A DNA stretch of 64,000 bases, from assembly GCA_012959805.1 (NCBI GenBank), contig DUCN01000062.1, positions 169,373 to 233,372 of the forward strand, read 5' to 3'. Under the pieces are notes generated by a model. That model was given only the letters and a program-made list of their open reading frames with translations, made no database searches and was not told where the DNA came from. The position numbers and the translations under genes were made by a program. Source of the stretch: Myxococcales bacterium (GTDB lineage: Bacteria; Myxococcota_A; UBA9160; UBA4427). Positions 1 through 64,000 of this stretch are shown in pieces; the first letter of the stretch is position 1; the number at the start of each line of letters is the position of its first letter.

Positions 1-18
1 AAAGGCAGGGCTGAGCTC

Positions 19-855
19 TTGATTGGACCTCGAACATTTCTCGAGTACCGGAACTATCGGTATTTGAAGATCGCACTCGGGCTGCTGGGCCTATCGCTGA
101 TCGCCTTCTTTTTCAGTGATGAGCCAGGTGGACGCAGTGGAAGCACGTGGGTTGGCTACGGGCTGGGGGCTATCTCGGCGGGAATCATCTACTGGCTGAT
201 GTGGCTTGGCATTCGCAAGCGCGACTACGCCTCGACCGGCGCTCCGCTGCGCGGTTGGGTTTCCGCACACGTCTATCTGGGATCAACGCTCTTGCTACTC
301 GTGCCACTGCATTCCGCGTTCGAGTTCGGCTGGAACATCCATTCGCTGGCCTACTGGATGATGTGCCTGGTCGTCTTTAGTGGGATGCTCGGCGTCGGCC
401 TCTACGCGTTGGTGCCGACGTCGATGACGCGGAATCGAAACAATATTACGTTGGACGCAATGCTGGAGCGTATCGCGGAAATCGACATGGAATGCCAACT
501 CGCTGCGGGAGGGTTACCTGACTACTACGCGCTGGCGGTCGTGACTTCAATTGAAGAGACTCATATCGGTGGCACCTTGAGGGATCAGCTCTCGGGGTGG
601 GACGATGCTTGTGGAACGTCCAGGGCACTGAAAAAGCTGCGGACCTCGGACATCGAGTTGACCGGCGATGCGAAGACTCAGGAGCGCAAGCTCGTCGAAC
701 TCATCGCGCGAAAGGAGTTGCTGCTCAAGCAGATCCGTCGCGACGTTCGATCCAAGGGGATGCTCGATCTTTGGCTGATCGTCCATGTGCCGGCGGCGTT
801 TGCGACTTGTGCCGGCGTTGGAATTCATGTCTTTGTGGTTTTCTGGTACCACTAG
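19..855 (+). CDS. Membrane protein with cytochrome-b-like paired histidines
   Basis: Integral membrane protein of about 278 residues with five likely membrane segments (about 17-32, 45-65, 82-103, 110-131 and 250-275) and a polar helical stretch (140-245) before the last one. His84 and His98 lie in one helix and His256 and His270 in another. Each pair is separated by 13 residues, the spacing of bis-His ligands in dihaem b-type cytochromes, so I infer a quinol-linked or ferric-reductase-like b-type cytochrome. Location beside multihaem cytochrome genes supports an electron-transfer role, perhaps feeding electrons from the quinone pool to periplasmic cytochromes. The TTG start lacks a convincing ribosome site and the frame is open to the window edge, so the N-terminus may extend upstream. 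It converges on the octahaem gene. No family name is certain. Confidence 0.6.
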   Translation: MIGPRTFLEYRNYRYLKIALGLLGLSLIAFFFSDEPGGRSGSTWVGYGLGAISAGIIYWLMWLGIRKRDYASTGAPLRGWVSAHVYLGSTLLLLVPLHSAFEFGWNIHSLAYWMMCLVVFSGMLGVGLYALVPTSMTRNRNNITLDAMLERIAEIDMECQLAAGGLPDYYALAVVTSIEETHIGGTLRDQLSGWDDACGTSRALKKLRTSDIELTGDAKTQERKLVELIARKELLLKQIRRDVRSKGMLDLWLIVHVPAAFATCAGVGIHVFVVFWYH

Positions 856-879
856 CGAAGAGTTCGGCCCAGTATGAAG

Positions 880-910
880 ACGGCGGCGCAACCATGTCGC
901 GCCGCCGTTT
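880..910. terminator. Hairpin between convergent genes, probable bidirectional terminator
   Basis: A 10-bp perfect GC-rich stem (880-889 with 899-908) and a 9-nt loop are followed by a short T run on the plus strand. It sits in the 95-bp gap between the stop of the b-type cytochrome-like gene and the 3' end of the octahaem gene, where a terminator for both is expected. The T tract is short. Confidence 0.5.
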
Positions 911-950
911 CGATGATCCGCCTCGTTAGGCGATGATCTATTCGTTCGGT

Positions 951-2792
951 CTACTTCTTATCGCGTGCGTGACATTGCGTGCATTTGACCGGAGCCTTTT
1001 CGCCTTCGCGTTCTCCAGCGGCGAGTAGTCTATTTACCGCCTTGTGGCAGCTCGCGCAGCTGATCTCTTCCTGCGCAGTGGCCCCACCGAAGTCGAGTCC
1101 CTTGGCGTGGGCATAGAATTTTTTCGCCTTCTCCTCGTCCGCGTCGCCGCCAATGTTGTGGCATTCATTGCAACTCTGTGGGCTGTCATCGCCTTCCTGG
1201 GTATGGTGGCAGGTCTGGCACGCAATGTCGTTGTAGAGCGCCCCGGTCGCATGTTTGCGATGTGGGAACTTGAACGACTTGTATTTCTTGCCGTCGGTGT
1301 TCATGCGGATTGTGTCGTCGACGTCGTCCAGGTATTTGGCCAGCGGGTTGTCAGCGGGAGAGGGCGGGGCTGCAGCGGTCTTCGCCTGCTGTGCTGCTTG
1401 TTTGGCCTTCGCGGCAGCATCCGCTGCGGCTTTGCGCGTGCGCGCATCGGCCGCTTCTTTTGCAGCCACTGCGTTGGCCTCTGCCTGTTTCGCTTTGATG
1501 GCGGCCTGCGCAGTAGCCACATCGGCACTAGCCCTTGCGTCCGCGGCGGCCTTCTGACGCGCTGCTTCCTGCATTTCGGCGTTCTTCGCCGCCATTTCCT
1601 GTTCTTGCGCTGCCGCAACGCTGGCGTTCGTCTGTTCGGCCTTCTTCGCGGCCGCGATTTCAGCGGCCTCTGAGGCGGCTTTGGCCGCCGCCGCATCGGC
1701 ACGTGCGGCTTCCGTCGCTGCCTGCTCGGCCGCCTTTGCTGCACTGGCCGCTGCCGCACCGGCGGCCGCTGTTAGGTCGCCACCTGGCTTCGAAGATTTC
1801 TCTGCCTCGGCCATCGCGTTCGCCCGGCGTCCAGCTTCCTCGCCGTATTCCGCGTAATAGGCGGCATCATCCTTGTCGACCCAGTGCGCGATCTTGCGGG
1901 AGAATTCCCGAAGGTCGAAGCCGATGAAGGTCGGACTCGCCTTATTGTGGCAGCTCGTGCAGACTTCGCGGCGGTCACTGAGGTCGCGCAGGACGCGAAA
2001 GCCCATCGCCTCGCGGTTCGGAACGTCTGGGCCGTGTTCTTCGTCGGCATAGACGCTGCCTGGGCCGTGGCAGACCTCACAGCTCACACCTTCTTCAGCG
2101 CGATAGCTCGAAGCTGTTTGCTCCGGACCCGCACCAAAGGCTGCCTGATGGCATTTTACGCATCGCCAGTCATTGGCGGGATCATCCACGCCCCGGGTTT
2201 TCTGCGCGATCTTCTTTGTGTAGTCACGCTGCAGTGTCTTGTGGGCTTGGGAATGGAAATGACTCTGCCAGACGGGCACAGCACCCTCTGGAAAGTCGCC
2301 TGTCGAATCCGAATGACAATCGGCGCAGACCCGCACGCCCACATATTTGAAGTCGCCTCGCAGGAGGGTCGGAGTTTCGTGCGCTCCGTAGTCGATATTG
2401 ACTTCTTGGGTGCTGGCGGGGGCATCGCCGCGGGCGATGAAACGGGCCGCAACCCATCCAGTGACGTAGTCCCCGGATGCTTTGATGCTGTACCAACGAG
2501 TCTTGCCGACTCGTCTTTCGCCGGTCACGACCACGGGGTCGTATTTCAACAGAATACCGGCGATGGAAGATTTGGCGCCCGGCTCCGCGCGGACGTTCAA
2601 TGCGGTCGGCTTCACGTAGCCATCAAACTCCTGCGCGCTCGCGACAGAAAAGAGAATCGGCAAGAGAAGGGTGGCGAGCGCAATCACGGCGAGGCGGCTT
2701 TGGACTCTGTGCGCAGCCCCGGCACCGCGCCATGCAGTCCGGTTGGCCATCCATCCCTTGCGTTCTAGCTGGTCACGATCGATTTGAGACAA
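951..2792 (-). CDS. Octahaem cytochrome c with SH3 domain and long Ala-rich helix
   Basis: Exported electron carrier. After a signal peptide (hydrophobic core about 34-50) comes a bacterial SH3-like domain (about 57-122). A first module has four CxxCH motifs (156-160, 211-215, 238-242, 278-282), resembling cytochrome c554-type proteins. Residues 325-475 are an almost uninterrupted Ala/Lys/Glu-rich helix, TolA-like in composition. The C-terminal module has four more CxxCH motifs (525-529, 541-545, 579-583, 604-608) and an FPHRKHATG segment typical of class III cytochromes. The likely location is the periplasm, possibly peptidoglycan-associated through the SH3 domain. The TTG start at 2792 is the longest; an ATG at 2750 (residue 15), preceded by AAGGGATGG, gives a more normal signal peptide. 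It is divergent from the large outer-surface cytochrome gene, so both may share a control region. Confidence 0.85.
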   Translation of the reverse strand: MSQIDRDQLERKGWMANRTAWRGAGAAHRVQSRLAVIALATLLLPILFSVASAQEFDGYVKPTALNVRAEPGAKSSIAGILLKYDPVVVTGERRVGKTRWYSIKASGDYVTGWVAARFIARGDAPASTQEVNIDYGAHETPTLLRGDFKYVGVRVCADCHSDSTGDFPEGAVPVWQSHFHSQAHKTLQRDYTKKIAQKTRGVDDPANDWRCVKCHQAAFGAGPEQTASSYRAEEGVSCEVCHGPGSVYADEEHGPDVPNREAMGFRVLRDLSDRREVCTSCHNKASPTFIGFDLREFSRKIAHWVDKDDAAYYAEYGEEAGRRANAMAEAEKSSKPGGDLTAAAGAAAASAAKAAEQAATEAARADAAAAKAASEAAEIAAAKKAEQTNASVAAAQEQEMAAKNAEMQEAARQKAAADARASADVATAQAAIKAKQAEANAVAAKEAADARTRKAAADAAAKAKQAAQQAKTAAAPPSPADNPLAKYLDDVDDTIRMNTDGKKYKSFKFPHRKHATGALYNDIACQTCHHTQEGDDSPQSCNECHNIGGDADEEKAKKFYAHAKGLDFGGATAQEEISCASCHKAVNRLLAAGEREGEKAPVKCTQCHARDKK

Positions 2793-3285
2793 CCCAAATT
2801 CCCCTTAGCCCCATCTGATGATGTGCGATAACCCGCGATCAATGTGACGTGGCAAGTACGCTGCGTTGACGGCGCCGATCGCCCAGGCGAGCCGAAGCGG
2901 AGACCAGCATTGATTGCTTCGAGAGTTGCCAGAAGATCCATCCTTCGGATCGTTCTGGACTCGACGAATATCGGAGATCCTACCCGAAGGCGGTGCCCTC
3001 AAGCGAGGGAAATTTCCGAGAGGGAGATTCCGGAACCGGAACCGGGATCTCTTCGGTCGGGCACTGAGCAGGTTTTTTAATGCAAATATGGGTTGAAAAT
3101 GGCACGCAATCTATCAGGATTGGCAAGGAAATGAAGGCCTCTAATCTGGGGGCGTTTCGATTCGGAAAATACGGATTTCCAGAGGCCAAACCGGGAACTA
3201 TCAAAGCGTCAGATTGGGCTTGAAGCACGGCCGCTGGTGGACCAATCTGATTAGAGCGATTTCCGGAATGAGCGAGAGGCCCATG
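2793..3285. other. Divergent intergenic region of the cytochrome locus
   Basis: About 490 bases separate the octahaem gene (minus strand) from the large Cys-rich cytochrome gene (plus strand). This should hold both promoters. The segment at about 3070-3090 is AT-rich compared with its surroundings and is the most promoter-like part, but I could not assign paired -35/-10 boxes or an operator. No convincing gene lies here. Confidence 0.4.
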
Positions 3286-6200
3286 ATGCAACCCGTGACC
3301 CTTCGACCGTCGATTCAATTCCCGCCATGTGTCCCGAGGAAATCGCTTCGCGATGACGGTCGTAGACACGGATCGTGGATCACTCTTGCCATTCTCGTAC
3401 TGACACTATTGAGCGTCGGATGCAACTCGGGTGGCGATTCGTCTGGGGGAGCCGGAGCTGGCGGCGGCGGGGGTGGCGCGCCTGCGACGACGGCAGGAAT
3501 CGCCGACGGGGGTGGCGCGCTCGAACGTCCTGACATGGAGCGGCGACCGTTCAGTCCGTCCAGCGATTGTAAAGCTTGTCATCCACGCCAATTCAACGAA
3601 TGGCGATCGAGTCCTCACGCATATAGTGGCATTAGTCCGACATTCTATTCGTTGGTCGCAGCGGGACAGAATAGTTTCGGCGCCGGCGTTGCGGTCGCGC
3701 AGAATGACGGCGTTTCTCAAGCCGGAGCGGTCGGCAACTTTTGTCTCCCGTGCCATTCGCCAATTGGATTCATCGGCGACGGTCGGTATGGCGGCAACAA
3801 CGGCGGCTTTGCGAACGTCCAGCCAGAAGCGGCGATCGCGTTCGTCTGCTCTCCCGCAAGCCCGACAAACGCGCTCATGCCCTGCACGCAGGATACTTCA
3901 GCCACTGTCTGCGGGGACCCAGGGCTCTGCTCCCAGTTCGAAGGACGCACTTGTTCGAACTCCCCACCCCAGGCGGCGGGAACGGACTTTCCCCGTCGGA
4001 TGATTCGTTGTGTCGATGACTCTGACTGCGCGGGCGGTTTGAATGGCTGTCCTGCCGGCCGAGATTGCGGAAGTTGCATCATCAATCCCGCCACAATCCA
4101 TTATCCGCCGCGTGCCCAGGAAGGCATCAACTGCGAGGTCTGCCATACGGCTCTTCCTGCCCATCAGCGATCTTGCCAGCTCTTCCGTGGTTCCGATGGG
4201 ACAGGCGTGCTGTCGATCGAGATTGCAGAGCGCGGAGCGAACGAAGACGGTCGTCGGATCCGTCTCGGCCCCTACCCGGTGGATCCCACCAGTGCCCCGG
4301 ACGAAGGACTTCCGGATGACCAGCTCCCTCTCATTCGCAACGCTTTCCACGAGTCTGCACGCGTCGATAGCCCGATGGGCATTCCCTATCAGAACACCGA
4401 CTTTGCGTTCGGTGTTGTCAATACTGCGAATACGGATCCGAATATAGTCAGGCCGACGGCCCTGACGTGTGAAGATCTGCCGTATTGCGGCAATGCGGGT
4501 GCTCCCGGCTCCAACCGTGTCTGCAACGGCGGTCCGACGATCGGTGACCCGTGTGCCAGCGACTTTGACTGCGGTGGCTGTGGTCCGGATCTTATGACCG
4601 GCCAACTTGTCTGTGGGCCCTCAAGCCCTCTGCGGGCCGGCCTTGCTTGTACGACTTCGATCGATTGCAACCAGCCGGCCGACCAAGCGATGAATCTGCT
4701 CCAGATCGCGACGAATTTGATTGACGGCGATGGAACCCTCGGGCCGCTGGCCGCGCGACCGCATTCGCCCTTGGGTGAGCCGGGCATCGAACTCGATCGG
4801 TCCGACGCGAACTATTTTCGCAGCAGCATGATGTGCGCGGCCTGTCATGATGTTAGGCCGCCCTTCGCAAACGCAATCCTGCGTTCCTGCCAGCTCCAGG
4901 ACTCCCATGTTTGTTCGACGGACGCCGACTGCACTGGTTTGAATGTCGGATGTCCGGGGAACGATTGTGGACCGTGTGTTCTTGAGAACAACGCGGCACC
5001 GAGCATCGCCGACGGAACGTCGCCGTCCAACCGCGCAGTCCCCGCCACCATCGATGAGCGCAATAACGGGTATCGGCGCGTGGAGAACCTGTTCAGCGAA
5101 TGGCAGATCAGTGTTTACAACCATCCTGAATTGGAATTCTGTGCGGAGAACACTTTCCGTGCCTGCGCCGAGGACAGCGATTGCATCGTCAATGGGGACG
5201 ACGAGGGTCCCTGTGAAGTAGAGAGCCCGTTGGCTGGCACCGGGACGGTCGTGACTTGTCAGGACTGTCACATGTCCAACTTCCCCGAGACGCCGCTTGT
5301 GAGCTACACGGTCGTTCCGCCGTCTGATCCATTTGACAATCCGGGCGTGGAAGATGAGTCCACACTCATCCCGGTCGTGTTGGCGAGCAAGAACGATCTC
5401 TATTCGGTCGGCAAGGCCGCGATCGAGGGTTCTCAATCGAATCCGGCAGAAGATCTTCCAGTGCGTCGCGTCTCGACGCACTTCATGTCGGGAGTGGATG
5501 TTCCGCTCGTGAGGTACCCGGGTCGAGAGGTCCAGGTCTCGCGTCGCCAGATGATCGTTGACTCGGGATTTAAGATCGTGATCGAAGAGCCACAGAATAT
5601 TACCGAAGGTAAACTCAGAGACGCCCCCTTCGTTCCCGGCGACATCGTTCGTGTTGATATCGAAATCACAAACGTGGGTGCCGGCCATCGCTATCCGGCC
5701 GGATTCTCCCATGAGCGACAAAATTGGGTCCAGATGTATGTCACCGAGATTGAGGCGCTCACGCTCGAAGGCGGTGGTCTCCTCGACCCCTTCGATCTCG
5801 ATGCGCCCTGCAATCTTCAGGAGACCATCGCGCGAAGCGCAGAGGATTCGCGAGATCCGGTCGGCGCTTCACGATTGCTGCTTGCAGGATGTGCGTTCAG
5901 GTCGGGCTTCGTGCTCGACAAAGCGCATCCGGAAACCGGTGAAATGGTTCCCGACGGCAGTCTTCGTGACGAAGATCCGGAAGATTTCTTTGTCGTCACG
6001 GGCACACGCGTTCGGGGCGATCCCGGCGACGCGCGAATCGAAGTCACACCGGGTGCACCGGGGCGAGCGCTATCGATCACGAACATCTGCGAAGAGGCGA
6101 CGGCTCTTGCCTACCGCGCATCGATTGCGGCGGGGTCCGGGCTCGACATGCGCGAGAACTCGACCTTCCCCTTCCAGGCGAGAATCTGCGATGCAAGTTT

Positions 6201-7560
6201 GTCACCGCCGATTCCGGGTGAGGACTTTGATGGTAAGGCCCTGGGCTCGGGTTTCACCTCTCCAGGCTTCGGCAATCCGGGTTGTATGGAAGGTGGCCAG
6301 GACCTCGGACCCTGCGTACCCGAAATCGAGTTGAGCGACGGTAACGAGCGCGGGCGATGTGCCAAGGATTTGACGCGGCCCCTCTGCCAGTCAGACAGTG
6401 AGTGCGGAGACGCAGGACCCTGTCTCTATCGCTGTAGCGAATTCCCGGAACTCCAGTGTTGCGATTCGTCGGATGCCAATTGCCAAGCCTTCTACGACGA
6501 AATTGGACAGTCGGAATGCATGATCGAGACCGACGGGGGGGGAAGCTGTGTCGGAGGCACCGACAACGGCGAGATGTGTATGCTCGACTCCGACTGTATG
6601 TCTAATAACTGTGGCGGCGTGGGCGGAGCAACCTGTGTCGGAGGCGACGACGACGGCCAGATGTGTATGGTCGACACCGATTGTACAGGTATAGACAATG
6701 ACTGTGTCAACCCTGGGATTTGTATTCGCGGAGCGCGATCCGGTCTTGGATGCGACAGGCGGGAAGACTGCAATGACGGCGACCCGGCAGGACCGGCGAA
6801 ATGCGGCGATGTCGGGCCATGTAATGTCGAAAATGCCGGAATCGTGAACTTCCAGAACCAGTTCCGCCAGACGGAAAATGGAGTCTGCGTCGACTTGGAC
6901 AATCCCGTGGATGGTTCGAATCATCCAATCCCCTCGACGACTCCGCCAACGGCTTGTTTCCTCGACTTGACTTGCACACTGAATGGTTTGCCGAACGCGA
7001 CGACGGGCTGTCTGATCATTGGGCAGTGTGCTGAGGACGAATCCCCGTCTGTTCCCGGGGTGAGTAGTATGGCGGGTGATTCCTGTACCAACTTCACCTA
7101 CGCCGACGATTGTGGAAGGAACGCCGGCGGAGACACCATCGCTTGTAATGTCGAGTTCAATCTCGAGTTGAACGGTCGACCCTCGGAATCGGTGTTCGTC
7201 CAGAATCATCCGCACAACTTCAACTCTCTGGCACCCTTGCAGCCACGGGTCTTCGAGTACGAATTCGAAATGCCACCCGAGTTCGCGGACAAGGATTTCG
7301 TGATCGCGGCTCGGATCATGAACCGCCACTTCCCGATGCGATTCCTTCGTAATTTGATTGGGACCCAGGTGGTGACGCCACCGCTAATTGTCGAGGCGCA
7401 GGGCGATCCGGACGATCCCAACGATTGTGATGAGACACGACAGATCGATATCGATTGTTTCGTGGACCCAGTGACGACGCTCGGCAATGCAGAGCCGGGT
7501 GGATTCGTTCCAGACGAGCAATTCACGAGGACGCGAACCTTCAGACTCGAGTCGCCTTGA
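3286..7560 (+). CDS. Giant Cys-rich multihaem outer-surface lipoprotein cytochrome
   Basis: Very large lipoprotein (about 1424 residues from the chosen ATG). A hydrophobic stretch ends in a lipobox (LSVGC), followed by a Gly/Ser-rich linker. Five CxxCH haem motifs lie at bases 3568, 3742, 4132, 4835 and 5256; the first is followed by an FNEWRSSPHA segment typical of multihaem c554-like proteins. Between and after the haems are many short disulphide-type repeats of the form C-x(6-9)-C-x(3-5)-DC (such as NGEMCMLDSDC and DGQMCMVDTDC), densest around bases 6330-6830. The C-terminal half has no haem motif. I infer an outer-membrane, probably surface-exposed terminal electron-transfer protein. It is followed by the MtrA/MtrB-type pair on the same strand. 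Start choice is uncertain: ATG 3286 follows GAGAGG at good spacing, while the frame opens at TTG 3214. Confidence 0.75.
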   Translation: MQPVTLRPSIQFPPCVPRKSLRDDGRRHGSWITLAILVLTLLSVGCNSGGDSSGGAGAGGGGGGAPATTAGIADGGGALERPDMERRPFSPSSDCKACHPRQFNEWRSSPHAYSGISPTFYSLVAAGQNSFGAGVAVAQNDGVSQAGAVGNFCLPCHSPIGFIGDGRYGGNNGGFANVQPEAAIAFVCSPASPTNALMPCTQDTSATVCGDPGLCSQFEGRTCSNSPPQAAGTDFPRRMIRCVDDSDCAGGLNGCPAGRDCGSCIINPATIHYPPRAQEGINCEVCHTALPAHQRSCQLFRGSDGTGVLSIEIAERGANEDGRRIRLGPYPVDPTSAPDEGLPDDQLPLIRNAFHESARVDSPMGIPYQNTDFAFGVVNTANTDPNIVRPTALTCEDLPYCGNAGAPGSNRVCNGGPTIGDPCASDFDCGGCGPDLMTGQLVCGPSSPLRAGLACTTSIDCNQPADQAMNLLQIATNLIDGDGTLGPLAARPHSPLGEPGIELDRSDANYFRSSMMCAACHDVRPPFANAILRSCQLQDSHVCSTDADCTGLNVGCPGNDCGPCVLENNAAPSIADGTSPSNRAVPATIDERNNGYRRVENLFSEWQISVYNHPELEFCAENTFRACAEDSDCIVNGDDEGPCEVESPLAGTGTVVTCQDCHMSNFPETPLVSYTVVPPSDPFDNPGVEDESTLIPVVLASKNDLYSVGKAAIEGSQSNPAEDLPVRRVSTHFMSGVDVPLVRYPGREVQVSRRQMIVDSGFKIVIEEPQNITEGKLRDAPFVPGDIVRVDIEITNVGAGHRYPAGFSHERQNWVQMYVTEIEALTLEGGGLLDPFDLDAPCNLQETIARSAEDSRDPVGASRLLLAGCAFRSGFVLDKAHPETGEMVPDGSLRDEDPEDFFVVTGTRVRGDPGDARIEVTPGAPGRALSITNICEEATALAYRASIAAGSGLDMRENSTFPFQARICDASLSPPIPGEDFDGKALGSGFTSPGFGNPGCMEGGQDLGPCVPEIELSDGNERGRCAKDLTRPLCQSDSECGDAGPCLYRCSEFPELQCCDSSDANCQAFYDEIGQSECMIETDGGGSCVGGTDNGEMCMLDSDCMSNNCGGVGGATCVGGDDDGQMCMVDTDCTGIDNDCVNPGICIRGARSGLGCDRREDCNDGDPAGPAKCGDVGPCNVENAGIVNFQNQFRQTENGVCVDLDNPVDGSNHPIPSTTPPTACFLDLTCTLNGLPNATTGCLIIGQCAEDESPSVPGVSSMAGDSCTNFTYADDCGRNAGGDTIACNVEFNLELNGRPSESVFVQNHPHNFNSLAPLQPRVFEYEFEMPPEFADKDFVIAARIMNRHFPMRFLRNLIGTQVVTPPLIVEAQGDPDDPNDCDETRQIDIDCFVDPVTTLGNAEPGGFVPDEQFTRTRTFRLESP

Positions 7561-7637
7561 TTGGCGAATAGAGGGGGGCCGCCTTCGGGCGCGGTGAGAT
7601 TTGCGAAGATGGGAATGAAAGTGTCGGAGGAGTGGGA

Positions 7638-8624
7638 ATGAGGCGGTCTGAGCCGGGCAGAGTCGCATTGCAAACTTGGATGATCGTGATTGGGGTTATG
7701 TTTCCAATTGCGATGCTTGGCGGGTGTTCGATGAATGCCAACGAAACCGGCCTTCCGCCGATGTTGACTGACAAAGTTCCCGACGCGACCCCCGTCGGCA
7801 GTGATGTCTGTGGCGATTGTCATTCTGCGGAGCCCGAATTTTATCAGACCGGCCATCATCGCGTCGCGTTCTTTCAAGGTGAGACCGGCGCTGGCTGTGA
7901 ATCTTGCCACGGCAATGGCAGTGTTCATGCTGAGTTCTTCTACGAGAATGAAGAGTATGACGATGATCCGACGGACCTGGTCGGGATCGATGACCTCTAC
8001 GGATTCTCCGGCGGCGAACGATCGGCGCTTTGCCAGCAGTGTCACCAGCAGGACTTCCCACTCTGGCCCTTGTCCGACCATGCGCGCTCCGAGGTCGGCT
8101 GCTGGGATTGCCATGCCGACGATCTGCATGCGCCGCCGCCGGGAATCGATGCGGAACCCGCCGTGCTGAATGCGCAGAGCGACAACGACTTCTGCGTTCA
8201 ATGTCATCCGTCTGTCGACGCTGAGTTCAAGCTTCAGTATCACCATCGAGTTCCCGAAGGTCAGATGAACTGCGTCGACTGCCATTCAATTCATGGCGAG
8301 GCGCCTACCGACACGGCGCTTCATGGCGAGAATACGCGCTGCTACGAATGTCACGCTGAGTTCAAGGGGCCCTTTGTCTTCGAGCATCTCGGCACCGAAG
8401 AAAGCTGTTCGAGCTGCCATGCGCCGCATGGTTCTCCGAATAACAAGTTGCTGGTCACGAACGACAACACGCTCTGTGTCCAATGCCACTTCCAGGGCCC
8501 GACTGGTTTTTTTGGTCGGCAACCCCACTCCGGTTTCCTTGGCGGTGCGGCGCTCTGTTATGACTGCCATTCCCATGTTCATGGATCCAATACCAATCGC
8601 AATCTCAACCCGAGGCGTTTCTAA
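7638..8624 (+). CDS. MtrA/DmsE-type decahaem c-type cytochrome, lipidated
   Basis: Periplasmic electron conduit of about 328 residues with ten CxxCH motifs evenly spaced along the protein (CGDCH, CESCH, CQQCH, CWDCH, CVQCH, CVDCH, CYECH, CSSCH, CVQCH, CYDCH), the count and length of the MtrA/DmsE/PioA family. These proteins insert into an outer-membrane barrel and carry electrons across it. Unlike soluble MtrA, the N-terminus is a lipoprotein signal ending in LGGC (Cys30), with Ser at +2, which predicts outer-membrane sorting. ATG 7638 is chosen because GGAGG at 7625 lies 8 bases upstream; a GTG at 7632 is too close. Its stop overlaps the start of the barrel gene by one base (TAATG), implying translational coupling and a stoichiometric complex. 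Confidence 0.9.
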   Translation: MRRSEPGRVALQTWMIVIGVMFPIAMLGGCSMNANETGLPPMLTDKVPDATPVGSDVCGDCHSAEPEFYQTGHHRVAFFQGETGAGCESCHGNGSVHAEFFYENEEYDDDPTDLVGIDDLYGFSGGERSALCQQCHQQDFPLWPLSDHARSEVGCWDCHADDLHAPPPGIDAEPAVLNAQSDNDFCVQCHPSVDAEFKLQYHHRVPEGQMNCVDCHSIHGEAPTDTALHGENTRCYECHAEFKGPFVFEHLGTEESCSSCHAPHGSPNNKLLVTNDNTLCVQCHFQGPTGFFGRQPHSGFLGGAALCYDCHSHVHGSNTNRNLNPRRF

Positions 8625-10750
8625 TGGCCGAATCGCGTAGTTGGGCGCCAGCTCGTTCCGGGCTCGCCGTGGTGTCGCTTTTGTGCTTCGTGGCCTTTCC
8701 CGTCTCGGCGGACGATGACGATGCGGAGGGTTCGAACTCTTGGCGAGAGTTGCCGGAATGGGTGAATCAAATTGGGGTCTCCGGCCGCTACGCCGATGCG
8801 GTGAGCGGGAGCGAGAGCAAGTACCTGGAAGATCACAATATTCAAACCGGACCGGTTCTCAGTCTCGGGATTGAAGATGAACTACCCGACGAAGGAATCC
8901 TGACCATCGATGGATTGGCTGAGCCACTCCAAGAACAGGGCTATTTACTTCTCAATCTGGACGTCCCGGAGAGGTTCACGCTTCACGCGGACGTTCAAGC
9001 GTGGCGCGAGTATTACAATCCGCGGACCGGCGAAAATCCGGTAACCGCTGCGGGCGCTCCCGTTTCCGGAGATTTCCCGAATACGAATGACAGTCGACAA
9101 TTCTTCGGCGGTGGACGGCCTAAGGTCGATTGGCTTCGAACGCGTTCCGGTATCGAAATCGAACTTCCCGCACTCTTAAACGATATCAGCGCAGACTTTA
9201 TCTATCGTCGCGTCGAAGGCCAAATGAGTCTGCTCAAGGGCGGAACCATCGACACGTCCGATCCCATCGCAGGCAGTGGCCCATTTCTCGAGTCCGTGAA
9301 TTTCGATGTGTCGAGTCGAAAGAAAGTCGATTACGAAAGTATCGGTGGGGTCTTTCGTGGCCGGGCGAACCCGGGAGGGTTGAACATCCAGTTCGATGCT
9401 CGCGGCATGCGCGATGATCTGAAATCGATCGTGCGCGAACCGAATTTTGGCGCAGACGCCGGATCAACCCAAGTCGAAATCTACGGCCGTGATACGAAGA
9501 TCGGAATCCTGGACGGTGATCTCGTCATGAGTCGACATCTCGCACACAACCTCTTTGTGTTCGGCGGGGCATCATTTTCGTTCGAGCGCAGCGACCCCGA
9601 ACCGAACCAGCTCGTTCAGACGGGGTTGTTCGCTGCGGTGCCGGCCGGAACGTTCTCGCGAGAAACACTGGATTCAAAGGTCACACGCTTCACCGAAGCT
9701 CTAACCGGCGGTGCCGTTTATCTCCCGATGCGGAATTTGACGATTCGGGCGAATGCCTCGCTGCGTTTCAGTCAACAAGATGGAGACCTAACCGAAGATC
9801 GGCAGGAGGGGGAATTCGCGCTCGGTGATGTCGGGACGATCATTAATGACTCGGAGCGCAATACGGTTTCTGCGAGTGTTCGTGTGAAGGGCGATTGGCG
9901 ACCCATGAAGCGGGTGAAGGTCCTCGGGTTTGCCCGTTTTGATTTCCGCCGTCAAGAGGCTGATTCGACTCGGACCTTTAATTTTACCCCCAGCATTGAC
10001 CTGCCCGAAATCGAGGATTACACGACGGAACGTACGAAGTTTCGCGTAGGCGGCGAAGCTGCGTATCGCTTTCGCCGGGGCCGTACTCTAAGCGGCGGTT
10101 ATGAGTTCGCATACGTTGGCTTCGACAACGACGTCGACCAAATCTCGAATCAGTTCATCATGGAAGACTACGAGCATCTGCGTCATCGGATTCATGTGAA
10201 GGCCGCTGGTCGAATCACGGACAAGATCCGAGGCGAGTTGAGAGCGGAGTACCACTTTGAGAATCGAACGCTTGATGCACCAGCAGTCCAGGCCTCGGAT
10301 TTTACGGTTGAAGAAGACGGCAAAATTGAAATTCAGGGTTTTAGAATCACACCGATGCTGACCTATCAGCATGATAAGCATTGGAGTGGAGTGATGAGCA
10401 CCTCGATCGGCCAGGAGACCTACCATCTCAAGAATGCTGGCCCCAAGCCTGCACTCTTCTCCTCCCAATTTGCGGGATTCGAGTACGAGGCGCTGACTGC
10501 CACGCTTACGAGTTCGTTGAATTGGACGCCTAACGACCGAATGACGAATGCCTTGTCCTACACGCTTTACCACAATTCGGAATCGGTCGAGAATGTGGGA
10601 CATGACGCATCGGTTCGCACGCGTTATGCCCTCGACGAGAATTGGGATCTGAGTGGGATGCTTCGCTATCTCGCCTTTGATCCCAGCGGAAACTCGGTCG
10701 ATGACTATCACGCCCTCATCGTATCAGTGGGAATGACTGGGCACTTCTAG
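8624..10750 (+). CDS. MtrB/PioB-type decahaem-associated outer-membrane barrel
   Basis: Outer-membrane beta-barrel of 708 residues that should sheath the decahaem cytochrome encoded immediately upstream. A cleavable signal peptide (about 1-29, ending VSA before DDDD) precedes alternating amphipathic strands throughout, and the protein ends in an aromatic residue (GMTGHF), the usual barrel-assembly signal. Length is close to MtrB/PioB proteins. I see no cysteine in the mature protein, so the N-terminal CxxC of Shewanella MtrB is absent. Start overlaps the decahaem stop by one base. The 3' end overlaps the convergent FHA-cytochrome gene by 4 bases. Family assignment rests on the paired decahaem gene, size and barrel features rather than on a sequence search. 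Confidence 0.85.
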   Translation: MAESRSWAPARSGLAVVSLLCFVAFPVSADDDDAEGSNSWRELPEWVNQIGVSGRYADAVSGSESKYLEDHNIQTGPVLSLGIEDELPDEGILTIDGLAEPLQEQGYLLLNLDVPERFTLHADVQAWREYYNPRTGENPVTAAGAPVSGDFPNTNDSRQFFGGGRPKVDWLRTRSGIEIELPALLNDISADFIYRRVEGQMSLLKGGTIDTSDPIAGSGPFLESVNFDVSSRKKVDYESIGGVFRGRANPGGLNIQFDARGMRDDLKSIVREPNFGADAGSTQVEIYGRDTKIGILDGDLVMSRHLAHNLFVFGGASFSFERSDPEPNQLVQTGLFAAVPAGTFSRETLDSKVTRFTEALTGGAVYLPMRNLTIRANASLRFSQQDGDLTEDRQEGEFALGDVGTIINDSERNTVSASVRVKGDWRPMKRVKVLGFARFDFRRQEADSTRTFNFTPSIDLPEIEDYTTERTKFRVGGEAAYRFRRGRTLSGGYEFAYVGFDNDVDQISNQFIMEDYEHLRHRIHVKAAGRITDKIRGELRAEYHFENRTLDAPAVQASDFTVEEDGKIEIQGFRITPMLTYQHDKHWSGVMSTSIGQETYHLKNAGPKPALFSSQFAGFEYEALTATLTSSLNWTPNDRMTNALSYTLYHNSESVENVGHDASVRTRYALDENWDLSGMLRYLAFDPSGNSVDDYHALIVSVGMTGHF

Positions 10751-12543
10751 CCACCGGCGTGGGCGGTGGGTTCTGTGGTGCCATGCGGCGAGGCCGCTTG
10801 CTCCTGTGCCATTGGCGGGAGCGTGTGGTCGTGGAAGTCGTGACACGACGAACAGGTGGAAGGGACCTTTCGGTTTCGGTTCTGCCCAGCACTCACATGG
10901 CAGTCTTGGCAGACTTCGATTCGAGGAATCATGATTTCCGAGGATGACTCGGAGACCGTGAAATCTGAACGTTCATCGATTCGGCCGTAGGGGATGGCTC
11001 CGAACTGCGCCCATTTCGGTTCGTCTCCAGGTTCAATGTCGTCGGCGCGGACGGAGGCGCCCGGATGGCAGGTCGAGCAGGCCTGGGTGGCGTGGGCGGA
11101 ATGGCTGAAGCGGGCGCTCTGGATCCAGTTTTGCTGCAGCTGAATGGGCATGACACCTCGGGCGATCCAGTTGCCGGTCTGTTCCGAGACTTTGCCACCG
11201 ATGACCTGATGACATTTCATGCAATGCTCGTCATCCGTAAAGACAAATTTGTCTGCGCTCGCCACCTTCGAACCGATCCAGTCTGCGCTCACGGCGCGTT
11301 CTTCCGTCCCGATTAGCGGTCCAGGCAGGCGTCGGCGGAGGGAGGCGGGGGCGTGGCGATCTTGTATCCGAGCTTCCAGGACCTGGCTGGTAAAGAAGGT
11401 TCGCAGCTGATCGCGAAGTTTTTCAGGATCGCCATGAATGAGCATCAAATCGGAATCAATATCAATTTCCGGAATGTTGGTGTCGAGTGGGTGGCAGCGA
11501 CGGCAGTTGCGATCGAATTGCACCAGCTGCATTGATCGGCCGTCTTCTCTGACTTGGTGACATTGGCCACAGCTAAGCCACTCCTCGCTTCCGTCGGGCC
11601 TTTCGAGCACCTGCGACGTGTGGAAATGATGATCAAATTCCACTCCGGAGTCTTCTTCGAGGCCCTCGGACCAGACCAGGCGATGAGGGGGCTGGTTTGG
11701 ATTTTCGACGACCGCCAACTGAATCGGTGGGTGATTCGAACCGAAGTCGCTTGCATTGGCCAGTTTGGTGTCGGCGACCTGGCTCGAGAGGTCGCCGTGG
11801 CAGGTCACACAATAGGTAGCCCCCTGGTCCGTGAGCGCGACCTCCCGCCCTCGATGTTCGAGATGGCAATCGGAGCAAGCCATTTCGTCGAGTCCCGGCA
11901 TGGCCAAATCCTGTCGTGTATGGCGCCGGATGTCGACATGGCAGCTTGTACAAGAATTGTTGGAGACCTGACGAAAGAGCCCGTCATGACAGCTGGCACA
12001 ATCGTCTTCGATCATGGCGTGGCCGCGAATGACCGGGCCGCTTGTCCAGAAGGGTCGCATCGCCGGGACGAACATCGGTAACACGAAAAATCCCAGAAGG
12101 ATGAGACCGAGACCAATCCAGGAAAGTGGGCGTCGTGCAAAAATGCCACGCTCGATTCCCAGACGCGTCCGCATGTCGAGAGCGTCGCGGGCATTGCCGC
12201 TCAATTGCCGCTCTTCGTATTCGAGGCGGAAGTCTTCACCGGTATTCGCTTCCAGCAGGCGAAGTGTCCATGCGCCGATGTGGATCTCGTCGCCGATGGC
12301 CAGGCGCTCGCCGGTGGTCGGCAAGCCGTTAACGACGACTTCCTGGCCTTGTGCCGCCTCGATGTAGACGTTGCCATCGCCGATGCGCATCGTGGCATGG
12401 TGAAGAGAGGTCGTTAGTCCCTGCAGGCAAAGGTCGTTATCGGGGCCTCGACCAATATAGAGAGACTCGCCTTCGACGCTTTGATCGAGCCGGACGCGCT
12501 TCCCGCCGGGTCGAAGTTTGATCTGGGAAAGGCTGACGCGCAT
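10747..12543 (-). CDS. FHA domain fused through a membrane helix to a decahaem cytochrome
   Basis: Bitopic protein of 598 residues. Residues about 12-100 form an FHA domain with the hallmark residues IGR (30-32), a Ser-x2-His (46-49) and VNG (71-73), which in this family bind phosphothreonine. Residues 141-161 are a membrane helix with positive residues before it, placing FHA in the cytoplasm. Residues 170-598 are periplasmic, with ten CxxCH motifs (182, 198, 223, 245, 325, 347, 441, 489, 545, 564) and many extra His for bis-His ligation. The role is probably an inner-membrane-anchored periplasmic cytochrome, like quinol-to-cytochrome relays, with phospho-dependent recruitment on the cytoplasmic side. 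The kinase or phosphopartner is unknown; two Ser/Thr kinases lie 5-11 kb away. It is transcribed towards the barrel gene. Confidence 0.88.
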   Translation of the reverse strand: MRVSLSQIKLRPGGKRVRLDQSVEGESLYIGRGPDNDLCLQGLTTSLHHATMRIGDGNVYIEAAQGQEVVVNGLPTTGERLAIGDEIHIGAWTLRLLEANTGEDFRLEYEERQLSGNARDALDMRTRLGIERGIFARRPLSWIGLGLILLGFFVLPMFVPAMRPFWTSGPVIRGHAMIEDDCASCHDGLFRQVSNNSCTSCHVDIRRHTRQDLAMPGLDEMACSDCHLEHRGREVALTDQGATYCVTCHGDLSSQVADTKLANASDFGSNHPPIQLAVVENPNQPPHRLVWSEGLEEDSGVEFDHHFHTSQVLERPDGSEEWLSCGQCHQVREDGRSMQLVQFDRNCRRCHPLDTNIPEIDIDSDLMLIHGDPEKLRDQLRTFFTSQVLEARIQDRHAPASLRRRLPGPLIGTEERAVSADWIGSKVASADKFVFTDDEHCMKCHQVIGGKVSEQTGNWIARGVMPIQLQQNWIQSARFSHSAHATQACSTCHPGASVRADDIEPGDEPKWAQFGAIPYGRIDERSDFTVSESSSEIMIPRIEVCQDCHVSAGQNRNRKVPSTCSSCHDFHDHTLPPMAQEQAASPHGTTEPTAHAGG

Positions 12544-12962
12544 TGACTAGAGGCACCGCGGGGCGAGGGCTATTGAGTTGTCAGGATCGCACGGTGGGGC
12601 GAGATGCGCGAGGGCCGAAATGCCTCCGGAATGGTCTGGGAGCATCTGTGCCCGTGTTCTCGCTCATAGCCAAGGGTGTGCGCAGGTGCGGGGATCGCGC
12701 GGTCCTGTCGGAAGCGAACCGGGAGTCCGGATGCCCGGGACACCAATCTCGGCTGTGAATCCGCATCTGAGGTGCAATTGCGCCGGAGAATCTCGCAGGT
12801 CCACCCGAAAGGGAGTCACCCAGCGGCATCCGGGGCTACTTTCCTAGTGACGGTAGAATGATGGTCGATCCGAGTGGGAGACAGTCGCGCGTTCGGCTGA
12901 TCGCGATATCGTCTTGATCCACCTGACCCCCATCGGGGGCACTGAAATGCCGGGAGACCTGT
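12544..12962. other. Divergent intergenic region upstream of pckG
   Basis: About 420 bases separate the starts of the FHA-cytochrome gene and pckG, so both promoters must lie here. TAGAAT near 12853 could be a -10 box for pckG but has no clear -35 partner. GGGAGA just before the pckG ATG is the ribosome site. No gene is seen. Confidence 0.35.
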
Positions 12963-14792
12963 ATGGCTCTTGAATCGCCTACGTCCACGCCTGAGAAATC
13001 AGCACCCACGCAGAATACAAAACTCATCGATTGGGTTGCTGAAGTCGCCAACCTGACCGAGCCGGACCAGGTTGTTTGGTGCGACGGTTCGCAGGACGAA
13101 TATGATCGCATGTTCGAGATCATGTTGAAGACGGGCACCGCCGAGCGTCTGAACGAATCGATTCGTCCCAACAGTTATCTAGTGCTTTCCGATCCCGCGG
13201 ATGTGGCGCGTGTCGAAGACCGCACGTACATCTGCAGCGAGAAGGAAGTCGACGCTGGACCGACGAATAACTGGTGTGAACCAGCTGAGATGCGCGAGCG
13301 ACTAAATGGTTTGTTCCGTGGCTCGATGCACGGTCGGACGATGTACGTCATCCCTTTCAGTATGGGTCCGATCGGATCCCACATCGCACATATCGGCGTG
13401 CAGATTTCTGATAGTCCATACGTCGTCGCCAATATGCGGACGATGACTCGCATGGGACAGGCCGTACTCGACACATTAGGCGTAGACGGCGAATTCGTTC
13501 CGTGCATGCATTCTGTTGGCCATCCGCTTGAGCCCGGACAGAATGATGTCCCTTGGCCGTGTAATGGCGACAACAAATACATCGTTCACTTTCCCGAGTC
13601 TAGGGAGATCATGAGTTATGGATCGGGCTACGGCGGCAATGCCTTGCTCGGCAAGAAGTGTTTTGCTCTGCGGATTGCGTCTGCCATGGCGCGGGATGAA
13701 GGCTGGCTTGCCGAACACATGCTGATCTTGAAGTTGACCTCGCCCGGTGGCGATTCGAAATACGTGGCCGCGGCGTTTCCGAGCGCCTGTGGCAAGACGA
13801 ATCTCGCCATGCTGGAACCCACACTTGATGGCTGGGTGATTGAAACCGTCGGCGATGACATCTGCTGGATGAAATTCGGCGAAGACGGCCAGCTCTACGC
13901 GATCAATCCAGAAGCGGGATTCTTCGGCGTGGCCCCCGGCACCAGCGACCGTTCTAATCCCAATGCGATGATCGGTCTTCGCGAGAACTGCATCTTTACC
14001 AATGTGGCCAAGACCGACGACGGAGATGTCTGGTGGGAGGGAATGGGCGAAAAGCCGGCTCACCTCATTGATTGGCGCGGAAATGACTGGACGCCGGAAA
14101 GCGACACCGCGGCGGCCCATCCCAATGCTCGGTTCACGGCGCCTGCGAGCCAGTGCCCGGTCATTGCTCGAGAATGGGAGAATCCCGGTGGCGTGCCGAT
14201 CAGCGCGATTCTCTTCGGCGGACGGCGGGCGACGGTTGTGCCGCTTGTCCATGAAGCGCGCGATTGGGCGCATGGCACCTTCCTCGGCTCGATCATTTCG
14301 AGCGAGAAGACGGCTGCGGCGGCTGGGACGGTCGGCGAGCTGCGCCGGGATCCAATGGCCATGCTTCCCTTCTGCGGATACAACATGGGCGACTACTGGA
14401 ACCATTGGCTCGAGATGAGCCAGAAAGAGGGCGCACAGCTTCCGCGTATCTTCTACGTGAACTGGTTCCGCAAGGGAGACGAAGGCGAGTTCCTCTGGCC
14501 CGGATTTGGCGAGAACAGTCGGGTTCTGAAATGGGTCCACGAACGATGCAGCGGTAAGGTTTGCGGCGTCGAGACGCCGATCGGAGTACTTCCGGCAACG
14601 GATGAACTCGATCTCCTCGGTCTCGACATTCCTCCCGCCGCCCTCGAAACGCTGACGACTGTCGACATTAAAGGTTGGCTCTCGGAGATTCCGAAGGTTC
14701 GCGAATTCTATGTGGGCTTCGGCGATCATCTTCCGGAAGATCTCGTCGTGGAACTCGACAGGCTCGAAGCGCGGTTGCGCGCGGCTGAGTAG
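12963..14792 (+). CDS. pckG: Phosphoenolpyruvate carboxykinase (GTP)
   Basis: Cytosolic enzyme interconverting oxaloacetate + GTP and phosphoenolpyruvate + CO2 + GDP, the committed step of gluconeogenesis. The 609-residue length matches the GTP-dependent family, not the shorter ATP-dependent one. The nucleotide-binding loop [12 protein letters not shown] starts near residue 273 and carries the reactive Cys typical of GTP-PEPCKs. VGDDICWM and the [13 protein letters not shown] segment follow, as in characterised members. GGGAGA lies six bases before the ATG. It stands alone, flanked by a promoter-sized gap and a strong hairpin, with argG convergent. Confidence 0.95.
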
Positions 14793-14839
14793 ATCTCGAC
14801 CTTCGCAGTCTCTCTGTTGCCTCGAGTGAGAAGATCGAC

Positions 14840-14880
14840 GCAAAGCGCCCCAACGAGTCAGGCTCGTTGGGGCGCTTTGC
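14840..14880. terminator. Strong hairpin between convergent pckG and argG
   Basis: An uninterrupted 18-bp stem (14840-14857 with 14863-14880) closes a 5-nt loop. The outer part of the stem is AAA/TTT, so a short U run forms on either strand, but no long external T tract follows. Its position between convergent stops fits a bidirectional terminator. Confidence 0.65.
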
Positions 14881-14925
14881 TATTCGACTCTTTGTCAGGA
14901 ATGGATCGCGACGTTAAGTCGCCGA

Positions 14926-16173
14926 TCAGTCGTCCCAGACCGGCGCCTTGATCTGCTTGGCATGGGCGAGCGCCACGGCCTCGACACTCAAGACTTCGAC
15001 ATAACCCTGGCTGCTCGTTGGATCGAGCCCGTCGCTGGCTTCCATTGAAGCGTCGGCCGGGTTGTAGAGGGATGCTTCGCAATCCGTGAGTTGCTGGAAG
15101 AAGAGATTGCCCTTGTAGAGGCCGAACTCGATACGGCCGTTTGCCTTTTCTGCGAGTAGATCAATTCCGGCGAGCGCTGCGCGCGTCGAAGGATCGAAGA
15201 GACGTCCGTCGTAGATCTGATCCGAGACCAGCTTCGAGAGTTGGCCGAAGAGGTGGCTGGCGCGTCGATCGAGCACGGCCTGATAGATCGCGGCCAAGCC
15301 ACTGCCGAGAAGCTCCATTCCCGGGGCTTCGTAGACGCCGCGGCCCTTGGTTCCAATGATTCGGTTCTCGAGCGCATTGGCGATTCCAATTCCGCTACGA
15401 CCGGCGACCGTATTGGCCTCGGTCAGCATGTCGAGTGGATCAAGTGCCTTCCCATTCAGCTCAACGCAGATACCTTTCTCGAAGCGGAGTGACACGGTCT
15501 CGACGCGATCGGGCGCATCTTGCGGCCAGACGCCCATGGTGGGAACGACGATGGTCGCCGGTGTCTCGAGGGATTCGAGGTCTTCTGCTTCGTGGGAGAG
15601 TCCTGCAATATTCGCATCGGTCGAATAGCGCTTGGCTGGTCCCGTCGAGGCTTCGATCCCCCTGCTCTGGAGGTAGCTGGCCATTTCTCTGCGGCCGGGG
15701 AATTGCTCGAGCAGGTCGGGATCTCGCCAAGCGGCATACACCATCATCTCGGGCGCGAGCACATTCGTGTACCTCTCGAAGCGAAGCTGGTCGTTCCCGC
15801 GACCGGTGGCGCCATGAGCCAGGACTGTACAGCCCTGGCTTTGCATGGCTTCGAGCAGGCCGTGCACGGTGACGGCTCGGGCGATTCCCGTCGTATTCCA
15901 GTAGCCGCCGTCATAGCGAGCCTGAGCCTTGATGACGAGCATCGAGGCCTTGGCCATCGCAGAGCGCAGATCGACGATATGGGTTTTGACGCCGGTCGCG
16001 GACATTCGGCGAGGGATGTCCGCGATATCCTTCTCGTCGGGCTGGGCTAGATCTGCTGTGAAGCCGATAACCTCGAGGCCGCCTTCGATCAGGCGCGCCG
16101 TCACCGACTTGCTGTCGAGGCCGCCCGAAACACAAATTCCAATCTTCTCACCACCGAGATCACCGATCCGCAT
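14926..16173 (-). CDS. argG: Argininosuccinate synthase
   Basis: Catalyses ATP-dependent condensation of citrulline and aspartate in arginine synthesis. The N-terminal KIGICVSGGLDSKS is the PP-loop (SGGLD) of the N-type ATP pyrophosphatase fold, and GYWNTTGIAR and HGATGRGNDQLRF are conserved substrate-binding segments. I choose ATG 16173, giving 415 residues, because the P-loop then begins about ten residues in as in the family and GGA sits 7 bases upstream; an in-frame ATG at 16185 is also possible. The upstream open frame to 16323 lacks family similarity. No other arginine genes adjoin it. Confidence 0.9.
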   Translation of the reverse strand: MRIGDLGGEKIGICVSGGLDSKSVTARLIEGGLEVIGFTADLAQPDEKDIADIPRRMSATGVKTHIVDLRSAMAKASMLVIKAQARYDGGYWNTTGIARAVTVHGLLEAMQSQGCTVLAHGATGRGNDQLRFERYTNVLAPEMMVYAAWRDPDLLEQFPGRREMASYLQSRGIEASTGPAKRYSTDANIAGLSHEAEDLESLETPATIVVPTMGVWPQDAPDRVETVSLRFEKGICVELNGKALDPLDMLTEANTVAGRSGIGIANALENRIIGTKGRGVYEAPGMELLGSGLAAIYQAVLDRRASHLFGQLSKLVSDQIYDGRLFDPSTRAALAGIDLLAEKANGRIEFGLYKGNLFFQQLTDCEASLYNPADASMEASDGLDPTSSQGYVEVLSVEAVALAHAKQIKAPVWDD

Positions 16174-16453
16174 ACTGAATTCCATTTCGTAAGACGTTTG
16201 AGCGCCTGCCCTGCTGGGGATCCGGATCCGGAGGAGTTCCGAAGCCCGTGGCCTAGGCATCCGATCGGGATGGCGCAGAATGTGACCATAGCAATCTCGC
16301 AGAGATCGCCCGCCCCGACTCAAGCTGCGGATCCCGTGATCCTCTCGACCGGAGAGGCCTAGGGGCTTGGATCGGTGATGTGATCGGGTTCTACGCGCGG
16401 TAGAATCGTGCGAACGACTTTTTGGGCCGGCAACCGACTAAGGGAGATAATTC

Positions 16454-16924
16454 GTGGGGTGTGCGTTTATCGATTTCAGTAGCACGGGCCGCATCGGCGG
16501 CTGGTTCGGCGTGGGGATCTTGGTGTTGACCGTTGGGGGGCTCGGCGTCGCCGAAGCTGAAATTCCAACGAGTGCACGACCTGACGACGCGCAGGTCTAT
16601 TTCATTTCACCCGCGGATGGAGATGTGTTGTCGTCGCTCTTCGTTGTTCGATTCGGCCTGAAAGGGATGGGCGTGGCGCCCGCCGGGATGGAGAAAGCGG
16701 AGACGGGTCATCACCATCTCGTCGTCGACGCGAAACTGCCGCCCTCAGGTCTGCCGATTCCGGCCGACGACCACTATCGACATTTCGGCAAAGGCCAGAC
16801 CGAAGTGCCCCTCAATCTCTCGCCTGGCAAACATACGCTCCAACTCGTGCTAGGCGACCATCTGCATATTCAGCATAGGCGCCCGGTCGTGTCCGAGCGG
16901 ATTTCGATCACGGTCGAGAAATAG
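16454..16924 (+). CDS. DUF4399 domain protein, exported
   Basis: Small exported protein of 156 residues. After an N-terminal hydrophobic signal (about 15-36), the remainder matches the DUF4399 pattern: VYFISPADGD, VRFGLKGMGVAPAGM, TGHHHLVVD, PIPADDHYRHFGKGQTE and LQLVLGDHLHIQH. The many conserved His suggest metal binding, but no function is established for this family. GTG start with AGGGAGA seven bases upstream. It is followed after 132 bases by a Ser/Thr kinase gene in the same direction. Confidence 0.85.
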   Translation: MGCAFIDFSSTGRIGGWFGVGILVLTVGGLGVAEAEIPTSARPDDAQVYFISPADGDVLSSLFVVRFGLKGMGVAPAGMEKAETGHHHLVVDAKLPPSGLPIPADDHYRHFGKGQTEVPLNLSPGKHTLQLVLGDHLHIQHRRPVVSERISITVEK

Positions 16925-17056
16925 AGCGGCAGAGAATGTGTTCTCGCTAACTCCAGAATCGACTCGGCAATTTGGCCGACCAGAAGACCGAGTGGGGACG
17001 ATGGATCGACCAGAATTGATTCCCGCCAGTTTCCTGCCTCTGAGGCAACAAAGCGA

Positions 17057-18985
17057 ATGACGCGCGAGAAGGCGTCGGGTTCGAGAAACGACGCCTCGGC
17101 TGAGGCGGAAACGCGCGTGCTTCCGTCTGATGATGCGGCCGTCGAGGAAACGGATCCAGAGCTTGCCGAAACGGTGCTTGCGACGATCGGTGACGAGCCA
17201 GAATCCGACGTGATAGACGAGGCTGTGCAAGACTTGGACAAGGGTTCTCGTGACGACCCAGACAGCGACCTCACTCAGCTGGTGACGCATGCCGGGGAGG
17301 GGTCTGCATCAGCGTCTGAGCTTGATGCGACGCGAGTGATCGACCCAGCCGCGCTCCCGGCGACTTCCAATCCTCAGGCTGAGGCGGACGCTGCGACACG
17401 TGTTGTTGATCCTTCCGATGACAAAACCTTCCCACCGTCGGCGTCTCGCAACATCCCCGCAAGTGGGCCTTCGGCTCCGCCACCTCCCCCGACGCCCATC
17501 GACAATACTCAGGGCCTAACGCCGGGATCCGTGCTCTTTGGCGAGTATCAAATCGTGAATGTTCTTGGCGTTGGTGGGATGGGCGAAGTGTATCGCGCAC
17601 ATCATCGCCGACTCGACGAGCATCGCGCGATCAAGGTCATGCACGCGAACCTGTCGGGGCAGAAGGGTGCGAGTGAGTTTTTCTATCGAGAAGCAAAAGC
17701 GCTGCTTGCCGTTCGGCACCCCGCAGTCGTCCACTGTCATGATCTCCTTTCGGATGATGCAGGACGCGTTTTCCTCATCATGGAAATGATCGAGGGGATT
17801 CCGCTGTCCGCGAAGATGAACGATGGCCCTCTTTCCCCGGATGAAGTCGCGATTCTCGGTGCGCGGGTTTCGCATGGGTTGAGTGCGGCACATCGGAAGG
17901 GTGTGATTCATCGAGATGTTTCGCCCGACAATATCGTCTTGCCGCGTGGGCGAGTGCAGGAAGCCAAACTGATTGATTTCGGGATTGCGAAGATTCTCCA
18001 GGAAGGCGAGGGCACGATCGTCGATGGATTCAAGGGCAAGCTGTCCTACGCCTCGCCGGAACAGCTCGGTTTCTTTGGTGGAAAGATCGATGGTCGCTCC
18101 GACTTTTACAGCCTTGGGTTGGTCTTGGTCGCCGCCGCAATGGGTCGCCCGCTGAGCATGGGAACGACCGTGATGGAAGCGGTGGACGCGCGTCGAAGCT
18201 TCGATGCATTGCCGGACGCGATCCCGGTTGGGCTGCGTTCGGCGATCGCGCCGTTGCTGAAGCTCGATCCCGACGATCGTCCAGAATACGTGGATCGCCT
18301 CTTCGTTGTACCTGGGGGAATGGAAGGCTCAGCGGATTCCCACGGATACGCGGATGCTGCGCGCGTCGCACGTGGTCGGCCTCCAGCAGGCCAATTTAAT
18401 TTGCGTAGGGGGCTCTTTGTCGGGATCGTGGCAGCATTGTCGTTGCTGGTCGCAGGGGGGCTATACCTCGCATTGGGGACGGAAACAGCCATCTCGCCAC
18501 AAGCGTCGACGACTGATGGTCCCACAGAAGAAATCTTCGTAGGCAGGGTCGAAGTGGGGGCGGTGCCGATAGTTGCTGGCACGAATCGCGTCGAGGTGGA
18601 ATCGCCTGTGCCGAGCGAGCCGGACGTTGTCGTCGTGAGTAGCCCTGCACCCCAACCGAAGAAGCCGCGAAGGCTCACAGCGGGCGAGCGAATCAAGATG
18701 ATCGGCTTGTTGAAAGGTGCGCAGCTATCTCTGGCGGAAAATCAACTGATGTCGCCAGCGAACGACAACGCCTACGATCGTTATCAAAAGGTCCTAGCGA
18801 TGGACCCGGACAATCAAAAGGCAAGAGATGGCTTGCGGGCGATTGCCGACCGCTATCTCAGTCTATTGAATACGGCCGTGGATAAAGGACATCGGCAGGA
18901 CGCCCTCACTTTCCTAGCTCGGGCAAAGAAGGCGGATTCGACCCATCCAGGCATCGATTCAGCGGAGTCGCGCTTGTCGCGTTAG
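17057..18985 (+). CDS. Transmembrane Ser/Thr protein kinase, N-terminal kinase domain
   Basis: Receptor-type Hanks kinase of 642 residues. An acidic Thr/Ser-rich N-terminal region (1-160) carries several repeats of the form ETR/ATRV(L/I)(D/P), possible phosphorylation or FHA-binding sites. The kinase domain (about 164-425) has the Gly loop GVGGMGEVY, AIKV lysine, catalytic HRDVSPDN (Ser replaces the usual Lys, as in many proteobacterial kinases), DFGIAK and a shortened SPE. A membrane helix at about 452-474 is followed by a periplasmic Pro-rich linker and a short TPR-like tail. Substrates are unknown. The presence of an FHA domain in the nearby membrane cytochrome makes that protein a candidate partner, by inference only. 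Confidence 0.85.
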   Translation: MTREKASGSRNDASAEAETRVLPSDDAAVEETDPELAETVLATIGDEPESDVIDEAVQDLDKGSRDDPDSDLTQLVTHAGEGSASASELDATRVIDPAALPATSNPQAEADAATRVVDPSDDKTFPPSASRNIPASGPSAPPPPPTPIDNTQGLTPGSVLFGEYQIVNVLGVGGMGEVYRAHHRRLDEHRAIKVMHANLSGQKGASEFFYREAKALLAVRHPAVVHCHDLLSDDAGRVFLIMEMIEGIPLSAKMNDGPLSPDEVAILGARVSHGLSAAHRKGVIHRDVSPDNIVLPRGRVQEAKLIDFGIAKILQEGEGTIVDGFKGKLSYASPEQLGFFGGKIDGRSDFYSLGLVLVAAAMGRPLSMGTTVMEAVDARRSFDALPDAIPVGLRSAIAPLLKLDPDDRPEYVDRLFVVPGGMEGSADSHGYADAARVARGRPPAGQFNLRRGLFVGIVAALSLLVAGGLYLALGTETAISPQASTTDGPTEEIFVGRVEVGAVPIVAGTNRVEVESPVPSEPDVVVVSSPAPQPKKPRRLTAGERIKMIGLLKGAQLSLAENQLMSPANDNAYDRYQKVLAMDPDNQKARDGLRAIADRYLSLLNTAVDKGHRQDALTFLARAKKADSTHPGIDSAESRLSR

Positions 18986-19042
18986 TCTCGCCCGTCGGTT
19001 GCGGTCCGAGTTGCTTGCTGGCATGAGCGGCTCTTTAGCCTG

Positions 19043-21031
19043 CTAGTACTGCTGACTCTTCATCGCGAAGTCCTTCAGCTCCTCCCGCATCATTCCGATC
19101 TCTTTCGACTTGATTTCCAAGAGGACGATCGCGAATGCGGCTTGTTGCGCTGCTCCGACGAAGTCGCCTTCGTTCACGAAGCGCTTGGCATCATTCGCAT
19201 ATTGTTCTTCAGGATTCTTGAGAAACTCGACAAGTTTGGTGCCTATTTCATTCGAGATGATTTGTGAAAGCCCCTCACCGCCAGAGAGGATCTCGATGTC
19301 TGGTGGCAATTCGACGAAGTCGGTTTCCTGCTCGAAATTGCCGAGCTTTATGCCTTGGCGTCCTTCGTCCTGATGGGTCTGTTTGGTCTGGATCGAATCT
19401 GTAAACAGCACGCGACCGGTAGCGGCATCGACTACTCGATAGGCGACGGAAATGATTCCGACCTTGCGGACATTGGTGACTTCCATCGTGATATCCTCTG
19501 TGACGTCACGGTCGATCGTTCGAGCGGGTTCCATCGTATCGGCGCGTTGCTTGTCTTTGAGCAGTGACCATCTTGCGTGTTCTGGGTTTGTCACGGATTC
19601 AGCACCTGTGACGATACGTAGAGTTTCACTGCCCACCTTCCGAGTCGTTTCGACCTTTGCGTCGAGAATCGTGCCCTGGACAATGAAATCAGCGGTGTCG
19701 AGTTCTGTGCAGGTATCGGTTCGCGTACATTCATCGAGGATGCGTTCGAGCTGTTCCCGTTCGACGATGAGAACGTCGCTGGGGATCGTTCGGAAAATAT
19801 GCTGGACGACCTTGGATGCGACAGCGTCGCCGACCTTCGCGCTCGCATTTTCCGAATCTTCGAAGGGATAGGCGGTGAGTCCCGGGATCGCGCGCCGATT
19901 CAGTTCGTCCTTGGTGCGGCGAATGCTCTGGCGAATCTTCGGCGTCGTCGTGCCGAATTCGGTCATGACCCCGAGACAGCCCCAGGCCACGCCAAACTCT
20001 CCTGCCTTAAATGCCTTCTGATGGGCCGAATAGACTTGGCCCAGAAATGCGCTGATGCCTGGGAGATCGTTCTTTTCATCGAGCAGCAGGTCTGAGATCG
20101 TCCGCGAGTCCTTGTAGCGATGATAGGCCACGGCCATTTGATTGCTGGTTGCGGCTTCTTCGCCGAGAAGCCCGAAAGCCTCGACGATTGGCTCAGCCAT
20201 TTCAGCAAGCCCGTCTTTGATCTCGCCGAAGCAGTCGGTTTCCGAGAATTCGGTCAGTAGTCCCATAGAACGACCGAATCGACCCGTCTCGAGTGCGGTC
20301 GTGAAGCGCTTGAGGACGATCTTGCCGTCGACTTCACATTTTCGCTGCCGCGACGCTTCGTCGTCCGGGTTGACTTCTTGAACGATGCTCAACAATCCCT
20401 GTGCCTTCTCGTAGTCTTCATTTAGGATCGCTTCTTCCGCTTCTTTGGAGACGTCGCTTAGAATGTCGTTTCGCTGTTGCGCATAACGTGTCTGGCTTTC
20501 GGAGTCGGCACCCGAGAGCGCCAACAACTTTTCGATGATCTGGAGTTTGTCCGAGACGCGATCTTTCGAGAGGTTGGCAAGACTCTGTTCGCCTTCTCCG
20601 ATGGAGCGCTGGGTCGACTCTAGTTCCTCGTTGAACTCGTCGCTGATCTTCTGATGAACGTCCATGTCCCAACGCTTGATCGCATTGAGGTTGCCCATTT
20701 CGCGTTCGATCGCGCTGAGCGGGATGCGCCCCTCGACTCGATCGACGTCAAAGAGTCTTGTCCGAACGGCCGATGCGGCGCGTTCGGCGAGTTCGCTGCC
20801 AATGGTTTTGAGTTTTTGCTGGAGTTGGATGGCGGCTTTGCTGCCGGGCTTGGCAGCCTCGATTTGAACGCCGATTTCACTGAAGAGCGATTCGAGGCTG
20901 GCTTGCGGCGTTGCGGTGGGGTCGCCTGGGATCACGATACCCGATCCCGGCCCTCCACCAGCACACCCGGCGACGCTAGCGAGGATGATCAGGAGGGTGA
21001 GAACTCCACGAATCGATGTGCGATTTTTCAT
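19043..21031 (-). CDS. CsgG-like lipoprotein with long helical N-terminal region
   Basis: Lipoprotein of 662 residues: signal peptide with lipobox SVAGC (Cys23) and Ala at +2, predicting the outer membrane. Residues about 40-390 are helical, TPR/coiled-coil-like, with an alternating charge pattern. Residues about 395-560 resemble the CsgG/curli-assembly fold (AYPFEDSENAS..KVGDAVASKVVQHIF, IVEREQLERILDE, ADFIVQGTILDAKV, YRVVDAATGRVLF). A TPR-like tail (about 610-662) follows. CsgG proteins form outer-membrane export pores, but many CsgG-like lipoproteins have no known cargo. No curli genes are nearby. It is convergent with the kinase gene. Confidence 0.7.
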   Translation of the reverse strand: MKNRTSIRGVLTLLIILASVAGCAGGGPGSGIVIPGDPTATPQASLESLFSEIGVQIEAAKPGSKAAIQLQQKLKTIGSELAERAASAVRTRLFDVDRVEGRIPLSAIEREMGNLNAIKRWDMDVHQKISDEFNEELESTQRSIGEGEQSLANLSKDRVSDKLQIIEKLLALSGADSESQTRYAQQRNDILSDVSKEAEEAILNEDYEKAQGLLSIVQEVNPDDEASRQRKCEVDGKIVLKRFTTALETGRFGRSMGLLTEFSETDCFGEIKDGLAEMAEPIVEAFGLLGEEAATSNQMAVAYHRYKDSRTISDLLLDEKNDLPGISAFLGQVYSAHQKAFKAGEFGVAWGCLGVMTEFGTTTPKIRQSIRRTKDELNRRAIPGLTAYPFEDSENASAKVGDAVASKVVQHIFRTIPSDVLIVEREQLERILDECTRTDTCTELDTADFIVQGTILDAKVETTRKVGSETLRIVTGAESVTNPEHARWSLLKDKQRADTMEPARTIDRDVTEDITMEVTNVRKVGIISVAYRVVDAATGRVLFTDSIQTKQTHQDEGRQGIKLGNFEQETDFVELPPDIEILSGGEGLSQIISNEIGTKLVEFLKNPEEQYANDAKRFVNEGDFVGAAQQAAFAIVLLEIKSKEIGMMREELKDFAMKSQQY

Positions 21032-21481
21032 TGGGCTGGCTTCGCTCCGGTAGTCGGGATCAATATTTTCGACATTTGATCAATGTAGCTGCGGTCTCAT
21101 GCTCAGTCGTTTGCGATTGCGGATAACGTCCAACTCTTTCGGCCCGTCGGGTCTCGCCCCTCCCGTGCGGGAGATATGCGCAATCAAACGATCGAAGGCC
21201 GAGAATCGATGGGCGGAACACAACTTGCGTTAGCTCATTCTGACTGGCTGTGAACTACTTAACAATTGAAGCATTCATGACTGCCGGTAGCAGTTCGATC
21301 GTAGCCAAGCTGGATTGGGATATTTTAGGCCCAGAATCAAAAATGAAGGCGCCTGTATGGCTCTAGAGGCCGGTTTCGGCGATCATACAGCAGCCAAAAT
21401 CTCGGGGGTCCGATAGGAGTCGCTTGCAAGGCGTCCCCTGCGTAGTCTACGCCCGGGCTCATCTGAAAAGGGGGAAGTGAG
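21032..21481. other. Divergent intergenic region upstream of murA
   Basis: About 450 bases between the CsgG-like lipoprotein start and murA. The segment 21250-21350 is the most AT-rich and probably contains the promoter. GGGGGAAG just before the murA TTG start is its ribosome site. I see no gene and no clear operator. Confidence 0.35.
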
Positions 21482-22762
21482 TTGAGTCGTTTCGTGATTC
21501 ATGGAGGGCGACCGCTGCAGGGTGAGATTCGTGCGAGCGGGAGCAAGAACGCCGTGTTGCCCATGATTGCTGCTGCCCTGCTGAGTGAGGAAGAAGTCAT
21601 CCTCGAGAATGTTCCCTCGATTCGTGACGTCGACGTGATGCTCGAGATTGCCGGACAACTCGGCGCAGATGTATCCCGGGAGGGATCTCGGATCTCGATT
21701 CGCGCGGCGAACCTGAACGGGCAGGAATTACCCGCCGAACTCTGTGAGCGGGTTCGAACTTCGGTCCTCTTCGTCGCCCCCCTGCTGCATCGTCTGGGAC
21801 GCGCAAAGCTTCATCCCCCGGGCGGCGATGGCATCGGTCGGCGTCGCCTCGATCCCCACTTCTACGGGCTTCGTCTGTTAGGCGCATCGGTGGATGATGC
21901 AGACTTCGAATTCACGGCGAACGACGGGCTCGATGGAGCGATAATTTTTTTCGATGAGGCGAGCGTAACTGCGACTGAGCATATCTTGATGGCGGCGGTT
22001 CTGGCGCGCGGAACCACGACGATTCGAAATGCCGCGAGTGAACCCCATGTGATGGACCTTGCGACAATGCTCATTGCGATGGGCGCCGTGATCGATGGGC
22101 TCTATACGAATACATTGACAATTACGGGCGTAGAGCGACTCGGCGGAACGACGCATCGCGTGGTATCCGACCATATCGAAGTCGGCTCCTATCTCGCGTT
22201 GGTGGCCGCAACTGGCGGCGGAATTACGATTCACGACACGGCTCGCGGTCACTACTGGATGATGAATCGCGTCTTCGAACGATTCGGAATCGAACTCGAC
22301 ATCAAGGCGGATCGTATCGTCATGCCGAGCGGACAGACCCCGCGAATCCAACCGGACGCCGGAGGTGCCGTTCCTCAAGTGGACGATGGGCCCTGGCCGC
22401 AATTCCCGACGGATATGATGAGTCCGTTTTTGGTTCTGGCGACCCAGAGTGAAGGGACGATCCTGTTCTTCGAGAAGATGTTCGAAGGGCGAATGTATTT
22501 TGTTGATCCGCTGGTTCAGATGGGCGCGAACGCCATCATCTGCGACCCGCATCGAGTCATCATCACGGGTCGCTCGAAGCTTCGCGGGCAGACGGTCCGC
22601 AGCCCTGATATTCGTGCTGGCATGGCGATGATCATCGCAGCATGCTGCTCGACTGGCCGCCCGTGCATCGTTCAGAATGCCGAGATCGTCGATCGCGGCT
22701 ATGACTGTGTCGATGAGAAGCTGCGCGCCCTCGGCGCGGACGTCGTCCGCGAGTCGGACTAG
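21482..22762 (+). CDS. murA: UDP-N-acetylglucosamine 1-carboxyvinyltransferase, fosfomycin-site Asp variant
   Basis: First committed enzyme of peptidoglycan synthesis: transfers enolpyruvate from PEP to UDP-GlcNAc in the cytosol. The 426 residues match the family. GSKNA (20-24) carries the essential Lys, and the two-lobed EPSP-synthase-like fold is clear throughout. In the flexible loop the usual Cys (PGGCxIG) is Asp116 (PGGDGIG; codon GAT at 21827-21829). Cys-to-Asp is known in Mycobacterium and Chlamydia MurA, keeps activity and gives intrinsic fosfomycin resistance. TTG start with GGGGGAAG six bases upstream. The gene stands alone. Confidence 0.93.
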   Translation: MSRFVIHGGRPLQGEIRASGSKNAVLPMIAAALLSEEEVILENVPSIRDVDVMLEIAGQLGADVSREGSRISIRAANLNGQELPAELCERVRTSVLFVAPLLHRLGRAKLHPPGGDGIGRRRLDPHFYGLRLLGASVDDADFEFTANDGLDGAIIFFDEASVTATEHILMAAVLARGTTTIRNAASEPHVMDLATMLIAMGAVIDGLYTNTLTITGVERLGGTTHRVVSDHIEVGSYLALVAATGGGITIHDTARGHYWMMNRVFERFGIELDIKADRIVMPSGQTPRIQPDAGGAVPQVDDGPWPQFPTDMMSPFLVLATQSEGTILFFEKMFEGRMYFVDPLVQMGANAIICDPHRVIITGRSKLRGQTVRSPDIRAGMAMIIAACCSTGRPCIVQNAEIVDRGYDCVDEKLRALGADVVRESD

Positions 22763-23392
22763 CACGGAGTCGAACGATCGGGATCCAAGTTGTGTTGGTG
22801 TGTGCTTGTGGGCGTTTTTGGGCATTGTGCCGAGTCAGGCTTCAGCTCTGAGACTCACCGGGCTGTCGGAGGCTGAGCTGATCCACCAGTGCTCGTTCCG
22901 ATTCGACTCGCTTCAAATGCAGATCGCGACCCATCGTACTGACAGCATCTTTTGTCGTCGCCAACGCCAGATTCAAGCGACCTAAATAAATCAGATAGGA
23001 AACGTCCGGAGACGAGTCCGACTTCTTGCGTCGTAGTTGGGCCCGGTCCTTGTTCGGTAGCAACTCCGACACGAGGCTCAAGACTTCGGTCGCGATGCAT
23101 CCCTGCACCTTCCGAAACACGGTTTGAGTCAATGGATTGACATATACAGGCCAATTTCGGTGTGATCTTTGATCGCATTCTACGACCGGCCCCTGGATCC
23201 CCGGAGGGGCACCTGCTCGCCAACGGGTCCGACGACCCCATCGGTGGGAAGCCTAACCGACCTGTTCCAGAAGCCGCGCTATCCTGCCGACGTCCCAAAC
23301 CAGCCCCCAGCTGTGATCGTTCGCGAAGACCGCCCATTCCTTTGAGGCTCTGGGAGAAGGCATCGCAACGCACAGGTGGATGTGGAGGCGGC
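22763..23392. other. Long gap between murA and kinase gene
   Basis: About 630 bases. TTGACA at 23136-23141 with a weak TGTGAT 18 bases on could be the promoter for the downstream kinase. The only plausible gene is a weak minus-strand frame at 22842-23132. Nothing else is recognisable. Confidence 0.3.
22842..23132 (-). CDS. Possible small hypothetical protein
   Basis: A 96-residue frame starting with TTG, with protein-like composition: mixed hydrophobic and charged helices (IATEVLSLVSELLPNKDRAQ, SYLIYLGRLNLALATTKDAV), no low complexity and no long Arg/Pro runs of the kind seen in shadow frames. Against it, there is no ribosome site before the TTG, no family is recognised and the neighbourhood gives no support. 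It may encode a small helical cytosolic protein or be chance. Confidence 0.3.
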   Translation of the reverse strand: MTQTVFRKVQGCIATEVLSLVSELLPNKDRAQLRRKKSDSSPDVSYLIYLGRLNLALATTKDAVSTMGRDLHLKRVESERALVDQLSLRQPGESQS

Positions 23393-26300
23393 GTGAGGCC
23401 GACCCACCATCGTCAATTTCTAATCGCACTGCTCTGCGCGCTCGTTTTTCTTTCGAGTGGCGTCAGCGCGTTGCCTGGTCTCGTCGAGGCGGCGAGAGCT
23501 GGAGCGTCGGATCGACAACCCGTGGCCGCACTTCAGGGACCGTGGCGCTGGCTCGAACCAGATCTAGAGAGCCTTCGTTTGACGACTCGGTTGTCACTTG
23601 GTCCCTGGCAAGAAGTCGCAGTGACCCGAGATTCCGATCGGCGGCGAAGGATTATTGAAGAACGCGGGCGAGCATCCCGCGAGAGCACGCGGCCCGAAGC
23701 CGATACGCGCTTTCCCGATTTCGGAGCAGGCGAGCCACGTCCGCAGAGCAAGGCATCGATCCTTCGACGCGCGGCACTGAAATCAGCTCGGCTCCTCGAA
23801 GCGGCCGGCGAATCGGCGGCAGCAGCGGAAGCTTACGCGGGCGTTGTCGCTTCCCGCGAGGTTGTGTTGATTGATGTGTGGCATGGGCTGGCGGCCAATC
23901 TCGCACGGGCTGGTGATTCCGCCGGTGCAGAGATTGCCTTTATGCGCGGCCTGGACGCGTCCGGGCGCGCCGCTGACCAGATTCGCTTCCGTTACGACCT
24001 GGCGGGATTCTACGCCCGGGAGGGTCGGCTCCTCGAGTCGCTTGCGATCGTGGATGCGCTGGCTCCACATGTCCCCGAATCCCGGGTGCTGGCGAATGCG
24101 CAGAGAGGGCTTCGTGCGTCGATTGAACTCAGCGAGCTGGTTGTGCCTCGTGGGGCTGAGCTGAATTGGCCGGTTCACGAAGTGCCACTCGATTGGGCTG
24201 CCTTCGATCCGCGTTTCGCTCAATGGGTCGAGCGCCTATCGCCGGAAACACAACTCCGGATCTATCCATGGTTCGAGCGGATCAAGAATGATGAAGTGGC
24301 CCGCACGACCACGATTGCTGTTGCCGTGGCCTTGTTTCTGCTCGCGATCTTCGTCTTGCTTCGTCAACGTGGTGATGTCTCGGTGGCGATCGAGTACCCA
24401 GAGGAGTTGCGCGGGACCTTTAGCGTCTGTCTTCGTGGTCGCCGTCGGTCGACCCCGGCCAGCCTTAGCGAAGAACAAATCCGCAAGGGCCGCGCGTCGA
24501 TGCGCAACAAACACCATATGGTGTCTCGCGAGACGCGATTCCAACGTCTCTTTACAGGGCGTTATCACGTAATAGTCGACGGGCTGTTGATCGATCCGGA
24601 GACGGATGAGACTCTCGGGCGAGTACACGAAGAGAAAATCGTTCGGATACGACATCGTCGAACCATGCGTCTCGAATTCGATTTTCACCCCACAACAAGT
24701 CCCGTCGATATCAAGGTGCTCTGGGGGGATCGCTCAGCGGACGAAGCGCAGATTACGGTTCCTGGCTCGATCAACAAACCACGATTGGCAAACAAGGGAT
24801 CGATTCGAATCGTGCTGCCCAAGGGCAAGCACCGGTTGCTCATCGGCTGCGGCGATCGCGCCTTTGATCAGAATCTCGAAGTATCCAGTTTCAGGCCTTC
24901 GCTGGTCCAACTGGATGCGCTCGAAAGCAAAGCCGTATTCAAGGGTTGTCCGCCTGCTGTAGTACCCTTTTTGATGGGCGATATGTTAGGTGTAACAAAG
25001 GCGCTCGAGCGAGACGGTCAATCGATATTGGGCTTTCGTCTCATGGCCACTCAACATCGAGCAGACGGGGATGTTTCACGGGCGGCAGACTTTTTTGAAT
25101 CTGCTGGAGACACCCATGCGGCGGCCTTGCTTCGTCTTGAACTTGGAGAACTCGATCGGGCAGCTGCGCTATTCGAGGAGTCTTCGAACTGGATCGAAGC
25201 GGCGGCCGCGTATCGTCAGGGCGGTCAGATCGTGCAGGCCGGTGAGTGCTATGAGCGCGCCTTTGACTACGAGCGTGCCATCGGGTGTTTTAGTGAGGCT
25301 GGAGCGATTGACCACTGGCTGACGGCGCTCGAGCGATTTGGAGAAGTCTTTTCGGCAGCAAAGCTCGCACTCGAACACGACCAGAGACCCCGTGCAATTC
25401 GATTGCTCCAAAGAGTCGAGGCAACGGACGAGAACTTTCGAGAAGTCTGTTCGCTGCTCGCCGAGGCTTTTGAAACCGAGGGCCATTTCGATTTGGCCGC
25501 AGGCAAACTTGACGAATTCATTTCGACTTTCAAACCTGATTTTGCGACGGCTGACAGCTATTCCCGACTCGCAGAATTGTGGGAGAACTCCGGGCATTTA
25601 GAGCGGTCCCTCGATGTACTTGAAGATCTGCGTCGACGTGAGCCAACCTTTCCCAACATCGCTGTGCGTATCGAGGCGCATCGAAAACGCCGCAGTGCTT
25701 CCGGGCATCTCTTTAGTTCGGGGAGTCGAGCGACCGGCGGGGATGCGACCGCTTTTGTCGGGGATGTTCGATATGAGATCGTCGAGGAAGTCGGTCGTGG
25801 CGGGATGGGGATCGTGTATTGCGCGCGGGACACTCGGCTAGATCGTGTTGTCGCGCTGAAGCGACTGCCCGATAGCCTGCGACGGAATCATCCTCGTGCA
25901 TTGCAGTTCTTTCTTCGCGAAGCGCAGTCGGCCGCACGCTTGAACCATCCGAATATTGTAACCGTATACGATGCGGATCAGGAAGACGGGCAATTTTTCA
26001 TCACGATGGAGCTACTCGAAGGCCAGGCTCTGCAGGCCATTCTGTACGAACGCGGTCAGTTGTCGCCTGGCAATGTCGTTGGCATCGCTCGTCAGACCTG
26101 TCGCGGTCTCGACTACGCACATTCTCAAGGCGTCATTCATCGCGATATCAAGACGGCGAATCTATTCGTCACGACGGAACGCGTCGTCAAGATCATGGAC
26201 TTTGGTTTGGCGAAGGTTCTCGAGGAAGTTCGCGGTTCGACGACTCTCGTTTCTGGAACCCCTTACTACATGTCGCCGGAGCAGGTTCTGGGTGAACACG

Positions 26301-26554
26301 TCGATCATCGAACAGATCTCTACTCTCTCGGTGTAACGCTCTTCGAACTATCGACTGGTAACGTGCCTTTCAATTCAGGCGAGGTGGGCTATCACCACCG
26401 GCATACGGCTGTACAGGATCCACGGGAACTTCGGCCTGATCTACCCGATTCCCTCGCCGAACTGATTCTTCGCCTTCTCGAAAAAGATCGAGGATCCCGC
26501 CCGCAATCGGCGAACGCCGTTCTCGAAGCATTGTTCGAAATGGATCCCTCCTGA
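23393..26554 (+). CDS. Membrane Ser/Thr kinase with C-terminal kinase domain and TPRs
   Basis: About 1053 residues. The GTG at 23393 is chosen because GGAGG lies 4 bases upstream and a signal peptide (about 7-28) follows at once; the frame is open further upstream without coding character. Residues 29-304 are a periplasmic, TPR-like helical region. One membrane helix lies at about 305-323. A beta-rich cytoplasmic region (324-500) and many TPR-like repeats (about 550-770) follow. The kinase domain is at the end (about 793-1050), with GRGGMGIVY, VALKRL, HRDIKTAN, DFGLAK and SPE. This is the reverse of the classical PknB layout. TPRs on both sides of the membrane suggest protein-protein sensing; ligand and substrates are unknown. 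Confidence 0.85.
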   Translation: MRPTHHRQFLIALLCALVFLSSGVSALPGLVEAARAGASDRQPVAALQGPWRWLEPDLESLRLTTRLSLGPWQEVAVTRDSDRRRRIIEERGRASRESTRPEADTRFPDFGAGEPRPQSKASILRRAALKSARLLEAAGESAAAAEAYAGVVASREVVLIDVWHGLAANLARAGDSAGAEIAFMRGLDASGRAADQIRFRYDLAGFYAREGRLLESLAIVDALAPHVPESRVLANAQRGLRASIELSELVVPRGAELNWPVHEVPLDWAAFDPRFAQWVERLSPETQLRIYPWFERIKNDEVARTTTIAVAVALFLLAIFVLLRQRGDVSVAIEYPEELRGTFSVCLRGRRRSTPASLSEEQIRKGRASMRNKHHMVSRETRFQRLFTGRYHVIVDGLLIDPETDETLGRVHEEKIVRIRHRRTMRLEFDFHPTTSPVDIKVLWGDRSADEAQITVPGSINKPRLANKGSIRIVLPKGKHRLLIGCGDRAFDQNLEVSSFRPSLVQLDALESKAVFKGCPPAVVPFLMGDMLGVTKALERDGQSILGFRLMATQHRADGDVSRAADFFESAGDTHAAALLRLELGELDRAAALFEESSNWIEAAAAYRQGGQIVQAGECYERAFDYERAIGCFSEAGAIDHWLTALERFGEVFSAAKLALEHDQRPRAIRLLQRVEATDENFREVCSLLAEAFETEGHFDLAAGKLDEFISTFKPDFATADSYSRLAELWENSGHLERSLDVLEDLRRREPTFPNIAVRIEAHRKRRSASGHLFSSGSRATGGDATAFVGDVRYEIVEEVGRGGMGIVYCARDTRLDRVVALKRLPDSLRRNHPRALQFFLREAQSAARLNHPNIVTVYDADQEDGQFFITMELLEGQALQAILYERGQLSPGNVVGIARQTCRGLDYAHSQGVIHRDIKTANLFVTTERVVKIMDFGLAKVLEEVRGSTTLVSGTPYYMSPEQVLGEHVDHRTDLYSLGVTLFELSTGNVPFNSGEVGYHHRHTAVQDPRELRPDLPDSLAELILRLLEKDRGSRPQSANAVLEALFEMDPS

Positions 26555-26673
26555 CTCTTCTCGTTGCGACTCCGCTTGCGTCACGTAGACACTCGATCTG
26601 ACGCTGATTCAGGTCGATGCGCTGTGGTGCCGGTCACTTTAATGGCGTGATTCTTCGGCCACTCTGCGCGCCA

Positions 26674-27038
26674 ATGGACGTCCCGGAATCTGATCCCGAA
26701 CTAGTTGAACTTGTCGAGTGCTTCGGCCATCGCGTGCGTTTCTTTGCTCGTCGCGTTGAAAGACGTTTTGGTCTTGGCGCGGAGTGGCGCGACGATCTTA
26801 TTTCGGCTGGCTATTGGGGACTGCTGAAGGCCCTGCGAAATCGGCGTGACGATGCCACCCTCACGAACTGTCGGCCTATGTTTCACGCCGTGTCGAAGGT
26901 GCGGTGATCAATGAAGCACGCGGGGTTCTTGGTCGAATATCGAACCCGGCGCGGCTACAAAATCAACTGGCGAAGATTTCGCGCGGCATTCGAGCTCGGT
27001 CGCCGGAGCTTCGGCGACTTCTGCGACACGAAATCTAG
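26674..27038 (+). pseudogene. Broken sigma-70 family gene (region 2 only, frameshifted)
   Basis: From ATG 26674 the protein reads like region 1.2/2 of FliA/WhiG-type sigma factors (ELVECFGHRVRFFARRVERR, then DDLISAGYWGLLKAL). After about base 26857 the coding signal moves to another frame and continues as ELSAYVSRRVEGAVINEARG, matching the next conserved block (YA..RIRGAILDELR in relatives), and stops at 27038. One indel therefore separates the halves. Regions 3 and 4, needed for -35 recognition, are missing. It is a decayed sigma gene, or a truncated gene with a sequence error. Confidence 0.6.
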
Positions 27039-27374
27039 TCGGATGCGCGGGGCCGAAACGGACGGGCTCCCCGATCTGCCGTGATCAGCGCGCTCGCTCG
27101 TTGAGCCAACCCGATTGGCCGTTCGAGATTGGCAACGGGGCGCGCGAGCGGGGAGCCCGCGTGTCTTGTGAACTTCATTATCCACGGAATGAATCGATTA
27201 TGGGCGTGGATATTGACGCGAAGCCAAATATTCCGGTGCATTGAATGCCCCGGGGGCGCTGCAGGGGATTAGGGCTGGGGGTCGATGAGGATGGCCAAGG
27301 ACCGTAACATCCGATTCCGAGCGAACGAGCTCGGCACAGGGCGGCCCCCTCAGGGCCACAAGGAGATCTCTGGT
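27039..27374. other. Intergenic region downstream of the sigma fragment
   Basis: About 335 bases with no recognisable coding signal and no homology to sigma regions 3/4. AAGGAGAT at 27360-27367 is the ribosome site of the following DsbA-like gene. Confidence 0.3.
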
Positions 27375-28106
27375 ATGGCGGAAAATTCGAGCGGGCGGCC
27401 GATTCTCATCGCGGCATTGTTGATCAGCTTTTCGATCATCGGAGCCAGCTTCTTCGTGGCGAGTTCTCTCGATCGTGCGACAGCGCAAATGGAAGTGGCC
27501 ACTGAGTTGCTCGACAATTTGCCATTGGCTGCCGCGCCAAGCCCGGGCGCTCGGCCCTCGCGCCCGAATCGCCCCGACGCGAATCGCGAGTACAAGGTCA
27601 CGTTAGGCGAAGCGCCCGTTCGAGGTGGAGGCGATGCGGTCGTCACGATCGTCGAGTGGTCGGACTTTCAATGCCCCTTCTGTAGCCGAGTCTCCCCAAC
27701 GCTGGCGAAGATTCACGAGGAATACGGCGACCGGGTTCGCGTCGCCTTCAAGCATATGCCGCTTTCGATTCATCCCCAGGCCCGCGCCGCTCATGCTGCC
27801 TCCGAGGCTGCAAAACGTCAGGGTCAGTTTTGGAAAATGCACGATCGGATTTTCGAAAACCAGCGTGACCTGAGCGTCGCGACCCTCGAGGGCTATGCCA
27901 CTTCGATGGGCCTCGACATGGACAAATTCCGGAGCGACATGCGAGCAGAGGATGTCGCCAAGCTAATCGATGATGACTTGAAGCAGGCCAGCCAGTTGGG
28001 TGTTACCGGAACGCCGTCCTTCTTCATCAATGGCAAATTCCTTTCGGGTGCCCAGCCCTTCGCCAACTTCAAGCGCGTGATCGACGACGCTCTCGGGAAG
28101 AGCTAG
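27375..28106 (+). CDS. DsbA/BdbD-like thiol-disulphide oxidoreductase
   Basis: Membrane-anchored periplasmic thioredoxin-fold protein of 243 residues. A hydrophobic N-terminal anchor (about 8-30) and Pro-rich linker precede a DsbA-like domain with active site CPFC (in DFQCPFCSRV), an inserted helical domain and the cis-Pro loop GTPSFFING. Family members form, isomerise or reduce disulphides in exported proteins. The abundance of Cys-rich and haem-binding exported proteins in this window offers possible clients, by inference. ATG 27375 is chosen because AAGGAG lies 9 bases upstream; an earlier start at 27285 would add 30 residues of polar sequence. The HAD gene follows after 15 bases, so they are probably co-transcribed. 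Confidence 0.88.
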   Translation: MAENSSGRPILIAALLISFSIIGASFFVASSLDRATAQMEVATELLDNLPLAAAPSPGARPSRPNRPDANREYKVTLGEAPVRGGGDAVVTIVEWSDFQCPFCSRVSPTLAKIHEEYGDRVRVAFKHMPLSIHPQARAAHAASEAAKRQGQFWKMHDRIFENQRDLSVATLEGYATSMGLDMDKFRSDMRAEDVAKLIDDDLKQASQLGVTGTPSFFINGKFLSGAQPFANFKRVIDDALGKS

Positions 28107-28121
28107 TCGGGGAGGCCTCGC

Positions 28122-28886
28122 GTGATTCGCGGGATTGCCTTCGATCTTTTCGACACGCTCGTCGATCAGAATCATGATCGACTCTCGCCCGTTGTGGTCG
28201 AAGGGTGCCGTGTCGGCGCGACGACACCGGCCTTGCATACCTTTGCTACAGAGGAGATGGGTGTCTCGCTCTCGCTGGTCGAGTTCGCTCAGCTGCTAGA
28301 AGACGTCGATCGGGAGCTTCGGGTCGATACGATCGACCAGGACATCGAACTCGCTTCCATCGATCGATTTGCCGCACTCGCCACACGCTTGGAATATTCA
28401 GAGGTGCTTCAGTCCGCTGAAGCCCTGGCGAATATCCATATGGGCATTCTTCATCGCGCAGTGACGGTTCCCTCACATCACGAGGCCGTGCTCACATCTC
28501 TGGCGATTGATTATTCGCTCGCCCTTTGTTCGAATTTTTCGCACGGCGCGACCGCTCGCGCGATCCTTCAGGAAGCGGGATTCGACGAACACCTTCGGAC
28601 CATCGTTATTTCCGATGAGGTCGGGATTCGAAAGCCCCGCCGCGAGATTTTCGACCGGGTCATCACAGACTTTGGGTTTGCGCCGCAGGAAATTCTTCAT
28701 GTCGGCGACAAACTTCGTGCAGACGTGGCGGGTGCGGCCGCGGCGGGAATGAAAACGGTCTGGTTGACGCGCTGTGTTCGGGATCCTGAAAAAGAACTCG
28801 AACGTTCGACCGGGCCGAGACCGGATTTTTCGATTGAAGACTTGATGGATCTGCCCGTGCTTGTCGCCCGACTAGGAAACTCGTGA
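28122..28886 (+). CDS. HAD-superfamily hydrolase
   Basis: Cytosolic phosphatase-like enzyme of 254 residues. Motif I is DLFDT (Asp8 nucleophile, Asp11 acid), motif II Ser/Thr lies in LCSNFSH, motif III Lys in GIRKPRREIF and motif IV in HVGDKLRADVAGA. The alpha-helical cap between motifs I and II matches class I HADs (haloacid dehalogenase/phosphoglycolate phosphatase type). The substrate cannot be told from sequence. GTG start with GGGGAGG seven bases upstream, directly after the DsbA-like gene. Confidence 0.85.
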   Translation: MIRGIAFDLFDTLVDQNHDRLSPVVVEGCRVGATTPALHTFATEEMGVSLSLVEFAQLLEDVDRELRVDTIDQDIELASIDRFAALATRLEYSEVLQSAEALANIHMGILHRAVTVPSHHEAVLTSLAIDYSLALCSNFSHGATARAILQEAGFDEHLRTIVISDEVGIRKPRREIFDRVITDFGFAPQEILHVGDKLRADVAGAAAAGMKTVWLTRCVRDPEKELERSTGPRPDFSIEDLMDLPVLVARLGNS

Positions 28887-28912
28887 ACTCTGAATCTTGT
28901 GATGCTCTTTTG

Positions 28913-29323
28913 TTAGTGAATGGATCCCGGCTGAATGAGTTGGAAGAGGGCGGCTTCCGCTTCGAACTGAGTTCCGTCAGCGCGCTGCATGTCGAAGCTG
29001 CCGGCCATCGAACCAAAGGGCGTGGGGAGTGGACAGCCGGATGTATATTCAAAGGACTGGCCGGGTTCGAGGGTTGGCTGCTCGCCGACGACGCCGGGTC
29101 CGTGGACTTCCTCGGTATGTCCGGTCCCATCGACGATGGTCCAATGACGATTCCGCAGTTGTACGGTCGTGTCTCCGACATTCGATATGCGAATCCTGTA
29201 GAGAAAGAACCAGCGACTCGCCGATGGGTTACTGTGCTCGGGAGAATAATGCGCTCGGATCTGAACCCGAACGCCCGCAGTTTCCGTTTCGGAGGAGGTT
29301 TCGAAGAGATCACCGTCGGACAC
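28913..29323 (-). CDS. apaG: ApaG domain protein
   Basis: Small cytosolic beta-sandwich protein (136 residues). It has the family's signature block GPGVVGEQPTLEPGQSFEYT, SGCPLPTPFGSMAGSF, and begins with RVQIRAHYSPEHSNPSASRWFFLYRIRI as expected. ApaG has been linked to Co2+/Mg2+ homeostasis in enterobacteria; the biochemical role is unsettled. It lies between the convergently read HAD gene and the divergent rsmE. Confidence 0.93.
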   Translation of the reverse strand: MSDGDLFETSSETETAGVRVQIRAHYSPEHSNPSASRWFFLYRIRISNVGDTTVQLRNRHWTIVDGTGHTEEVHGPGVVGEQPTLEPGQSFEYTSGCPLPTPFGSMAGSFDMQRADGTQFEAEAALFQLIQPGSIH

Positions 29324-29379
29324 GCCGGGAACTCTAGCAGTAGCAATCGACTATCTTCCTGGACTTCGAGGCGGTCCGA

Positions 29380-30093
29380 ATGAATTGTTTACTGATCGAA
29401 GAAGGAGAACTCGGTCCCGACGGAAATCGGGTTCGCATCACAGGTCGTAGGCGCCACCACGTGGAAACGATCTTGCGGTGCGAAGTCGGAGAACGGATTC
29501 GCGTCGGCGTCATCGGTGGCCGCCTTGGGCACGGGCGAATTCTTCGGATCGACACCCATGTGCTTGACCTCGAGATTGAACTCGGGCGCGATTCGGTGCC
29601 GAAACGCCCACTTCATCTCATTCTTGCGCTGCCACGCCCTCCCGTCTTTCGTCGTCTGCTTTCGACGGTTGCGAGCCTGGGCGTCGAGAAATTATGGGTC
29701 GTTGGGACCGCGCGGACAGAGAGGAATTTCTGGCAGAGTCATGTCGTGGAGGCGGAGGAGGTCCGCGAGTGTCTCTTGCTCGGGCTTGAGCAGGCGAGTG
29801 ATTCGATCCTTCCAGAGGTCGAGTTTCATCGCTACTTCGATTCCCTCGTATCGGAATTCCTGCCAGAGAAACTCGCTGGACGTCGGGCTCTACTGGCGCA
29901 TCCGAGTGCGAAACAGCGCTGTCCCCATGCAGTCGATGGGCCGGTCAGCGTATTCGTTGGGCCGGAAGGCGGCTTCGTCGATTCCGAAGTCGAACGGCTC
30001 GAGACTATCGGTTTCGAAGTCGTTGGCCTTGGCCCGCGCGTACTGCGCGTCGAACCGATCATTCCCCTACTGGTAGGTCGACTCTTTGACTGA
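29380..30093 (+). CDS. rsmE: 16S rRNA (uracil1498-N3)-methyltransferase RsmE
   Basis: SPOUT-class methyltransferase (237 residues) that methylates U1498 of 16S rRNA using S-adenosylmethionine. Family marks are the N-terminal PUA-like domain (HHVETILRCEVGERI), LILALPRPPVFRRLLSTVASLGVEKL and the knot motifs GPEGGFVDSEVERL and LGPRVLRVEP. The last block normally ends ETA; here it is EPI, a small departure. Its 3' end overlaps the convergent DUF5658 gene by 35 bases. Confidence 0.9.
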   Translation: MNCLLIEEGELGPDGNRVRITGRRRHHVETILRCEVGERIRVGVIGGRLGHGRILRIDTHVLDLEIELGRDSVPKRPLHLILALPRPPVFRRLLSTVASLGVEKLWVVGTARTERNFWQSHVVEAEEVRECLLLGLEQASDSILPEVEFHRYFDSLVSEFLPEKLAGRRALLAHPSAKQRCPHAVDGPVSVFVGPEGGFVDSEVERLETIGFEVVGLGPRVLRVEPIIPLLVGRLFD

Positions 30094-30709
30094 TCTGGCG
30101 AATCGGATGAGCGTTGGGAGGCGGCATGACCTTGGAAACTTCGGACTTGGGAGACGGGCCTTCAAGAACTGGTCGCGCTTGTGAATCGGAATGAACCGGT
30201 GTTGGATCTATCCCAGACGCGATGATTCCAAAATGCACGAGCATAAGGGCCGCATAAGCGGCGAGTGACACGTAGATTCCGATGCGTGCGAAGCGGAAGT
30301 TCTTGTGAACGAGAAGTATAATGAGCCAGATGCCGACGATGATGCATTTCTGGAGAAGGAATGCGCCGTGTCCGATGTCCAGGAAAAAATCCATGATGGG
30401 ATTGGCTTCCTGACCTCCGCGTTCGAGCCACAGCATCGTGAAGAATGCGTCGCCGACGTTTAGGGTGAAGACCGCGAGAATGAGAGCGACGTCTCGTCTC
30501 GAATAACGATCGACATACCCGACACGATCTCCGGAGCGGCGTCCGTGAGTCCGCCGACGAGGTCCGAATATTCCATTCCAAGGGCGGGTCGGGCGGTCAC
30601 GCCGGTCACCGTCTCGTCGATCAAGACCACCCCATTCCCGAGTATTCTCCTCGAGAGATGACGTCACTGAATTCTCTGTCGACGGGGAGTCCAATTCGTT
30701 GCGCCTCAA
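30059..30709 (-). CDS. DUF5658 family membrane protein
   Basis: Protein of 216 residues with a long Arg/Asp-rich polar N-terminus (1-70) and three membrane helices (about 75-95, 117-135, 142-163). The segment LNVGDAFFTMLWLERGGQEANPIM is the conserved core of DUF5658. Function is unknown. TTG start, no strong ribosome site. The tail overlaps rsmE on the other strand by 35 bases. Confidence 0.75.
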   Translation of the reverse strand: MRRNELDSPSTENSVTSSLEENTREWGGLDRRDGDRRDRPTRPWNGIFGPRRRTHGRRSGDRVGYVDRYSRRDVALILAVFTLNVGDAFFTMLWLERGGQEANPIMDFFLDIGHGAFLLQKCIIVGIWLIILLVHKNFRFARIGIYVSLAAYAALMLVHFGIIASGIDPTPVHSDSQARPVLEGPSPKSEVSKVMPPPNAHPIRQISQRVDLPVGE

Positions 30710-30813
30710 TTGCGTGCAAGATGCGGATTACCCATGAATGTGGGTGGCAGTCTCGTAGTCGTATCGGCCGAGGTGAGGCCGAATTTGAGCATTGAGAGGG
30801 GATTTGTTCGCAA

Positions 30814-32139
30814 TCAGGCGCCCGAGACGCGAAGCACCAGCCAGTAGATCCCGAGCCCGCAAAGGGCGGCCGTCGTGAGGGAAGTGGCGATTCGCGCCGC
30901 TCTGGGCGAGCCGAGTCTTCTTCCCAGCTTCAACAGGGGCCAAATCATCAACACGACCCCGATTTGTCCAATCTCGACCCCGATATTGAAGCCGAGAAGC
31001 GCGGGTACGAGTCGATGGGTTGGAAGCGTCATCTCGACCAGGATTCCCGCAAACCCAAGGCCGTGAACCAAACCAAAGGCGAACGTGAGACACACACGTA
31101 ACCAGGAATTGTGACTCGTTGCTGCGAGCGAGAAATAACAAGCCGTGAATAACAACAGCCCGGCGATCGTCACCAAGGGCAGGGATGCCCGGCCAAGCAC
31201 GACCGCGCCGCCAAGAGCGAGAAGACCGACAAGGACGGTAATTGGCAAGGCGAGACGCCGCCCATGATCGATCCAGCCCCTCTCGATGGCGACCATGGCG
31301 ACCGAGAATGCGATCACGGCTTCCACGGCTGCGGCACGAGGCTCTACCAATCCCTGAACAGCCAAGACGAGCGTCAGGCTGTGCGCGATCGTGAAGCCTG
31401 TAATCAATCGCGCAACATCGCCAAGACGCCCTGCCAGTAATAGGAGCCCGAAGACAAACGCGAGGTGATCCCAACCAGACAAAATATGGCGAATGCCCAG
31501 TTCGAGATAATCTTGAAAGCTGCTTCCCAGAGTCTCGCCTAGGTCGTTCGATTCCTTCGTTCCTTCCTTACGAATCCAAAAGACGGGTGAGGCTTCCGTC
31601 AGGACGCGTTCTCGGACACGGTCTGGATCGTTCTCAAATCGAACTCTTGCGAAATGAAGATGAGAGGGAGCCACGTCGAGCAGAATTCGACTTCGAATCT
31701 TGAGTGCCCGCGAATGGGTGGGGCAGCGAACTCGCCATTGGTACTGCGCCCAACCCGGGTCGTCCGGGCGGCGCGTCGCTACGGCCTGCGGTGGGCAGGC
31801 CATTCCATCGGCGAGCAGGATCAGATGACGGGGTAGAAAATCTGCGGGAATATCCTGTTCGTTATGGGATCGCAGTTGCGGCACGCTTCCCGGCGGTAGC
31901 GCCTCGGGACCGAGGCGGCTCAGTTCGAGCAGCTTCATTCGGACCGTGACGACAGCGGATTGATCGCCGAATTCCCAGCTCGAATAAGACACGCTGCGTC
32001 CATGGCCGGCCGCGCTGGCGGCGAAGCCCAGCACAATCAGGGCAATGAGATACGGAAGCGCCGCGGGGCGAAAGGGATTGGGACGAGCCGTTGGAGACCC
32101 GTCCGAGGGCCTCAGGAAGAAGTTGCCGATCTTGTTCAA
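30814..32139 (-). CDS. HupE/UreJ-like membrane protein with periplasmic domain
   Basis: Protein of 441 residues. A hydrophobic signal (about 28-45) leads to a beta-rich extracytoplasmic domain (about 46-195), then a bundle of about seven membrane helices (200-440) with HupE/UreJ hallmarks: HILSGWDHLAFVFGLLLL, FAFGLVHGLGFAG and LGFNIGVEIGQ. HupE/UreJ members are Ni/Co transporters of hydrogenase or urease loci, but this longer subfamily is found without such enzymes and none is encoded here, so its substrate is open. TTG start with a weak ribosome site. Confidence 0.75.
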   Translation of the reverse strand: MNKIGNFFLRPSDGSPTARPNPFRPAALPYLIALIVLGFAASAAGHGRSVSYSSWEFGDQSAVVTVRMKLLELSRLGPEALPPGSVPQLRSHNEQDIPADFLPRHLILLADGMACPPQAVATRRPDDPGWAQYQWRVRCPTHSRALKIRSRILLDVAPSHLHFARVRFENDPDRVRERVLTEASPVFWIRKEGTKESNDLGETLGSSFQDYLELGIRHILSGWDHLAFVFGLLLLAGRLGDVARLITGFTIAHSLTLVLAVQGLVEPRAAAVEAVIAFSVAMVAIERGWIDHGRRLALPITVLVGLLALGGAVVLGRASLPLVTIAGLLLFTACYFSLAATSHNSWLRVCLTFAFGLVHGLGFAGILVEMTLPTHRLVPALLGFNIGVEIGQIGVVLMIWPLLKLGRRLGSPRAARIATSLTTAALCGLGIYWLVLRVSGA

Positions 32140-32334
32140 GGGCGCTGCCGAAAGAACATATGCGCCACGATAGCGTGTGATTTCCCGGGGGTGGAGTCAG
32201 TGCGCATGATTAATTGAGGTGAAAGAAACGCATTCCATATTGACGATTTTTGACATCGACCTGGCGGTTTTTGTGCATGAATCGACCTGGGGCGGCGATG
32301 GATCGCAGTTCTGGCAGCATTCATCAAAGTGCTC

Positions 32335-32362
32335 TTGCGAGAAATCTGGCTTGTGCTACAAT
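32335..32362 (+). promoter_or_regulatory. Candidate extended -10 promoter of a short RNA
   Basis: TTGCGA (32335-32340), a 16-base spacer and TGCTACAAT, an extended -10 element with TACAAT at 32357-32362. A start near 32369 would give an RNA of about 45 nt ending at the terminator at 32382-32412. There is no open reading frame of use inside it. Confidence 0.4.
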
Positions 32363-32368
32363 TTCCAA

Positions 32369-32412
32369 ATCGACATCACAGATCCCGCGAGCCTCTGGCT
32401 TGCGGGATTTTT
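32369..32412 (+). ncRNA. Candidate small RNA of about 45 nt
   Basis: Defined only by the promoter-like element just upstream and the terminator at its 3' end. Most of the transcript would be the terminator hairpin plus a short 5' tail (CCAAATCGACATCACAG). It could be a small regulatory RNA, or the hairpin may simply end read-through from the intergenic strand. No known RNA family is recognised. Confidence 0.3.
32382..32412 (+). terminator. Intrinsic terminator
   Basis: A 12-bp stem (32382-32393 with 32397-32408, one G-U pair), a 3-nt loop and then TTTTCGTTT. This is the best-formed intrinsic terminator in the window. No recognised gene ends upstream of it on this strand, which is why a short RNA is considered. 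Confidence 0.7.
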
Positions 32413-32504
32413 CGTTTGAGGTCTGCGCGGGGCAACACGTGGAAGCGCGTGATCGATTGCCGCTCACAAGGCGACAGATGCTTGGACCTCGCGGTCGATG
32501 TGAT

Positions 32505-33128
32505 TCAGCGAACCGATGACCCCGAAAGTGGCTTCCGAGCGAATCGAGAGACTCGTAGGTGACTCGGCGGGCATGCTGATGGCTGGTCTCTGTGCAGAGT
32601 ACGACCACCTTGGAAGCCGCTGAGGACGCAGCCACCCAGATTTAGCGTGGTCGACACGGCGCCGGGCAACCAGCTGCTCGCGACCGCCTCATGCAGTGCC
32701 CACTCGACGCCGCTTCGCGCTGCCCAATGAGCCGCACGCCGAGATAGTCGGAAACTGCAACTCTCGATCCGATCGGAAGCGCGTGCACTCTCGCCTCTGG
32801 AGAGCGGAAGCGCCGTCCGAATCAGTGCCTGCGAACCGTCGATCGAATATCCAGCGATGCGCCAGAGCGACGCGTCGCCCAGGTCGCAGAACAATGTGAT
32901 CGGAGTGTCGACGATGTAGGCCCGGAAGTGGGGCGACTCGAGCCAGAAGCGATGATTCGGCGAGTCCACGATCGCCGCTTCGACAGCCCGTGCGCTTCGT
33001 GAGTGTGTCGGTTCTGTCGCTGAAGTCGACTTGAACCGGGCAGCGGGATCTGGCCGATAGAGCCTGTGCGAAGCGGAGGTCGCAATCGTGTTGTTCGGGG
33101 ATTCATCGTGCCGTACTGGGTTCCCCGT
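32505..33128 (-). pseudogene. Fragment of an MshO-like minor pilin
   Basis: The open stretch has no prepilin N-terminus and no good start (only GTG 32969). It contains SPHFRAYIVDTPITLFCDLGDASLWRIAGYSI and SDRIESCSF, which resemble the C-terminal half of MshO-type minor pilins (FYVxDTPVxYxCD..LxRYxGY, VxxCxF). The distal part loses the pattern and becomes Arg/Ser-rich, suggesting a further frameshift near 32700. It lies directly after the pilin gene on the same strand, in the order seen in MSHA operons. I read it as a remnant. Similarity is from memory of the family, not a search. Confidence 0.45.
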
Positions 33129-33152
33129 TCACTTTGGACTCGTGACTTCGAA

Positions 33153-33641
33153 TCAGGGCACCGTGATGGTGACTGCTCCGGTCGCGGAGTTGTAGGCGAT
33201 GGTTCGGCCTGCGGAAGCGTTGAAGGTGTAGGTGCAGATGGGAGTCGCGACGGTCGCCTGGTATTCACCCGAGGTGTCTGTTGCTATCGCAGGCGCACTC
33301 GACAGAATTGAGTTCCAGACCAGGATACATTCTGCAGAGGTGATCGTGCCGTCTCCGCCCCCGCCGGCGTCATTCTCCGGCCAACCCGTGTCGTTCATAC
33401 CGACGGTGATGCCGCCTTCGAGTGCCGTTGAATTGATACCCGCGGTGGCGCCCTGGGCGATCCATGAGGCATGCGACAGGTTGACGCCATTTCCGAACGC
33501 GCCACCGATCGCCTGGACCGATGCGGTCTGCGCATCCCCGGTGAGATCGACGAAGCGCGGTAGCGCTGTCGCTGCGAGAATTCCGATGATCACGATCACG
33601 ACTCCGAACTCGATGATCGTAAAGCCTTTGTTTGCACGCAT
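33153..33641 (-). CDS. Type IV prepilin, MSHA major-pilin-like
   Basis: Prepilin of 162 residues: short leader ending in Gly before the methylated Phe (KG/FTIIEF), Glu at +5, and a hydrophobic N-terminal helix (VVIVIIGILAATALPRFVDL). The remainder follows MSHA pilin proteins (GDAQTASVQAIGGAFGNGVNLSHASWIAQG, two Cys for a loop, then IAYNSATGAVTI). It would be processed by a prepilin peptidase and built into a pilus or pseudopilus. The reading frame is intact, yet its neighbours are only fragments of pilus-assembly genes, so assembly would depend on machinery elsewhere. Confidence 0.88.
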   Translation of the reverse strand: MRANKGFTIIEFGVVIVIIGILAATALPRFVDLTGDAQTASVQAIGGAFGNGVNLSHASWIAQGATAGINSTALEGGITVGMNDTGWPENDAGGGGDGTITSAECILVWNSILSSAPAIATDTSGEYQATVATPICTYTFNASAGRTIAYNSATGAVTITVP

Positions 33642-33842
33642 TCTATTATCTCCGATTCAGGTGCCTCGTCGCCGAATTTTTCGAGCGTGCAGGCGACGGT
33701 CGGGCAGGGAACTAAAGTCGTTGTCCGCCCATTTGTTGGTTTTTCGGTAAGGCATTTCTAAATCTTTATAGTGAGATCAGGCGAACCAAAACCCTGTTAA
33801 TCATGATCGGGGAAATGCCCGACAGAAACTGAGGAATTCTGA
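33642..33842. other. Upstream region of the pilin gene
   Basis: About 200 bases, AT-rich around 33740-33800, probably carrying the pilin promoter on the minus strand. No gene. Confidence 0.3.
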
Positions 33843-33980
33843 CTAGCCTCTGGCCGCCGAAGCCATCTCCCAGATTGGGAGGTAGACGCCCACCGCGAAC
33901 TCGAGCACGAGAATTCCTACGAATACGATCATGATCGGCTCGATGGCATCACCGATCTGCTTGAGGGGCAGGCGAAATCC
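33843..33980 (-). pseudogene. C-terminal fragment of a GspF/PilC/MshG-type inner-membrane platform protein
   Basis: About 45 codons bounded upstream by a stop (33981-33983) and ending with a natural stop. The peptide reads KQIGDAIEPIMIVFVGILVL followed by EFAVGVYLPIWEMASA, matching the last membrane helix of GspF-family proteins (IEPxLIxxxGxxVxxxxLxxYLPIW). The rest of the gene is absent. It lies just upstream of the pilin on the same strand, where mshG occurs in MSHA operons, so it marks deletion of that operon. Confidence 0.7.
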
Positions 33981-34098
33981 CTAACTAAACGGCCCGATCC
34001 GTCCAGTTTGTGCGCATCCGGGGACCGCCTTGCGGAGCTGAACGGAAAGGACCGTAGTTCAGGCTCGAACCTGGTTCCCTCGGGGGAGGACATTGCCA

Positions 34099-34161
34099 GT
34101 TGAAAATGAAAACCGTTTTCGATAATAATCATCTGTCTTGAAAATGGTTTTCATTTTCAAC
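34099..34161 (+). promoter_or_regulatory. Tandem Fur-like boxes forming a large inverted repeat
   Basis: Two 19-bp sites, GAAAATGAAAACCGTTTTC (34102-34120) and GAAAATGGTTTTCATTTTC (34140-34158), match the classical Fur box (GATAATGATWATCATTATC) at about 14 and 14-15 positions. Together 34099-34120 and 34140-34161 form an inverted repeat with 21 of 22 pairs and a 19-base spacer that itself contains GATAATAATCAT. The site ends 88 bases before the porin start. Iron-dependent repression of the downstream operon is inferred. Confidence 0.65.
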
Positions 34162-34249
34162 TTAATGATTCCGAACAGAGTCGGACATCGGCGTCGGACA
34201 TCGCGCACGAATTAATGATCGCGCACACGGAATAGAGGGGAACGCAGGA

Positions 34250-35641
34250 ATGGGCATTGGAATGAGAGTCTTGCTGAGTTCAGTCTGGATCTGGTTGTTG
34301 GCATTTATTTTTGTCGCATCCCCCTACAGCGCCCACGCGACAGACTCGCCAACGCCTGCAGAAGCCGAAGGCCGAATCGCCGAACTCGAGGAAAAGGTCG
34401 ACCTTTTGACCGAAGAGATGGGCCGTCTCGAAACGATCTTTGCGGTGCCAGAAGCGCTGGAACTCGAGTCGGTCTATGGACTCGGGCCAGCCGCCTCGAA
34501 GATCTATCTGAAAGACAAAGGTCTTTCGATCGGCGGCTACGGTGAAATTAGGCTCCGCACGTTTCACGACAAGAATGGCGCCAACGAGAACGAGGACGAT
34601 GTCTTCGACGCACTTCGGGCCGTTCTCTATGTCGGCTACAAGTTCAATGATAACTGGGTGCTCAACTCCGAATTCGAATTCGAACATGCAGGAACCGGCG
34701 GTGGCGGTTCGGTCTCCACGGAAATGCTGACCATCGACTATCTATGGAGGCAAGAGGCCAATTTTCGAGCCGGTCTGCTTCTCGTTCCCATGGGCTTCAT
34801 CAATGAAATCCACGAACCCAATTTCTTCTTTGGTGCGGAACGACCGGAGGTCGAGCGCCTGATCATCCCCACTACCTGGCGCGAAAACGGCGTCGGCATC
34901 TTCGGCCGCATCGCCGACCGGGTCGAATACCGTGTCTATGTCATCAACGGACTGAACGCTTGCGGCACTGACCGTAAATGTGATGCAGCAGCGGGAGCAA
35001 AGGGCTTCAGCAGTGGCGGACTACGAGGTGGGCGCCAAAAGGGAAGTCGAGCGCTTGCAAACGATTTTGCCATTGTGGGGAGGGTAGACGTTGACGTCGC
35101 AGCAGGCCTTCTTCTTGGCGGATCGATCTATACCGGCAACTCCGGGCAGGATCAAAACGGGGCAATGTCTGGGCTGAACCTGCCAAATGCACGAACCACT
35201 ATCTACGAAGTACACGCGCAGTACAGAGGCCACGGTGTGAGTCTGCGTTCTCTCTGGACGGAAGCGTTCGTCAACCAAGCTGGCAAACTCTCGCTTGCCC
35301 TTTCTCTGGGCGACGATCCTGCGTTAGGCGGTGGTTCAAAATCTATCGCAAACCATATGCGTGGCTGGTATGTCGAGGGCGCCTACGACATCCTGCCCAG
35401 TATTCTCAAGGAGACTCGGATGTCGCTTGAGCCCTTCGTCCGGTATGAGCAGTACGACACTCAGCGCGACGTCAATTCTCGATTCGCCCGGGACAAGAGC
35501 AAGGACATCGAGCTCGTTGTCGCCGGCTTGCAATTCAAGCCGATCCCGGAAGTCGTGTTCAAGGTCGACTACCGTCATTTCAATCTTGCCCAGGGTAGTC
35601 GTGCGGATGAGGTTCAGGCCTTGGTGGGTTACCTCTTTTGA
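34250..35641 (+). CDS. Outer-membrane porin with N-terminal coiled coil
   Basis: Outer-membrane beta-barrel of 463 residues: signal peptide (about 1-30), a short coiled coil (RIAELEEKVDLLTEEMGRLE) as in trimeric porins, then amphipathic strands (YGEIRLRTF, VLNSEFEFEH, AGLLLVPMGF, YVEGAYD) and a terminal Phe (ALVGYLF). It resembles phosphate-selective OprO/OprP-type porins in general layout; substrate unknown. It is first gene of an operon with FMN-binding, membrane and ApbE genes and lies 88 bases after Fur-like boxes, suggesting a role in iron-limited growth, perhaps letting an iron chelate or reductant through the outer membrane (inference). Confidence 0.8.
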   Translation: MGIGMRVLLSSVWIWLLAFIFVASPYSAHATDSPTPAEAEGRIAELEEKVDLLTEEMGRLETIFAVPEALELESVYGLGPAASKIYLKDKGLSIGGYGEIRLRTFHDKNGANENEDDVFDALRAVLYVGYKFNDNWVLNSEFEFEHAGTGGGGSVSTEMLTIDYLWRQEANFRAGLLLVPMGFINEIHEPNFFFGAERPEVERLIIPTTWRENGVGIFGRIADRVEYRVYVINGLNACGTDRKCDAAAGAKGFSSGGLRGGRQKGSRALANDFAIVGRVDVDVAAGLLLGGSIYTGNSGQDQNGAMSGLNLPNARTTIYEVHAQYRGHGVSLRSLWTEAFVNQAGKLSLALSLGDDPALGGGSKSIANHMRGWYVEGAYDILPSILKETRMSLEPFVRYEQYDTQRDVNSRFARDKSKDIELVVAGLQFKPIPEVVFKVDYRHFNLAQGSRADEVQALVGYLF

Positions 35642-36237
35642 GAAACCGTCGTGATAGGCGGATAGGGCACCTCAATGCTCGATGGATGAGCCTCGTCTTC
35701 GTGTTGATACTCGTGTTCTTCTCGGCCTCGGGTGCGGCCGCCAAGGTCTTCGCGAGTCAGCAGGAAGCCTTGACGGATGCGTTTCCCGATGCCACCCGCA
35801 TCGAACGGCGGACTCTTCTCATCCGCCGGTCTGATGTCGAGAAGATCGAGGCAATCACGCATGAGAAGCTTGAGTCCAAGATCCTGGTGATTCACAGCGC
35901 GTATCAGGACGATCGACTGATCGGAATTGCGCATATCGATGTTCATAATGTGAGAACCAAGCCCGAGGCGTTCCTTGTCGTCCTGACGCCGACCGGGCTC
36001 GTGCGCAGTGTTCGAATTCTGGCCTTTCATGAGCCTCTCGACTATCTCCCGACCCCGCGCTGGTATGAACAATTCACGGGTAAGTCAAAAGACGATACGT
36101 TTCGCGTGGGCCACGATGTCCATGGCGTCGCCGGCGCAACCCTGTCCGCCCGGGCCGCCGCGGATGGTGTTCGGCGAATGCTTGCGTATTGGCAGGTTCT
36201 GCTTCGAACGGCTGAAGTCGAAACTCAAGCGCCCTAG
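35638..36237 (+). CDS. Exported FMN-binding domain protein (covalent flavin acceptor)
   Basis: Protein of up to 199 residues. A hydrophobic signal or anchor (about 17-36) leads to an FMN_bind domain as in NqrC/RnfG. The block GVAGATLSARAAADGVRR carries the (S/A)GAT-type Thr that ApbE esterifies with FMN. It would be a periplasmic one- or two-electron carrier; an ApbE gene lies two genes downstream. The TTG start overlaps the porin stop (TTGA); an internal ATG at 35686 is an alternative that still keeps the signal. Confidence 0.8.
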   Translation: MRNRRDRRIGHLNARWMSLVFVLILVFFSASGAAAKVFASQQEALTDAFPDATRIERRTLLIRRSDVEKIEAITHEKLESKILVIHSAYQDDRLIGIAHIDVHNVRTKPEAFLVVLTPTGLVRSVRILAFHEPLDYLPTPRWYEQFTGKSKDDTFRVGHDVHGVAGATLSARAAADGVRRMLAYWQVLLRTAEVETQAP

Positions 36238-36310
36238 ACTCTCGTTTTCACCGACAGAATCGTCGGCGAATCAATGGTTGGCGAGCCCCGCTACCGGAAA
36301 AGGATCACGT

Positions 36311-36838
36311 TTGCGATTTACGGTAACTGGGGAATGGGATCGGAATCGTCTTCTTCAAGTCGTCGTGGTTCTCTATTGCTTCTTCGTCTTCCTATTATGG
36401 CTGACGAATTGGATGCTCTACTTCGATTCAATGGATTTCACGACGGCGTCGGTGGTCGACCACTACCTTGGGAATGACGCGGAGTTCCGGGCGGCCCGAA
36501 CTTATCGGGGGATGGTGGAGACCGCGCATTTCCATCTCTTTGCGATGGGGATGCTGATGATGGTGCTGACGCATCTCGCGCTCTTTGTCCCGGTTCGGAC
36601 TGAAATGAAGATTATGTTGATCGTTGTCCCATTCTTCTCGGCGCTGGCGTCGGAAGGGGCGGGTTGGCTCGTCCGATGGGGAGGTGCTGGTTTCGCGTGG
36701 ACCAAGATCGCGGGAATCCTGCTGCTCCAGGGAAGCCTGGCAATGCTTGTCGGAATCGCCCTGTGGTCAGTTTTTGCGGGTAATCAGGCTCGGAATTATG
36801 CCGGAGAAGTGGATCCCGATGATGAGGACTGGGATTGA
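36311..36838 (+). CDS. Four-helix inner-membrane protein, possible haem or quinone partner
   Basis: About 175 residues with four membrane helices (cores VVVLYCFFVFLLWLTNWML, FHLFAMGMLMMVLTHLALFV, MKIMLIVVPFFSALA and IAGILLLQGSLAMLVGIALW). Helix 2 is rich in His (ETAHFHLFAMG, LTHLALF), which could bind haem. No family name can be given. Placed between the FMN-binding protein and ApbE, it probably passes electrons from quinol to the covalent flavin. Start is uncertain: TTG 36311 follows AAAAGGA at good spacing, and upstream sequence in frame overlaps the previous gene without coding sense. Its stop overlaps the next start. Confidence 0.6.
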   Translation: MRFTVTGEWDRNRLLQVVVVLYCFFVFLLWLTNWMLYFDSMDFTTASVVDHYLGNDAEFRAARTYRGMVETAHFHLFAMGMLMMVLTHLALFVPVRTEMKIMLIVVPFFSALASEGAGWLVRWGGAGFAWTKIAGILLLQGSLAMLVGIALWSVFAGNQARNYAGEVDPDDEDWD

Positions 36839-37887
36839 GATTCGGCAGAGTCCCCGGGCCGATCATTTGCCTAATGTTGTTATGCGTTGGTTGTGCGGTG
36901 CCAACGATGCCGTTGGGTCTCGGCACGCCCGCGCGAATCGCTGTGTCCGATGGTTGGCTCGCCATGGGCACGTTCTTCGAGATCGAGATTCGCGTCCAAA
37001 TAGCCAATGAGGCGATCGCGCGAGACTTTATTGCGTGGGCACGCGAAGAGATTCCCAGGCTCGAGAAAGTCTATTCCCGACATGATTCCGATAGTGAACT
37101 CGCAGAGTTGAATCGTTCGCTGGCCAGCAATGACATTCTCTCCGGCGGAGCGCGGATCGACGAGGAACTCGAGAGTATTCTCTTTGCTGGAATCGAAGTC
37201 TGGGAAGGCAGCGGTGGGGCCTTTGATATGACCATCGGTCCGCTCGTCGAGGTCTGGATCGACGCTGTGGCCGAGGGGCGGTGGCCCTTGGTAGAGGAGC
37301 TGCGAGCGGCCAAGGCCAGAATTGGAAGTGAAGGCTTGCTCCTTGTGGGTGCGGGAGCCCTGGAAGCTTTGAAGCCCGGGATGCAGATTGATCTGGATGG
37401 CATCTCGAAGGGCGCGGTGCTCGATCAACTTCGTCGTCGATTCGAGAAAGACCTCCCCTATGCCGCTGCGCTATTCAATTTTGGAGAAAGCAGCATCGTG
37501 GCGATTGGCGATCCGGACGGAGAGGGCTGGCGACTCGAAATTCGATCAAGGGGGGCGCTCGGCGAGAACGGAAATGTGATCCGTTTGAGAGATCGGGCCC
37601 TCGCGGTGAGCTCGAGTCTCGGAACAGTGAGCGAGATCGCCGGAGAGCGAGTCTCGAATATCATCGATCCTCGAACGGGCAGCATTATTCGAGAGGGCGT
37701 CGAGGCCATCGTACTAGCCGATCGTGCCGCGCTTTCAGACGGTTGGAGTACCGCGCTTCTGGTCGTTGGTGCAAATCGAGAAGCGCTTCGACTACTCGAG
37801 AAAGCTGGGCTCGAAGCCAACGTCCTTGAGAGCACAGGGCGCACTATTTCGACCGAAGGTTGGGAGCAAGCGCTCGCGCAGCCGTGA
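36835..37887 (+). CDS. apbE: FAD:protein FMN transferase (ApbE family), divergent copy
   Basis: Exported enzyme that takes FMN from FAD and links it to Thr in (S/T)GAT motifs of target proteins. The N-terminus is a lipoprotein-like signal (LLCVGC). Family motifs: GTFFEIEI, GAFDMTIGPLVEVW, QIDLDGISKGAV, DPRTGSI and SDGWSTALLVVG (Asp and Thr for Mg2+). The central block usually reading LVNLGGxxR is instead LFNFGESSIVAIG, so this copy is divergent from the NQR-linked one. The most likely target is the FMN-binding protein two genes upstream. TTG start overlaps the preceding stop (TTGA). Confidence 0.88.
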   Translation: MRFGRVPGPIICLMLLCVGCAVPTMPLGLGTPARIAVSDGWLAMGTFFEIEIRVQIANEAIARDFIAWAREEIPRLEKVYSRHDSDSELAELNRSLASNDILSGGARIDEELESILFAGIEVWEGSGGAFDMTIGPLVEVWIDAVAEGRWPLVEELRAAKARIGSEGLLLVGAGALEALKPGMQIDLDGISKGAVLDQLRRRFEKDLPYAAALFNFGESSIVAIGDPDGEGWRLEIRSRGALGENGNVIRLRDRALAVSSSLGTVSEIAGERVSNIIDPRTGSIIREGVEAIVLADRAALSDGWSTALLVVGANREALRLLEKAGLEANVLESTGRTISTEGWEQALAQP

Positions 37888-37935
37888 AGCAGTCGAACCC
37901 GACCCGAGCCTCGAGAGTAAAAGCCAAAAGAAGTG

Positions 37936-38115
37936 TTAGTCGGATCCGTGATCGCCGGCAAGTGCGCAATCGCGCCTTGCTTCGTCACTGCAAGTGCAGT
38001 CGAGGCCCGTTCCGCCGCATGATCCCTTGAGAGTGCGATTCGAGAAAATGATCCCCACAGCCATGGCGGCCATGGTGAGACCAAAGATCAGCGCTGTCAG
38101 TAGGAAAACCTGCAT
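37936..38115 (-). CDS. nqrM: Na+-NQR maturation protein NqrM
   Basis: Small membrane protein (59 residues): one helix (FLLTALIFGLTMAAMAVGII), the conserved segment LKGSCGG and a Cys-rich tail (C33, C40, C42, C50), as in NqrM (DUF539). NqrM is needed to assemble Na+-NQR, probably by delivering iron to the NqrD/NqrE centre. ATG 38115 is preceded by GGAG at 7 bases. It is last in the minus-strand NQR cluster, separated from nqrF by four genes; with the usual order being nqrA-F, apbE, nqrM, the intervening genes look like insertions. Confidence 0.88.
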   Translation of the reverse strand: MQVFLLTALIFGLTMAAMAVGIIFSNRTLKGSCGGTGLDCTCSDEARRDCALAGDHGSD

Positions 38116-38162
38116 CGAAGACTCCAGACGGCAAGATGAATGAATCACCGGATGGCGCGAGA

Positions 38163-38408
38163 CTAACTCGGAACGACGAGTCGTGCTTCGTGGGCGGGGT
38201 CTCTGTGCCGGTACCACGTTCCGACGCCTCGTGTTCGGTCGGACTCGCGTGTTGGTGGCCGTCCGCGTGGAAGTGAAGGACGCTTCATTCCGGGCTCGAC
38301 CCAGCTTGCCTCTTCCTCCGCCGAGATGTCGATCAAGAGTTTTCCGCCCGGCTCGTCTACTTCGTAGCGAACGGCTCCGCACAGATACTCGCCTGTCACG
38401 ATACTCAT
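38163..38408 (-). CDS. Short hypothetical protein with GFA-like N-terminus
   Basis: About 81 residues from ATG 38408, preceded by GGGGGGA at good spacing. The start (TGEYLCGAVRYEVDEP) resembles the first strand of GFA-type zinc proteins, which normally read CxCGAVRF, but only one Cys is present and the rest, Arg-rich, does not continue the fold. It may be a small protein of its own or a worn-down GFA gene. No function assigned. Confidence 0.45.
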   Translation of the reverse strand: MSIVTGEYLCGAVRYEVDEPGGKLLIDISAEEEASWVEPGMKRPSLPRGRPPTRESDRTRGVGTWYRHRDPAHEARLVVPS

Positions 38409-38477
38409 CGAGTCCCCCCACGGCCGTCGAACTCGATGCACAATCGATCATGACTAGGGATTGATGGCTGGCATTGC

Positions 38478-38861
38478 TTAGAGGAAGATAATAATTGACC
38501 AGACGGATGCGACGAGAAGCGCGAGCGTACTGCCGGCTGCCCCAATCGCGCGAAAGGCGTTGCGCGATTCGTCCGCCCGGTATCCGAAAGCATGGCTGAG
38601 TCGGGCGACCAGGAGAACGGAGCCAAGTCCGTGAATGGCGGCATTTCCTACGCCGTTCAATTCGAGTAGTGCAATCAGGATCAGGGTCATCGGCACGAAC
38701 TCGACGAAATTGGCGTGACGCCTCATGGCCGCAATCACCTCGAGATTGCTGCCATCACCGACCGAAACGTTCGCCTTTCCGCGCACGCGTCCCACGGCGA
38801 CGGCGATTGCGATAGAGAGTAGACCGAGTAGACCTGCGTAGAATGCTGTAATGGCCGGCAT
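38478..38861 (-). CDS. MAPEG family membrane protein
   Basis: 127 residues with four membrane helices, the length and layout of MAPEG proteins (microsomal glutathione transferase/YecN type). Helix 1 ITAFYAGLLGLLSIAIA, the RRHANFVEFVPMTLILIALLE block after it, and helix 3 ARLSHAFGYR are family signatures. Members conjugate glutathione or detoxify lipid peroxides, but bacterial substrates are mostly unknown. ATG 38861. Confidence 0.85.
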   Translation of the reverse strand: MPAITAFYAGLLGLLSIAIAVAVGRVRGKANVSVGDGSNLEVIAAMRRHANFVEFVPMTLILIALLELNGVGNAAIHGLGSVLLVARLSHAFGYRADESRNAFRAIGAAGSTLALLVASVWSIIIFL

Positions 38862-38983
38862 GTATTTTCCTCGTGTTGAAGATTCACGATCAGGATAGTG
38901 CGATGGAAGCGCGCTGTCGCTTCGAGATCGAGAAGGCTCCCGAATGCTTCTGGAACTGCTAAAGCGCCATTGGTGCGAGGGTC

Positions 38984-39352
38984 CTATTGCGAGCCGAGGA
39001 TGTAGGGACCAAAGACCAGAACGGCGATTAGGGTGGCGGCGATCGCAGCGATAAGCACCGCACCGGCCGCGATGTCCTTGGTGCGACCGATCCCGGGATG
39101 GGATTGCGATGAGACGACATCGCTGAGTTCTTCGATTGCCGAGTTGAAACCTTCGGCGCACCAGACTCCCGCGATGGCCAGAATCACGGCGAGCCATTCG
39201 CCACGCCCAATTCCGAACGTGAATCCGGCGATGGCGACGACCAGGGTTGCCACGAGATGGATTTGGGCGTTGCGTTCGCTTCGGATCATGAGTCCGATGC
39301 CCCGGAAGGCGAACTGAAACGAACGGATTAGTCGGGCTGCTTGATTTCGCAT
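38984..39352 (-). CDS. dgkA: Diacylglycerol/undecaprenol kinase family protein
   Basis: Inner-membrane lipid kinase of 122 residues with three helices. The block SERNAQIHLVATLVV and the C-terminal catalytic segment CAEGFNSAIEELSDVV, then KDIAAGAVLIAA, are the DagK family hallmarks; members phosphorylate diacylglycerol or undecaprenol at the membrane surface. It lies between apbE and a MAPEG gene within the NQR-side cluster, without an obvious functional link. Confidence 0.92.
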   Translation of the reverse strand: MRNQAARLIRSFQFAFRGIGLMIRSERNAQIHLVATLVVAIAGFTFGIGRGEWLAVILAIAGVWCAEGFNSAIEELSDVVSSQSHPGIGRTKDIAAGAVLIAAIAATLIAVLVFGPYILGSQ

Positions 39353-39408
39353 GCTGCGGGACTCGTCTGGCGGTGTCCATCCTCGCGGATGGACAGAAGC
39401 GGAGCCAT

Positions 39409-40539
39409 CTACTCTACCAGACTTTCGACCTCGGCCGAATGCTCTGGGTGATCGTTAGGCTGGGCGCCATCGCTGATCGGAAAGAGGGCGTTTCGTCGCT
39501 CGGAGATCGTTCCATCTTCCATTCGGAGAAGGACCATTGCGGCGATGTCATGATGCGAGGCCAGCGAGAGCCCGTCGCGTTCGCCGAGCACCATCAAGGT
39601 CGTGGCCCATGCATCGGCTTCGGTCGCAGTGCCCGCGAGGACTGTGACGGAGGCGGGTCCGTTTTCGACCGGGCGACCGGTACGGGGGTCGATCGTGTGG
39701 GAAACGTGTTTGCCGTTCTCGACGTAGAAGATTCGGTAGTCGCCCGAGGTGGCCATCGCCCGGTCGCTGAGTTCGATCACCGATTGGATGGCGCGACCTT
39801 CGACCTGCGGTCGTTCGATCGCCACTCGCCATGGGCCGCCGCTCGGGCGCGATCCCGATGCGCGAAGTTCTCCACCGATTTCAACGAGGTAGTTCTCGAG
39901 GTCAAGGTCGTCTAGACCCTCCGCGACATGGTCGACCCCGTAGCCCTTCGCGATTGCGGATAGATCGAGCTCAACTTCCGGATCGTTCTTGGCCAGGAAT
40001 GGGGAGGCGTCTTCGCCCCCGAGTCCGACACGAATCATTCCCGATCCGACCCGCTTCCGTAACTCCGCGATTTCCTCATCCGTTGGATTGGCTTCGATGC
40101 TTGGGCGATAACCGAACCCCCAGAGTGCGACGAGCGGACCGACGGTGAGGTCAAACGCGCCGCCGCTCCAGTTAGTTAGTTGGAGTCCAAGGGAAACGAT
40201 TTCGGCGGTTTCGCGCGCGATCGGAAAATCGCTGGTTGCCCGATGCGCGTTGAATCGCGCAATTTCGGAATCGGGATTCCAATTCGACATCCATTGATCG
40301 ATCTCGAGAAGGCGGCGTTCGGTTTCGTCGGCGACTCGTTTCCTCAGATTTTTATCGAGTCCCGGGCCAGCAATCCGAATCTCGTAAGTCGTCCCCATCG
40401 TTTGGCCAGAGAGGATGAGGAGGTCGGGCGGGCTGGGCGGATCTGCGAGAAAGAGCCGGTGGACCGAAAGGGCGGTGAGGAGGATGAACGCCACGGCAAT
40501 CAAACGAAGTGTTCTACGGTCCAGCTCTAAGGCCGGCAT
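39409..40539 (-). CDS. apbE: FAD:protein FMN transferase (ApbE), NQR-linked
   Basis: Exported, membrane-anchored (helix about 11-31) enzyme of about 376 residues. Motifs are canonical: GTTYEIRI, FDLTVGPLVALWGFG, ELDLSAIAKGYGVD, YLVEIGGELRASG, TIDPRTGRPV and TEADAWATTLMVLG. It attaches FMN covalently to the (S)GAT Thr of NqrB and NqrC, whose genes lie just upstream in the same direction. ATG 40539 is preceded by GGAG at 6 bases. A hairpin-capable repeat lies between nqrF and this gene. Confidence 0.93.
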   Translation of the reverse strand: MPALELDRRTLRLIAVAFILLTALSVHRLFLADPPSPPDLLILSGQTMGTTYEIRIAGPGLDKNLRKRVADETERRLLEIDQWMSNWNPDSEIARFNAHRATSDFPIARETAEIVSLGLQLTNWSGGAFDLTVGPLVALWGFGYRPSIEANPTDEEIAELRKRVGSGMIRVGLGGEDASPFLAKNDPEVELDLSAIAKGYGVDHVAEGLDDLDLENYLVEIGGELRASGSRPSGGPWRVAIERPQVEGRAIQSVIELSDRAMATSGDYRIFYVENGKHVSHTIDPRTGRPVENGPASVTVLAGTATEADAWATTLMVLGERDGLSLASHHDIAAMVLLRMEDGTISERRNALFPISDGAQPNDHPEHSAEVESLVE

Positions 40540-40551
40540 AGAGAACTCCAA

Positions 40552-40584
40552 GGGGTCATCGCGATGGATGACCCTGATGACCCC
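40552..40584 (-). other. Small repeat/hairpin between nqrF and apbE
   Basis: Three short GTCATC units (minus strand) are followed by an inverted GATGACCCC that ends next to the apbE ribosome site. GGGGTCATC (40552-40560) can pair with GATGACCCC (40576-40584), or eight of these bases with 40567-40574. This could modulate apbE translation relative to nqrF; no T tract, so not a clear terminator. Confidence 0.3.
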
Positions 40585-40630
40585 GATGACTTGGAAGGCT
40601 CACCGCCCCAAGAACCGACTTCAAGAACGC

Positions 40631-41854
40631 TCAGCCAAAGTCGTCGAAGAGAATATTGTCAGGCTCCACGCCCAGGTCCGTAAGCATCTTGATAACGGCA
40701 TCGTTCATCATGGGCGGGCCGCAGATATAGTATTCACAGTCTTCGGGTGACGGATGGTCTGCGAGATAATTATCGAAAAGGACCTGATGAATGAAGCCCG
40801 TGTACCCGGTCCAATTGTCTTCTTCCTGGGGCTCGGAGAGCGCCAGGTGCCATTTGAAATTTTCGTTCTCAGACTGGATCGAGTTGAAGTCGTCGATATA
40901 GAATGCTTCTCGGTGACTTCGTGCTCCGTACCAGAACGAGACCTTGCGATCTGCATGCAGTCGTCGGAACTGATCGAAGATATGCGATCGCATTGGCGCC
41001 ATACCTGCGCCGCCACCGATGAAGATCATTTCATTCGAGGTTTCCTTGGCGAAGAATTCACCAAAGGGTCCTGAGATCGTGACTTCGTCGCCGGGCTTCA
41101 AGCTGAAGATATAGGAGGACATCTGGCCGGGTGGGGCATCGGGTAGCCTCGGCGGTGGCGATGCGATTCGGACATTCAGCATGATGATCCCGCGCTCTTC
41201 AGGATAGTTCGCCATCGAATAAGCGCGGTCGACCTTCTCCTCGACGGCCGACGTATACCGCCAAACATCGAACTGGTCCCAGTCCGCCTTGTATTCGTCT
41301 TCGACGTCGATTTCGCGGTACTGGACGACATGAGGTGGACATTCGATCTGGATATAGCCGCCGGCTCGGAAGGGAACGCTCTCGCCTTCGGGCAGCTCGA
41401 GAACCAACTCCTTGATGAAGGTCGCCACATTGTGATTGGAGCGAACCTTACACTTCCATCGTTTGACATCGAAGATCTCCGCGGGGATCTCGATCTTCAT
41501 GTCCTGCTTGACCTTGACCTGGCAGGCGAGTCGGCATCCTTCCCGCGCGTCGCCACGGTTGATATGTCCGGCTTCCGTCGGCAGAAGCGAGCCGCCGCCT
41601 TCGCTCACGTTGACGCGGCACACCCCGCAAGTCCCCTGGCCACCGCACGCGGAGGGGATGAAGATCTGGTTCACCGCCAGCGTATTGAGCAGCGTCGATC
41701 CAGCCGGCGTCGTGAGGGCTTTGTCCGGGTCGCCATTGATTAGGATGGTGACGTCACCACTTTGAACGAGCTGTGATCTTGCGGCCATCAGGATCAAGAC
41801 GAGCGCAAGAATGACGATCGTGAAGCTAGCGACACCGACGAGAATGGTGATCAT
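40631..41854 (-). CDS. nqrF: Na+-NQR subunit F (NADH-oxidising)
   Basis: NADH dehydrogenase subunit of the sodium pump. N-terminal membrane anchor (about 4-24), then a plant-type [2Fe-2S] ferredoxin domain ([10 protein letters not shown] plus Cys in GCRLACQ), an FAD domain (RAYSMANYP) and an NADH domain ([19 protein letters not shown]). 407 residues from ATG 41854, the usual length. The start lies 2 bases after the nqrE stop, indicating coupling. Confidence 0.96.
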
Positions 41855-41856
41855 GG

Positions 41857-42465
41857 TTAGAGCTGAATCCCGGCGAAGGCCATGAAGCCGACCGACATGA
41901 GGCCGACCGTGATGAAGGTAATGCCGAGGCCGCGAAGCGGACCGGGTACGTTGCTGTATCGCATCTTCTCGCGAATGGCGGCGAGGGCGACGACGGCGAG
42001 AAGCCATCCGATGCCCGACCCTGCGCCGAAGACCGTGGCCTCGCCTAGCGTGTAGTCTCGTTCTTGCATGAAGAGCGAGGCGCCGAGAATCGCACAGTTG
42101 ACCGCGATCAGCGGTAGGAACACGCCAAGGGCGTTATAGAGTTCGGGCGAATATCGGTCTAGAACCATTTCGACGATCTGCACGGCGGCCGCAATGGTTC
42201 CGATCAGCGTCAGGTAGCTGAGGAAACTCACGTTGACGTCCGGATAGCCAGCCCAGGCCAGCGCTCCGGGCTCGAGCAGCGCGTCCACCAATAGCTGATT
42301 GAGCGGGCAGGTAATGCCCAGCACAAACACGACGGCGAATCCCAGGCCCATCGCGGTTTCGACCTTCTTGGAGACGGCTAGGAAAGAGCACATCCCCAGG
42401 AAGAAGGCGAGGGCCATGTTCTCAACGAAGATGGCCTTCGTTGCTAAGCTTAAGTAATGCTCCAA
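41857..42465 (-). CDS. nqrE: Na+-NQR subunit E
   Basis: Six-helix membrane subunit (202 residues). Cys26 ([11 protein letters not shown]) and Cys124 ([10 protein letters not shown]) are the conserved ligands that, with two Cys of NqrD, hold an iron centre buried in the membrane. TTG 42465 is taken as start because GAGGAG lies 7 bases upstream and the family begins (M)EHYxSL here. It overlaps nqrD by 44 bases. Confidence 0.95.
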
Positions 42466-43096
42466 TGTGGAACTCCTCTTCGATCTGTTCGGGCTTCCAA
42501 GTACGCACAGCCCAGATGAAACATCCAATCAGGAAGAACGCGGCTGGTGCGAGCAGCATCAAGCCATTCGGCACATACCATCCACCCTGATTGACGGTTT
42601 GAAGAATTGTGACGCCGAAGACAGACCCGGATCCGATCAGCTCCCGGAAGAACGCGACCGCCATCAGGACCACTGAGTATCCGAGCCCGTTCGCGAGCCC
42701 ATCGATGAACGAGATACCCGGCCGATTCTGCATGGCAAACGCTTCTGCGCGACCCATGACGATGCAGTTCGTGATGATCAAGCCGACGAAAACCGATAGG
42801 TCCTTGGCTATGTCGTAGACGAAGGCCTTCAAGACCTGGTCGGTGACGATGACGAGGGACGCGATGATCGTCAGTTGGACGATGATGCGGATGCTATTTG
42901 GGATTCGATTTCGCAGGAGCGAGATGGAAACATTCGACAGCGCAGTGACTGCGGTGACGGCGGCGCACATGACCAGGGCGGTCGACATCTTCGTCGTGAC
43001 GGCGAGTGCTGAGCAGATTCCGAGGACCTGTAAGGCGATCGGATTATTGTTGAAGAGCGGATCGATGAGCGCTTCGCGATTCGTGACGTCAGCCAT
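42422..43096 (-). CDS. nqrD: Na+-NQR subunit D
   Basis: Six-helix membrane subunit (224 residues), homologous to NqrE and packed against it in inverted orientation. Cys28 ([11 protein letters not shown]) and Cys111 ([12 protein letters not shown]) are the conserved metal ligands. The C-terminus is about 15 residues longer than common and its coding sequence overlaps the nqrE start by 44 bases. Confidence 0.95.
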
Positions 43097-43107
43097 GATT
43101 GATTCCC

Positions 43108-43887
43108 CTAGACCCCAGCCTTGGCGCGATAACTCGCCAAATAGGGGCCAAATCCATTTTCGCCAAGCCAGAAGCGGACGAGTGCAGTGACGCCACGGCT
43201 CGTGATCGTTGCCCCGGACAAGCCGTCGACGTTATAAGGGTCATCGGCAATCGAGCCCGCGAGCCCCTTCTTGACGCCGATGGCCGGCTTTCCGCGATCA
43301 TCGAAGGCCAGGCGTCCGGGCCATCTCGCTTTCCAGCGAGGATTGTCAACTTCGCCACCCAGTCCTGGCGTTTCCTTGTGGGAGTAGAAGGTGATCCCGA
43401 CAATGGTTCGTGCATCCGGAGCGAGAGCGATGTAGCCGTAGAGGGTTCCCCAAAGTCCGTAGCCTTCGATGGGGAGGATCAGGGCCTTGAGTTTGCCGTC
43501 TTCAATGACATCGAAGACCAGGGCGTTATTCGGAAGCCGTCGCACCTTTGAAAGATTGTCGGGTGCGACAAAACTGGTCTCAGGATTCTTGGCGGCTTTT
43601 TGCTGATCGAATCCGGAGGCATCGATTTCAGCGTTGAGCGTTCCCGTCTTGAGGTCGATCACCTTCTGGAGAATGCTCGACTCGAAGGTTTCAACGATCT
43701 CTTCACGAGGCAGGCTCGCACCGTCTTTCATCAGACCGGCAACCGTCAATACCTTTTTCTGGCGGTCGAGGAGAATGTTCGCGTCCTGGCGATCCTTGAG
43801 GCCGACAGCGGAACCGGCGACGACGAGTGCGCAGACGAGACAGATCGCAACGGCGAATCCGACGATATAGCCCGAACTATGCTGCAT
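43108..43887 (-). CDS. nqrC: Na+-NQR subunit C (covalent FMN)
   Basis: Protein of 259 residues with one N-terminal membrane helix (about 8-28) and a periplasmic FMN-binding domain. The Thr of [13 protein letters not shown] near the C-terminus is the site of covalent FMN added by ApbE. It relays electrons from the NqrD/E centre to NqrB. Start overlaps the nqrB stop by 11 bases. Confidence 0.95.
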
Positions 43888-45097
43888 AACGTGCTTCCCT
43901 CCGCCGAATATTGGCCTGGACGAAGAAGTGATCGATCAGCGGAGCAAACATGTTCATGAACAGAATGGCGAGCATCATGCCTTCCGGATAAGCAGGGTTG
44001 ACGACGCGAATCAGAACCACCAACACGCCGATGAGCCCGCCATAGATGAGTTTGCCCTGATTGGTGAACGCGGAAGAAACAGGATCCGTGGCCATATAGA
44101 CGAGCCCAAAGGCCCAGCCTCCAAGCACGGCATGCCAGTACCAGGGAATCGCGAACATCGGATTCGTGTCAGAGCCGACGATGTTTAGGAACCCTGCCAT
44201 GACGATCGTTCCGAGTACGATGCCGGCCATGGTTCGGATCGAGCCAATGCGCGTCCAGACGAGAAGAGCGGCGCCTAGCAAACAGGCGAGTGTCGAAGTT
44301 TCTCCCATGGATCCTGGTACGAAACCCAGGAAGGACTGTGTCCAACTGGCGGAGGCGAGTGCGCTCTCGCCGGATACGGCGGCCTGAGCAAGCAGGGTTG
44401 CTCCCGAGAATGAATCTACGCCCGAGAAGTCGGCTGCGATCCAGGCCGCATCGCCACTCATCGCTGCCGGATAGGCGAAGAAGAGAAAGGCTCGGCTGGT
44501 GAGCGCTGGGTTCAGGAAGTTCATTCCTGTTCCGCCGAAGATCTCTTTCGCGAAGATCGTTCCGAATGCGGTTCCTACGACGACCATCCAGAGCGGGATC
44601 GTGGGCGGAAGGGTGAGAGGGATCAGCATGCCGGAGACGAGAAAGCCCTCGTTGATCTCGTGCTTGCGAATCATCGCAGTGAGAGGCTCGACGAACGCGC
44701 CGGTCGCCATCGACGCGGCGAGGATGGGACCGTAGTGCAATAGCCCGTAAACGATACATGCGATTGGATTCTTGAAATCGAATGGCAGTCCGGCCGTGGT
44801 GTAGACCCAAGCCTGCCAGGTATCGAGGGGGACTGCGCCTTGCGCCATTGCGAGGAGCGCTTGATAACCCGTGTTGTACGTCGCCATCGCCATACAGGGC
44901 AGAAGCGCGAACACCACAGTGACCATCAGGCGCTTGTTGTCGAGGCCATCCCGGACATGGGAGGCCGTTCGCGTGACGTCGCCCGGCGTAAAGAGCCCCG
45001 TAAATTGGGCTTCCCAGATTGGGTAGAAGAATTCGAGTCTTCCGCCCTTTTCGAAATGGTGTTTGACGTTGAGATGAGCGTCCTTGAGGAACTGCAT
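43877..45097 (-). CDS. nqrB: Na+-NQR subunit B (covalent FMN, Na+ channel)
   Basis: Ten-helix-class membrane subunit (406 residues) that forms the sodium path and quinone site. DSFSGATLL carries the Thr for covalent FMN. Conserved segments NPALTSRAFLFFAYPAAMSG and AIPWYWHAVLGGWAFG are present. The gene starts 7 bases after nqrA stops. Confidence 0.96.
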   Translation of the reverse strand: MQFLKDAHLNVKHHFEKGGRLEFFYPIWEAQFTGLFTPGDVTRTASHVRDGLDNKRLMVTVVFALLPCMAMATYNTGYQALLAMAQGAVPLDTWQAWVYTTAGLPFDFKNPIACIVYGLLHYGPILAASMATGAFVEPLTAMIRKHEINEGFLVSGMLIPLTLPPTIPLWMVVVGTAFGTIFAKEIFGGTGMNFLNPALTSRAFLFFAYPAAMSGDAAWIAADFSGVDSFSGATLLAQAAVSGESALASASWTQSFLGFVPGSMGETSTLACLLGAALLVWTRIGSIRTMAGIVLGTIVMAGFLNIVGSDTNPMFAIPWYWHAVLGGWAFGLVYMATDPVSSAFTNQGKLIYGGLIGVLVVLIRVVNPAYPEGMMLAILFMNMFAPLIDHFFVQANIRRREARYAA

Positions 45098-45104
45098 GGC
45101 CGGC

Positions 45105-46505
45105 TCAGCCCTCCTTCTCGATCATGTCGAGGTTCTGTCGCAGGAGAGGCCCGTAGTTGGTCTTTCCGGAGCAAACATAAGTGCAGAGTGCGAGATCCTC
45201 TTCGTCGAGTTCGAGGGCGCCGAGTTGCTCAGCGCGTTCGATGTCTCCGACGATCAGCGCGCGCAAGAGAAAGGTCGGCATGATGTCCATCGGCATGACC
45301 CGCTCATAGAGTCCGATCGGCACCATTGCTCGCGGTGAACCGTTTGTCGTCGTCGTAAAGCGAAAGCGCTCGGGTTTGAAGATCTTTGAAAGATAAATGC
45401 CGGTGACCGAAAAGAGATTCGAGCCAGGTGTGAGCCATCCGAGAAAGACATTCTCTCGATCTTCTTCGAGGAGACTGATCTGTCGGTCGTAACGACCCAT
45501 GAAGTCGAAGGCATCGCCATGGGTTCGCTTGCCCGAGAGTACGGATCCCGAAATCGCACGAACCTCGATGCCCGGGTCAGCGCGCTTGATTTCGGAAATG
45601 TCGGTGCTCACGATCTCGCTCACGCGGGCGCCAATTCGCGTTCGTTCGAGTCGCGGATCTTTGACATTCGGTCCCGCGATCGAGATGACCCGAGTGACGT
45701 CTAAGCGTCCTGTCGTGAAGAGTTGGCCGACCGCGGCAACGTCCTGGTATCCGATATGCCAGACCTTGCGTTGGCGGTTGACCGGTCGTAGTTGATGAAT
45801 GTGGAGGCCGACTGTTCCTGAAGGATGAGGACCTGTGAATTCTTCGACCCGAACGCCTTTGGGAGCGTGGTCTGCGATTTCAGAATGTTCGGAAACGCAG
45901 AGATAGGTCGGGCCGTCCACCAGGCGAGAGAGCAATTCGGCGCCTAATGCGAAGTCGTCCATCCGACCTTCGAGGGCGACTTCGGGGAGTGGCGCATGGG
46001 GGTTGGTATCGGTCGCTGTAATAAAGAGTGCATCCGCGGTGCCATTCGGGGCGGGAACCTTGCTATAGGGGCGTTCCCGAAGAGCAGTCCAGAGCCCCGA
46101 TTCAACCAGGAGCGCGCGGATCTGTTCTCCCGCGAGCGAATCGGCTGCCGCGCCCTGATAGCTCGAGAAGGAGGCGAATTCGTCGGGTCCGGGCTCCCCC
46201 TGACGTTCTCCCGTCGATAGATCGATGACGACGGAGTGCAGCGCGCGCTTCGCGCCGCGATGAATCCCGATGACCCGGCCGCAAGCAGGGGCCGTATGAA
46301 TGACGCCGGGAACCTTGCGGTCTTCGAAGAGCGCTTGGCCGCGCTTGACCGTGTCGCCTTCGGCCACGCACATACGAGCCTTCATGCCGGGAAAGTCGTC
46401 TGCCAGGACCGCGACCTGTGTAGTCGGTGCGCCCTCTCGAACGACCTGAAGTGGTTTCCCCGGAATCGGGAGGTCGAGGCCCTTCTCAATCTTATGCAGT
46501 GCCAT
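45105..46505 (-). CDS. nqrA: Na+-NQR subunit A
   Basis: Peripheral cytoplasmic subunit (466 residues), related to RnfC but without Fe-S cysteines. Family marks: the N-terminal HKIEKGLDLPIPGKP, VRGxAP-like region with VAVLADDFPGMKARM, and GSNLFSVTGIYLSKIF. It starts the nqrABCDEF operon. The ATG has no strong ribosome site. Confidence 0.95.
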   Translation of the reverse strand: MALHKIEKGLDLPIPGKPLQVVREGAPTTQVAVLADDFPGMKARMCVAEGDTVKRGQALFEDRKVPGVIHTAPACGRVIGIHRGAKRALHSVVIDLSTGERQGEPGPDEFASFSSYQGAAADSLAGEQIRALLVESGLWTALRERPYSKVPAPNGTADALFITATDTNPHAPLPEVALEGRMDDFALGAELLSRLVDGPTYLCVSEHSEIADHAPKGVRVEEFTGPHPSGTVGLHIHQLRPVNRQRKVWHIGYQDVAAVGQLFTTGRLDVTRVISIAGPNVKDPRLERTRIGARVSEIVSTDISEIKRADPGIEVRAISGSVLSGKRTHGDAFDFMGRYDRQISLLEEDRENVFLGWLTPGSNLFSVTGIYLSKIFKPERFRFTTTTNGSPRAMVPIGLYERVMPMDIMPTFLLRALIVGDIERAEQLGALELDEEDLALCTYVCSGKTNYGPLLRQNLDMIEKEG

Positions 46506-47226
46506 GATCGCTCTGTGTGGATGCTAGGCCAAGCCGCCAGGTTTCAGCGGAGTCAGCGAAGTGGGTTTGGGTGGCGCTTTGGAATGGGGCTACTTGCGAA
46601 CTGACCGAATGGTCGTAGGATGAAGTCCATTCACATGTCCTTAGAAGACAATCTGAACTTCGCTTTACAACACAGTACATTTCGCCGGATGCCTCGAGTC
46701 ACGCTCATGGGTGACGAAAGTCAGCGATCGAAAAAATCGGTCTGTTGGGACGCGCGAGAGAGTAGGGTCCCAGCGGGGCACTTTCAACTGAATTGCGGCC
46801 CCGGCATCCCATTTGAATCGTTTAGGGGAGCTTGTCATTCGAGTGCCTTTGGGGCGCTTCACCGGGAAGAATCGAAAGGGCGCCGGCGACTAGGCCCATC
46901 GACTGCGCATGTGCTTCCCCTCTCGGGCCAAACCCCGAGAGGGCTGAAGTTGAGACACCCGAGAGCCCTCAGGCATGACGCTGAATTGCGTATTAGGGAG
47001 CGGCGGGGGTTGGAATTGTCTCTCGAATAGAGATTGGGGCGGTGATCGAGGATTTTTCTATTGAAGTCCCCTCTACTGCCAAGGTACGATAGGAAGGTGG
47101 CCTCCGGGTTGCAACCAGATTGCGCTGTGATTACGTCGTTTCAACTCGCGATTCGATTTCGCGAAAACAGATCATCGGAGAAGACCTCGTTCGCACACCC
47201 CGACCGCAGAAGCTTGGAGACCCTAG
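46506..47226. other. Divergent control region between nqr operon and CBS-domain gene
   Basis: About 720 bases. It should carry the nqrA promoter (minus) and the CBS-gene promoter (plus). A perfect 10-bp hairpin lies at 46918-46943. A plus-strand frame here (46620-47030) has shadow-like composition and is not called. No known riboswitch is recognised. Confidence 0.35.
46918..46943. other. Hairpin with an overlapping alternative stem
   Basis: Stem CCCTCTCGGG (46918-46927) with CCCGAGAGGG (46934-46943) and a 6-nt loop. Its right arm overlaps GAGGGCT, which can instead pair with AGCCCTC about 18 bases downstream (near 46964-46970), so two mutually exclusive folds are possible. No T run follows on either strand. 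Confidence 0.35.
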
Positions 47227-47688
47227 ATGAGAGAACCAAATCAGATCTTGACCGCGCGCGAGTTGATGGCGACCAACCTCCTCGTCTTCCGTCCCGAACA
47301 ACCCATTCTCGAGGCCATCGAACAACTCATCAAGAGGCGCGTTTCGGGAGCACCGGTCATCGATGAAGAAGGTGTTCTCGTCGGCGTACTCTCCGAACTC
47401 GACTGCCTGCGAATGCTTGCGTCAGATGAGTTCTATCTCGAGCAACACGAAGAAGGTGCTTCGGTTCTCCAGTTCATGACCACGGGTGGACGAACGATCC
47501 CACCCGATCTTGGAATCTACGCAATCTCACACTATTTCCTGACAAGCCCGATTCGACGACTGCCGGTCATCGAGAATGGGAAGCTGATCGGTCAGGTCAG
47601 CCGCCGGGATGTACTCTGGGGAATGGAGGAGATGAGCCGTAAGCTGCTCGTGAAGAGGCGCTACCCGGACTATGCGGGGCCGCAGTAA
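47227..47688 (+). CDS. CBS-domain pair protein
   Basis: Cytosolic protein of 153 residues made of two CBS motifs: first with TARELMATNLLVFRPEQPILEAI and RVSGAPVIDEEGVLVGVLSELDCL, second ending RRLPVIENGKLIGQVSRRDVLWG. CBS pairs bind adenine nucleotides and act as energy sensors, usually regulating another protein. No fused effector domain, partner unknown. Transcribed away from nqrA. Confidence 0.9.
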   Translation: MREPNQILTARELMATNLLVFRPEQPILEAIEQLIKRRVSGAPVIDEEGVLVGVLSELDCLRMLASDEFYLEQHEEGASVLQFMTTGGRTIPPDLGIYAISHYFLTSPIRRLPVIENGKLIGQVSRRDVLWGMEEMSRKLLVKRRYPDYAGPQ

Positions 47689-47702
47689 CCCCGCGTTCAG
47701 GC

Positions 47703-48845
47703 TCAGGAAATCTCTAGACTACTGTCGGCGGCGATGAGACCACCAAGGATCGCGAGTTGCTCGCTGGCGCCGCCCAGGGTCATTGAGACGTGCTTCAGGC
47801 GCAGGAAGTATCGATGAATCGGGTAGTCGATATCCGAGCCGATCCCACCATGGAGATGCTGGCAGGTATGGGAAACGCGATGGCCTCCCATGCACGCCCA
47901 CCATTTCGCCACCGCCGCCGCCTTCTTGATCGAATCCCGCTCATCGATTTGCCACGCGGCCTGCCACATTGTCGAGCGCATGGCTTCGACGTCGATGTAG
48001 GCATCAGCTGCGCGTAGAGAGACGGCCTGGAAGGACCCGATTTCGCGTCCGAACTGTTTTCGCTGGCTCGTGTACTCGGCGGTCTGGCGCAGACTCTCCT
48101 CCGCCGCGCCGAGCGCGATGGCCGCTAGCGCGGTGACTGCCCGGCTTTCGATCCAATCGAAAACCTCTTCGCCTCGTCCCGGTTCCGCGAGCACATCGTC
48201 GGAGTCGACGCCGACATCGTCGAGCTTCATCACGTACTGCGGTTCATGGGCAGTCGTCTCTTGTCGCTCCAACGTAACGCCTGACATATTCGGCGAGACG
48301 AGAAAGATCCCGAGTCCGGCATCACTGGTCGCTCCGACGAGAATCTTGTCGGCGACGGAGGCATAGGGGACGCAGACTTTTTCTCCCGACAACACGAATC
48401 CGCTGTCGCTGGCAACTGCGCGGGTTCGCGTGCGGCGAGAGAGTGCGGGATCGCCGACCTCGAAGAGCGCCGCGGTGAGAATGGAATCTCCCGCAACGAC
48501 GGATGGAATGATCCGCTTCTTGAGCGTAGAGCTGCCGAATTGTTGGATCGGAAGCGCGCCGTAAATGATTGTTTCGAGCAGCGGGATTGGTGCCAGATGT
48601 CGACCAGACTCTTCCAGCATCAGGCAGAGCGCAAGGAAGCTGAACCCCTGGCCGCCCAGCTCTTCGGAAATCGCGAGGCCGATGAGACTGGAGTCGGCCA
48701 GTTGCCGCCACAGTGGTCGGTCAAAGCTAGGCCCGGTCGGCTCCGATTCGATCTCACGAGTTCGGTCGAAACTCGTTCCGTCACCCAGGATTTGGCCAGC
48801 GAGTTCCTTGGCGATCTCTTCTTCTTCGCTGAAAGTGAAATTCAT
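47703..48845 (-). CDS. Acyl-CoA dehydrogenase, first of a pair
   Basis: Flavoenzyme of about 380 residues that forms an alpha,beta double bond in acyl-CoA. N-terminal helices (SEEEEIAKELAGQI), GGQGFSFLALCLMLEESGR, middle beta domain and C-terminal QRKQFGREIGSFQAV, HLHGGIGSDIDYPIHRYF are family features. Such enzymes in steroid and bile-acid degraders often work as heterotetramers of two different subunits; a second gene lies 120 bases upstream, same strand. ATG 48845 starts at the family's usual MxFxxSEEE, though an ATG at 48875 is possible; neither has a clear ribosome site. Confidence 0.9.
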   Translation of the reverse strand: MNFTFSEEEEIAKELAGQILGDGTSFDRTREIESEPTGPSFDRPLWRQLADSSLIGLAISEELGGQGFSFLALCLMLEESGRHLAPIPLLETIIYGALPIQQFGSSTLKKRIIPSVVAGDSILTAALFEVGDPALSRRTRTRAVASDSGFVLSGEKVCVPYASVADKILVGATSDAGLGIFLVSPNMSGVTLERQETTAHEPQYVMKLDDVGVDSDDVLAEPGRGEEVFDWIESRAVTALAAIALGAAEESLRQTAEYTSQRKQFGREIGSFQAVSLRAADAYIDVEAMRSTMWQAAWQIDERDSIKKAAAVAKWWACMGGHRVSHTCQHLHGGIGSDIDYPIHRYFLRLKHVSMTLGGASEQLAILGGLIAADSSLEIS

Positions 48846-48968
48846 CGGTCTGGTTCGTTCCTTCTGCGGCGCCATGTGATCGCGTGAACACCATTGCGTG
48901 TAGTCTTTGTTGAGCGATGCTGAGTGTCGTTAGGCGTATTTAGGCAATGCTCTGAACCGTTAGTCGAT

Positions 48969-50144
48969 CTACCGCGGAACCCGCGGCATGCGAAGCCCTG
49001 CCATCGAGACGATTTCCCGTTGGATCTCGTTCACGCCACCCCCAAACGTATTGATCGTCCCAACTCGCGATTCCAGTTCGAGTTCTCCGTCGATCTGGGC
49101 AGCCGGAGACCCAGCGGAGACCAACGCGCTGGGCCCGACGACTTCCTGGAGGAGTCGATAGATTTCGAGCACGGCTTCGGTTCCATAGATTTTGACTGCG
49201 GAGGCATCGGCGGGATTGAGCTGGCCAGATTCGAGTTGAGCGGCCATGCGCCAATTGAGGAGCTTCATCGCTTCGATTCGCGCATAGACTTCGGCAAGAT
49301 TGTGGCGAACCCATGGAAGGTCAATCATCCGAGTGCCTACGGCGTCCTTCGTGTCGCGTGCCCAGGCGATAACCTTTTCGGTTCTCGAATAACATGCCGA
49401 ACCAAAGGCAGCCAGGCCGATGCGTTCATGATTGAGCTGCGTCGTGATGAGCTTCCATCCGCCGTTCAGTCCGCCAACTATGTTCTCCTTGGGAACGCGA
49501 ACGTTTTCGTAATAGGTCATTGCCGTGGAGAGGCCGCCGATCGTGTGGATGAGTGATGCGCTAAAGCCGGTCGAGTCGGCGGGAACGATGAAAATCGTGA
49601 TGCCCTTATGTTTGGGAGCATCGGGATCTGTTCGCGCAGCGAGCCAGATATAGTCCGTGTCGTTTGCGCCGCTGGTAAAGATCTTCGTGCCGTTGATGAT
49701 CCAGTCGTCGCCGTCGGGCACGGCGCTCGTTGTTAGGCTGGCGAGGTCGGTGCCTGCGCCAGGTTCGGTGTATCCGATGGAAAAATGGCATTCTCCTGCG
49801 AGGATTCGCGGAAGGTATTCGGATTTCTGCTCATTCGATCCGTGCGCCATGAGAGCTGGGCCAACGGTGGAGACCGTGACGAATGGAAAAGGCGCGCCTG
49901 ATCTCCGCTGCTCTTCGAGGAAGATCATCTGCTCGACCATCGTTCGGCCGCCGCCGCCGAACTCCGTCGGCCAGCCCACACCGAGCCAGCCGTCCTGACC
50001 GATCTGGCGAATGGTTTCGCGGTAGCTTTCGCCACCCTCCATTCCGCGAACGCTCGCGAGACGTTCCGGCGTCATCAAATCATCGAAGTAGGCCCGCAGC
50101 GTTTTCCGGAGATTTTTCTGGGAGGGGGTGAGGTCGATGTACAT
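48969..50144 (-). CDS. Acyl-CoA dehydrogenase, second of a pair
   Basis: 391-residue acyl-CoA dehydrogenase: LGVGWPTEFGGGGRTMVEQ, SIGYTEPGAGTDLASLTT (FAD/substrate loop), NGTKIFTSGANDTDYIWLAARTD, and the C-terminal TFGGGVNEIQREIVSMAGLRMPR. It resembles FadE/ChsE-type enzymes that act as alpha2beta2 heteromers on CoA-activated steroid side chains. Pairing with the adjacent dehydrogenase gene supports this. It is divergent from the LLM gene only 87 bases away. Confidence 0.92.
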   Translation of the reverse strand: MYIDLTPSQKNLRKTLRAYFDDLMTPERLASVRGMEGGESYRETIRQIGQDGWLGVGWPTEFGGGGRTMVEQMIFLEEQRRSGAPFPFVTVSTVGPALMAHGSNEQKSEYLPRILAGECHFSIGYTEPGAGTDLASLTTSAVPDGDDWIINGTKIFTSGANDTDYIWLAARTDPDAPKHKGITIFIVPADSTGFSASLIHTIGGLSTAMTYYENVRVPKENIVGGLNGGWKLITTQLNHERIGLAAFGSACYSRTEKVIAWARDTKDAVGTRMIDLPWVRHNLAEVYARIEAMKLLNWRMAAQLESGQLNPADASAVKIYGTEAVLEIYRLLQEVVGPSALVSAGSPAAQIDGELELESRVGTINTFGGGVNEIQREIVSMAGLRMPRVPR

Positions 50145-50230
50145 GTCTGCCTTTGATGGGCCCGCGGGTGGCTCGACGGGGCATTCTGGACGTCGGCGAG
50201 CAGGCGGACTATAACGACGACAGATCGAGA

Positions 50231-51296
50231 GTGAAACACGTTCTACTTTTGGTCACTCGGCCCCAAGGGGATCAAGTACAGATTTTTGCCACGATGAGCG
50301 AGCGGGTGGGCCCCGGCGACGTGGGTCCGTATGCCCGGCGCGTCGAGGCCATGGGATACGACGGTTTGCTCGTTCCGGAAGCCGTGCACGACGGCCTTTT
50401 GACCTCGATGGCCGCCGTTACGGCAACCGAAAGACTGCGTGTCGTGACCAGTGTGTTGGTCGCTTTTGCGCAGCCCGATGACCATCGCGCACGCCGCCTG
50501 GGATCTGCAGAAGCTGTCCGGTGGTCGCTTTGAACTCGGCCTGGGAACTCAGGTTCGCGGCAATATTGTGGGTCGCTATTCGACGAGTTGGTCGGCGCCG
50601 GTTTCCCGCACGCGAGAATATGTCGAGAGCTTGAAGACCATCTTTCATTGCTTCGAGACCGGCGCGGAACTCCAGTTCGAAGGGGAGCACTACCAATTCA
50701 CCCGGCTGCAGCCCTTCTTCAATCCCGGTCCCCTCGAAGTACCGGCTCCCCCCATCCTTCTCGGGGCGGTCGGTCCTGATATGACGAGGATGGCCGGCGG
50801 CGCTGCGGACGGCCTGATGAGTCATCCCACCCATAGTGCTCCTCGCTACCTCGAGGAAGTCACACTCCCAGCCATTGCAGAGGGTGCTGAACGATGTGGA
50901 CGAAGCGCCGATCTCTGCCCGATCCTCGCCGCAGGCTTCATTCTGACGGGGTCTGACGAATTGGCGCTTGCCCGCAAGCGTGAGCGGATTCGCGAACAGC
51001 TTTCCTTTCTCTATTCAACGCGCGCGTACTGGCGCGCACTTGATCATCTTGGATTCGGTGACGTTGGTCGAAGTCTTCATGAGCTGGCCAAACAGGGCCG
51101 CTGGAACGAAATGGGAACACACGTCGATGACGGGATGATCGATGCACTGGTCCCGCATGGTTGTTATGCCGATATCGCGCAGACGCTGCTGAAGAAATAT
51201 GCGCCGCTCACCGAGAGGATGACATTCCCCGTCCCGGAAAACTCCGAAGAAGATGAACGGGTTGCCGAGATTCTTGTCGATCTGCGGAGAGGCTGA
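50231..51296 (+). pseudogene. LLM-class F420-type oxidoreductase, frameshifted
   Basis: The two parts together match the TIGR03617-like branch of luciferase-like F420-dependent oxidoreductases: ARRVEAMGYDGLLVPEAVHD and RLRVVTSVLVAFA in the first frame, then SPMTIAHAAWDLQKLSGGRF and ELGLGTQVRGNIVGRYS in the next. The switch falls at about 50465-50472 (GCTTTTGCGCAGC), where a 2-base loss or 1-base gain explains the break. Downstream coding is intact to the stop, so the break may be recent or an assembly error. Start GTG 50231 is tentative. If functional, it would reduce a substrate of the neighbouring acyl-CoA pathway using F420 or FMN. Confidence 0.75.
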
Positions 51297-51567
51297 CCGC
51301 TTACCACCGCATTTGCGGTTGCCTTTTGGGGCCGGGTACCCGATGAAGTTGGGCCATGGGTCTGGTGGCTAGGCGGGGTTCCCTCGAAAACGACTTGACC
51401 GGGGTCGTATGCGGATTCTCCTAATACTGGGATCACTTTTATGTCGTTGGGAATGGCGAATGGAATATTCTCGACGGGAGAGGGGTCTCGTCTGGCGAGG
51501 CATTGGAGACCAAGATGGCGGCGAGCGGCGGCTCTTGATTGAGTCCGAGGCTACTCTTGGTTCGGTG

Positions 51568-53568
51568 TCAGGGAGGAGTCTCGCCTCTCAGGACTTTCAG
51601 GAAACCCTCGCCGTATTTTTCGGCTTTCGCTTCACCGATTCCGTGTGCCAGCGTGAGGTCGTGCTGGCGCGTTGGGCAGAGAACTGCGAGTTCGCGAAGG
51701 GAGCGGTCGCTGGCGACTACATAGGGCGGGATGCCCTCTGCCTGGGCGGCGGTGAGGCGATAGCTCCGTAAGGCCTCGAAGCGACGAAGCGCAGCCTCGT
51801 CGAGGGCGAGTTCTTCGGTCTCGGCAGCCGCGCTTGAACTGCCCCGATTTCGCCGAACGAGATAGTCTCGCGCCCCTTCGCCTTGTTTTTTCCCGGCTGC
51901 ACGGATTGGGGCTGCCGAGTTCGGAGGCAATAAGAGGCGCGCCTTGCGTTCGCCTCTCATCACGGCCATTCCCACCTCCGTCAGAATGACGACCGGCCGA
52001 TCACCCCCCCAGAAGTCGACCCAGCCCGCGGTGACACATCGGCGCAGGAGTTTAGTCAGCCAACTTTCGCTTCTCTCGGACAGGATTCCGAAGGTCGAGG
52101 TTGTGTCGAGGTTCGCTCCGCGCAGGCGAGGGTCATCCTGACCGCGCAGTAGCGCGACCGCAGCGCCCAATCCAAAGCGACCATGGATTCGCGCGACCCC
52201 GGACAGCGCCTTGCGCAGGAGGAGCGTCACCTCTTCTTCGCTCTCGTTATTCGCAAGAGACTCACCGCCCGAGAGCTGTTCGCAGACGTCGCAGCGCCCA
52301 CAACCCGAAAGCGTCTCTTCTTCATCACCGAAATAGCGCAGCACCGTGTCGTGACGGCAGGATCCCCCCTCGACGAAGCGCATCAGTTCGAGAAACAGCG
52401 ACCATCGATGACTGCCGCCCTCGCTATTCGGACCTTCGACTGGCCCATCCATTTCGATCAGCGCACGCCGCCTCGCGAGATCTCCAGGTCCGACTAACAT
52501 CTGCCCAACGGCATCCTCTCCGTCACGACCGGCTCGGCCGACCTCCTGATAGTAGGCCTCGATTGATCCAGGGGGCGCGAGATGGATGACCGCGCGAACG
52601 TCCGAGCGGTCGATGCCCATGCCAAATGCATTTGTCGCGACCACGACCTCGAGTTCGCCGTCCGAAAACGCGCCGTGAACGCTTTCTCGGCGCTCGGCGG
52701 TCAGGCCCGCGTGATAGGTCTCGCATCGCCAGCCACGAGCGACAAGGCGATCGCGCTCGGTTTCCGTGCTCTTGCGAGTGGGTCCATAGATGATGGCGCA
52801 GCCGCGTCCGGCATCCGGTGCTTCGAGTGTCTCCATCAAAATGGAGTCCACGGCCCGGCGTCGCTCCGCCGCTCGCTCGACTTCCGCGACCCGGAGCGCC
52901 AGGTTCGGCCGTGCGAAGCCTCGAATCAGCTGCGGGGTTTCCGGCGGAAGTTCAAGGCGCGCGAGGATCTCGTCCCGGACGTAAGGTGTCGCGGTCGCCG
53001 TGCAGGCGAGCACCCGAGCATTGGGATGTTCCTTGAGGACTCGGCCGATCTCGAGGTATTCCGGGCGAAAATCGTGGCCCCACGCACTGATGCAGTGGGC
53101 TTCGTCGATGGCAAAGAGCGGGCAATCGATCTTGTGGAGAATCTCGCGAAAACGGGAGAAGACGAGTCGCTCGGGCGCGACGTAGATCATGCGAAGCTGA
53201 CCGCTCTCGAGGGCGTCGAGCCGGCGTGACATCTCCTCACTGTTGAGGGTCGAGGCGAGGAAAGTGGCTCCGATTCCCAGCCGTTCGAGCGCATCGACCT
53301 GGTCTCGCATCAAGGCGATCAGCGGTGAGACGACCACGGTCGTGCCCGGAAAAAGTAGAGCCGGCAACTGGTAACAGAGACTCTTGCCGCCCCCGGTCGG
53401 CGCGACCAGCAGCAAATGTCGCGAGTCGAGGAGGCCGTTGATCGCCTCACGCTGACCCGGACGGAATTCGACATGCCCGAGTCGCGACAGGCTTTCGGCG
53501 ATGGCCGCATCGCGGTCGCTGCCCGGATTTTCCGCGGATTTGAGTAGAGGGTTGGAATTTTCTTGCAT
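51568..53568 (-). CDS. recQ: RecQ-family ATP-dependent DNA helicase
   Basis: 3'-5' DNA helicase of 666 residues acting in recombination repair. Motif I GGGKSLCYQLPALLF, motif II DEAH (DEAHCISAWGHDFRPEY), ATNAFGMGIDRSDVR, PGSIEAYYQEVGRAGRDG, the zinc-binding Cys cluster (RHDTVLRYFGDEEE followed by CGRCDVC), a winged-helix region and a C-terminal HRDC domain (about 585-660). Full-length for the family. ATG at 53568. No partner genes adjoin. Confidence 0.93.
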   Translation of the reverse strand: MQENSNPLLKSAENPGSDRDAAIAESLSRLGHVEFRPGQREAINGLLDSRHLLLVAPTGGGKSLCYQLPALLFPGTTVVVSPLIALMRDQVDALERLGIGATFLASTLNSEEMSRRLDALESGQLRMIYVAPERLVFSRFREILHKIDCPLFAIDEAHCISAWGHDFRPEYLEIGRVLKEHPNARVLACTATATPYVRDEILARLELPPETPQLIRGFARPNLALRVAEVERAAERRRAVDSILMETLEAPDAGRGCAIIYGPTRKSTETERDRLVARGWRCETYHAGLTAERRESVHGAFSDGELEVVVATNAFGMGIDRSDVRAVIHLAPPGSIEAYYQEVGRAGRDGEDAVGQMLVGPGDLARRRALIEMDGPVEGPNSEGGSHRWSLFLELMRFVEGGSCRHDTVLRYFGDEEETLSGCGRCDVCEQLSGGESLANNESEEEVTLLLRKALSGVARIHGRFGLGAAVALLRGQDDPRLRGANLDTTSTFGILSERSESWLTKLLRRCVTAGWVDFWGGDRPVVILTEVGMAVMRGERKARLLLPPNSAAPIRAAGKKQGEGARDYLVRRNRGSSSAAAETEELALDEAALRRFEALRSYRLTAAQAEGIPPYVVASDRSLRELAVLCPTRQHDLTLAHGIGEAKAEKYGEGFLKVLRGETPP

Positions 53569-53733
53569 GATTCTCGAGCGATTTCGGCGTCAAGCTAGCA
53601 CGCGTTCGTCACGTTCAAGCGGCGTGAACGCGTGGATTTCGGCAACATTCGGCTGGAAGATTCGAAAGCCTCGAATCCGAGGGCATTTCGACGTGGCTCC
53701 TTCTTTAGTTGGGGGTCGTTGGGAGGAAGCACG

Positions 53734-54186
53734 GTGGTCGAAATGACGTTGGTCTACGAAGGCGGGCTGCATGCGACGGCTCTGCACGGGCCGTCGGGGG
53801 CTGCGATCGAGACCGATGCGCCAATCGACAATCAAGGAAAGGGCGAGGCGTTCTCTCCAACGGATCTGCTCGCGACTTCGCTGGCGAGCTGCATGCTGAC
53901 GACGCTGGCCATCGCCGGCGAGCGCGAGGGCTGGAAGCTCGATGGCGCACGGGCGCGCGTCGAGAAGCATATGCAGCTGGAACCACGGCGGCGGGTTGGC
54001 TGTGTCGTCGTCGAGCTCGAGCTTCCCGACACGCTGCCGGGGGCTGCTCGCCAGCGCCTCGAAGAGGTCGCCCGCGGATGCCCGGTCGCTGCCTCACTTC
54101 ATCCCGACATCGAAGTCGATCTGACGCTGCGCTGGGTCGAGATCGCGGCGGCATCGGTGTCGTTCCGCGCGGGTGAAATGGAATGA
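53734..54186 (+). CDS. OsmC/Ohr-family peroxidase-like protein
   Basis: About 150 residues. FSPTDLLATSLASCMLTTLA carries the first catalytic Cys and VARGCPVAASL the second, the pair used to reduce organic hydroperoxides. GTG 53734 is chosen because GGAGG lies 7 bases upstream; the frame opens earlier at 53632 but without coding sense. Its end nearly abuts the next gene, so both may be co-expressed for oxidative or electrophile defence. Confidence 0.9.
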   Translation: MVEMTLVYEGGLHATALHGPSGAAIETDAPIDNQGKGEAFSPTDLLATSLASCMLTTLAIAGEREGWKLDGARARVEKHMQLEPRRRVGCVVVELELPDTLPGAARQRLEEVARGCPVAASLHPDIEVDLTLRWVEIAAASVSFRAGEME

Positions 54187-54190
54187 ACCA

Positions 54191-55093
54191 ATGAATCGCT
54201 ACACGGTGTACGGAAATCTCGCTGAGCGCGACACAGTCGTTCTTGTGACGACGCTGGCTGCGAAGGGTCTCGAGTTCGAGCTCTGTGAGGAGACCTCGTC
54301 CCTGGCTCTTCCATTGGCCGCGCGGACCGGCGATGACGTCGGGCCCTATCTGCGAACACCGGAGGGATTCGTGTTGTCCGGCCTGCATGGGATGCTCGAT
54401 TGGGTGGAGGGAGCATCGCCGAGCCCGGCACTTCTTCCGGACACGCCGATTCGCCATACCGTCGCTCGCCTGCTCGAAGACTGGCTGGAGCTATGGCTTC
54501 CGCGCTGGCCGCGGCGGTCCTGGGCAACGCTCGAACGGCTCGGCCTTCATATTCATAAAGCCGGCTACCTGTTGGGACAGGATCCCTGTCGGCCGGATTG
54601 GATCCTCGCCGCGTGGCTCGAAAGCGATGTGCTGATTCATGATCACGCGCGACAACATCTTCTGCGAAAGGCGCCGCGTCTGGTTTCGCTGGGAGAGGAC
54701 TTGCTGGAAGCGACGGCTCCCGGGCGCGGCTTTGGCGCCGGTTTAGGCGCTGGTTTAGGTGCTGGCTCGGCGGACGATGTGATTCCGATTTCGCTTCTGT
54801 CGATCCTTGAAGAAGTGGCTCGCGACTATCATGCTTATCTCGAGCTGAACCATCAGGCGTATAAGGATGGCGGCGATCGGGTTTTGCTGGATCTGGGTCT
54901 TGGGCGAAACCCGGCGCCTGTGAGTCCAGTAGCCGAATCTCGGCGTGCCGAAATCGGATGGCGACTTAGTCGCCTGGATCGGTCTATTCGTCGTGATGTT
55001 TGTCAGGTGCTCGAGCCGGCTGGGGTTTGGCATGCCTTGACCTTGCCGCCGGTGCTCGATGAAATTGATCCTCGGGATCCCCGGAATCTTTAG
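54191..55093 (+). CDS. Glutathione S-transferase-like protein
   Basis: About 300 residues. The N-terminal part (TVYGNLAERDTVVLVTTLAAKGLEFELCEE) has the thioredoxin-like order of GSTs, followed by a helical domain with GST-C-like segments (LARLLEDWLELWLPRWP-like, then DWILAAWLESDVLIHD). Residues around 180-192 are a tandem Gly-rich repeat (GAGLGAGLGAG). The active-site residue is not obvious. ATG 54191 four bases after the OsmC stop. Function uncertain; detoxification is likely from context. Confidence 0.65.
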   Translation: MNRYTVYGNLAERDTVVLVTTLAAKGLEFELCEETSSLALPLAARTGDDVGPYLRTPEGFVLSGLHGMLDWVEGASPSPALLPDTPIRHTVARLLEDWLELWLPRWPRRSWATLERLGLHIHKAGYLLGQDPCRPDWILAAWLESDVLIHDHARQHLLRKAPRLVSLGEDLLEATAPGRGFGAGLGAGLGAGSADDVIPISLLSILEEVARDYHAYLELNHQAYKDGGDRVLLDLGLGRNPAPVSPVAESRRAEIGWRLSRLDRSIRRDVCQVLEPAGVWHALTLPPVLDEIDPRDPRNL

Positions 55094-55162
55094 CGGGAGT
55101 GTCCCGGGAGATTCAGCCGACCTAGCCGACCTCGCAGGCCTTCATCCGATTTCCATCTGACT

Positions 55163-56932
55163 CTATTGGCCCGATGTCGGCGACTTGTCCGCGCGCCTTC
55201 GCTCATCGAGTGAGTAGACGGGCGCGCGTTCGACGTTTGCTCCGCCGAGGCGAACGTCCGGTGCCCCGACGCGTGCAGCGTCGGCGGTGTGATCGTCGGG
55301 TTGAGTCTGGCTCTCGCGTTCCGCTCGGACACGGGCTTCGTAGTGTGCGATCTCGCGGTCTTTGGTTGCTTCATCCCAGTCGAGAATTTGCGACATGATC
55401 TGCGCGGTCGGTTGGGCAGCCTGGATGCCGCGGTCGAAGGTCTCGATCGAAATCCGAGTTCGGCGAGTGAGCACATCATCGAGATGAAGCGCGCCTTCGT
55501 GTGAGGCGGAGTAGTGGATCTCGGCAGCAAGATAGGTGGGTGCACCATCGAGGGGCTGACCCAGGCTCGGCGTTTCTCGAATCAGGTCGATGAGCTCATC
55601 GATCTGGGATCCGTAACGACCGAGCAGATGTTCGACCACATGAACGTGCAAGCCCGACTCTGCTGCGATGGTCTCGCGGCGATTCCAGACCGCGCGATAG
55701 CCGGGCGCCCCGACGAGTGGAATTTCGGCCGTGCAACTCTCGGGAACTTTCTGGTCGAGTCCGTGTGCAGCGATATCAATGACGTCTTCGGCCATGACGC
55801 GATAGGTCGTGTACTTCCCGCCAGCGATCGTGATCAGACCCGAAACCGATTGACTCACGGCATGCTCGCGCGAGAGCAGACTCGTCGCGTCGCTTTCGCC
55901 CTGTAAGAGGGGGCGTAAGCCGGCATACACACCTTCTATGTCGTCATGTCGAAGAGGCTCGGCGAGTACGGCGTTGACCCGATTGAGCAGGTAGTCGATG
56001 TCGCTCAGACTGGCGGCGGGGTGGGCGAGATCGAGATTCCAATCGGTGTCCGTCGTACCAATGATCCAATGGTTTTCCCAGGGAATCACGAAGAGGACGC
56101 TCTTTTCGGTTCGCAGAATGAGGCCGGCGTCGCCGTGGATGCGATCGCGGGGAACGACGAGATGGACGCCTTTCGAAGCGCGCACATGGACGCGCCCACG
56201 GCCCGCATGACTCTGGACACTGTCGGTCCAGACGCCCGTCGCGTTGACGACCTGCCGTGCCTTGATCTCGAGATCTTGTCCTGTTTCGAGACAGCGCGCC
56301 CGTACCCCGGCCACCCGCGCGCCGGACATTCTGAATCCTTCGGATCGAACACTCGAAAGTGTTACGGCGCCATGTACGCGGGCTGTTCGGACGAGCGCCA
56401 ATGTATGTCGGGCATCGTCGACCTGGGCGTCCCAATACTGAATACCCCCAACCATGCGGTCGCCCCGAAGCCCCGGGAAGCGAGCGAGTACCCCGCGTCG
56501 TGAAAGATGTCGATGTCGGGGCAGCGCGCGGGCGCCGGAGAGCAAGTCGTAGAGGAGCGTGCCCGCGCCGACATAAGCGCGTTCCCAGATCCGTCGGGTG
56601 AGGGGATAAAGAAAAGGCACTGGTTTAACGAGATGTGGGCAGAGCCGTTCGAGCATGAGTGTTTGTTCGCGAAGCGCTTCGCGGACGAGTCGGAAGTCGA
56701 GTTGTTCGAGATATCGGATGCCACCATGGATGAGTTTGCTCGATCGGCTGGAAGTGCCCGACGCCCAGTCGCGCTGTTCGATGAGCGCGACGGATAGCCC
56801 GCGGCTCGCGGCATCCAGGGCGGTACCCGCGCCGACAACGCCACCGCCAATGATGGCGATGTCGAAGGTCTCGTTCTGGATACGATCCAGATCGGCCTTG
56901 CGTGTGGCTGGATCGAGGCGTGCCGGGTTCAT
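55163..56932 (-). CDS. glpD: Glycerol-3-phosphate dehydrogenase (FAD-dependent)
   Basis: Membrane-associated flavoenzyme oxidising glycerol-3-phosphate to dihydroxyacetone phosphate and passing electrons to the quinone pool. FAD fold IAIIGGGVVGAGTALDAASR, signature SSRSSKLIHGGIRYLE, then GGIQYWDAQVDDARHTL and WIIGTTDTDW are the GlpD pattern. About 589 residues from ATG 56932, preceded by GAGGAAA. The C-terminus is extended by roughly 50 polar residues compared with Escherichia coli GlpD. No glycerol uptake genes adjoin. Confidence 0.92.
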   Translation of the reverse strand: MNPARLDPATRKADLDRIQNETFDIAIIGGGVVGAGTALDAASRGLSVALIEQRDWASGTSSRSSKLIHGGIRYLEQLDFRLVREALREQTLMLERLCPHLVKPVPFLYPLTRRIWERAYVGAGTLLYDLLSGARALPRHRHLSRRGVLARFPGLRGDRMVGGIQYWDAQVDDARHTLALVRTARVHGAVTLSSVRSEGFRMSGARVAGVRARCLETGQDLEIKARQVVNATGVWTDSVQSHAGRGRVHVRASKGVHLVVPRDRIHGDAGLILRTEKSVLFVIPWENHWIIGTTDTDWNLDLAHPAASLSDIDYLLNRVNAVLAEPLRHDDIEGVYAGLRPLLQGESDATSLLSREHAVSQSVSGLITIAGGKYTTYRVMAEDVIDIAAHGLDQKVPESCTAEIPLVGAPGYRAVWNRRETIAAESGLHVHVVEHLLGRYGSQIDELIDLIRETPSLGQPLDGAPTYLAAEIHYSASHEGALHLDDVLTRRTRISIETFDRGIQAAQPTAQIMSQILDWDEATKDREIAHYEARVRAERESQTQPDDHTADAARVGAPDVRLGGANVERAPVYSLDERRRADKSPTSGQ

Positions 56933-57027
56933 GCAGGTTTCCTCTTCCGAGCGTCGTTGCGGCGGGAACATAGCGGGTCCCGGAACGAATCGGCGCGGTA
57001 GCGCAGGAGGGTGCGCGGAGCCCTCTA

Positions 57028-57645
57028 CTAGACCTGGAGCTGTGTTTGGGTCGCAGAAATGTCAGCGCGAATAACCTGTTGAATGTGGTCGCGAAGAGGG
57101 CGAAAACTAATGGCCATGCCGCGGGGCAGAGCCCGTTCGTCTCCGCCGTGATTCGTATACAGGATGCGACCGCCGATGAGCAGCCGTTCGTGGCCCCAGG
57201 GTAGTTCGAGGGAGATGTCGGAGCCGACAACCCACGGTCGTGGCGTCACGAAATAGCCGCCGCTCGAGGACAGACTGTAACATCGATCTGCCTTTGCCTT
57301 CCCGGATGAGAAAGTCCGGGTTCGCCATTCCTTGGGCGCGCGAAGTTCGCCGCGAGGTCGGCGAGTTGACCAGCGAGAGAGTGCGCGATTGATCTGGAAG
57401 CGCTGCGAGCTGCTCTTCGAACTCCTCGGGTTCGACGCTGTTCTCCGGGATGAGCATGACGGCCGGCCGGTTGCGGGATTCCCATTGGATTTGGCTGGCG
57501 TCGTCGAGGTCATGGCCGTGACCGTCGTGGCCGATAGGGCCTGAAATTCGCGGGCGAGGGAGCGCTGGATCCGAGAGTCCGTTCCGATGAGGAGGACCGT
57601 GCTCTGAGAAAGGCGAAATTGGGTTGACCCGGACCAGGCGTTCAT
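57028..57645 (-). pseudogene. Receiver-like plus PilZ protein with two compensating frameshifts
   Basis: The start (ATG 57645, GGAAG upstream) gives STVLLIGTDSRIQRSLAREF, a receiver-like first strand and helix. At about 57508 coding sense moves to another frame (DLDDASQIQWESRNRP and AVMLIPENSVEPEEFEEQLA), then near 57350 returns to the first (RAPKEWRTRTF) and continues as a PilZ domain (DRCYSLSSSGGYF, GGRILYTNHG) to the end. Read together they form one sensible receiver-PilZ protein, which could bind c-di-GMP. The first frame stays open throughout but its middle is Ser/Arg-rich nonsense. Either real mutations or local sequence errors. Confidence 0.6.
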
Positions 57646-57723
57646 CGAGCTTCCGTTCTAGGTTGATCATCCAGAGACTTGCCTTTTCGGCATCGGCGCC
57701 TCCAGGTAGAGTCTTGAGGCGGT

Positions 57724-59451
57724 ATGCTCGCATCGAGCTCGATCTCTAGATTTGAAAGATCGGCCGGCGAAATAATGTCCTTGTCATCGGAATCACATCC
57801 CAAAACGCATTCGCTATCGCCCTTGGATGGGCCTTCGCAGCGCGTTCGCGTCATGGCGATCGAGCTGGGTCTCGACGAATCCGAGAGTGTGTTATGTGCA
57901 CGGAGTGCACAGGCGATCGGCATATCAAAGGATGTAGTTCGCGGAGTTTGTATCGCGCGTCGTGCGCTCGATGCGCGTCGGCGTGGTCGTCGCCATCTCC
58001 TCAAATTCGTCGTGCATGTCGATCTTGATCTGGCCGCGGACTATCGATCGCCCGCACTTGATCGTGCCATCAAGAGCGGGCGCGCGCGCCACGTCGAAGC
58101 ACCCGCTCGATTCGAACTCGACTCCGCAGAACGTGGGTCGCGAGCGCGTCGCGTACTCGTTGTCGGATCCGGGCCGGCCGGGCTCTATGCGGCCTGGACT
58201 CTGGCGAGCAATGGAGTCGGTGTTGACCTCATCGATCGTGGCCCTGGCCTGCGAGAGCGAGGTCGGGCAGTCGCTTGCTTTACAGGGACGGGGGAACTCG
58301 ATCCGGAAGCGAATCTACTTTTCGGAGAGGGCGGAGCCGGCACCTATTCTGATGGCAAGCTCTATACGCGGACCCAGCATGCACTCGAGGCTCCAATTCT
58401 CGACACGCTGATCGCCGCGGGCGCGGATCCCGAAATCGCATTTGATGCGCGGGCCCATGTCGGCACCGATCGACTTCATCGCATCCTGCCGAGACTTCGA
58501 ACCCGGCTCGAAGAAATGGGCGTACGCTTTCACTTTGGTACGCGCCTCGAATCCCTCGTTCGCTCAGCGGATGAATCCGGCCAGATCGTCGCCATCCAAT
58601 CGTCTGCCGGAGAAATTGCTTGTGATGCCGTGATGCTTGGGATCGGTCATAGCGCTCGAGATACCATTCGTTCCCTCGCGAGGGACGGACTCGAAGTTGA
58701 GGCGAAGCCCTTTCAGCTCGGTCTACGCATAGAGCACCCGCAGTCCCTCATCGACCTCGGTCGCCTGGGTCAAGAGGCAGACATAGCGAGTCTGGGTCAC
58801 GCCTACTATGCGATGGTTGCAAAGGGAAGTGACGCGATTCCCACTGTGCATAGTTTCTGCATGTGTCCGGGAGGGCAGATCGTCGCTGCGGTTGCGCAGC
58901 CTGGAATGCTATGCACGAACGGAATGAGCAACTCAAAACATTCTTCCGCGTTCGGCAATTCCGGTCTTGTCGTTACACTCGGTCCTCGCGAGTTCGGGGA
59001 GGGGCGATTCGCCGGCGTCGAGTTTCAAGAGCAGTTGGAGAAAGCGTTCTTCGAAGCAGGCGGAGCCGACTACTCTGTTCCGGCACAGAGTGTTCCGAGC
59101 TTTCTCGCGGGCCGTCCCGATCGAGGTCTTCCGCGAAGCAGTTACAAGATGGGACTCTCCGCTCTTCGAGTGGATGAACTACTTCCTCCCGATGTCACCG
59201 AAGCCCTTCGCGCCGCCATCCTGCGATTCGATCGTTCGATTCCCGGTTATGCCGGAGAACAGGGACTCCTCGTCGGGATCGAGTCGCGAAGTTCGAGTCC
59301 ACTTCGCATACCCCGGGATCCCGAAACCCGCCTCGCACGGGGCTTCGAGAATGTCTACCCGATCGGCGAAGGCGCTGGCTATGCCGGAGGCATCATGAGC
59401 GCCGCCATCGACGGCGCACGCAGCGCCTGGGCTTTGCTGCGTCAGCCATAG
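57724..59451 (+). CDS. FAD-dependent dehydrogenase of the COG2509 family
   Basis: Protein of 575 residues. An N-terminal domain (about 35-130, with SKDVVRGVCIARRALDARRRG) precedes an FAD fold (RRVLVVGSGPAGLYAAWTLAS) and the family-specific FGEGGAGTYSDGKLYTR block; the C-terminal GEGAGYAGGIMSAAIDGA closes the FAD site. Substrate is unknown; COG2509 proteins are widespread uncharacterised dehydrogenases. ATG 57724 follows GAGG; an ATG at 57777 is possible. Divergent from the receiver-PilZ gene. Confidence 0.88.
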   Translation: MLASSSISRFERSAGEIMSLSSESHPKTHSLSPLDGPSQRVRVMAIELGLDESESVLCARSAQAIGISKDVVRGVCIARRALDARRRGRRHLLKFVVHVDLDLAADYRSPALDRAIKSGRARHVEAPARFELDSAERGSRARRVLVVGSGPAGLYAAWTLASNGVGVDLIDRGPGLRERGRAVACFTGTGELDPEANLLFGEGGAGTYSDGKLYTRTQHALEAPILDTLIAAGADPEIAFDARAHVGTDRLHRILPRLRTRLEEMGVRFHFGTRLESLVRSADESGQIVAIQSSAGEIACDAVMLGIGHSARDTIRSLARDGLEVEAKPFQLGLRIEHPQSLIDLGRLGQEADIASLGHAYYAMVAKGSDAIPTVHSFCMCPGGQIVAAVAQPGMLCTNGMSNSKHSSAFGNSGLVVTLGPREFGEGRFAGVEFQEQLEKAFFEAGGADYSVPAQSVPSFLAGRPDRGLPRSSYKMGLSALRVDELLPPDVTEALRAAILRFDRSIPGYAGEQGLLVGIESRSSSPLRIPRDPETRLARGFENVYPIGEGAGYAGGIMSAAIDGARSAWALLRQP

Positions 59452-59465
59452 CGATTCCGACGCTG

Positions 59466-59882
59466 CTAGAGCGAGATCCGCGCGGTTCCGAGGACGGGGG
59501 TCTCGCCCTTTTCGTTCTTGATCGTCAGGTCGATTTCGATGACTCTAGTTTCGTCGTCGATGTCGGTGACGACGCCGCTCGCCATGGGTTTCGTGTCGAC
59601 GAGGAGCGGGGCGCGGAAGATCGTGTCGATGTTTTGGATCTCGGCGTTGGGCGCCCAGCGATGGATCAGGGCCACGAGAATGCCCTGACTCATGATGCCG
59701 GGAACGATGGCGCCGGGGAGTCCCGCGGCACGCGCCTTTTCATGGTCGACGAATCGGTCAGTGACCATCTTGGCGGATTCGGCAAAGAGAGTCACGTTCG
59801 CGAGGGAGACGTTGGCAGCAAATTCCGGCAGATCTTCGCCGAACTCAACATCCGAGAAGTTTTTGGGGTTCGAGCCGGACAT
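59466..59882 (-). CDS. MaoC-like hydratase, catalytic-type subunit
   Basis: Hot-dog-fold enoyl-CoA hydratase of about 139 residues. The catalytic Asp-x4-His spacing of R-hydratases is kept (in TDRFVDHEKA), followed by GLPGAIVPGIMSQGIL. It probably pairs with the MaoC-like protein encoded just upstream, as ChsH1 pairs with ChsH2 in cholesterol side-chain degradation. ATG 59882 overlaps the upstream stop by one base (TGATG). It is last of a minus-strand operon. Confidence 0.85.
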   Translation of the reverse strand: MSGSNPKNFSDVEFGEDLPEFAANVSLANVTLFAESAKMVTDRFVDHEKARAAGLPGAIVPGIMSQGILVALIHRWAPNAEIQNIDTIFRAPLLVDTKPMASGVVTDIDDETRVIEIDLTIKNEKGETPVLGTARISL

Positions 59883-60316
59883 CAGGCGAGCTCCCTTTGG
59901 ACGAGCCGCCAATCGACGGTGGCGAGATGGGCATCATTCTGGTTGTAGAAGTTCATTCGATGCACGATGAAGATCATGGCGCCGGATCGGCCGGTCTTTT
60001 CGTAGATCTCGGCGATTTCACTTCGGCCCTGAATCTGGTCGCCCTTGCGAATGGGAGTGTGGAGGGTGACGGACTTCCCGGCATCGAAACATCTGCGCAT
60101 ATCGATCGGGAAATCTTCCGGTAATCCTCGGGTTCCATGAATTCGCGTGGGGTAGTTGGGGACTGCCTGGAAGTCGGGATGTTCGGGGTCGAGGAAGCGT
60201 GGTTCCGTTTCGCCGCAGGCCTTCGCATAGCCGACCATCGATTCGGTCTTGATCTTGAGATCGATCTTGTCGAATACGTGTCCTGCAAAGCGGGAATTTA
60301 TTTCCTCGATATTCAT
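59882..60316 (-). CDS. MaoC-like (FAS1-type N-terminal) hydratase subunit
   Basis: 144 residues with the MaoC N-terminal-type hot-dog fold (SMVGYAKACGETEPRFLDPEH, DMRRCFDAGKSVTLHTPIRKGD, YEKTGRSGAMIFIVHRMNFYNQ). It lacks the Asp-x4-His pair, so it is probably the non-catalytic partner that shapes the substrate channel for bulky CoA thioesters, as the MaoC half of ChsH2 does. Overlaps the PHP gene by 4 bases and the next hydratase by 1. Confidence 0.82.
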   Translation of the reverse strand: MNIEEINSRFAGHVFDKIDLKIKTESMVGYAKACGETEPRFLDPEHPDFQAVPNYPTRIHGTRGLPEDFPIDMRRCFDAGKSVTLHTPIRKGDQIQGRSEIAEIYEKTGRSGAMIFIVHRMNFYNQNDAHLATVDWRLVQRELA

Positions 60317-60951
60317 GTTCTGCTCACTTCCGGGCGGATCGCTTCGCAGCGACCATTTGTTAGTTCTGCGACGAGATCGTCCATGCTGGTCAGGTTCTTC
60401 TTGAAACGAGTGGCGTAGCGACCGATATGACTCACGATATGTGAATCCGATCCGCCGATCTGGTTCCAGCCGAATTTGTTCGCGTATTCAAGCGCTTGTT
60501 CGTTCTCGCCTTCGCGGCTGCCGCCGTTCAGGGTTTCGACGGCATGGACTCCTTCGACTGGCCCACGAACTTCCCAATGCGCACAGAGGCCGACCTTTGG
60601 GCGGCCAGGATGGCAGGGGACGGCCACAGCGCCGCATCGCTTGGATTCGGCGAGCACCATGGAGAGGGGGTTGTCGATTCGGGCGAAGTCGAAAGCCGCG
60701 CGCAGATTTTCGTTCACACCGAAGACCAGGACATGCCCGTATTCGGTTTCGACTTCACTGGCTTTTAGAATCAGTAGGCCGAATTTATCCTCGAGCCCAC
60801 GATAGTCCGAGGCTTCATCGAATTGCCGGTGCTCGGTCAGGACGAAGCCATCTAGGGGAAGCGCCTTGCGTTGAATCCACTGGCAGTAGTTTTCGACTTT
60901 GGCACGTCCGTCATCCGAGGCGATCGAATGGGTATGGAGATCGAGAATCAT
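60313..60951 (-). CDS. PHP-domain metallohydrolase-like protein
   Basis: 212 residues. Metal-site motifs of the PHP family are all visible: DLHTHSIASDDG at the start, VLTEH, AVPCHPGRP and IGGSDSHIV. PHP proteins are trinuclear-metal phosphoesterases or hydrolases; the substrate here is unknown. It overlaps the genes on both sides by 4 bases (ATGA type), so it belongs to the acyl-CoA degradation operon, where a PHP protein is not a standard component. Confidence 0.85.
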   Translation of the reverse strand: MILDLHTHSIASDDGRAKVENYCQWIQRKALPLDGFVLTEHRQFDEASDYRGLEDKFGLLILKASEVETEYGHVLVFGVNENLRAAFDFARIDNPLSMVLAESKRCGAVAVPCHPGRPKVGLCAHWEVRGPVEGVHAVETLNGGSREGENEQALEYANKFGWNQIGGSDSHIVSHIGRYATRFKKNLTSMDDLVAELTNGRCEAIRPEVSRT

Positions 60952-61412
60952 GCGGGACGGAACCTCGGGACGCCGAGCTGATCGCCGGTCTTCTCGTTCG
61001 GCGTGGCTTTGAACTCGACGTAGACCGGCATTCCGATCGAAATTGTTTCGGGATCGCAGTCGACGATATTGGTAAGAAGCTGTGGCCCTTCTTCGAGTTC
61101 GACATAGGCAACGACGTAGGGCAGGGCGTTTCGGAATTTCGGCATCTGATTCTGATGAACGATCGAGTAGGTGTAGACCGTGCCGCGGCCGGAGGCGACG
61201 AAATGTTCGAGCTGATCTTCCATGCAGCTCACGCAGAAGCCGCGCGGTCGATGTTGGACGACGTCGCAGGCGCGACAGCGCTGGAGGACCAATTCGCCGC
61301 GGCCGGCTCCTTCCCAGTAGGCGCGACTTTCCCAGTCGATGGCGGGCGGATCGTATTCGCGACCGCCTTCGATCTTTGCTTTCGAATCGCTTTGCTTGCT
61401 CGCTGTGGCCAT
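60948..61412 (-). CDS. Zinc-ribbon/OB-fold protein (DUF35), aldolase or thiolase partner
   Basis: 154 residues. The rubredoxin-like zinc site CRAC-x10-CVSC (about 43-58) is followed by an OB-fold (GRGTVYTYSIVHQNQMPKF, PYVVAYVELEEGPQLLTNIV). DUF35 proteins bind CoA thioesters and form complexes with thiolase-fold enzymes; in steroid degraders the DUF35 part of ChsH2 activates the retro-aldolase Ltp2. Here it is a separate protein beside a thiolase-fold gene. Confidence 0.9.
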   Translation of the reverse strand: MATASKQSDSKAKIEGGREYDPPAIDWESRAYWEGAGRGELVLQRCRACDVVQHRPRGFCVSCMEDQLEHFVASGRGTVYTYSIVHQNQMPKFRNALPYVVAYVELEEGPQLLTNIVDCDPETISIGMPVYVEFKATPNEKTGDQLGVPRFRPA

Positions 61413-61463
61413 GGATTTCCTGACGATTGGCGTGCCGGCTGGATGACCGGTCTGAATTCCGCG

Positions 61464-62621
61464 TTAGTCCGAACTGAGAATGAGAGTGGCACCTGAATGC
61501 ATGAGTCCGAGGTAGCCGCCGGTTCCGTGAGCGAGCGCGATCTTTGCGCCTTCGACTTGGCGCTCACCGAGTCCGCCGCGCAATTGACGCACGGCTTCGA
61601 TCACGAGAAAGATTCCGCGCATGCCGGAGTGATTCGAGGAAAGGCCTCCGCCGTCGGGATTGACCGGCATGCGTCCGCCGAGGCCGATTCCGCCGTTTTC
61701 GACGAATGCACCGCCTTCGCCCGGCTTACAGAAGCCGAGGTTCTCGAGCGTCAGCAGGACGGTGATCGTAAAGGAGTCGTAGATCGTGCAGAGATCGATG
61801 TCGGAGTGTGTCAGGCCCGCCATCGCGAAGGCTTGTTCGCCGGATTGTTTGGCGGCCATGGTCATGAGGTCGGGTCGGCCGATTTCGCGGTGAGCCACCG
61901 ATTCGCCGGAACCCAGGATGGCGACTGGCTTCTGGCGCAAATCCTTTGCGCGCTCGAGGCTCGTCACGATGATCGCGCCGCCACCGTCGCTGATGATGCA
62001 ACAGTCGAGAAGGTGGAGGGGGTCCGCGATGACCCGACTTTCGAGAACGTCTTCCCGCGTGATGGGCTGACGCATTTTTGCGTGGGGGTTCAGGCTGGCG
62101 TGATGGCGCGTCGAGACCGCGATGTCCGCGAGTTGTGCTGAGGTCGTGCCGAATTCGTGCATATGTCGGCGAGCCACCATGGCGTAGGATGAAACCAGGG
62201 TCATTCCGTAGGGCGAGACGAAGGCCGCGCTGGGATCTCGGCCTCCCGAGTTGCCCGTTCCGATGGCCATGGCATCGGAGGCAGCGGTACTTCCGTAGAC
62301 GATGAGCGCGACATCGCAGAGTCCGGCATGGATGGCTGCACCGGCGTGGGCGACGTGGGAGACGAAGGAGGAGCCGCCGATATTGGTGCCGTCGAGGTAG
62401 CGCGGCTTGATGTTCAGGTATTCCGCAAACTGAACCATGCCCATCGCGCCCATGGTCATGGATGCGCCGAAGAGCCCGTCGACGTCCGAGAGCGAAAGCC
62501 CCGCGTCCGCCAGCGCATCGCGGCTGCATTCGCCCATGATCTGGAACGAAGTCTTGTTCGGCGCCCAACGGCTCTCGTATTCATGTACGCCCGCGATTGC
62601 GAAGCTGCCCGAATAACTCAT
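61464..62621 (-). CDS. Thiolase-fold protein of the SCP2/Ltp type
   Basis: 385 residues, thiolase fold (FAIAGVHEYE, FQIMGECSRDALADAGLSLSDVD, NPDGGGLSSNHSGMRGIF, AHGTGGYLGLMHSGATLIL). At the nucleophile position thiolases have Cys (NxxCGSG), but here the segment is NIGGSSFVSHV, without Cys. That fits Ltp2-type retro-aldolases, which cleave side chains without a thiol nucleophile, better than a classical thiolase. The DUF35 gene 51 bases downstream is the likely partner. Start overlaps the hydrolase stop by 4 bases. Confidence 0.85.
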   Translation of the reverse strand: MSYSGSFAIAGVHEYESRWAPNKTSFQIMGECSRDALADAGLSLSDVDGLFGASMTMGAMGMVQFAEYLNIKPRYLDGTNIGGSSFVSHVAHAGAAIHAGLCDVALIVYGSTAASDAMAIGTGNSGGRDPSAAFVSPYGMTLVSSYAMVARRHMHEFGTTSAQLADIAVSTRHHASLNPHAKMRQPITREDVLESRVIADPLHLLDCCIISDGGGAIIVTSLERAKDLRQKPVAILGSGESVAHREIGRPDLMTMAAKQSGEQAFAMAGLTHSDIDLCTIYDSFTITVLLTLENLGFCKPGEGGAFVENGGIGLGGRMPVNPDGGGLSSNHSGMRGIFLVIEAVRQLRGGLGERQVEGAKIALAHGTGGYLGLMHSGATLILSSD

Positions 62622-63436
62622 GCGGCCTCTGAAATCCGCTGGATCTCTTCGGTCAGCGATTTCGGTTGTTCAAAGGGGAGGTAGTGGGCGGCACCGTCGA
62701 TCGACTCGATCGAGCTCCCAGCGATCCTTTTGGCGAAACCTTTTGACCGCTCGCGGGTCGCGTGCGATTCCGCGGCGCCGTCGATGAAGCGGATCGGGCA
62801 GGCGAACTCGAGTTCCGCTTCGCCGGTCTCATCGGAAAAACGTCTGCTCGCCTCAAAGTCGACGAGGGTTGCTCGGGGATCCGTTTGTATGCCTTCCATA
62901 TAAGCGCGCTTCATCAGGTCGGGTCCCGCGTCCTTGGCCAGGCGACTTGGATCAAAAGGGCGCGGTGCCTTGCCGCGGGTGACCCGTCGCATGGTTTCGA
63001 TCGTCTCGTCATCGATGCCCAGGGTTCGGCCGATGCCGCATAACAAAAGTCCGCCGATCGCCTCGCTCTGTGCACGCGCCCATTCGAGAGCGACCAGCGC
63101 GCCCATGCCGTGACCGACGACGATCGGTCGCTCGACCCGACACCACTGGCTCACCCAATGCGCTGTGTCCGCCATTTCTTCGATGGAGGAAAGGGCGTCG
63201 AGACTTCCGGAGCGTCCATGGCCGGGAAGATCGAAACTGAGTCCGACATAGTGGTCGGGCAGGCAAGACATCAGATCGCTGAAGATCGAACTCTGTAAAC
63301 CCGCATCGTGCAGACAAAGTACGGTCGTGCCCGCTGCTTGGGTGGGAGTCGTCGGTGGCTCTTCGGGAAGCGTCGTTTTGCCGGTATGGCGCAGGAGCAG
63401 TGGAAGCCCGTCTCGACGAAGATATTTTTCGGGCAT
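62618..63436 (-). CDS. Alpha/beta-hydrolase-fold protein with altered nucleophile elbow
   Basis: About 272 residues from ATG 63436 (AGGAA upstream); the frame extends to 63817 with unlikely sequence. LCLHDAGLQSSIFSDL (oxyanion region), SFDLPGHGRSG and the C-terminal IDGAAHYLPFEQP (catalytic His) are typical. The nucleophile elbow is GHGMG rather than GHSMG, so the usual Ser is Gly. It may be catalytically dead, use another residue, or be a non-hydrolytic fold member. First gene of the degradation operon. Confidence 0.8.
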   Translation of the reverse strand: MPEKYLRRDGLPLLLRHTGKTTLPEEPPTTPTQAAGTTVLCLHDAGLQSSIFSDLMSCLPDHYVGLSFDLPGHGRSGSLDALSSIEEMADTAHWVSQWCRVERPIVVGHGMGALVALEWARAQSEAIGGLLLCGIGRTLGIDDETIETMRRVTRGKAPRPFDPSRLAKDAGPDLMKRAYMEGIQTDPRATLVDFEASRRFSDETGEAELEFACPIRFIDGAAESHATRERSKGFAKRIAGSSIESIDGAAHYLPFEQPKSLTEEIQRISEAA

Positions 63437-63816
63437 ATCGGAAATATTCCTGCGGGTTGGCTGGGCATTGGGTTGAGTTGCGCGGGATTGTGATTCCCCG
63501 GTATGTGGTTCGTCACGGACGCACACCTTCGCGAGAGCGAGAATCGCGGAATTGACGAGGATGTCAACGTCCTGATTGCAGACCTTGGGAGACCCCGCTG
63601 CTACGTTCGGGTGCGCGGCCTGGGGCCTCCGATGAATTAGGTGCTTCGGATCGGGAAGCGTTCCACGGAAACCCGCGCCGTAGAGGGGCGTCCTGTAAGA
63701 CGCTCGTAAGACAAGAGTCGCAGCTCGGGATTTGTGGGCCGCGTCCTCGTCCGTCACATGGGGTGCCTTGAAAATTCGATTCTTGAAGTCGATTGTGGAG
63801 ATGAGGTCGGACGTCA

Positions 63817-64000
63817 TTGCAGATCGCTAAATCGAGTTTTCGGCTGGGCACCGCATTGACTCTCCTGGTCGCTCTCGTGTGGGGGAGCACGGCGTCGGCG
63901 CGGATGCTGACTGCCGACGAGACCGAGACGCTGGTTCGTGCCACCTATTTTGAGGGGATGCCCGAGGAAGAGGCCCGGCGAATTGGACCGGCCGGGGCGG
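63817..64000 (+). CDS. Partial exported protein, cut by window end
   Basis: Only the first 61 codons are in the window. TTG start (GAGG about 10 bases upstream), a clear signal peptide (LGTALTLLVALVWGSTASA) and the beginning of a mature chain (RMLTADETETLVRATYFEGM). Family not recognisable from this fragment. Divergent from the hydrolase gene, 380 bases away. Confidence 0.6.
   Translation, partial: MQIAKSSFRLGTALTLLVALVWGSTASARMLTADETETLVRATYFEGMPEEEARRIGPAGA

Follow-up and report, generated by a model that had tools for sequence, protein, structure and literature searches.

The locus studied here raises the question of how electrons would enter, and by which route they would leave, a group of multihaem cytochromes encoded next to a putative outer-membrane barrel. 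It lies in the window, the 64,000 nucleotides of DNA analysed as a whole, from a genome (G000) that is about 90% complete, so that absences in this genome are uncertain. Counted per open reading frame, the locus holds 33 CxxCH motifs (8+5+10+10), which bears out the number of c-type haem motifs given by an earlier sequence-only reading of this DNA; when each protein was shuffled 2000 times, the motif averaged 0.01-0.10 copies and never exceeded 2, and among the other window ORFs of at least 100 aa a single one has any CxxCH. We propose, with a probability of roughly 55%, that the best explanation of the locus is a modular chain exporting electrons across the envelope, in which the outer conduit has been swapped for another. 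Its features are the following.

19..855, + strand: dihaem cytochrome b (b561/Ni_hydr_CYTB-like), member of the inner module (Pfam PF01292, alignment, neighbourhood)
951..2792, - strand: putative octahaem periplasmic relay (8 CxxCH, Pfam, PDB profile matches)
1326..1850, - strand: alanine/charged, TolA-like linker that joins the tetrahaem halves of the octahaem protein (composition, homologue lengths)
3214..7560, + strand: giant pentahaem of 1448 aa, putative extracellular terminal cytochrome (5 CxxCH, homologues in same gene order)
7632..8624, + strand: MtrA-like decahaem lipoprotein (10 CxxCH, PDB profile match)
8622..8626, + strand: TAATG overlap of the MtrA-like stop with the MtrB-like start (sequence read)
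8624..10750, + strand: divergent MtrB-like barrel, 708 aa, 0 CxxCH (hhalign, weak OMP_b-brl)
10747..12543, - strand: FHA-transmembrane-decahaem cytochrome, predicted inner-membrane exit of the inner module (10 CxxCH, FHA and c3-type Pfam, AF2 model, PDB matches)
12238..12543, - strand: FHA domain of this cytochrome, residues 1-102 (pLDDT, fold match)
12070..12129, - strand: its single predicted transmembrane helix, residues 139-158 (AF2 helix, alignment)
10831..12000, - strand: its decahaem domain, residues 182-571 (identity and ML distances)
12963..14792, + strand: PEPCK (GTP), right-hand flank marking the site, outside the system (Pfam, synteny in G001)

The genes are real and adjoining, as previously described, but they do not all run side by side in one direction: the octahaem and FHA-decahaem genes occupy the strand opposite the giant, MtrA-like and barrel genes, and a single operon for all locus genes is therefore ruled out. 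The TAATG coupling noted earlier for the MtrA-like and MtrB-like genes was confirmed on reading the sequence, and the barrel and FHA-decahaem genes overlap tail to tail at 10747-10750. The locus also extends upstream of the boundary first drawn, with a flavin/Fe-S gene that precedes the b-type gene and stops 47 bases short of window position 1. From gene content and neighbourhood, we divide the locus into two evolutionarily separate modules, an inner trio (flavoprotein, cytochrome b and FHA-decahaem) and an outer cassette (octahaem, giant pentahaem, MtrA-like protein and barrel).

The most readily recognised part of the cassette is the MtrA-like protein, which carries the lipobox MLGGC and matches PDB 6r2q_A in a profile search (E 9.1e-35, residues 47-327 to 46-325). 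Its ten CxxCH motifs and full-length similarity assign it to the MtrA/DmsE decahaem family. Its score against the DmsE model TIGR03508 is 188.6 bits, below the 192.2 cut-off, the matches to the DmsE and GSU2203 models (E ~1e-55) both fall under their cut-offs, and no DMSO-reductase gene was found in the locus. The barrel, with a C-terminal Phe and a weak OMP_b-brl match, aligns remotely with the canonical MtrB/PioB profile (hhalign Prob 85%, E 6e-6, 421 columns); its gene gave no PF11854 match at E<=1, and its PDB profile search was without match. The AF2 model of the barrel alone (pLDDT 31) was set aside. On these comparisons, it is at most a probable remote relative of MtrB. The genome also carries a canonical MtrAB pair away from this locus, with an MtrB copy that matches PF11854 at E 3e-52.

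The octahaem protein combines a signal peptide, a bacterial SH3 domain, a c554-like tetrahaem domain, an Ala/charged linker of about 175 aa and a c3-like tetrahaem domain (Pfam SH3_3, Cytochrome_C554 and Cytochrom_CIII; PDB profile matches to c554 and nonahaem c), and its likely start is the ATG at 2750. The linker consists of 43% Ala and 77% AEKRQD across 175 residues and measures 159-190 aa in five homologues. An octahaem nitrite/tetrathionate reductase was rejected for this protein, whose halves match c554 and c3 with the long linker between them. The giant pentahaem has a lipoprotein-like signal and 80 Cys, 10 of them haem-binding; the profile search found no relative in the PDB, and no MtrC Pfam domain, that is, no OmcA/MtrC-family surface decahaem, was found. 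Its homologues are 52-77% identical and stand in the same gene order. The co-occurrence in relatives that the sequence-only reading depended on was indeed observed: the order octahaem-giant-MtrA-barrel recurs in G013 and G029, is spread over two contigs in G012 and is partly seen in G007, where the octahaem and giant genes are found alone on short contigs. The lack of an FHA-cytochrome in G007 was dropped as evidence, since the MtrA-like and barrel genes were not found there either, which assembly gaps may explain. These occurrences include other genera of the family, outside which the cassette was not found. Taken together, the MtrA homologue beside a predicted outer-membrane barrel, the periplasmic octahaem and the exported pentahaem, conserved together elsewhere, support the cytochrome-barrel conduit proposed earlier.

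The inner module has a different distribution. The flavoprotein comprises FHA, Pyr_redox (TrxR/YpdA-like FAD), two CNB and DmsB/NrfC-like 4Fe-4S domains, with four 4Fe-4S sites; all 16 cluster Cys, the FAD motif GxGPxG and the NAD(P) motif G.GDA.IEN are kept in 13/13 homologues, most of which also share a TrxR-like xRRDxF(x)RAK. These motifs mark it as a predicted cytosolic NAD(P)H/FAD/4Fe-4S protein; it is the partner conserved alongside the b-type and FHA-cytochromes. The cytochrome b matches Pfam PF01292 at E 2.8e-6, under the curated cut-off, and has five invariant His (H84, H98, H108, H256 and H270) in an 11-member alignment. Among 39 loci with a member of the FHA-decahaem family, from six phyla, 38 have the cytochrome b beside it and 36 the flavoprotein; the three are linked in most of the 39, and some loci without a trio partner are cut by contig ends. 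Most of these relatives stand beside another outer set, namely an HbpS-like protein, another barrel and a 1290-aa decahaem. The trio is collinear in five congeners; in G000 the decahaem gene is inverted and lies beyond the cassette.

The FHA domain of the decahaem cytochrome (Pfam E 7.9e-8) was modelled by AF2 at pLDDT 90-97 and has the FHA fold (VIA Z 11.5, rmsd 2.5, 92 residues aligned to the EmbR FHA); the fold-search match lists were filled by this domain and barely probed the haem part. In the phosphothreonine pocket, the Arg is kept and the Ser, His and Asn positions are not conserved across the decahaem family, unlike the FHA of the Myxococcota flavoprotein, which carries the pocket residues. 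The FHA of the decahaem cytochrome is thus probably not a classical phosphothreonine reader. Ser/Thr kinases are encoded at 17057 and 23162 in the window; a dedicated kinase-FHA pair was dropped, the kinase at 17057 being also present at the site in G001, without the system. A conserved Arg (RRP) precedes the transmembrane helix in the alignment, which would place the FHA inside and the haems outside. Orthologues sit at the same site in congeners. For haems 5-10, the window protein is 32-38% identical to its congeners, compared with 79-84% between L015 and the others, and the ML distance ratio is 9.8 for the haem domain against 1.7-2.2 for the flavoprotein, cytochrome b and PEPCK. The haem part is about ten times further from the congeners than these are from one another, while its neighbours differ about two-fold; we read this as accelerated divergence, although it could be a xenologous replacement.

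The genomic site itself can be followed across genomes. In G000, G002 and G006 its left flank is acyl-CoA dehydrogenase/AAA ATPase and its right flank PEPCK, and in G001 the same flanks adjoin each other and the system is absent. None of the other trio loci examined has the cassette, and the usual 1290-aa decahaem was not found in G000. The window can accordingly be read as an exchange of the outer module at one genomic site with the inner module kept. The parts with their domains and motifs, the conservation of the trio and this replacement of outer genes are all legible at the sequence level.

We propose that electrons from cytosolic NAD(P)H, probably NADPH, would enter the FHA/CNB flavoprotein at FAD, run through its four 4Fe-4S clusters and then the pair of b haems in the membrane cytochrome (19-855), and from there reach the FHA-anchored decahaem (10747-12543). 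The octahaem with its long linker (951-2792) may then relay them to the MtrA-like decahaem within the MtrB-like barrel (7632-10750), and this to the giant pentahaem at the surface (3214-7560) and an external acceptor. The FHA-cytochrome to octahaem hand-over is suggested by position only, because the cassette and the FHA-cytochrome are not one transcription unit and the cassette occurs without the trio in G012, G013 and G029. As in an NADPH-oxidase-type exporter, electrons would probably move outward, because NAD(P)H has a low potential and the membrane is negative inside. More tentatively, the trio may represent a quinone-independent, NADPH-fed and so far undescribed export system present in at least six phyla, with interchangeable outer conduits and, here, a hand-over cytochrome re-adapted to its new partner.

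Dihaem cytochromes b often bind quinones, and the present one could exchange electrons with quinone instead. A quinol-fed extracellular respiration, from quinol through cytochrome b or FHA-decahaem, octahaem and MtrAB-like conduit to the surface pentahaem, with a regulatory or quinone-feeding flavoprotein, would fit the MtrA homology of the window protein and the observation that MtrCAB systems nearly always include a quinol dehydrogenase (PMC8805035). We consider it unlikely: contrary to the quinol entry previously suggested, no known family of quinol dehydrogenase (CymA/NapC, NrfD or CbcL-like) was found among the locus genes, and the gene conserved next to that of the b cytochrome encodes a complete NAD(P)H/FAD/4x4Fe-4S electron-input protein. 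Respiration or detoxification of a soluble compound, with the giant as a c554-like enzyme and not a general mineral reductase, appears similarly doubtful. Its first haem region weakly resembles Cytochrome_C554 and ExtKL-type models, and the MtrA-like protein is near DmsE, but the matches of the giant are short and under cut-offs, no solved relative was found, and neither a molybdopterin reductase nor another terminal enzyme of known type was detected in the locus.

MtoAB/PioAB conduits run inward, and an uptake system that takes electrons from an outside donor (Fe(II), Mn(II) or a cathode) and carries them inward can be imagined here. One trio locus comes from 'Bacterium MnTg04', and a 10-haem 'Forkhead-associated protein' cluster, compared by description only, occurs in 27/87 iron-oxidising Gallionellaceae genomes (PMC10734462); however, inward flow to NAD(P)+ would be uphill in both redox and membrane potential, and an energy-coupling subunit was not seen in the locus, which makes uptake quite improbable. 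We give equally little weight to the proposition that the modules are only co-located, the cassette working with another inner partner and the trio with another outlet. Consistent with it, a different, membrane-linked TrxR-like flavoprotein precedes the cassette in G029 and G012, and G000 has the canonical MtrAB pair elsewhere. Against it, the G000 cassette lies between cytochrome b and FHA-decahaem, where the usual outer genes sit, and it is in this lineage that the haem domain of the FHA-cytochrome changed.

The outer-membrane electron conduits that have been studied well take their electrons from the quinol pool. If the export chain proposed here is correct, an NAD(P)H flavoprotein as fixed partner would constitute a quinone-free route from cytosolic reductant to the outside, with FHA and cyclic-nucleotide domains as possible built-in switches. 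That nature has swapped the outer half would reveal where such a wire can be taken apart and rejoined, and would supply orthologous site pairs for testing partner specificity, useful for engineering electron export.

Among known systems, Shewanella MtrCAB/MtrDEF (PDB 6r2q) and PioAB/MtoAB share with the window a full-length decahaem MtrA homologue, a coupled adjacent barrel of similar size (708 residues here against 695) and an exported multihaem protein. The window differs from these systems in that its barrel is at most remotely MtrB-like, its surface candidate is an unrelated 1448-aa pentahaem outside the OmcA/MtrC family, no CymA/NetBCD quinol dehydrogenase was found in the locus, and an octahaem with a long helical linker replaces the small periplasmic carriers. 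GSU2203/GSU2204 of Geobacter are matched by the MtrA-like protein (E 9e-56) and, weakly, by the barrel (E 2e-4), both under cut-offs, and the remainder of the locus differs. FHA-decahaem proteins have previously been counted, without discussion, in Gallionellaceae: cluster 403, 'Forkhead-associated' with 10 haem motifs, stands in the category 'Other', where neither neighbourhood nor mechanism is given (PMC10734462, Table 1), and is likened to the window protein by annotation and haem count only. The clusters of trio, HbpS-like protein, barrel and 1290-aa LVIVD decahaem (Woeseiaceae, Robiginitomaculum, Acidobacteriota and others), on which our literature search found no paper, share the inner trio, with a flavoprotein lacking FHA in Proteobacteria and a decahaem lacking FHA in Acidobacteriota; their outer genes are entirely unlike those of the window. 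A functional parallel may be the NADPH oxidases (NOX), in which NAD(P)H feeds a flavin on the cytosolic side and a pair of b haems in the membrane carries the electrons outside. No NOX/ferric-reductase domain was found in the window system, which is not a member of this family and would lead on across the outer membrane by way of multihaem c cytochromes.

The outer-membrane electron conduit proposed in the sequence-only reading is supported, and the finding exceeds that claim for one locus: the comparisons point to an apparently undescribed inner module for electron export, the outer conduits of which are exchangeable. The inner trio (flavoprotein, cytochrome b, FHA-decahaem cytochrome) and the outer cassette are arranged as follows in G000, the window's genome.

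G000:C62:166305-169325 (L013:16933-19953), ending 47 bases before window position 1: flavoprotein, 1006 aa
19-855: dihaem cytochrome b
951-2792, minus strand: octahaem cytochrome; from N- to C-terminus, signal peptide, SH3, c554-like tetrahaem, alanine/charged linker, c3-like tetrahaem
3214-7560: giant cytochrome, 1448 aa, five haems, 80 cysteines, start resembling a lipoprotein
7632-8624: MtrA-like protein
8624-10750: MtrB-like barrel
10747-12543, minus strand: FHA-decahaem; FHA fold (predicted structure, pLDDT >90), one membrane helix, ten haems

The haem motifs claimed earlier were confirmed, with 8, 5, 10 and 10 CxxCH in the four cytochrome ORFs; shuffled versions of each protein contained at most 2 (2000 shuffles per protein), and outside the locus only one window ORF of at least 100 aa held even one. 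Direct sequence reading likewise bore out the TAATG junction between the MtrA-like and barrel genes (8622-8626) and placed a tail-to-tail overlap of the barrel and FHA-decahaem genes at 10747-10750. Since the octahaem and FHA-decahaem genes sit on the minus strand, the locus is not one operon.

At one site, the outer half appears exchanged among relatives. In G002 and G006, an acyl-CoA dehydrogenase and an AAA ATPase are followed by the flavoprotein, cytochrome b, FHA-decahaem, an HbpS-like protein, a second barrel and a 1290-aa LVIVD decahaem (decahaem-1290), with PEPCK beyond; G003, G004 and G005 keep this order up to their contig limits, and in G001 the left flank directly adjoins PEPCK, the system being absent between. 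G000 carries, from left to right, flavoprotein and cytochrome b, then octahaem, giant, MtrA-like protein, barrel and inverted FHA-decahaem, then PEPCK; decahaem-1290 was not found in this genome (90% complete). No trio was seen at the PEPCK site of the congener G008, which has two adjoining cytochrome ORFs, with 19 and 21 haems, next to a weak match to a b-type cytochrome (G008:C424:1268-5490, L128). The cassette stands without the trio in G013 and G029 and, over two contigs, in G012, with pieces in G007 and a giant remnant in G022. All five genomes belong to one family; 377 genomes of the phylum gave just two further matches, weak and partial. In G029 and G012 the cassette adjoins a different, TrxR-like flavoprotein with its start cut off, again a flavin partner. 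At G012:C24 (L127:7247-8824 and 12147-13469), a 21-haem cytochrome has a TrxR-like flavoprotein and a match to the trio-type cytochrome b in its vicinity, which may be a further pairing of flavin input with multihaem output.

The ratio of ML distances from G000 to five congeners over those among the five was 2.0 for the flavoprotein, 2.2 for cytochrome b, 1.7 for PEPCK, 3.5 for the FHA domain and 9.8 for the haem domain. This pattern fits re-adaptation of the haem surface of the FHA-decahaem to a new partner; the gene could also have been replaced by that of an unsampled relative, and in the tree the congeners are still its nearest sequences (path 1.6, next 3.3).

When 84,980 species genomes were scanned for the FHA-decahaem family (loci down to E 2e-14), 39 loci (L054-L092) turned up across Myxococcota, Gamma-/Alphaproteobacteria, an Oligoflexia bacterium, Acidobacteriota, Planctomycetota and KSB1. 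Cytochrome b is linked at 38/39 and a flavin/Fe-S protein at 36/39; HbpS-like protein (26), second barrel (26) and 1290-aa LVIVD decahaem (24) are frequent, many of the loci lacking them being cut by contig ends. MtrA-like, MtrB-like and giant genes occur at none of the 39. The decahaem is without an FHA domain in Acidobacteriota, as is the flavoprotein in Proteobacteria.

The flavoprotein gene belongs to the system though it lies outside the window. Its product comprises FHA, a TrxR/YpdA-type pyridine-nucleotide/FAD oxidoreductase, a pair of cyclic-nucleotide-binding domains and a four-cluster ferredoxin resembling DmsB/NrfC; 16/16 cluster cysteines are identical in 13/13 homologues, the glycine motifs for FAD and NAD(P) are conserved, and a TrxR-like xRRDxF(x)RAK that follows the second Rossmann strand suggests, by established TrxR structure, a preference for NADPH. 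In the adjoining cytochrome b, H84/H98 and H256/H270 are invariant and lie 14 apart within each pair, a pairing consistent with two b haems. Because the pThr-pocket Ser and Asn are unconserved across the family, the FHA of the decahaem may be a docking domain, not a phosphothreonine reader. Two Ser/Thr protein kinases lie within 15 kb of it (17057-18985 and 23162-26554), the first also present at the G001 site, where the system is absent; the ORF at 19043-21031, which is large, resembles a lipoprotein and weakly matches CsgG, is kept beside the kinase in G007.

In the cassette, the octahaem linker is present in 5/5 homologues (159-190 residues) and, if a single helix, would measure ~25 nm, on the order of the periplasm width. 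The giant, 52-77% conserved in other genomes, had no relative of solved structure, and the abundance of cysteines outside its haem motifs is in keeping with an exported protein rich in disulphides.

The electron path is most likely from NAD(P)H to FAD and the four clusters, from which electrons would pass to the two b haems and the decahaem, then to the octahaem, the MtrA-like protein in its barrel, the pentahaem and the acceptor. Outward flow would be downhill, favoured by redox and membrane potential both, and inward flow to NAD(P)+ uphill in both. The quinol entry proposed earlier was not supported; since dihaem b cytochromes can bind quinone, a quinone could still take part in the chain.

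The MtrA-like protein is a lipoprotein matching the MtrA chain of 6r2q end to end. The window barrel was not matched by the MtrB_PioB model, which matched the canonical MtrB of the same genome; against canonical MtrBs of the order (matching 6r2q_B at 1.8e-47), profile-profile comparison gave Prob 85%, E 6e-6. A canonical MtrA/MtrB_PioB pair lies elsewhere in G000 (C2:6652-8867, L129; C67:18755-19912), its barrel divided between two contigs, and several of the relatives examined have counterparts. ORFs of ~1060 aa that match the MtrA-like protein many times over (G019:C5, G019:C36) are apparently very long multihaem cytochromes. No publication on the trio cluster was found in the open-access literature; a Gallionellaceae pangenome lists FHA-annotated decahaem proteins without discussing them (PMC10734462), and iron-reduction genes of Woeseiaceae have been described as mtrA, mtrB and mtrC (PMC12175321).

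Follow-up and report, generated by a model that had tools for sequence, protein, structure and literature searches.

A fusion of an FHA domain with a membrane-anchored decahaem cytochrome as the probable periplasmic subunit of a conserved inner-membrane module

Introduction

What is an FHA domain, a reader of phosphothreonine, doing on a protein that carries ten haems across the membrane from it? The question is raised by a gene, here called DECA, in a 64,000-nucleotide stretch of a Myxococcales genome (contig DUCN01000062.1 of assembly GCA_012959805.1; the window hereafter), which an earlier note had taken for a kinase-controlled electron relay. Comparison with homologous loci points elsewhere: DECA is probably the subunit that receives electrons on the periplasmic side in a conserved inner-membrane module of three proteins, with the FHA domain as its cytoplasmic tether.

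Architecture and distribution of DECA

The gene and its parts are as follows.

10747–12543, minus strand: FHA-TM-decahaem cytochrome DECA (ATG start, 598 aa), the module's third subunit
12274–12459, minus strand: FHA domain of DECA, residues 29–90 (PF00498 and GarA alignment)
12448–12450, minus strand: Arg32
12406–12408, minus strand: Ser46
12343–12345, minus strand: Gln67, at the position of the phosphothreonine-contacting Asn
12061–12117, minus strand: single transmembrane helix, approximately residues 143–161, N-in (hydropathy and charge count)
10840–12000, minus strand: ten CxxCH haem-binding motifs, residues 182–568, predicted to be periplasmic

The proposed presence of an FHA domain, one membrane helix and ten CxxCH motifs in a single reading frame was confirmed by profiles, hydropathy and motif count. 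Residues 29–90 match PF00498 at 8e-8 (33.1 bits vs a cut-off of 20.7), the rest of the protein is matched by class III/c7 cytochrome models (PF02085 at 4e-14), and the motifs lie at residues 182, 198, 223, 245, 325, 347, 441, 489, 545 and 564. Several Pseudomonadota members fall just under the PF00498 cut-off. Because more positive charge precedes the helix than follows it, the predicted topology is N-in/C-out, in support of the earlier placement of the FHA domain in the cytoplasm and of the haems in the periplasm. All 30 CxxCH residues, together with Gly31-Arg32, are invariant across 24 DECA homologues; ten additional histidines, invariant or nearly so, fit as distal ligands, and their number equals that of the CxxCH motifs, as in bis-His multihaem cytochromes of the c3/c7 type.

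Full-length homologues occur in six other genomes of the order to which the window genome belongs, in 14 of 399 Pseudomonadota genomes and on 12 Sphingobium plasmids. This conservation of the full-length fusion in congeners and Pseudomonadota rules out an assembly artefact or a chance fusion, and the fusion is thus real. The only find of a degenerate-pattern scan of genome contigs was an unrelated ten-haem protein from Ferrimonas. The opinion that no protein with this layout is known did not hold, for Sphingobium isolates possess one, and a 'Forkhead-associated protein' (cluster 403) with an FHA annotation and ten CxxCH motifs, like DECA as far as its tabulated description goes, is listed for 27 of 87 genomes of Gallionellaceae iron oxidisers (PMC10734462, Table 1). 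The architecture of cluster 403 is tabulated there without discussion, its neighbours and mechanism being left undescribed (PMC10734462). That paper alone turned up in a literature search combining FHA or forkhead with multihaem, and searches for cNMP with decaheme and for LVIVD with multiheme returned nothing.

A conserved three-gene cassette

Elsewhere the gene is accompanied by two others, both of which are present in the window genome.

-3067 to -47, just outside the window (L036:11306-14326): RED, an FHA-FAD-2xcNMP-4x[4Fe-4S] reductase, upstream neighbour of CYB
19–855, plus strand: CYB, b561-like membrane subunit, 278 aa (PF01292 below cut-off), normally directly upstream of DECA

At each of the 23 further loci examined, drawn from Pseudomonadota and from the order of the window genome, RED, CYB and DECA lie side by side on the same strand and in this sequence. 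RED is never missing beside CYB and DECA in these loci and forms a single ORF with CYB in two genomes (G345 and G464). In Sphingobium herbicidovorans MH, plasmid pMSHV carries RED, CYB and DECA as B6S01_RS18455, RS18450 and RS18445; a phosphodiesterase gene is a further neighbour of the system. The picture of DECA as a stand-alone quinol relay is not supported: its true partners, always adjacent elsewhere, are the b-type membrane subunit and a reductase with flavin, FeS and cyclic-nucleotide domains. The three-gene machine is conserved and has apparently not been described before.

Profiles identify Pyr_redox, two cNMP and Fer4 domains in RED, i.e. a cytoplasmic NAD(P)H-FAD domain resembling YpdA and thioredoxin reductases, two cyclic-nucleotide-binding domains and, judging from 16 invariant Fe-S cysteines, four [4Fe-4S] clusters; the dinucleotide-binding glycines are conserved as well. 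Its closest solved relatives are Bdr/YpdA, the cyclic-nucleotide domains of PKA and CRP, and FeS proteins of the HycB type. The score against the equivalog for YpdA bacillithiol-disulfide reductase is 139.5 bits (cut-off 339.9), and RED shares with YpdA only the domain fold. CYB reaches 27.7 bits with PF01292 (cut-off 30.1), 16 of 17 members matching this model weakly, and no solved structure is related to it by sequence. The invariant histidines of CYB (84, 98, 108, 256 and 270) include two pairs, 84/98 and 256/270, each spaced by 14 residues.

The domains of RED suggest that it would accept electrons from NAD(P)H on its FAD domain and pass them to the four [4Fe-4S] clusters, after which CYB, given its invariant histidines, would move them across the membrane on b haems. 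On the outer side the decahaem domain would receive them and hand them over to an exchangeable outer-membrane conduit, which would be an MtrA/MtrB-type cassette here and a set of HbpS-like protein, barrel and ten-haem LVIVD protein elsewhere. The N-terminal FHA domain would act in the cytoplasm as a docking tether holding DECA to RED and CYB, and binding of cyclic nucleotides to RED probably tunes the activity. The module is supported by gene association, the RED-CYB fusion, the domains, the invariant ligands and the exchange of the outer cassette; it is opposed by the sub-threshold b561 score of CYB, by the lack of a solved CYB relative and by the position of DECA outside the operon in the window genome. 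As a whole, we offer tentatively, as a possibility we would rather doubt than assert, a way into extracellular electron transfer that crosses the inner membrane without quinones (NAD(P)H, FAD, FeS, haem b and decahaem, then an outer conduit), with a cyclic AMP or GMP switch, an FHA-based assembly possibly open to a phospho-signal, a distribution in two phyla, and swappable conduits.

The FHA domain: docking handle or phosphothreonine reader?

Arg32 of the IGR motif, Ser46-x-x-His49 and V-N-G (71-73) are all found in DECA, as had been reported. The pocket expected of a competent phosphothreonine reader is nevertheless incomplete. The Arg of the GR motif alone is invariant (24/24); the Ser of the SxxH motif is retained in the window protein and its genus (8 of 24 members overall) and is replaced by Glu, Asn, Ala, Pro, Asp or Gly in the remaining 16; and the Asn of the NG-T loop is found in 0/24. 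According to the alignment with GarA (2kkl), the contacting Asn corresponds to Gln67 and the following Thr to Val69, so that V-N-G 71-73 is not the equivalent of the phosphothreonine-contacting Asn. A shortened NG-T loop was also considered and dropped, since the same alignment indicates a substitution with no deletion. A single-sequence AlphaFold model of DECA (pLDDT 58.9) is too poor for judging the Arg/Ser geometry of the pocket.

A serious contender, to which we grant slightly less than an even chance, is that the domain works independently of phosphorylation, as a structural module with no task beyond assembling the complex, and is comparable to the FHA-fold domains of the type III and type VII secretion proteins YscD and EssC. 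Several members score as high or higher with PF16697 (the YscD cytoplasmic domain) as with the FHA model, the pocket is degenerate in most, and the FHA domain of EssC is the second Foldseek match of the low-confidence model (those of GarA/OdhI are also near the top, none of the matches being clearly under E 0.001). Against this stands the phosphate-contacting Arg of classical FHA domains, invariant in all 24 members despite overall identities down to approximately 25%. Taken together, the domain looks like a docking handle on the inside and not a kinase switch.

The outer-membrane cassette and its exchange

An outer-membrane cassette separates DECA from RED and CYB in the window genome.

951–2792, minus strand: SH3-domain multihaem cytochrome, eight CxxCH, at the cassette edge between CYB and DECA (also in L088 and L089)
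3214–7560, plus strand: 1448-aa protein with five CxxCH and a lipobox-like N-terminus, a probable surface multihaem protein (conserved in L088 and L089)
7632–8624, plus strand: DmsE/MtrA/GSU2203-like decahaem protein, ten CxxCH (TIGR03508, NF041028)
8624–10750, plus strand: 708-aa outer-membrane beta-barrel, assigned to the MtrB type from its position and size (weak OMP_b-brl, GSU2204-like)

The last two form a pair of the same type as MtrAB and GSU2203-GSU2204 and are the probable outer partner of DECA, although both genes score under the equivalog cut-offs; the decahaem protein reaches a borderline 188.6 bits with TIGR03508 (cut-off 192.2) and 189.3 bits with NF041028 (cut-off 325). Homologues of the barrel occur in three genomes of the family. 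The convergent arrangement of DECA with this pair was verified, the stop codons of DECA and the barrel gene overlapping by 4 nt, and the suggested electron-export role and pairing with an outer-membrane conduit gained support.

The whole cassette (951–10750) recurs in L088 and L089; at other loci the outer set is the HbpS-like/barrel/ten-haem LVIVD one. RED and CYB of the window genome are 75–79% identical to those of congeners and the FHA domain of DECA is 59–62% identical, whereas the haem domain reaches only 40–42% (78–93% among the congeners themselves). This divergence accompanies the loss of the LVIVD partner and the gain of the MtrAB cassette, and it is the pattern expected if the FHA domain faces inner partners that were kept and the haem domain an outer one that was replaced; relaxed constraint could alternatively explain it. 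Such natural exchange suggests that the inner and outer halves are modular.

Alternative routes and directions of electron flow

CYB might instead be fed by quinol, in a relay of the CymA/NapC/CbcL kind with RED as a mere regulator. Proteins of the b561-like group frequently react with quinones, and CYB-DECA is similar to a split CbcL. We nevertheless hold this reading to be improbable, since RED retains all of its FeS cysteines and dinucleotide-binding glycines, is constantly present and in two genomes shares one reading frame with CYB, which argues for catalysis over regulation as its role.

A reversal of the flow, with electrons from outside (such as those of Fe(II)) entering by DECA and reaching NAD(P)+ or ferredoxin by way of CYB, would suit the occurrence of cluster 403 in iron oxidisers, and conduits of the MtrA/MtoA type are considered reversible (PMC10734462); the same parts might run as an import system in those organisms. 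For the module in general we consider it unlikely, because energy would have to be supplied for NAD+ reduction from such potentials and a coupling subunit was not seen. The full cassette is, moreover, found in isolates of Sphingobium, a genus known for aerobic heterotrophy.

Equally doubtful is the original idea that the FHA domain reads phosphothreonine and that a Ser/Thr kinase thereby recruits, clusters or gates the relay. In its favour, the domain passes the Pfam cut-off with Arg32 universal and Ser46 kept in the genus, RED of the genus has its own FHA domain with the canonical GR/SRxH/NxT pattern (RED-like proteins in another genus of the family have two canonical ones), and two of the five kinases over the cut-off in the whole genome fall in the window, 4.5 and 10.6 kb from DECA, in agreement with the 11 kb given in the earlier note. 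Set against these are the defects of the pocket, with the Asn contact never Asn and Ser replaced in most members, and the distribution of the kinases. Orthologues of both are present in three congeners (G305, G163 and G177) with no FHA-decahaem match at E 1e-10, and in congeners that do carry the system they lie about 17–35 kb away from its genes, so their proximity in the window reflects shared gene order. Neither has a match in the Pseudomonadota loci, where one kinase-like gene was seen near the G306 paralogue. A kinase operon is accordingly rejected on gene order and presence/absence, kinase control is left unsupported, and control by cyclic nucleotides has more support.

Comparison with known systems

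The module resembles the Hmc, Tmc, Nhc and Qrc complexes of sulfate reducers in combining a periplasmic multihaem cytochrome c, a membrane subunit and an FeS protein for electron transfer across the inner membrane, and HmcA, HmcB, QrcA and DsrO models give weak matches in it. It differs in lacking an NrfD/HmcC-like subunit, in having ten haems instead of 16, in carrying its FeS part on one polypeptide with an NAD(P)H-FAD domain and a pair of cyclic-nucleotide domains, and in having an FHA domain. DECA scores 34 bits of 400 with the HmcA model, no HmcC-like gene is found among its conserved neighbours, and it is thus not a member of the Hmc/Tmc group as defined by an NrfD/HmcC-like subunit together with either a 16-haem HmcA or a tetrahaem TmcA.

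CbcL of Geobacter couples a b-type membrane domain to a periplasmic multihaem c domain, as CYB and DECA would do together; in the module these are products of two separate genes instead of a direct fusion, supplemented with a cytoplasmic reductase and an FHA domain. CymA, NapC and NrfH likewise have one N-terminal helix and a periplasmic multihaem domain feeding an outer conduit, whereas DECA differs in its cytoplasmic FHA part (approximately 100 residues) and in having a reductase and a b-type protein as obligate partners. GarA and OdhI provide the closest solved FHA domains; unlike DECA, with its partly missing pocket, these regulators are soluble and have the full SRxH and NGT pocket.

Significance

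Known entries to outer-membrane conduits start mostly from quinol (CymA, ImcH, CbcL). If our reading is true, the present module starts at a cytoplasmic NAD(P)H dehydrogenase with regulatory domains of its own, and the view of how reducing power is linked to external electron acceptors would change. A decahaem FHA protein is also common in genomes of iron-oxidising Gallionellaceae and has so far been one line of a table (PMC10734462). Since the module is present in cultured Sphingobium, it is open to experimental testing.

A conserved three-gene module

The ORF under study is real and has the layout first described for it:

10747-12543, minus strand: DECA, with an FHA domain (aa 29-90), one membrane helix (approx. 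143-161) and ten CxxCH motifs

Its FHA domain scores 33.1 bits in Pfam, against a curated cut-off of 20.7. Full-length relatives including the FHA domain occur in the same genus (G202, G212, G197, G307 and, in two copies, G306) and in another family of the order (G027), and full-length FHA-decahaem proteins are encoded in 14 of 399 genomes of Pseudomonadota and on 12 Sphingobium plasmids (best named: Sphingobium herbicidovorans NZ_CP020539.1). Among 24 sequences, whose identity to the window DECA goes down to approximately 24%, none deviates at any of the 30 CxxCH residues or at Gly31-Arg32. Full-length relatives across genomes and invariant residues exclude an assembly error, a concern of the earlier note, and likewise a chance origin of the fusion. 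Ten extra histidines are invariant or nearly so, and the sequences fit bis-His ligation of the haems. The sole paper on FHA and multihaem proteins found in the literature is a Gallionellaceae pangenome study (PMC10734462), whose table 1 lists, undiscussed, cluster 403, named ‘Forkhead-associated protein’, which has 10 motifs and occurs in 27 of 87 genomes of iron oxidisers.

Neighbourhoods were read for 23 DECA relatives. In all 23 loci the genes for a cytoplasmic reductase (RED), a b561-like membrane subunit (CYB) and DECA are directly adjacent in this order on one strand, with junctions that are mostly overlaps or gaps of a few bases, the larger ones stemming partly from uncertain start codons. 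RED and CYB form a single ORF of approximately 1120 aa in G345 and G464 (L073 4849-8205; L072 3052-6423), a natural fusion of cytoplasmic reductase and membrane subunit. In the window genome, RED (-3067 to -47, just beyond the window edge) and CYB (19-855) adjoin, and DECA lies 10 kb away, inverted, with a cassette in between.

RED combines a pyridine-nucleotide-disulphide-oxidoreductase domain, two cyclic-nucleotide-binding (cNMP) domains and a four-cluster ferredoxin domain. Its 16 FeS cysteines are all invariant, the dinucleotide-binding glycines are conserved, and in almost every one of 24 sequences the second cNMP domain retains a G-E...R-[ST]-A motif of the CRP/PKA type; its relatives among solved structures are Bdr/YpdA, the cNMP domains of PKA and CRP, and HycB-type FeS subunits. 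CYB matches the b561 family below the cut-off, and a sequence search of structures found no solved relative. Its five invariant histidines, His108 and the pairs 84/98 and 256/270 (14 apart), match what transmembrane b haems would require. In function the module resembles CbcL and transmembrane redox complexes of the Hmc/Tmc type, but wherever their defining features were tested it did not show them; all its functional steps are those we infer from the sequences.

Seven loci (L007, L008, L010, L011, L015, L044, L091) encode 21-haem periplasmic cytochromes with a haem spacing of approximately 17 residues and an N-terminus similar to the first part of the DECA decahaem domain (residues 150-237). 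The cytochrome gene adjoins a distant relative of CYB in L044 and L091, which are perhaps a PCC3-like second system.

Phosphothreonine, kinases and cyclic nucleotides

Phosphothreonine reading by the DECA FHA domain, as originally proposed, is favoured by Arg32, invariant in the 24 sequences, and by Ser46, which the window genus retains, but none of the 24 has the Asn with which classical FHA domains contact phosphothreonine. Gln67 holds its place in the window DECA, so the ‘VNG’ named earlier does not supply it. Because of this substitution and the replacement of the Ser in 16 of 24 sequences, classical reading is doubtful across the family, though the window DECA could yet be such a reader. 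RED has an N-terminal FHA domain in the window genus only, with canonical residues kept, and RED-like proteins from other parts of the family carry two canonical ones; FHA domains have therefore joined the redox system more than once. That of DECA is a putative cytoplasmic docking handle, phospho-dependent or not.

Two Ser/Thr kinases had been linked to DECA by proximity:

17057-18985: Ser/Thr kinase
23162-26554: Ser/Thr kinase

Both are real, two of only five over the cut-off in the genome, but orthologues of the two are found in G305, G163 and G177, where no DECA match was found at E 1e-10. In congeners that carry the RED, CYB and DECA genes the kinases lie approximately 17-35 kb from them, and they belong to the gene order of the genus. 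A CpdA/SpdA-like cyclic-nucleotide phosphodiesterase gene lies directly downstream of DECA in nine of 16 Pseudomonadota loci (in a tenth, a few kb off), for example:

L046 13821-14669: phosphodiesterase gene
L047 13814-14662: phosphodiesterase gene (likewise in seven other loci)

Given this gene and the two cNMP domains of RED, cyclic-nucleotide control has more support than kinase control.

A probable exchange of the outer conduit

Between CYB and DECA the window holds a cassette for a predicted outer-membrane conduit:

951-2792, minus strand: SH3-multihaem gene
3214-7560: 1448-aa lipoprotein-like 5-haem protein
7632-8624: MtrA/DmsE-like decahaem protein
8624-10750: beta-barrel

The barrel, earlier called MtrB-type, has weak matches only to the models searched. 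Its decahaem partner scores as well against GSU2203 as against DmsE/MtrA, and GSU2203/GSU2204 may be the better match for the pair.

Of the 23 other loci, 15-16 have outer genes for an HbpS-like protein, a barrel and, adjoining these two, a large LVIVD-repeat protein with 10 haems:

L037 16220-20000: LVIVD-repeat protein
L046 15747-19736: LVIVD-repeat protein

A literature search found no paper on an LVIVD-type outer-membrane conduit. The window genome lacks the LVIVD gene, and further genera of the family share the window cassette, with all four genes in L088 (G304) and L089 (G022) and with MtrA and barrel in L085 (G051); a RED-like fragment precedes it in L088. In L045 (G182) a window-type SH3 cytochrome gene adjoins a related inner module, a 2xFHA-2xcNMP-FeS protein and a 9-haem protein fused to an FAD domain. 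This rearranged arrangement, 2xFHA-2xcNMP-4xFeS beside TM-9-haem fused to an FAD/NAD(P)H domain, is seen at two loci:

L045 (G182) 1119-3329 and 4259-6382: rearranged module
L090 (G051) 5842-8040: rearranged module

Because the cassette recurs elsewhere in the family and the LVIVD gene is absent, the window locus looks like the inner module with a changed outer conduit. Identity between the window genome and its congeners is 75-79% for RED and CYB, 59-62% for the DECA FHA domain and 40-42% for the haem domain, which is 78-93% identical among the congeners themselves. The terminal branch of the window sequence measures 1.24 in the DECA tree (congeners 0.04-0.17) and 0.25 in that of RED (congeners 0.02-0.11). 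This pattern of divergence fits a change of conduit in the window genome.
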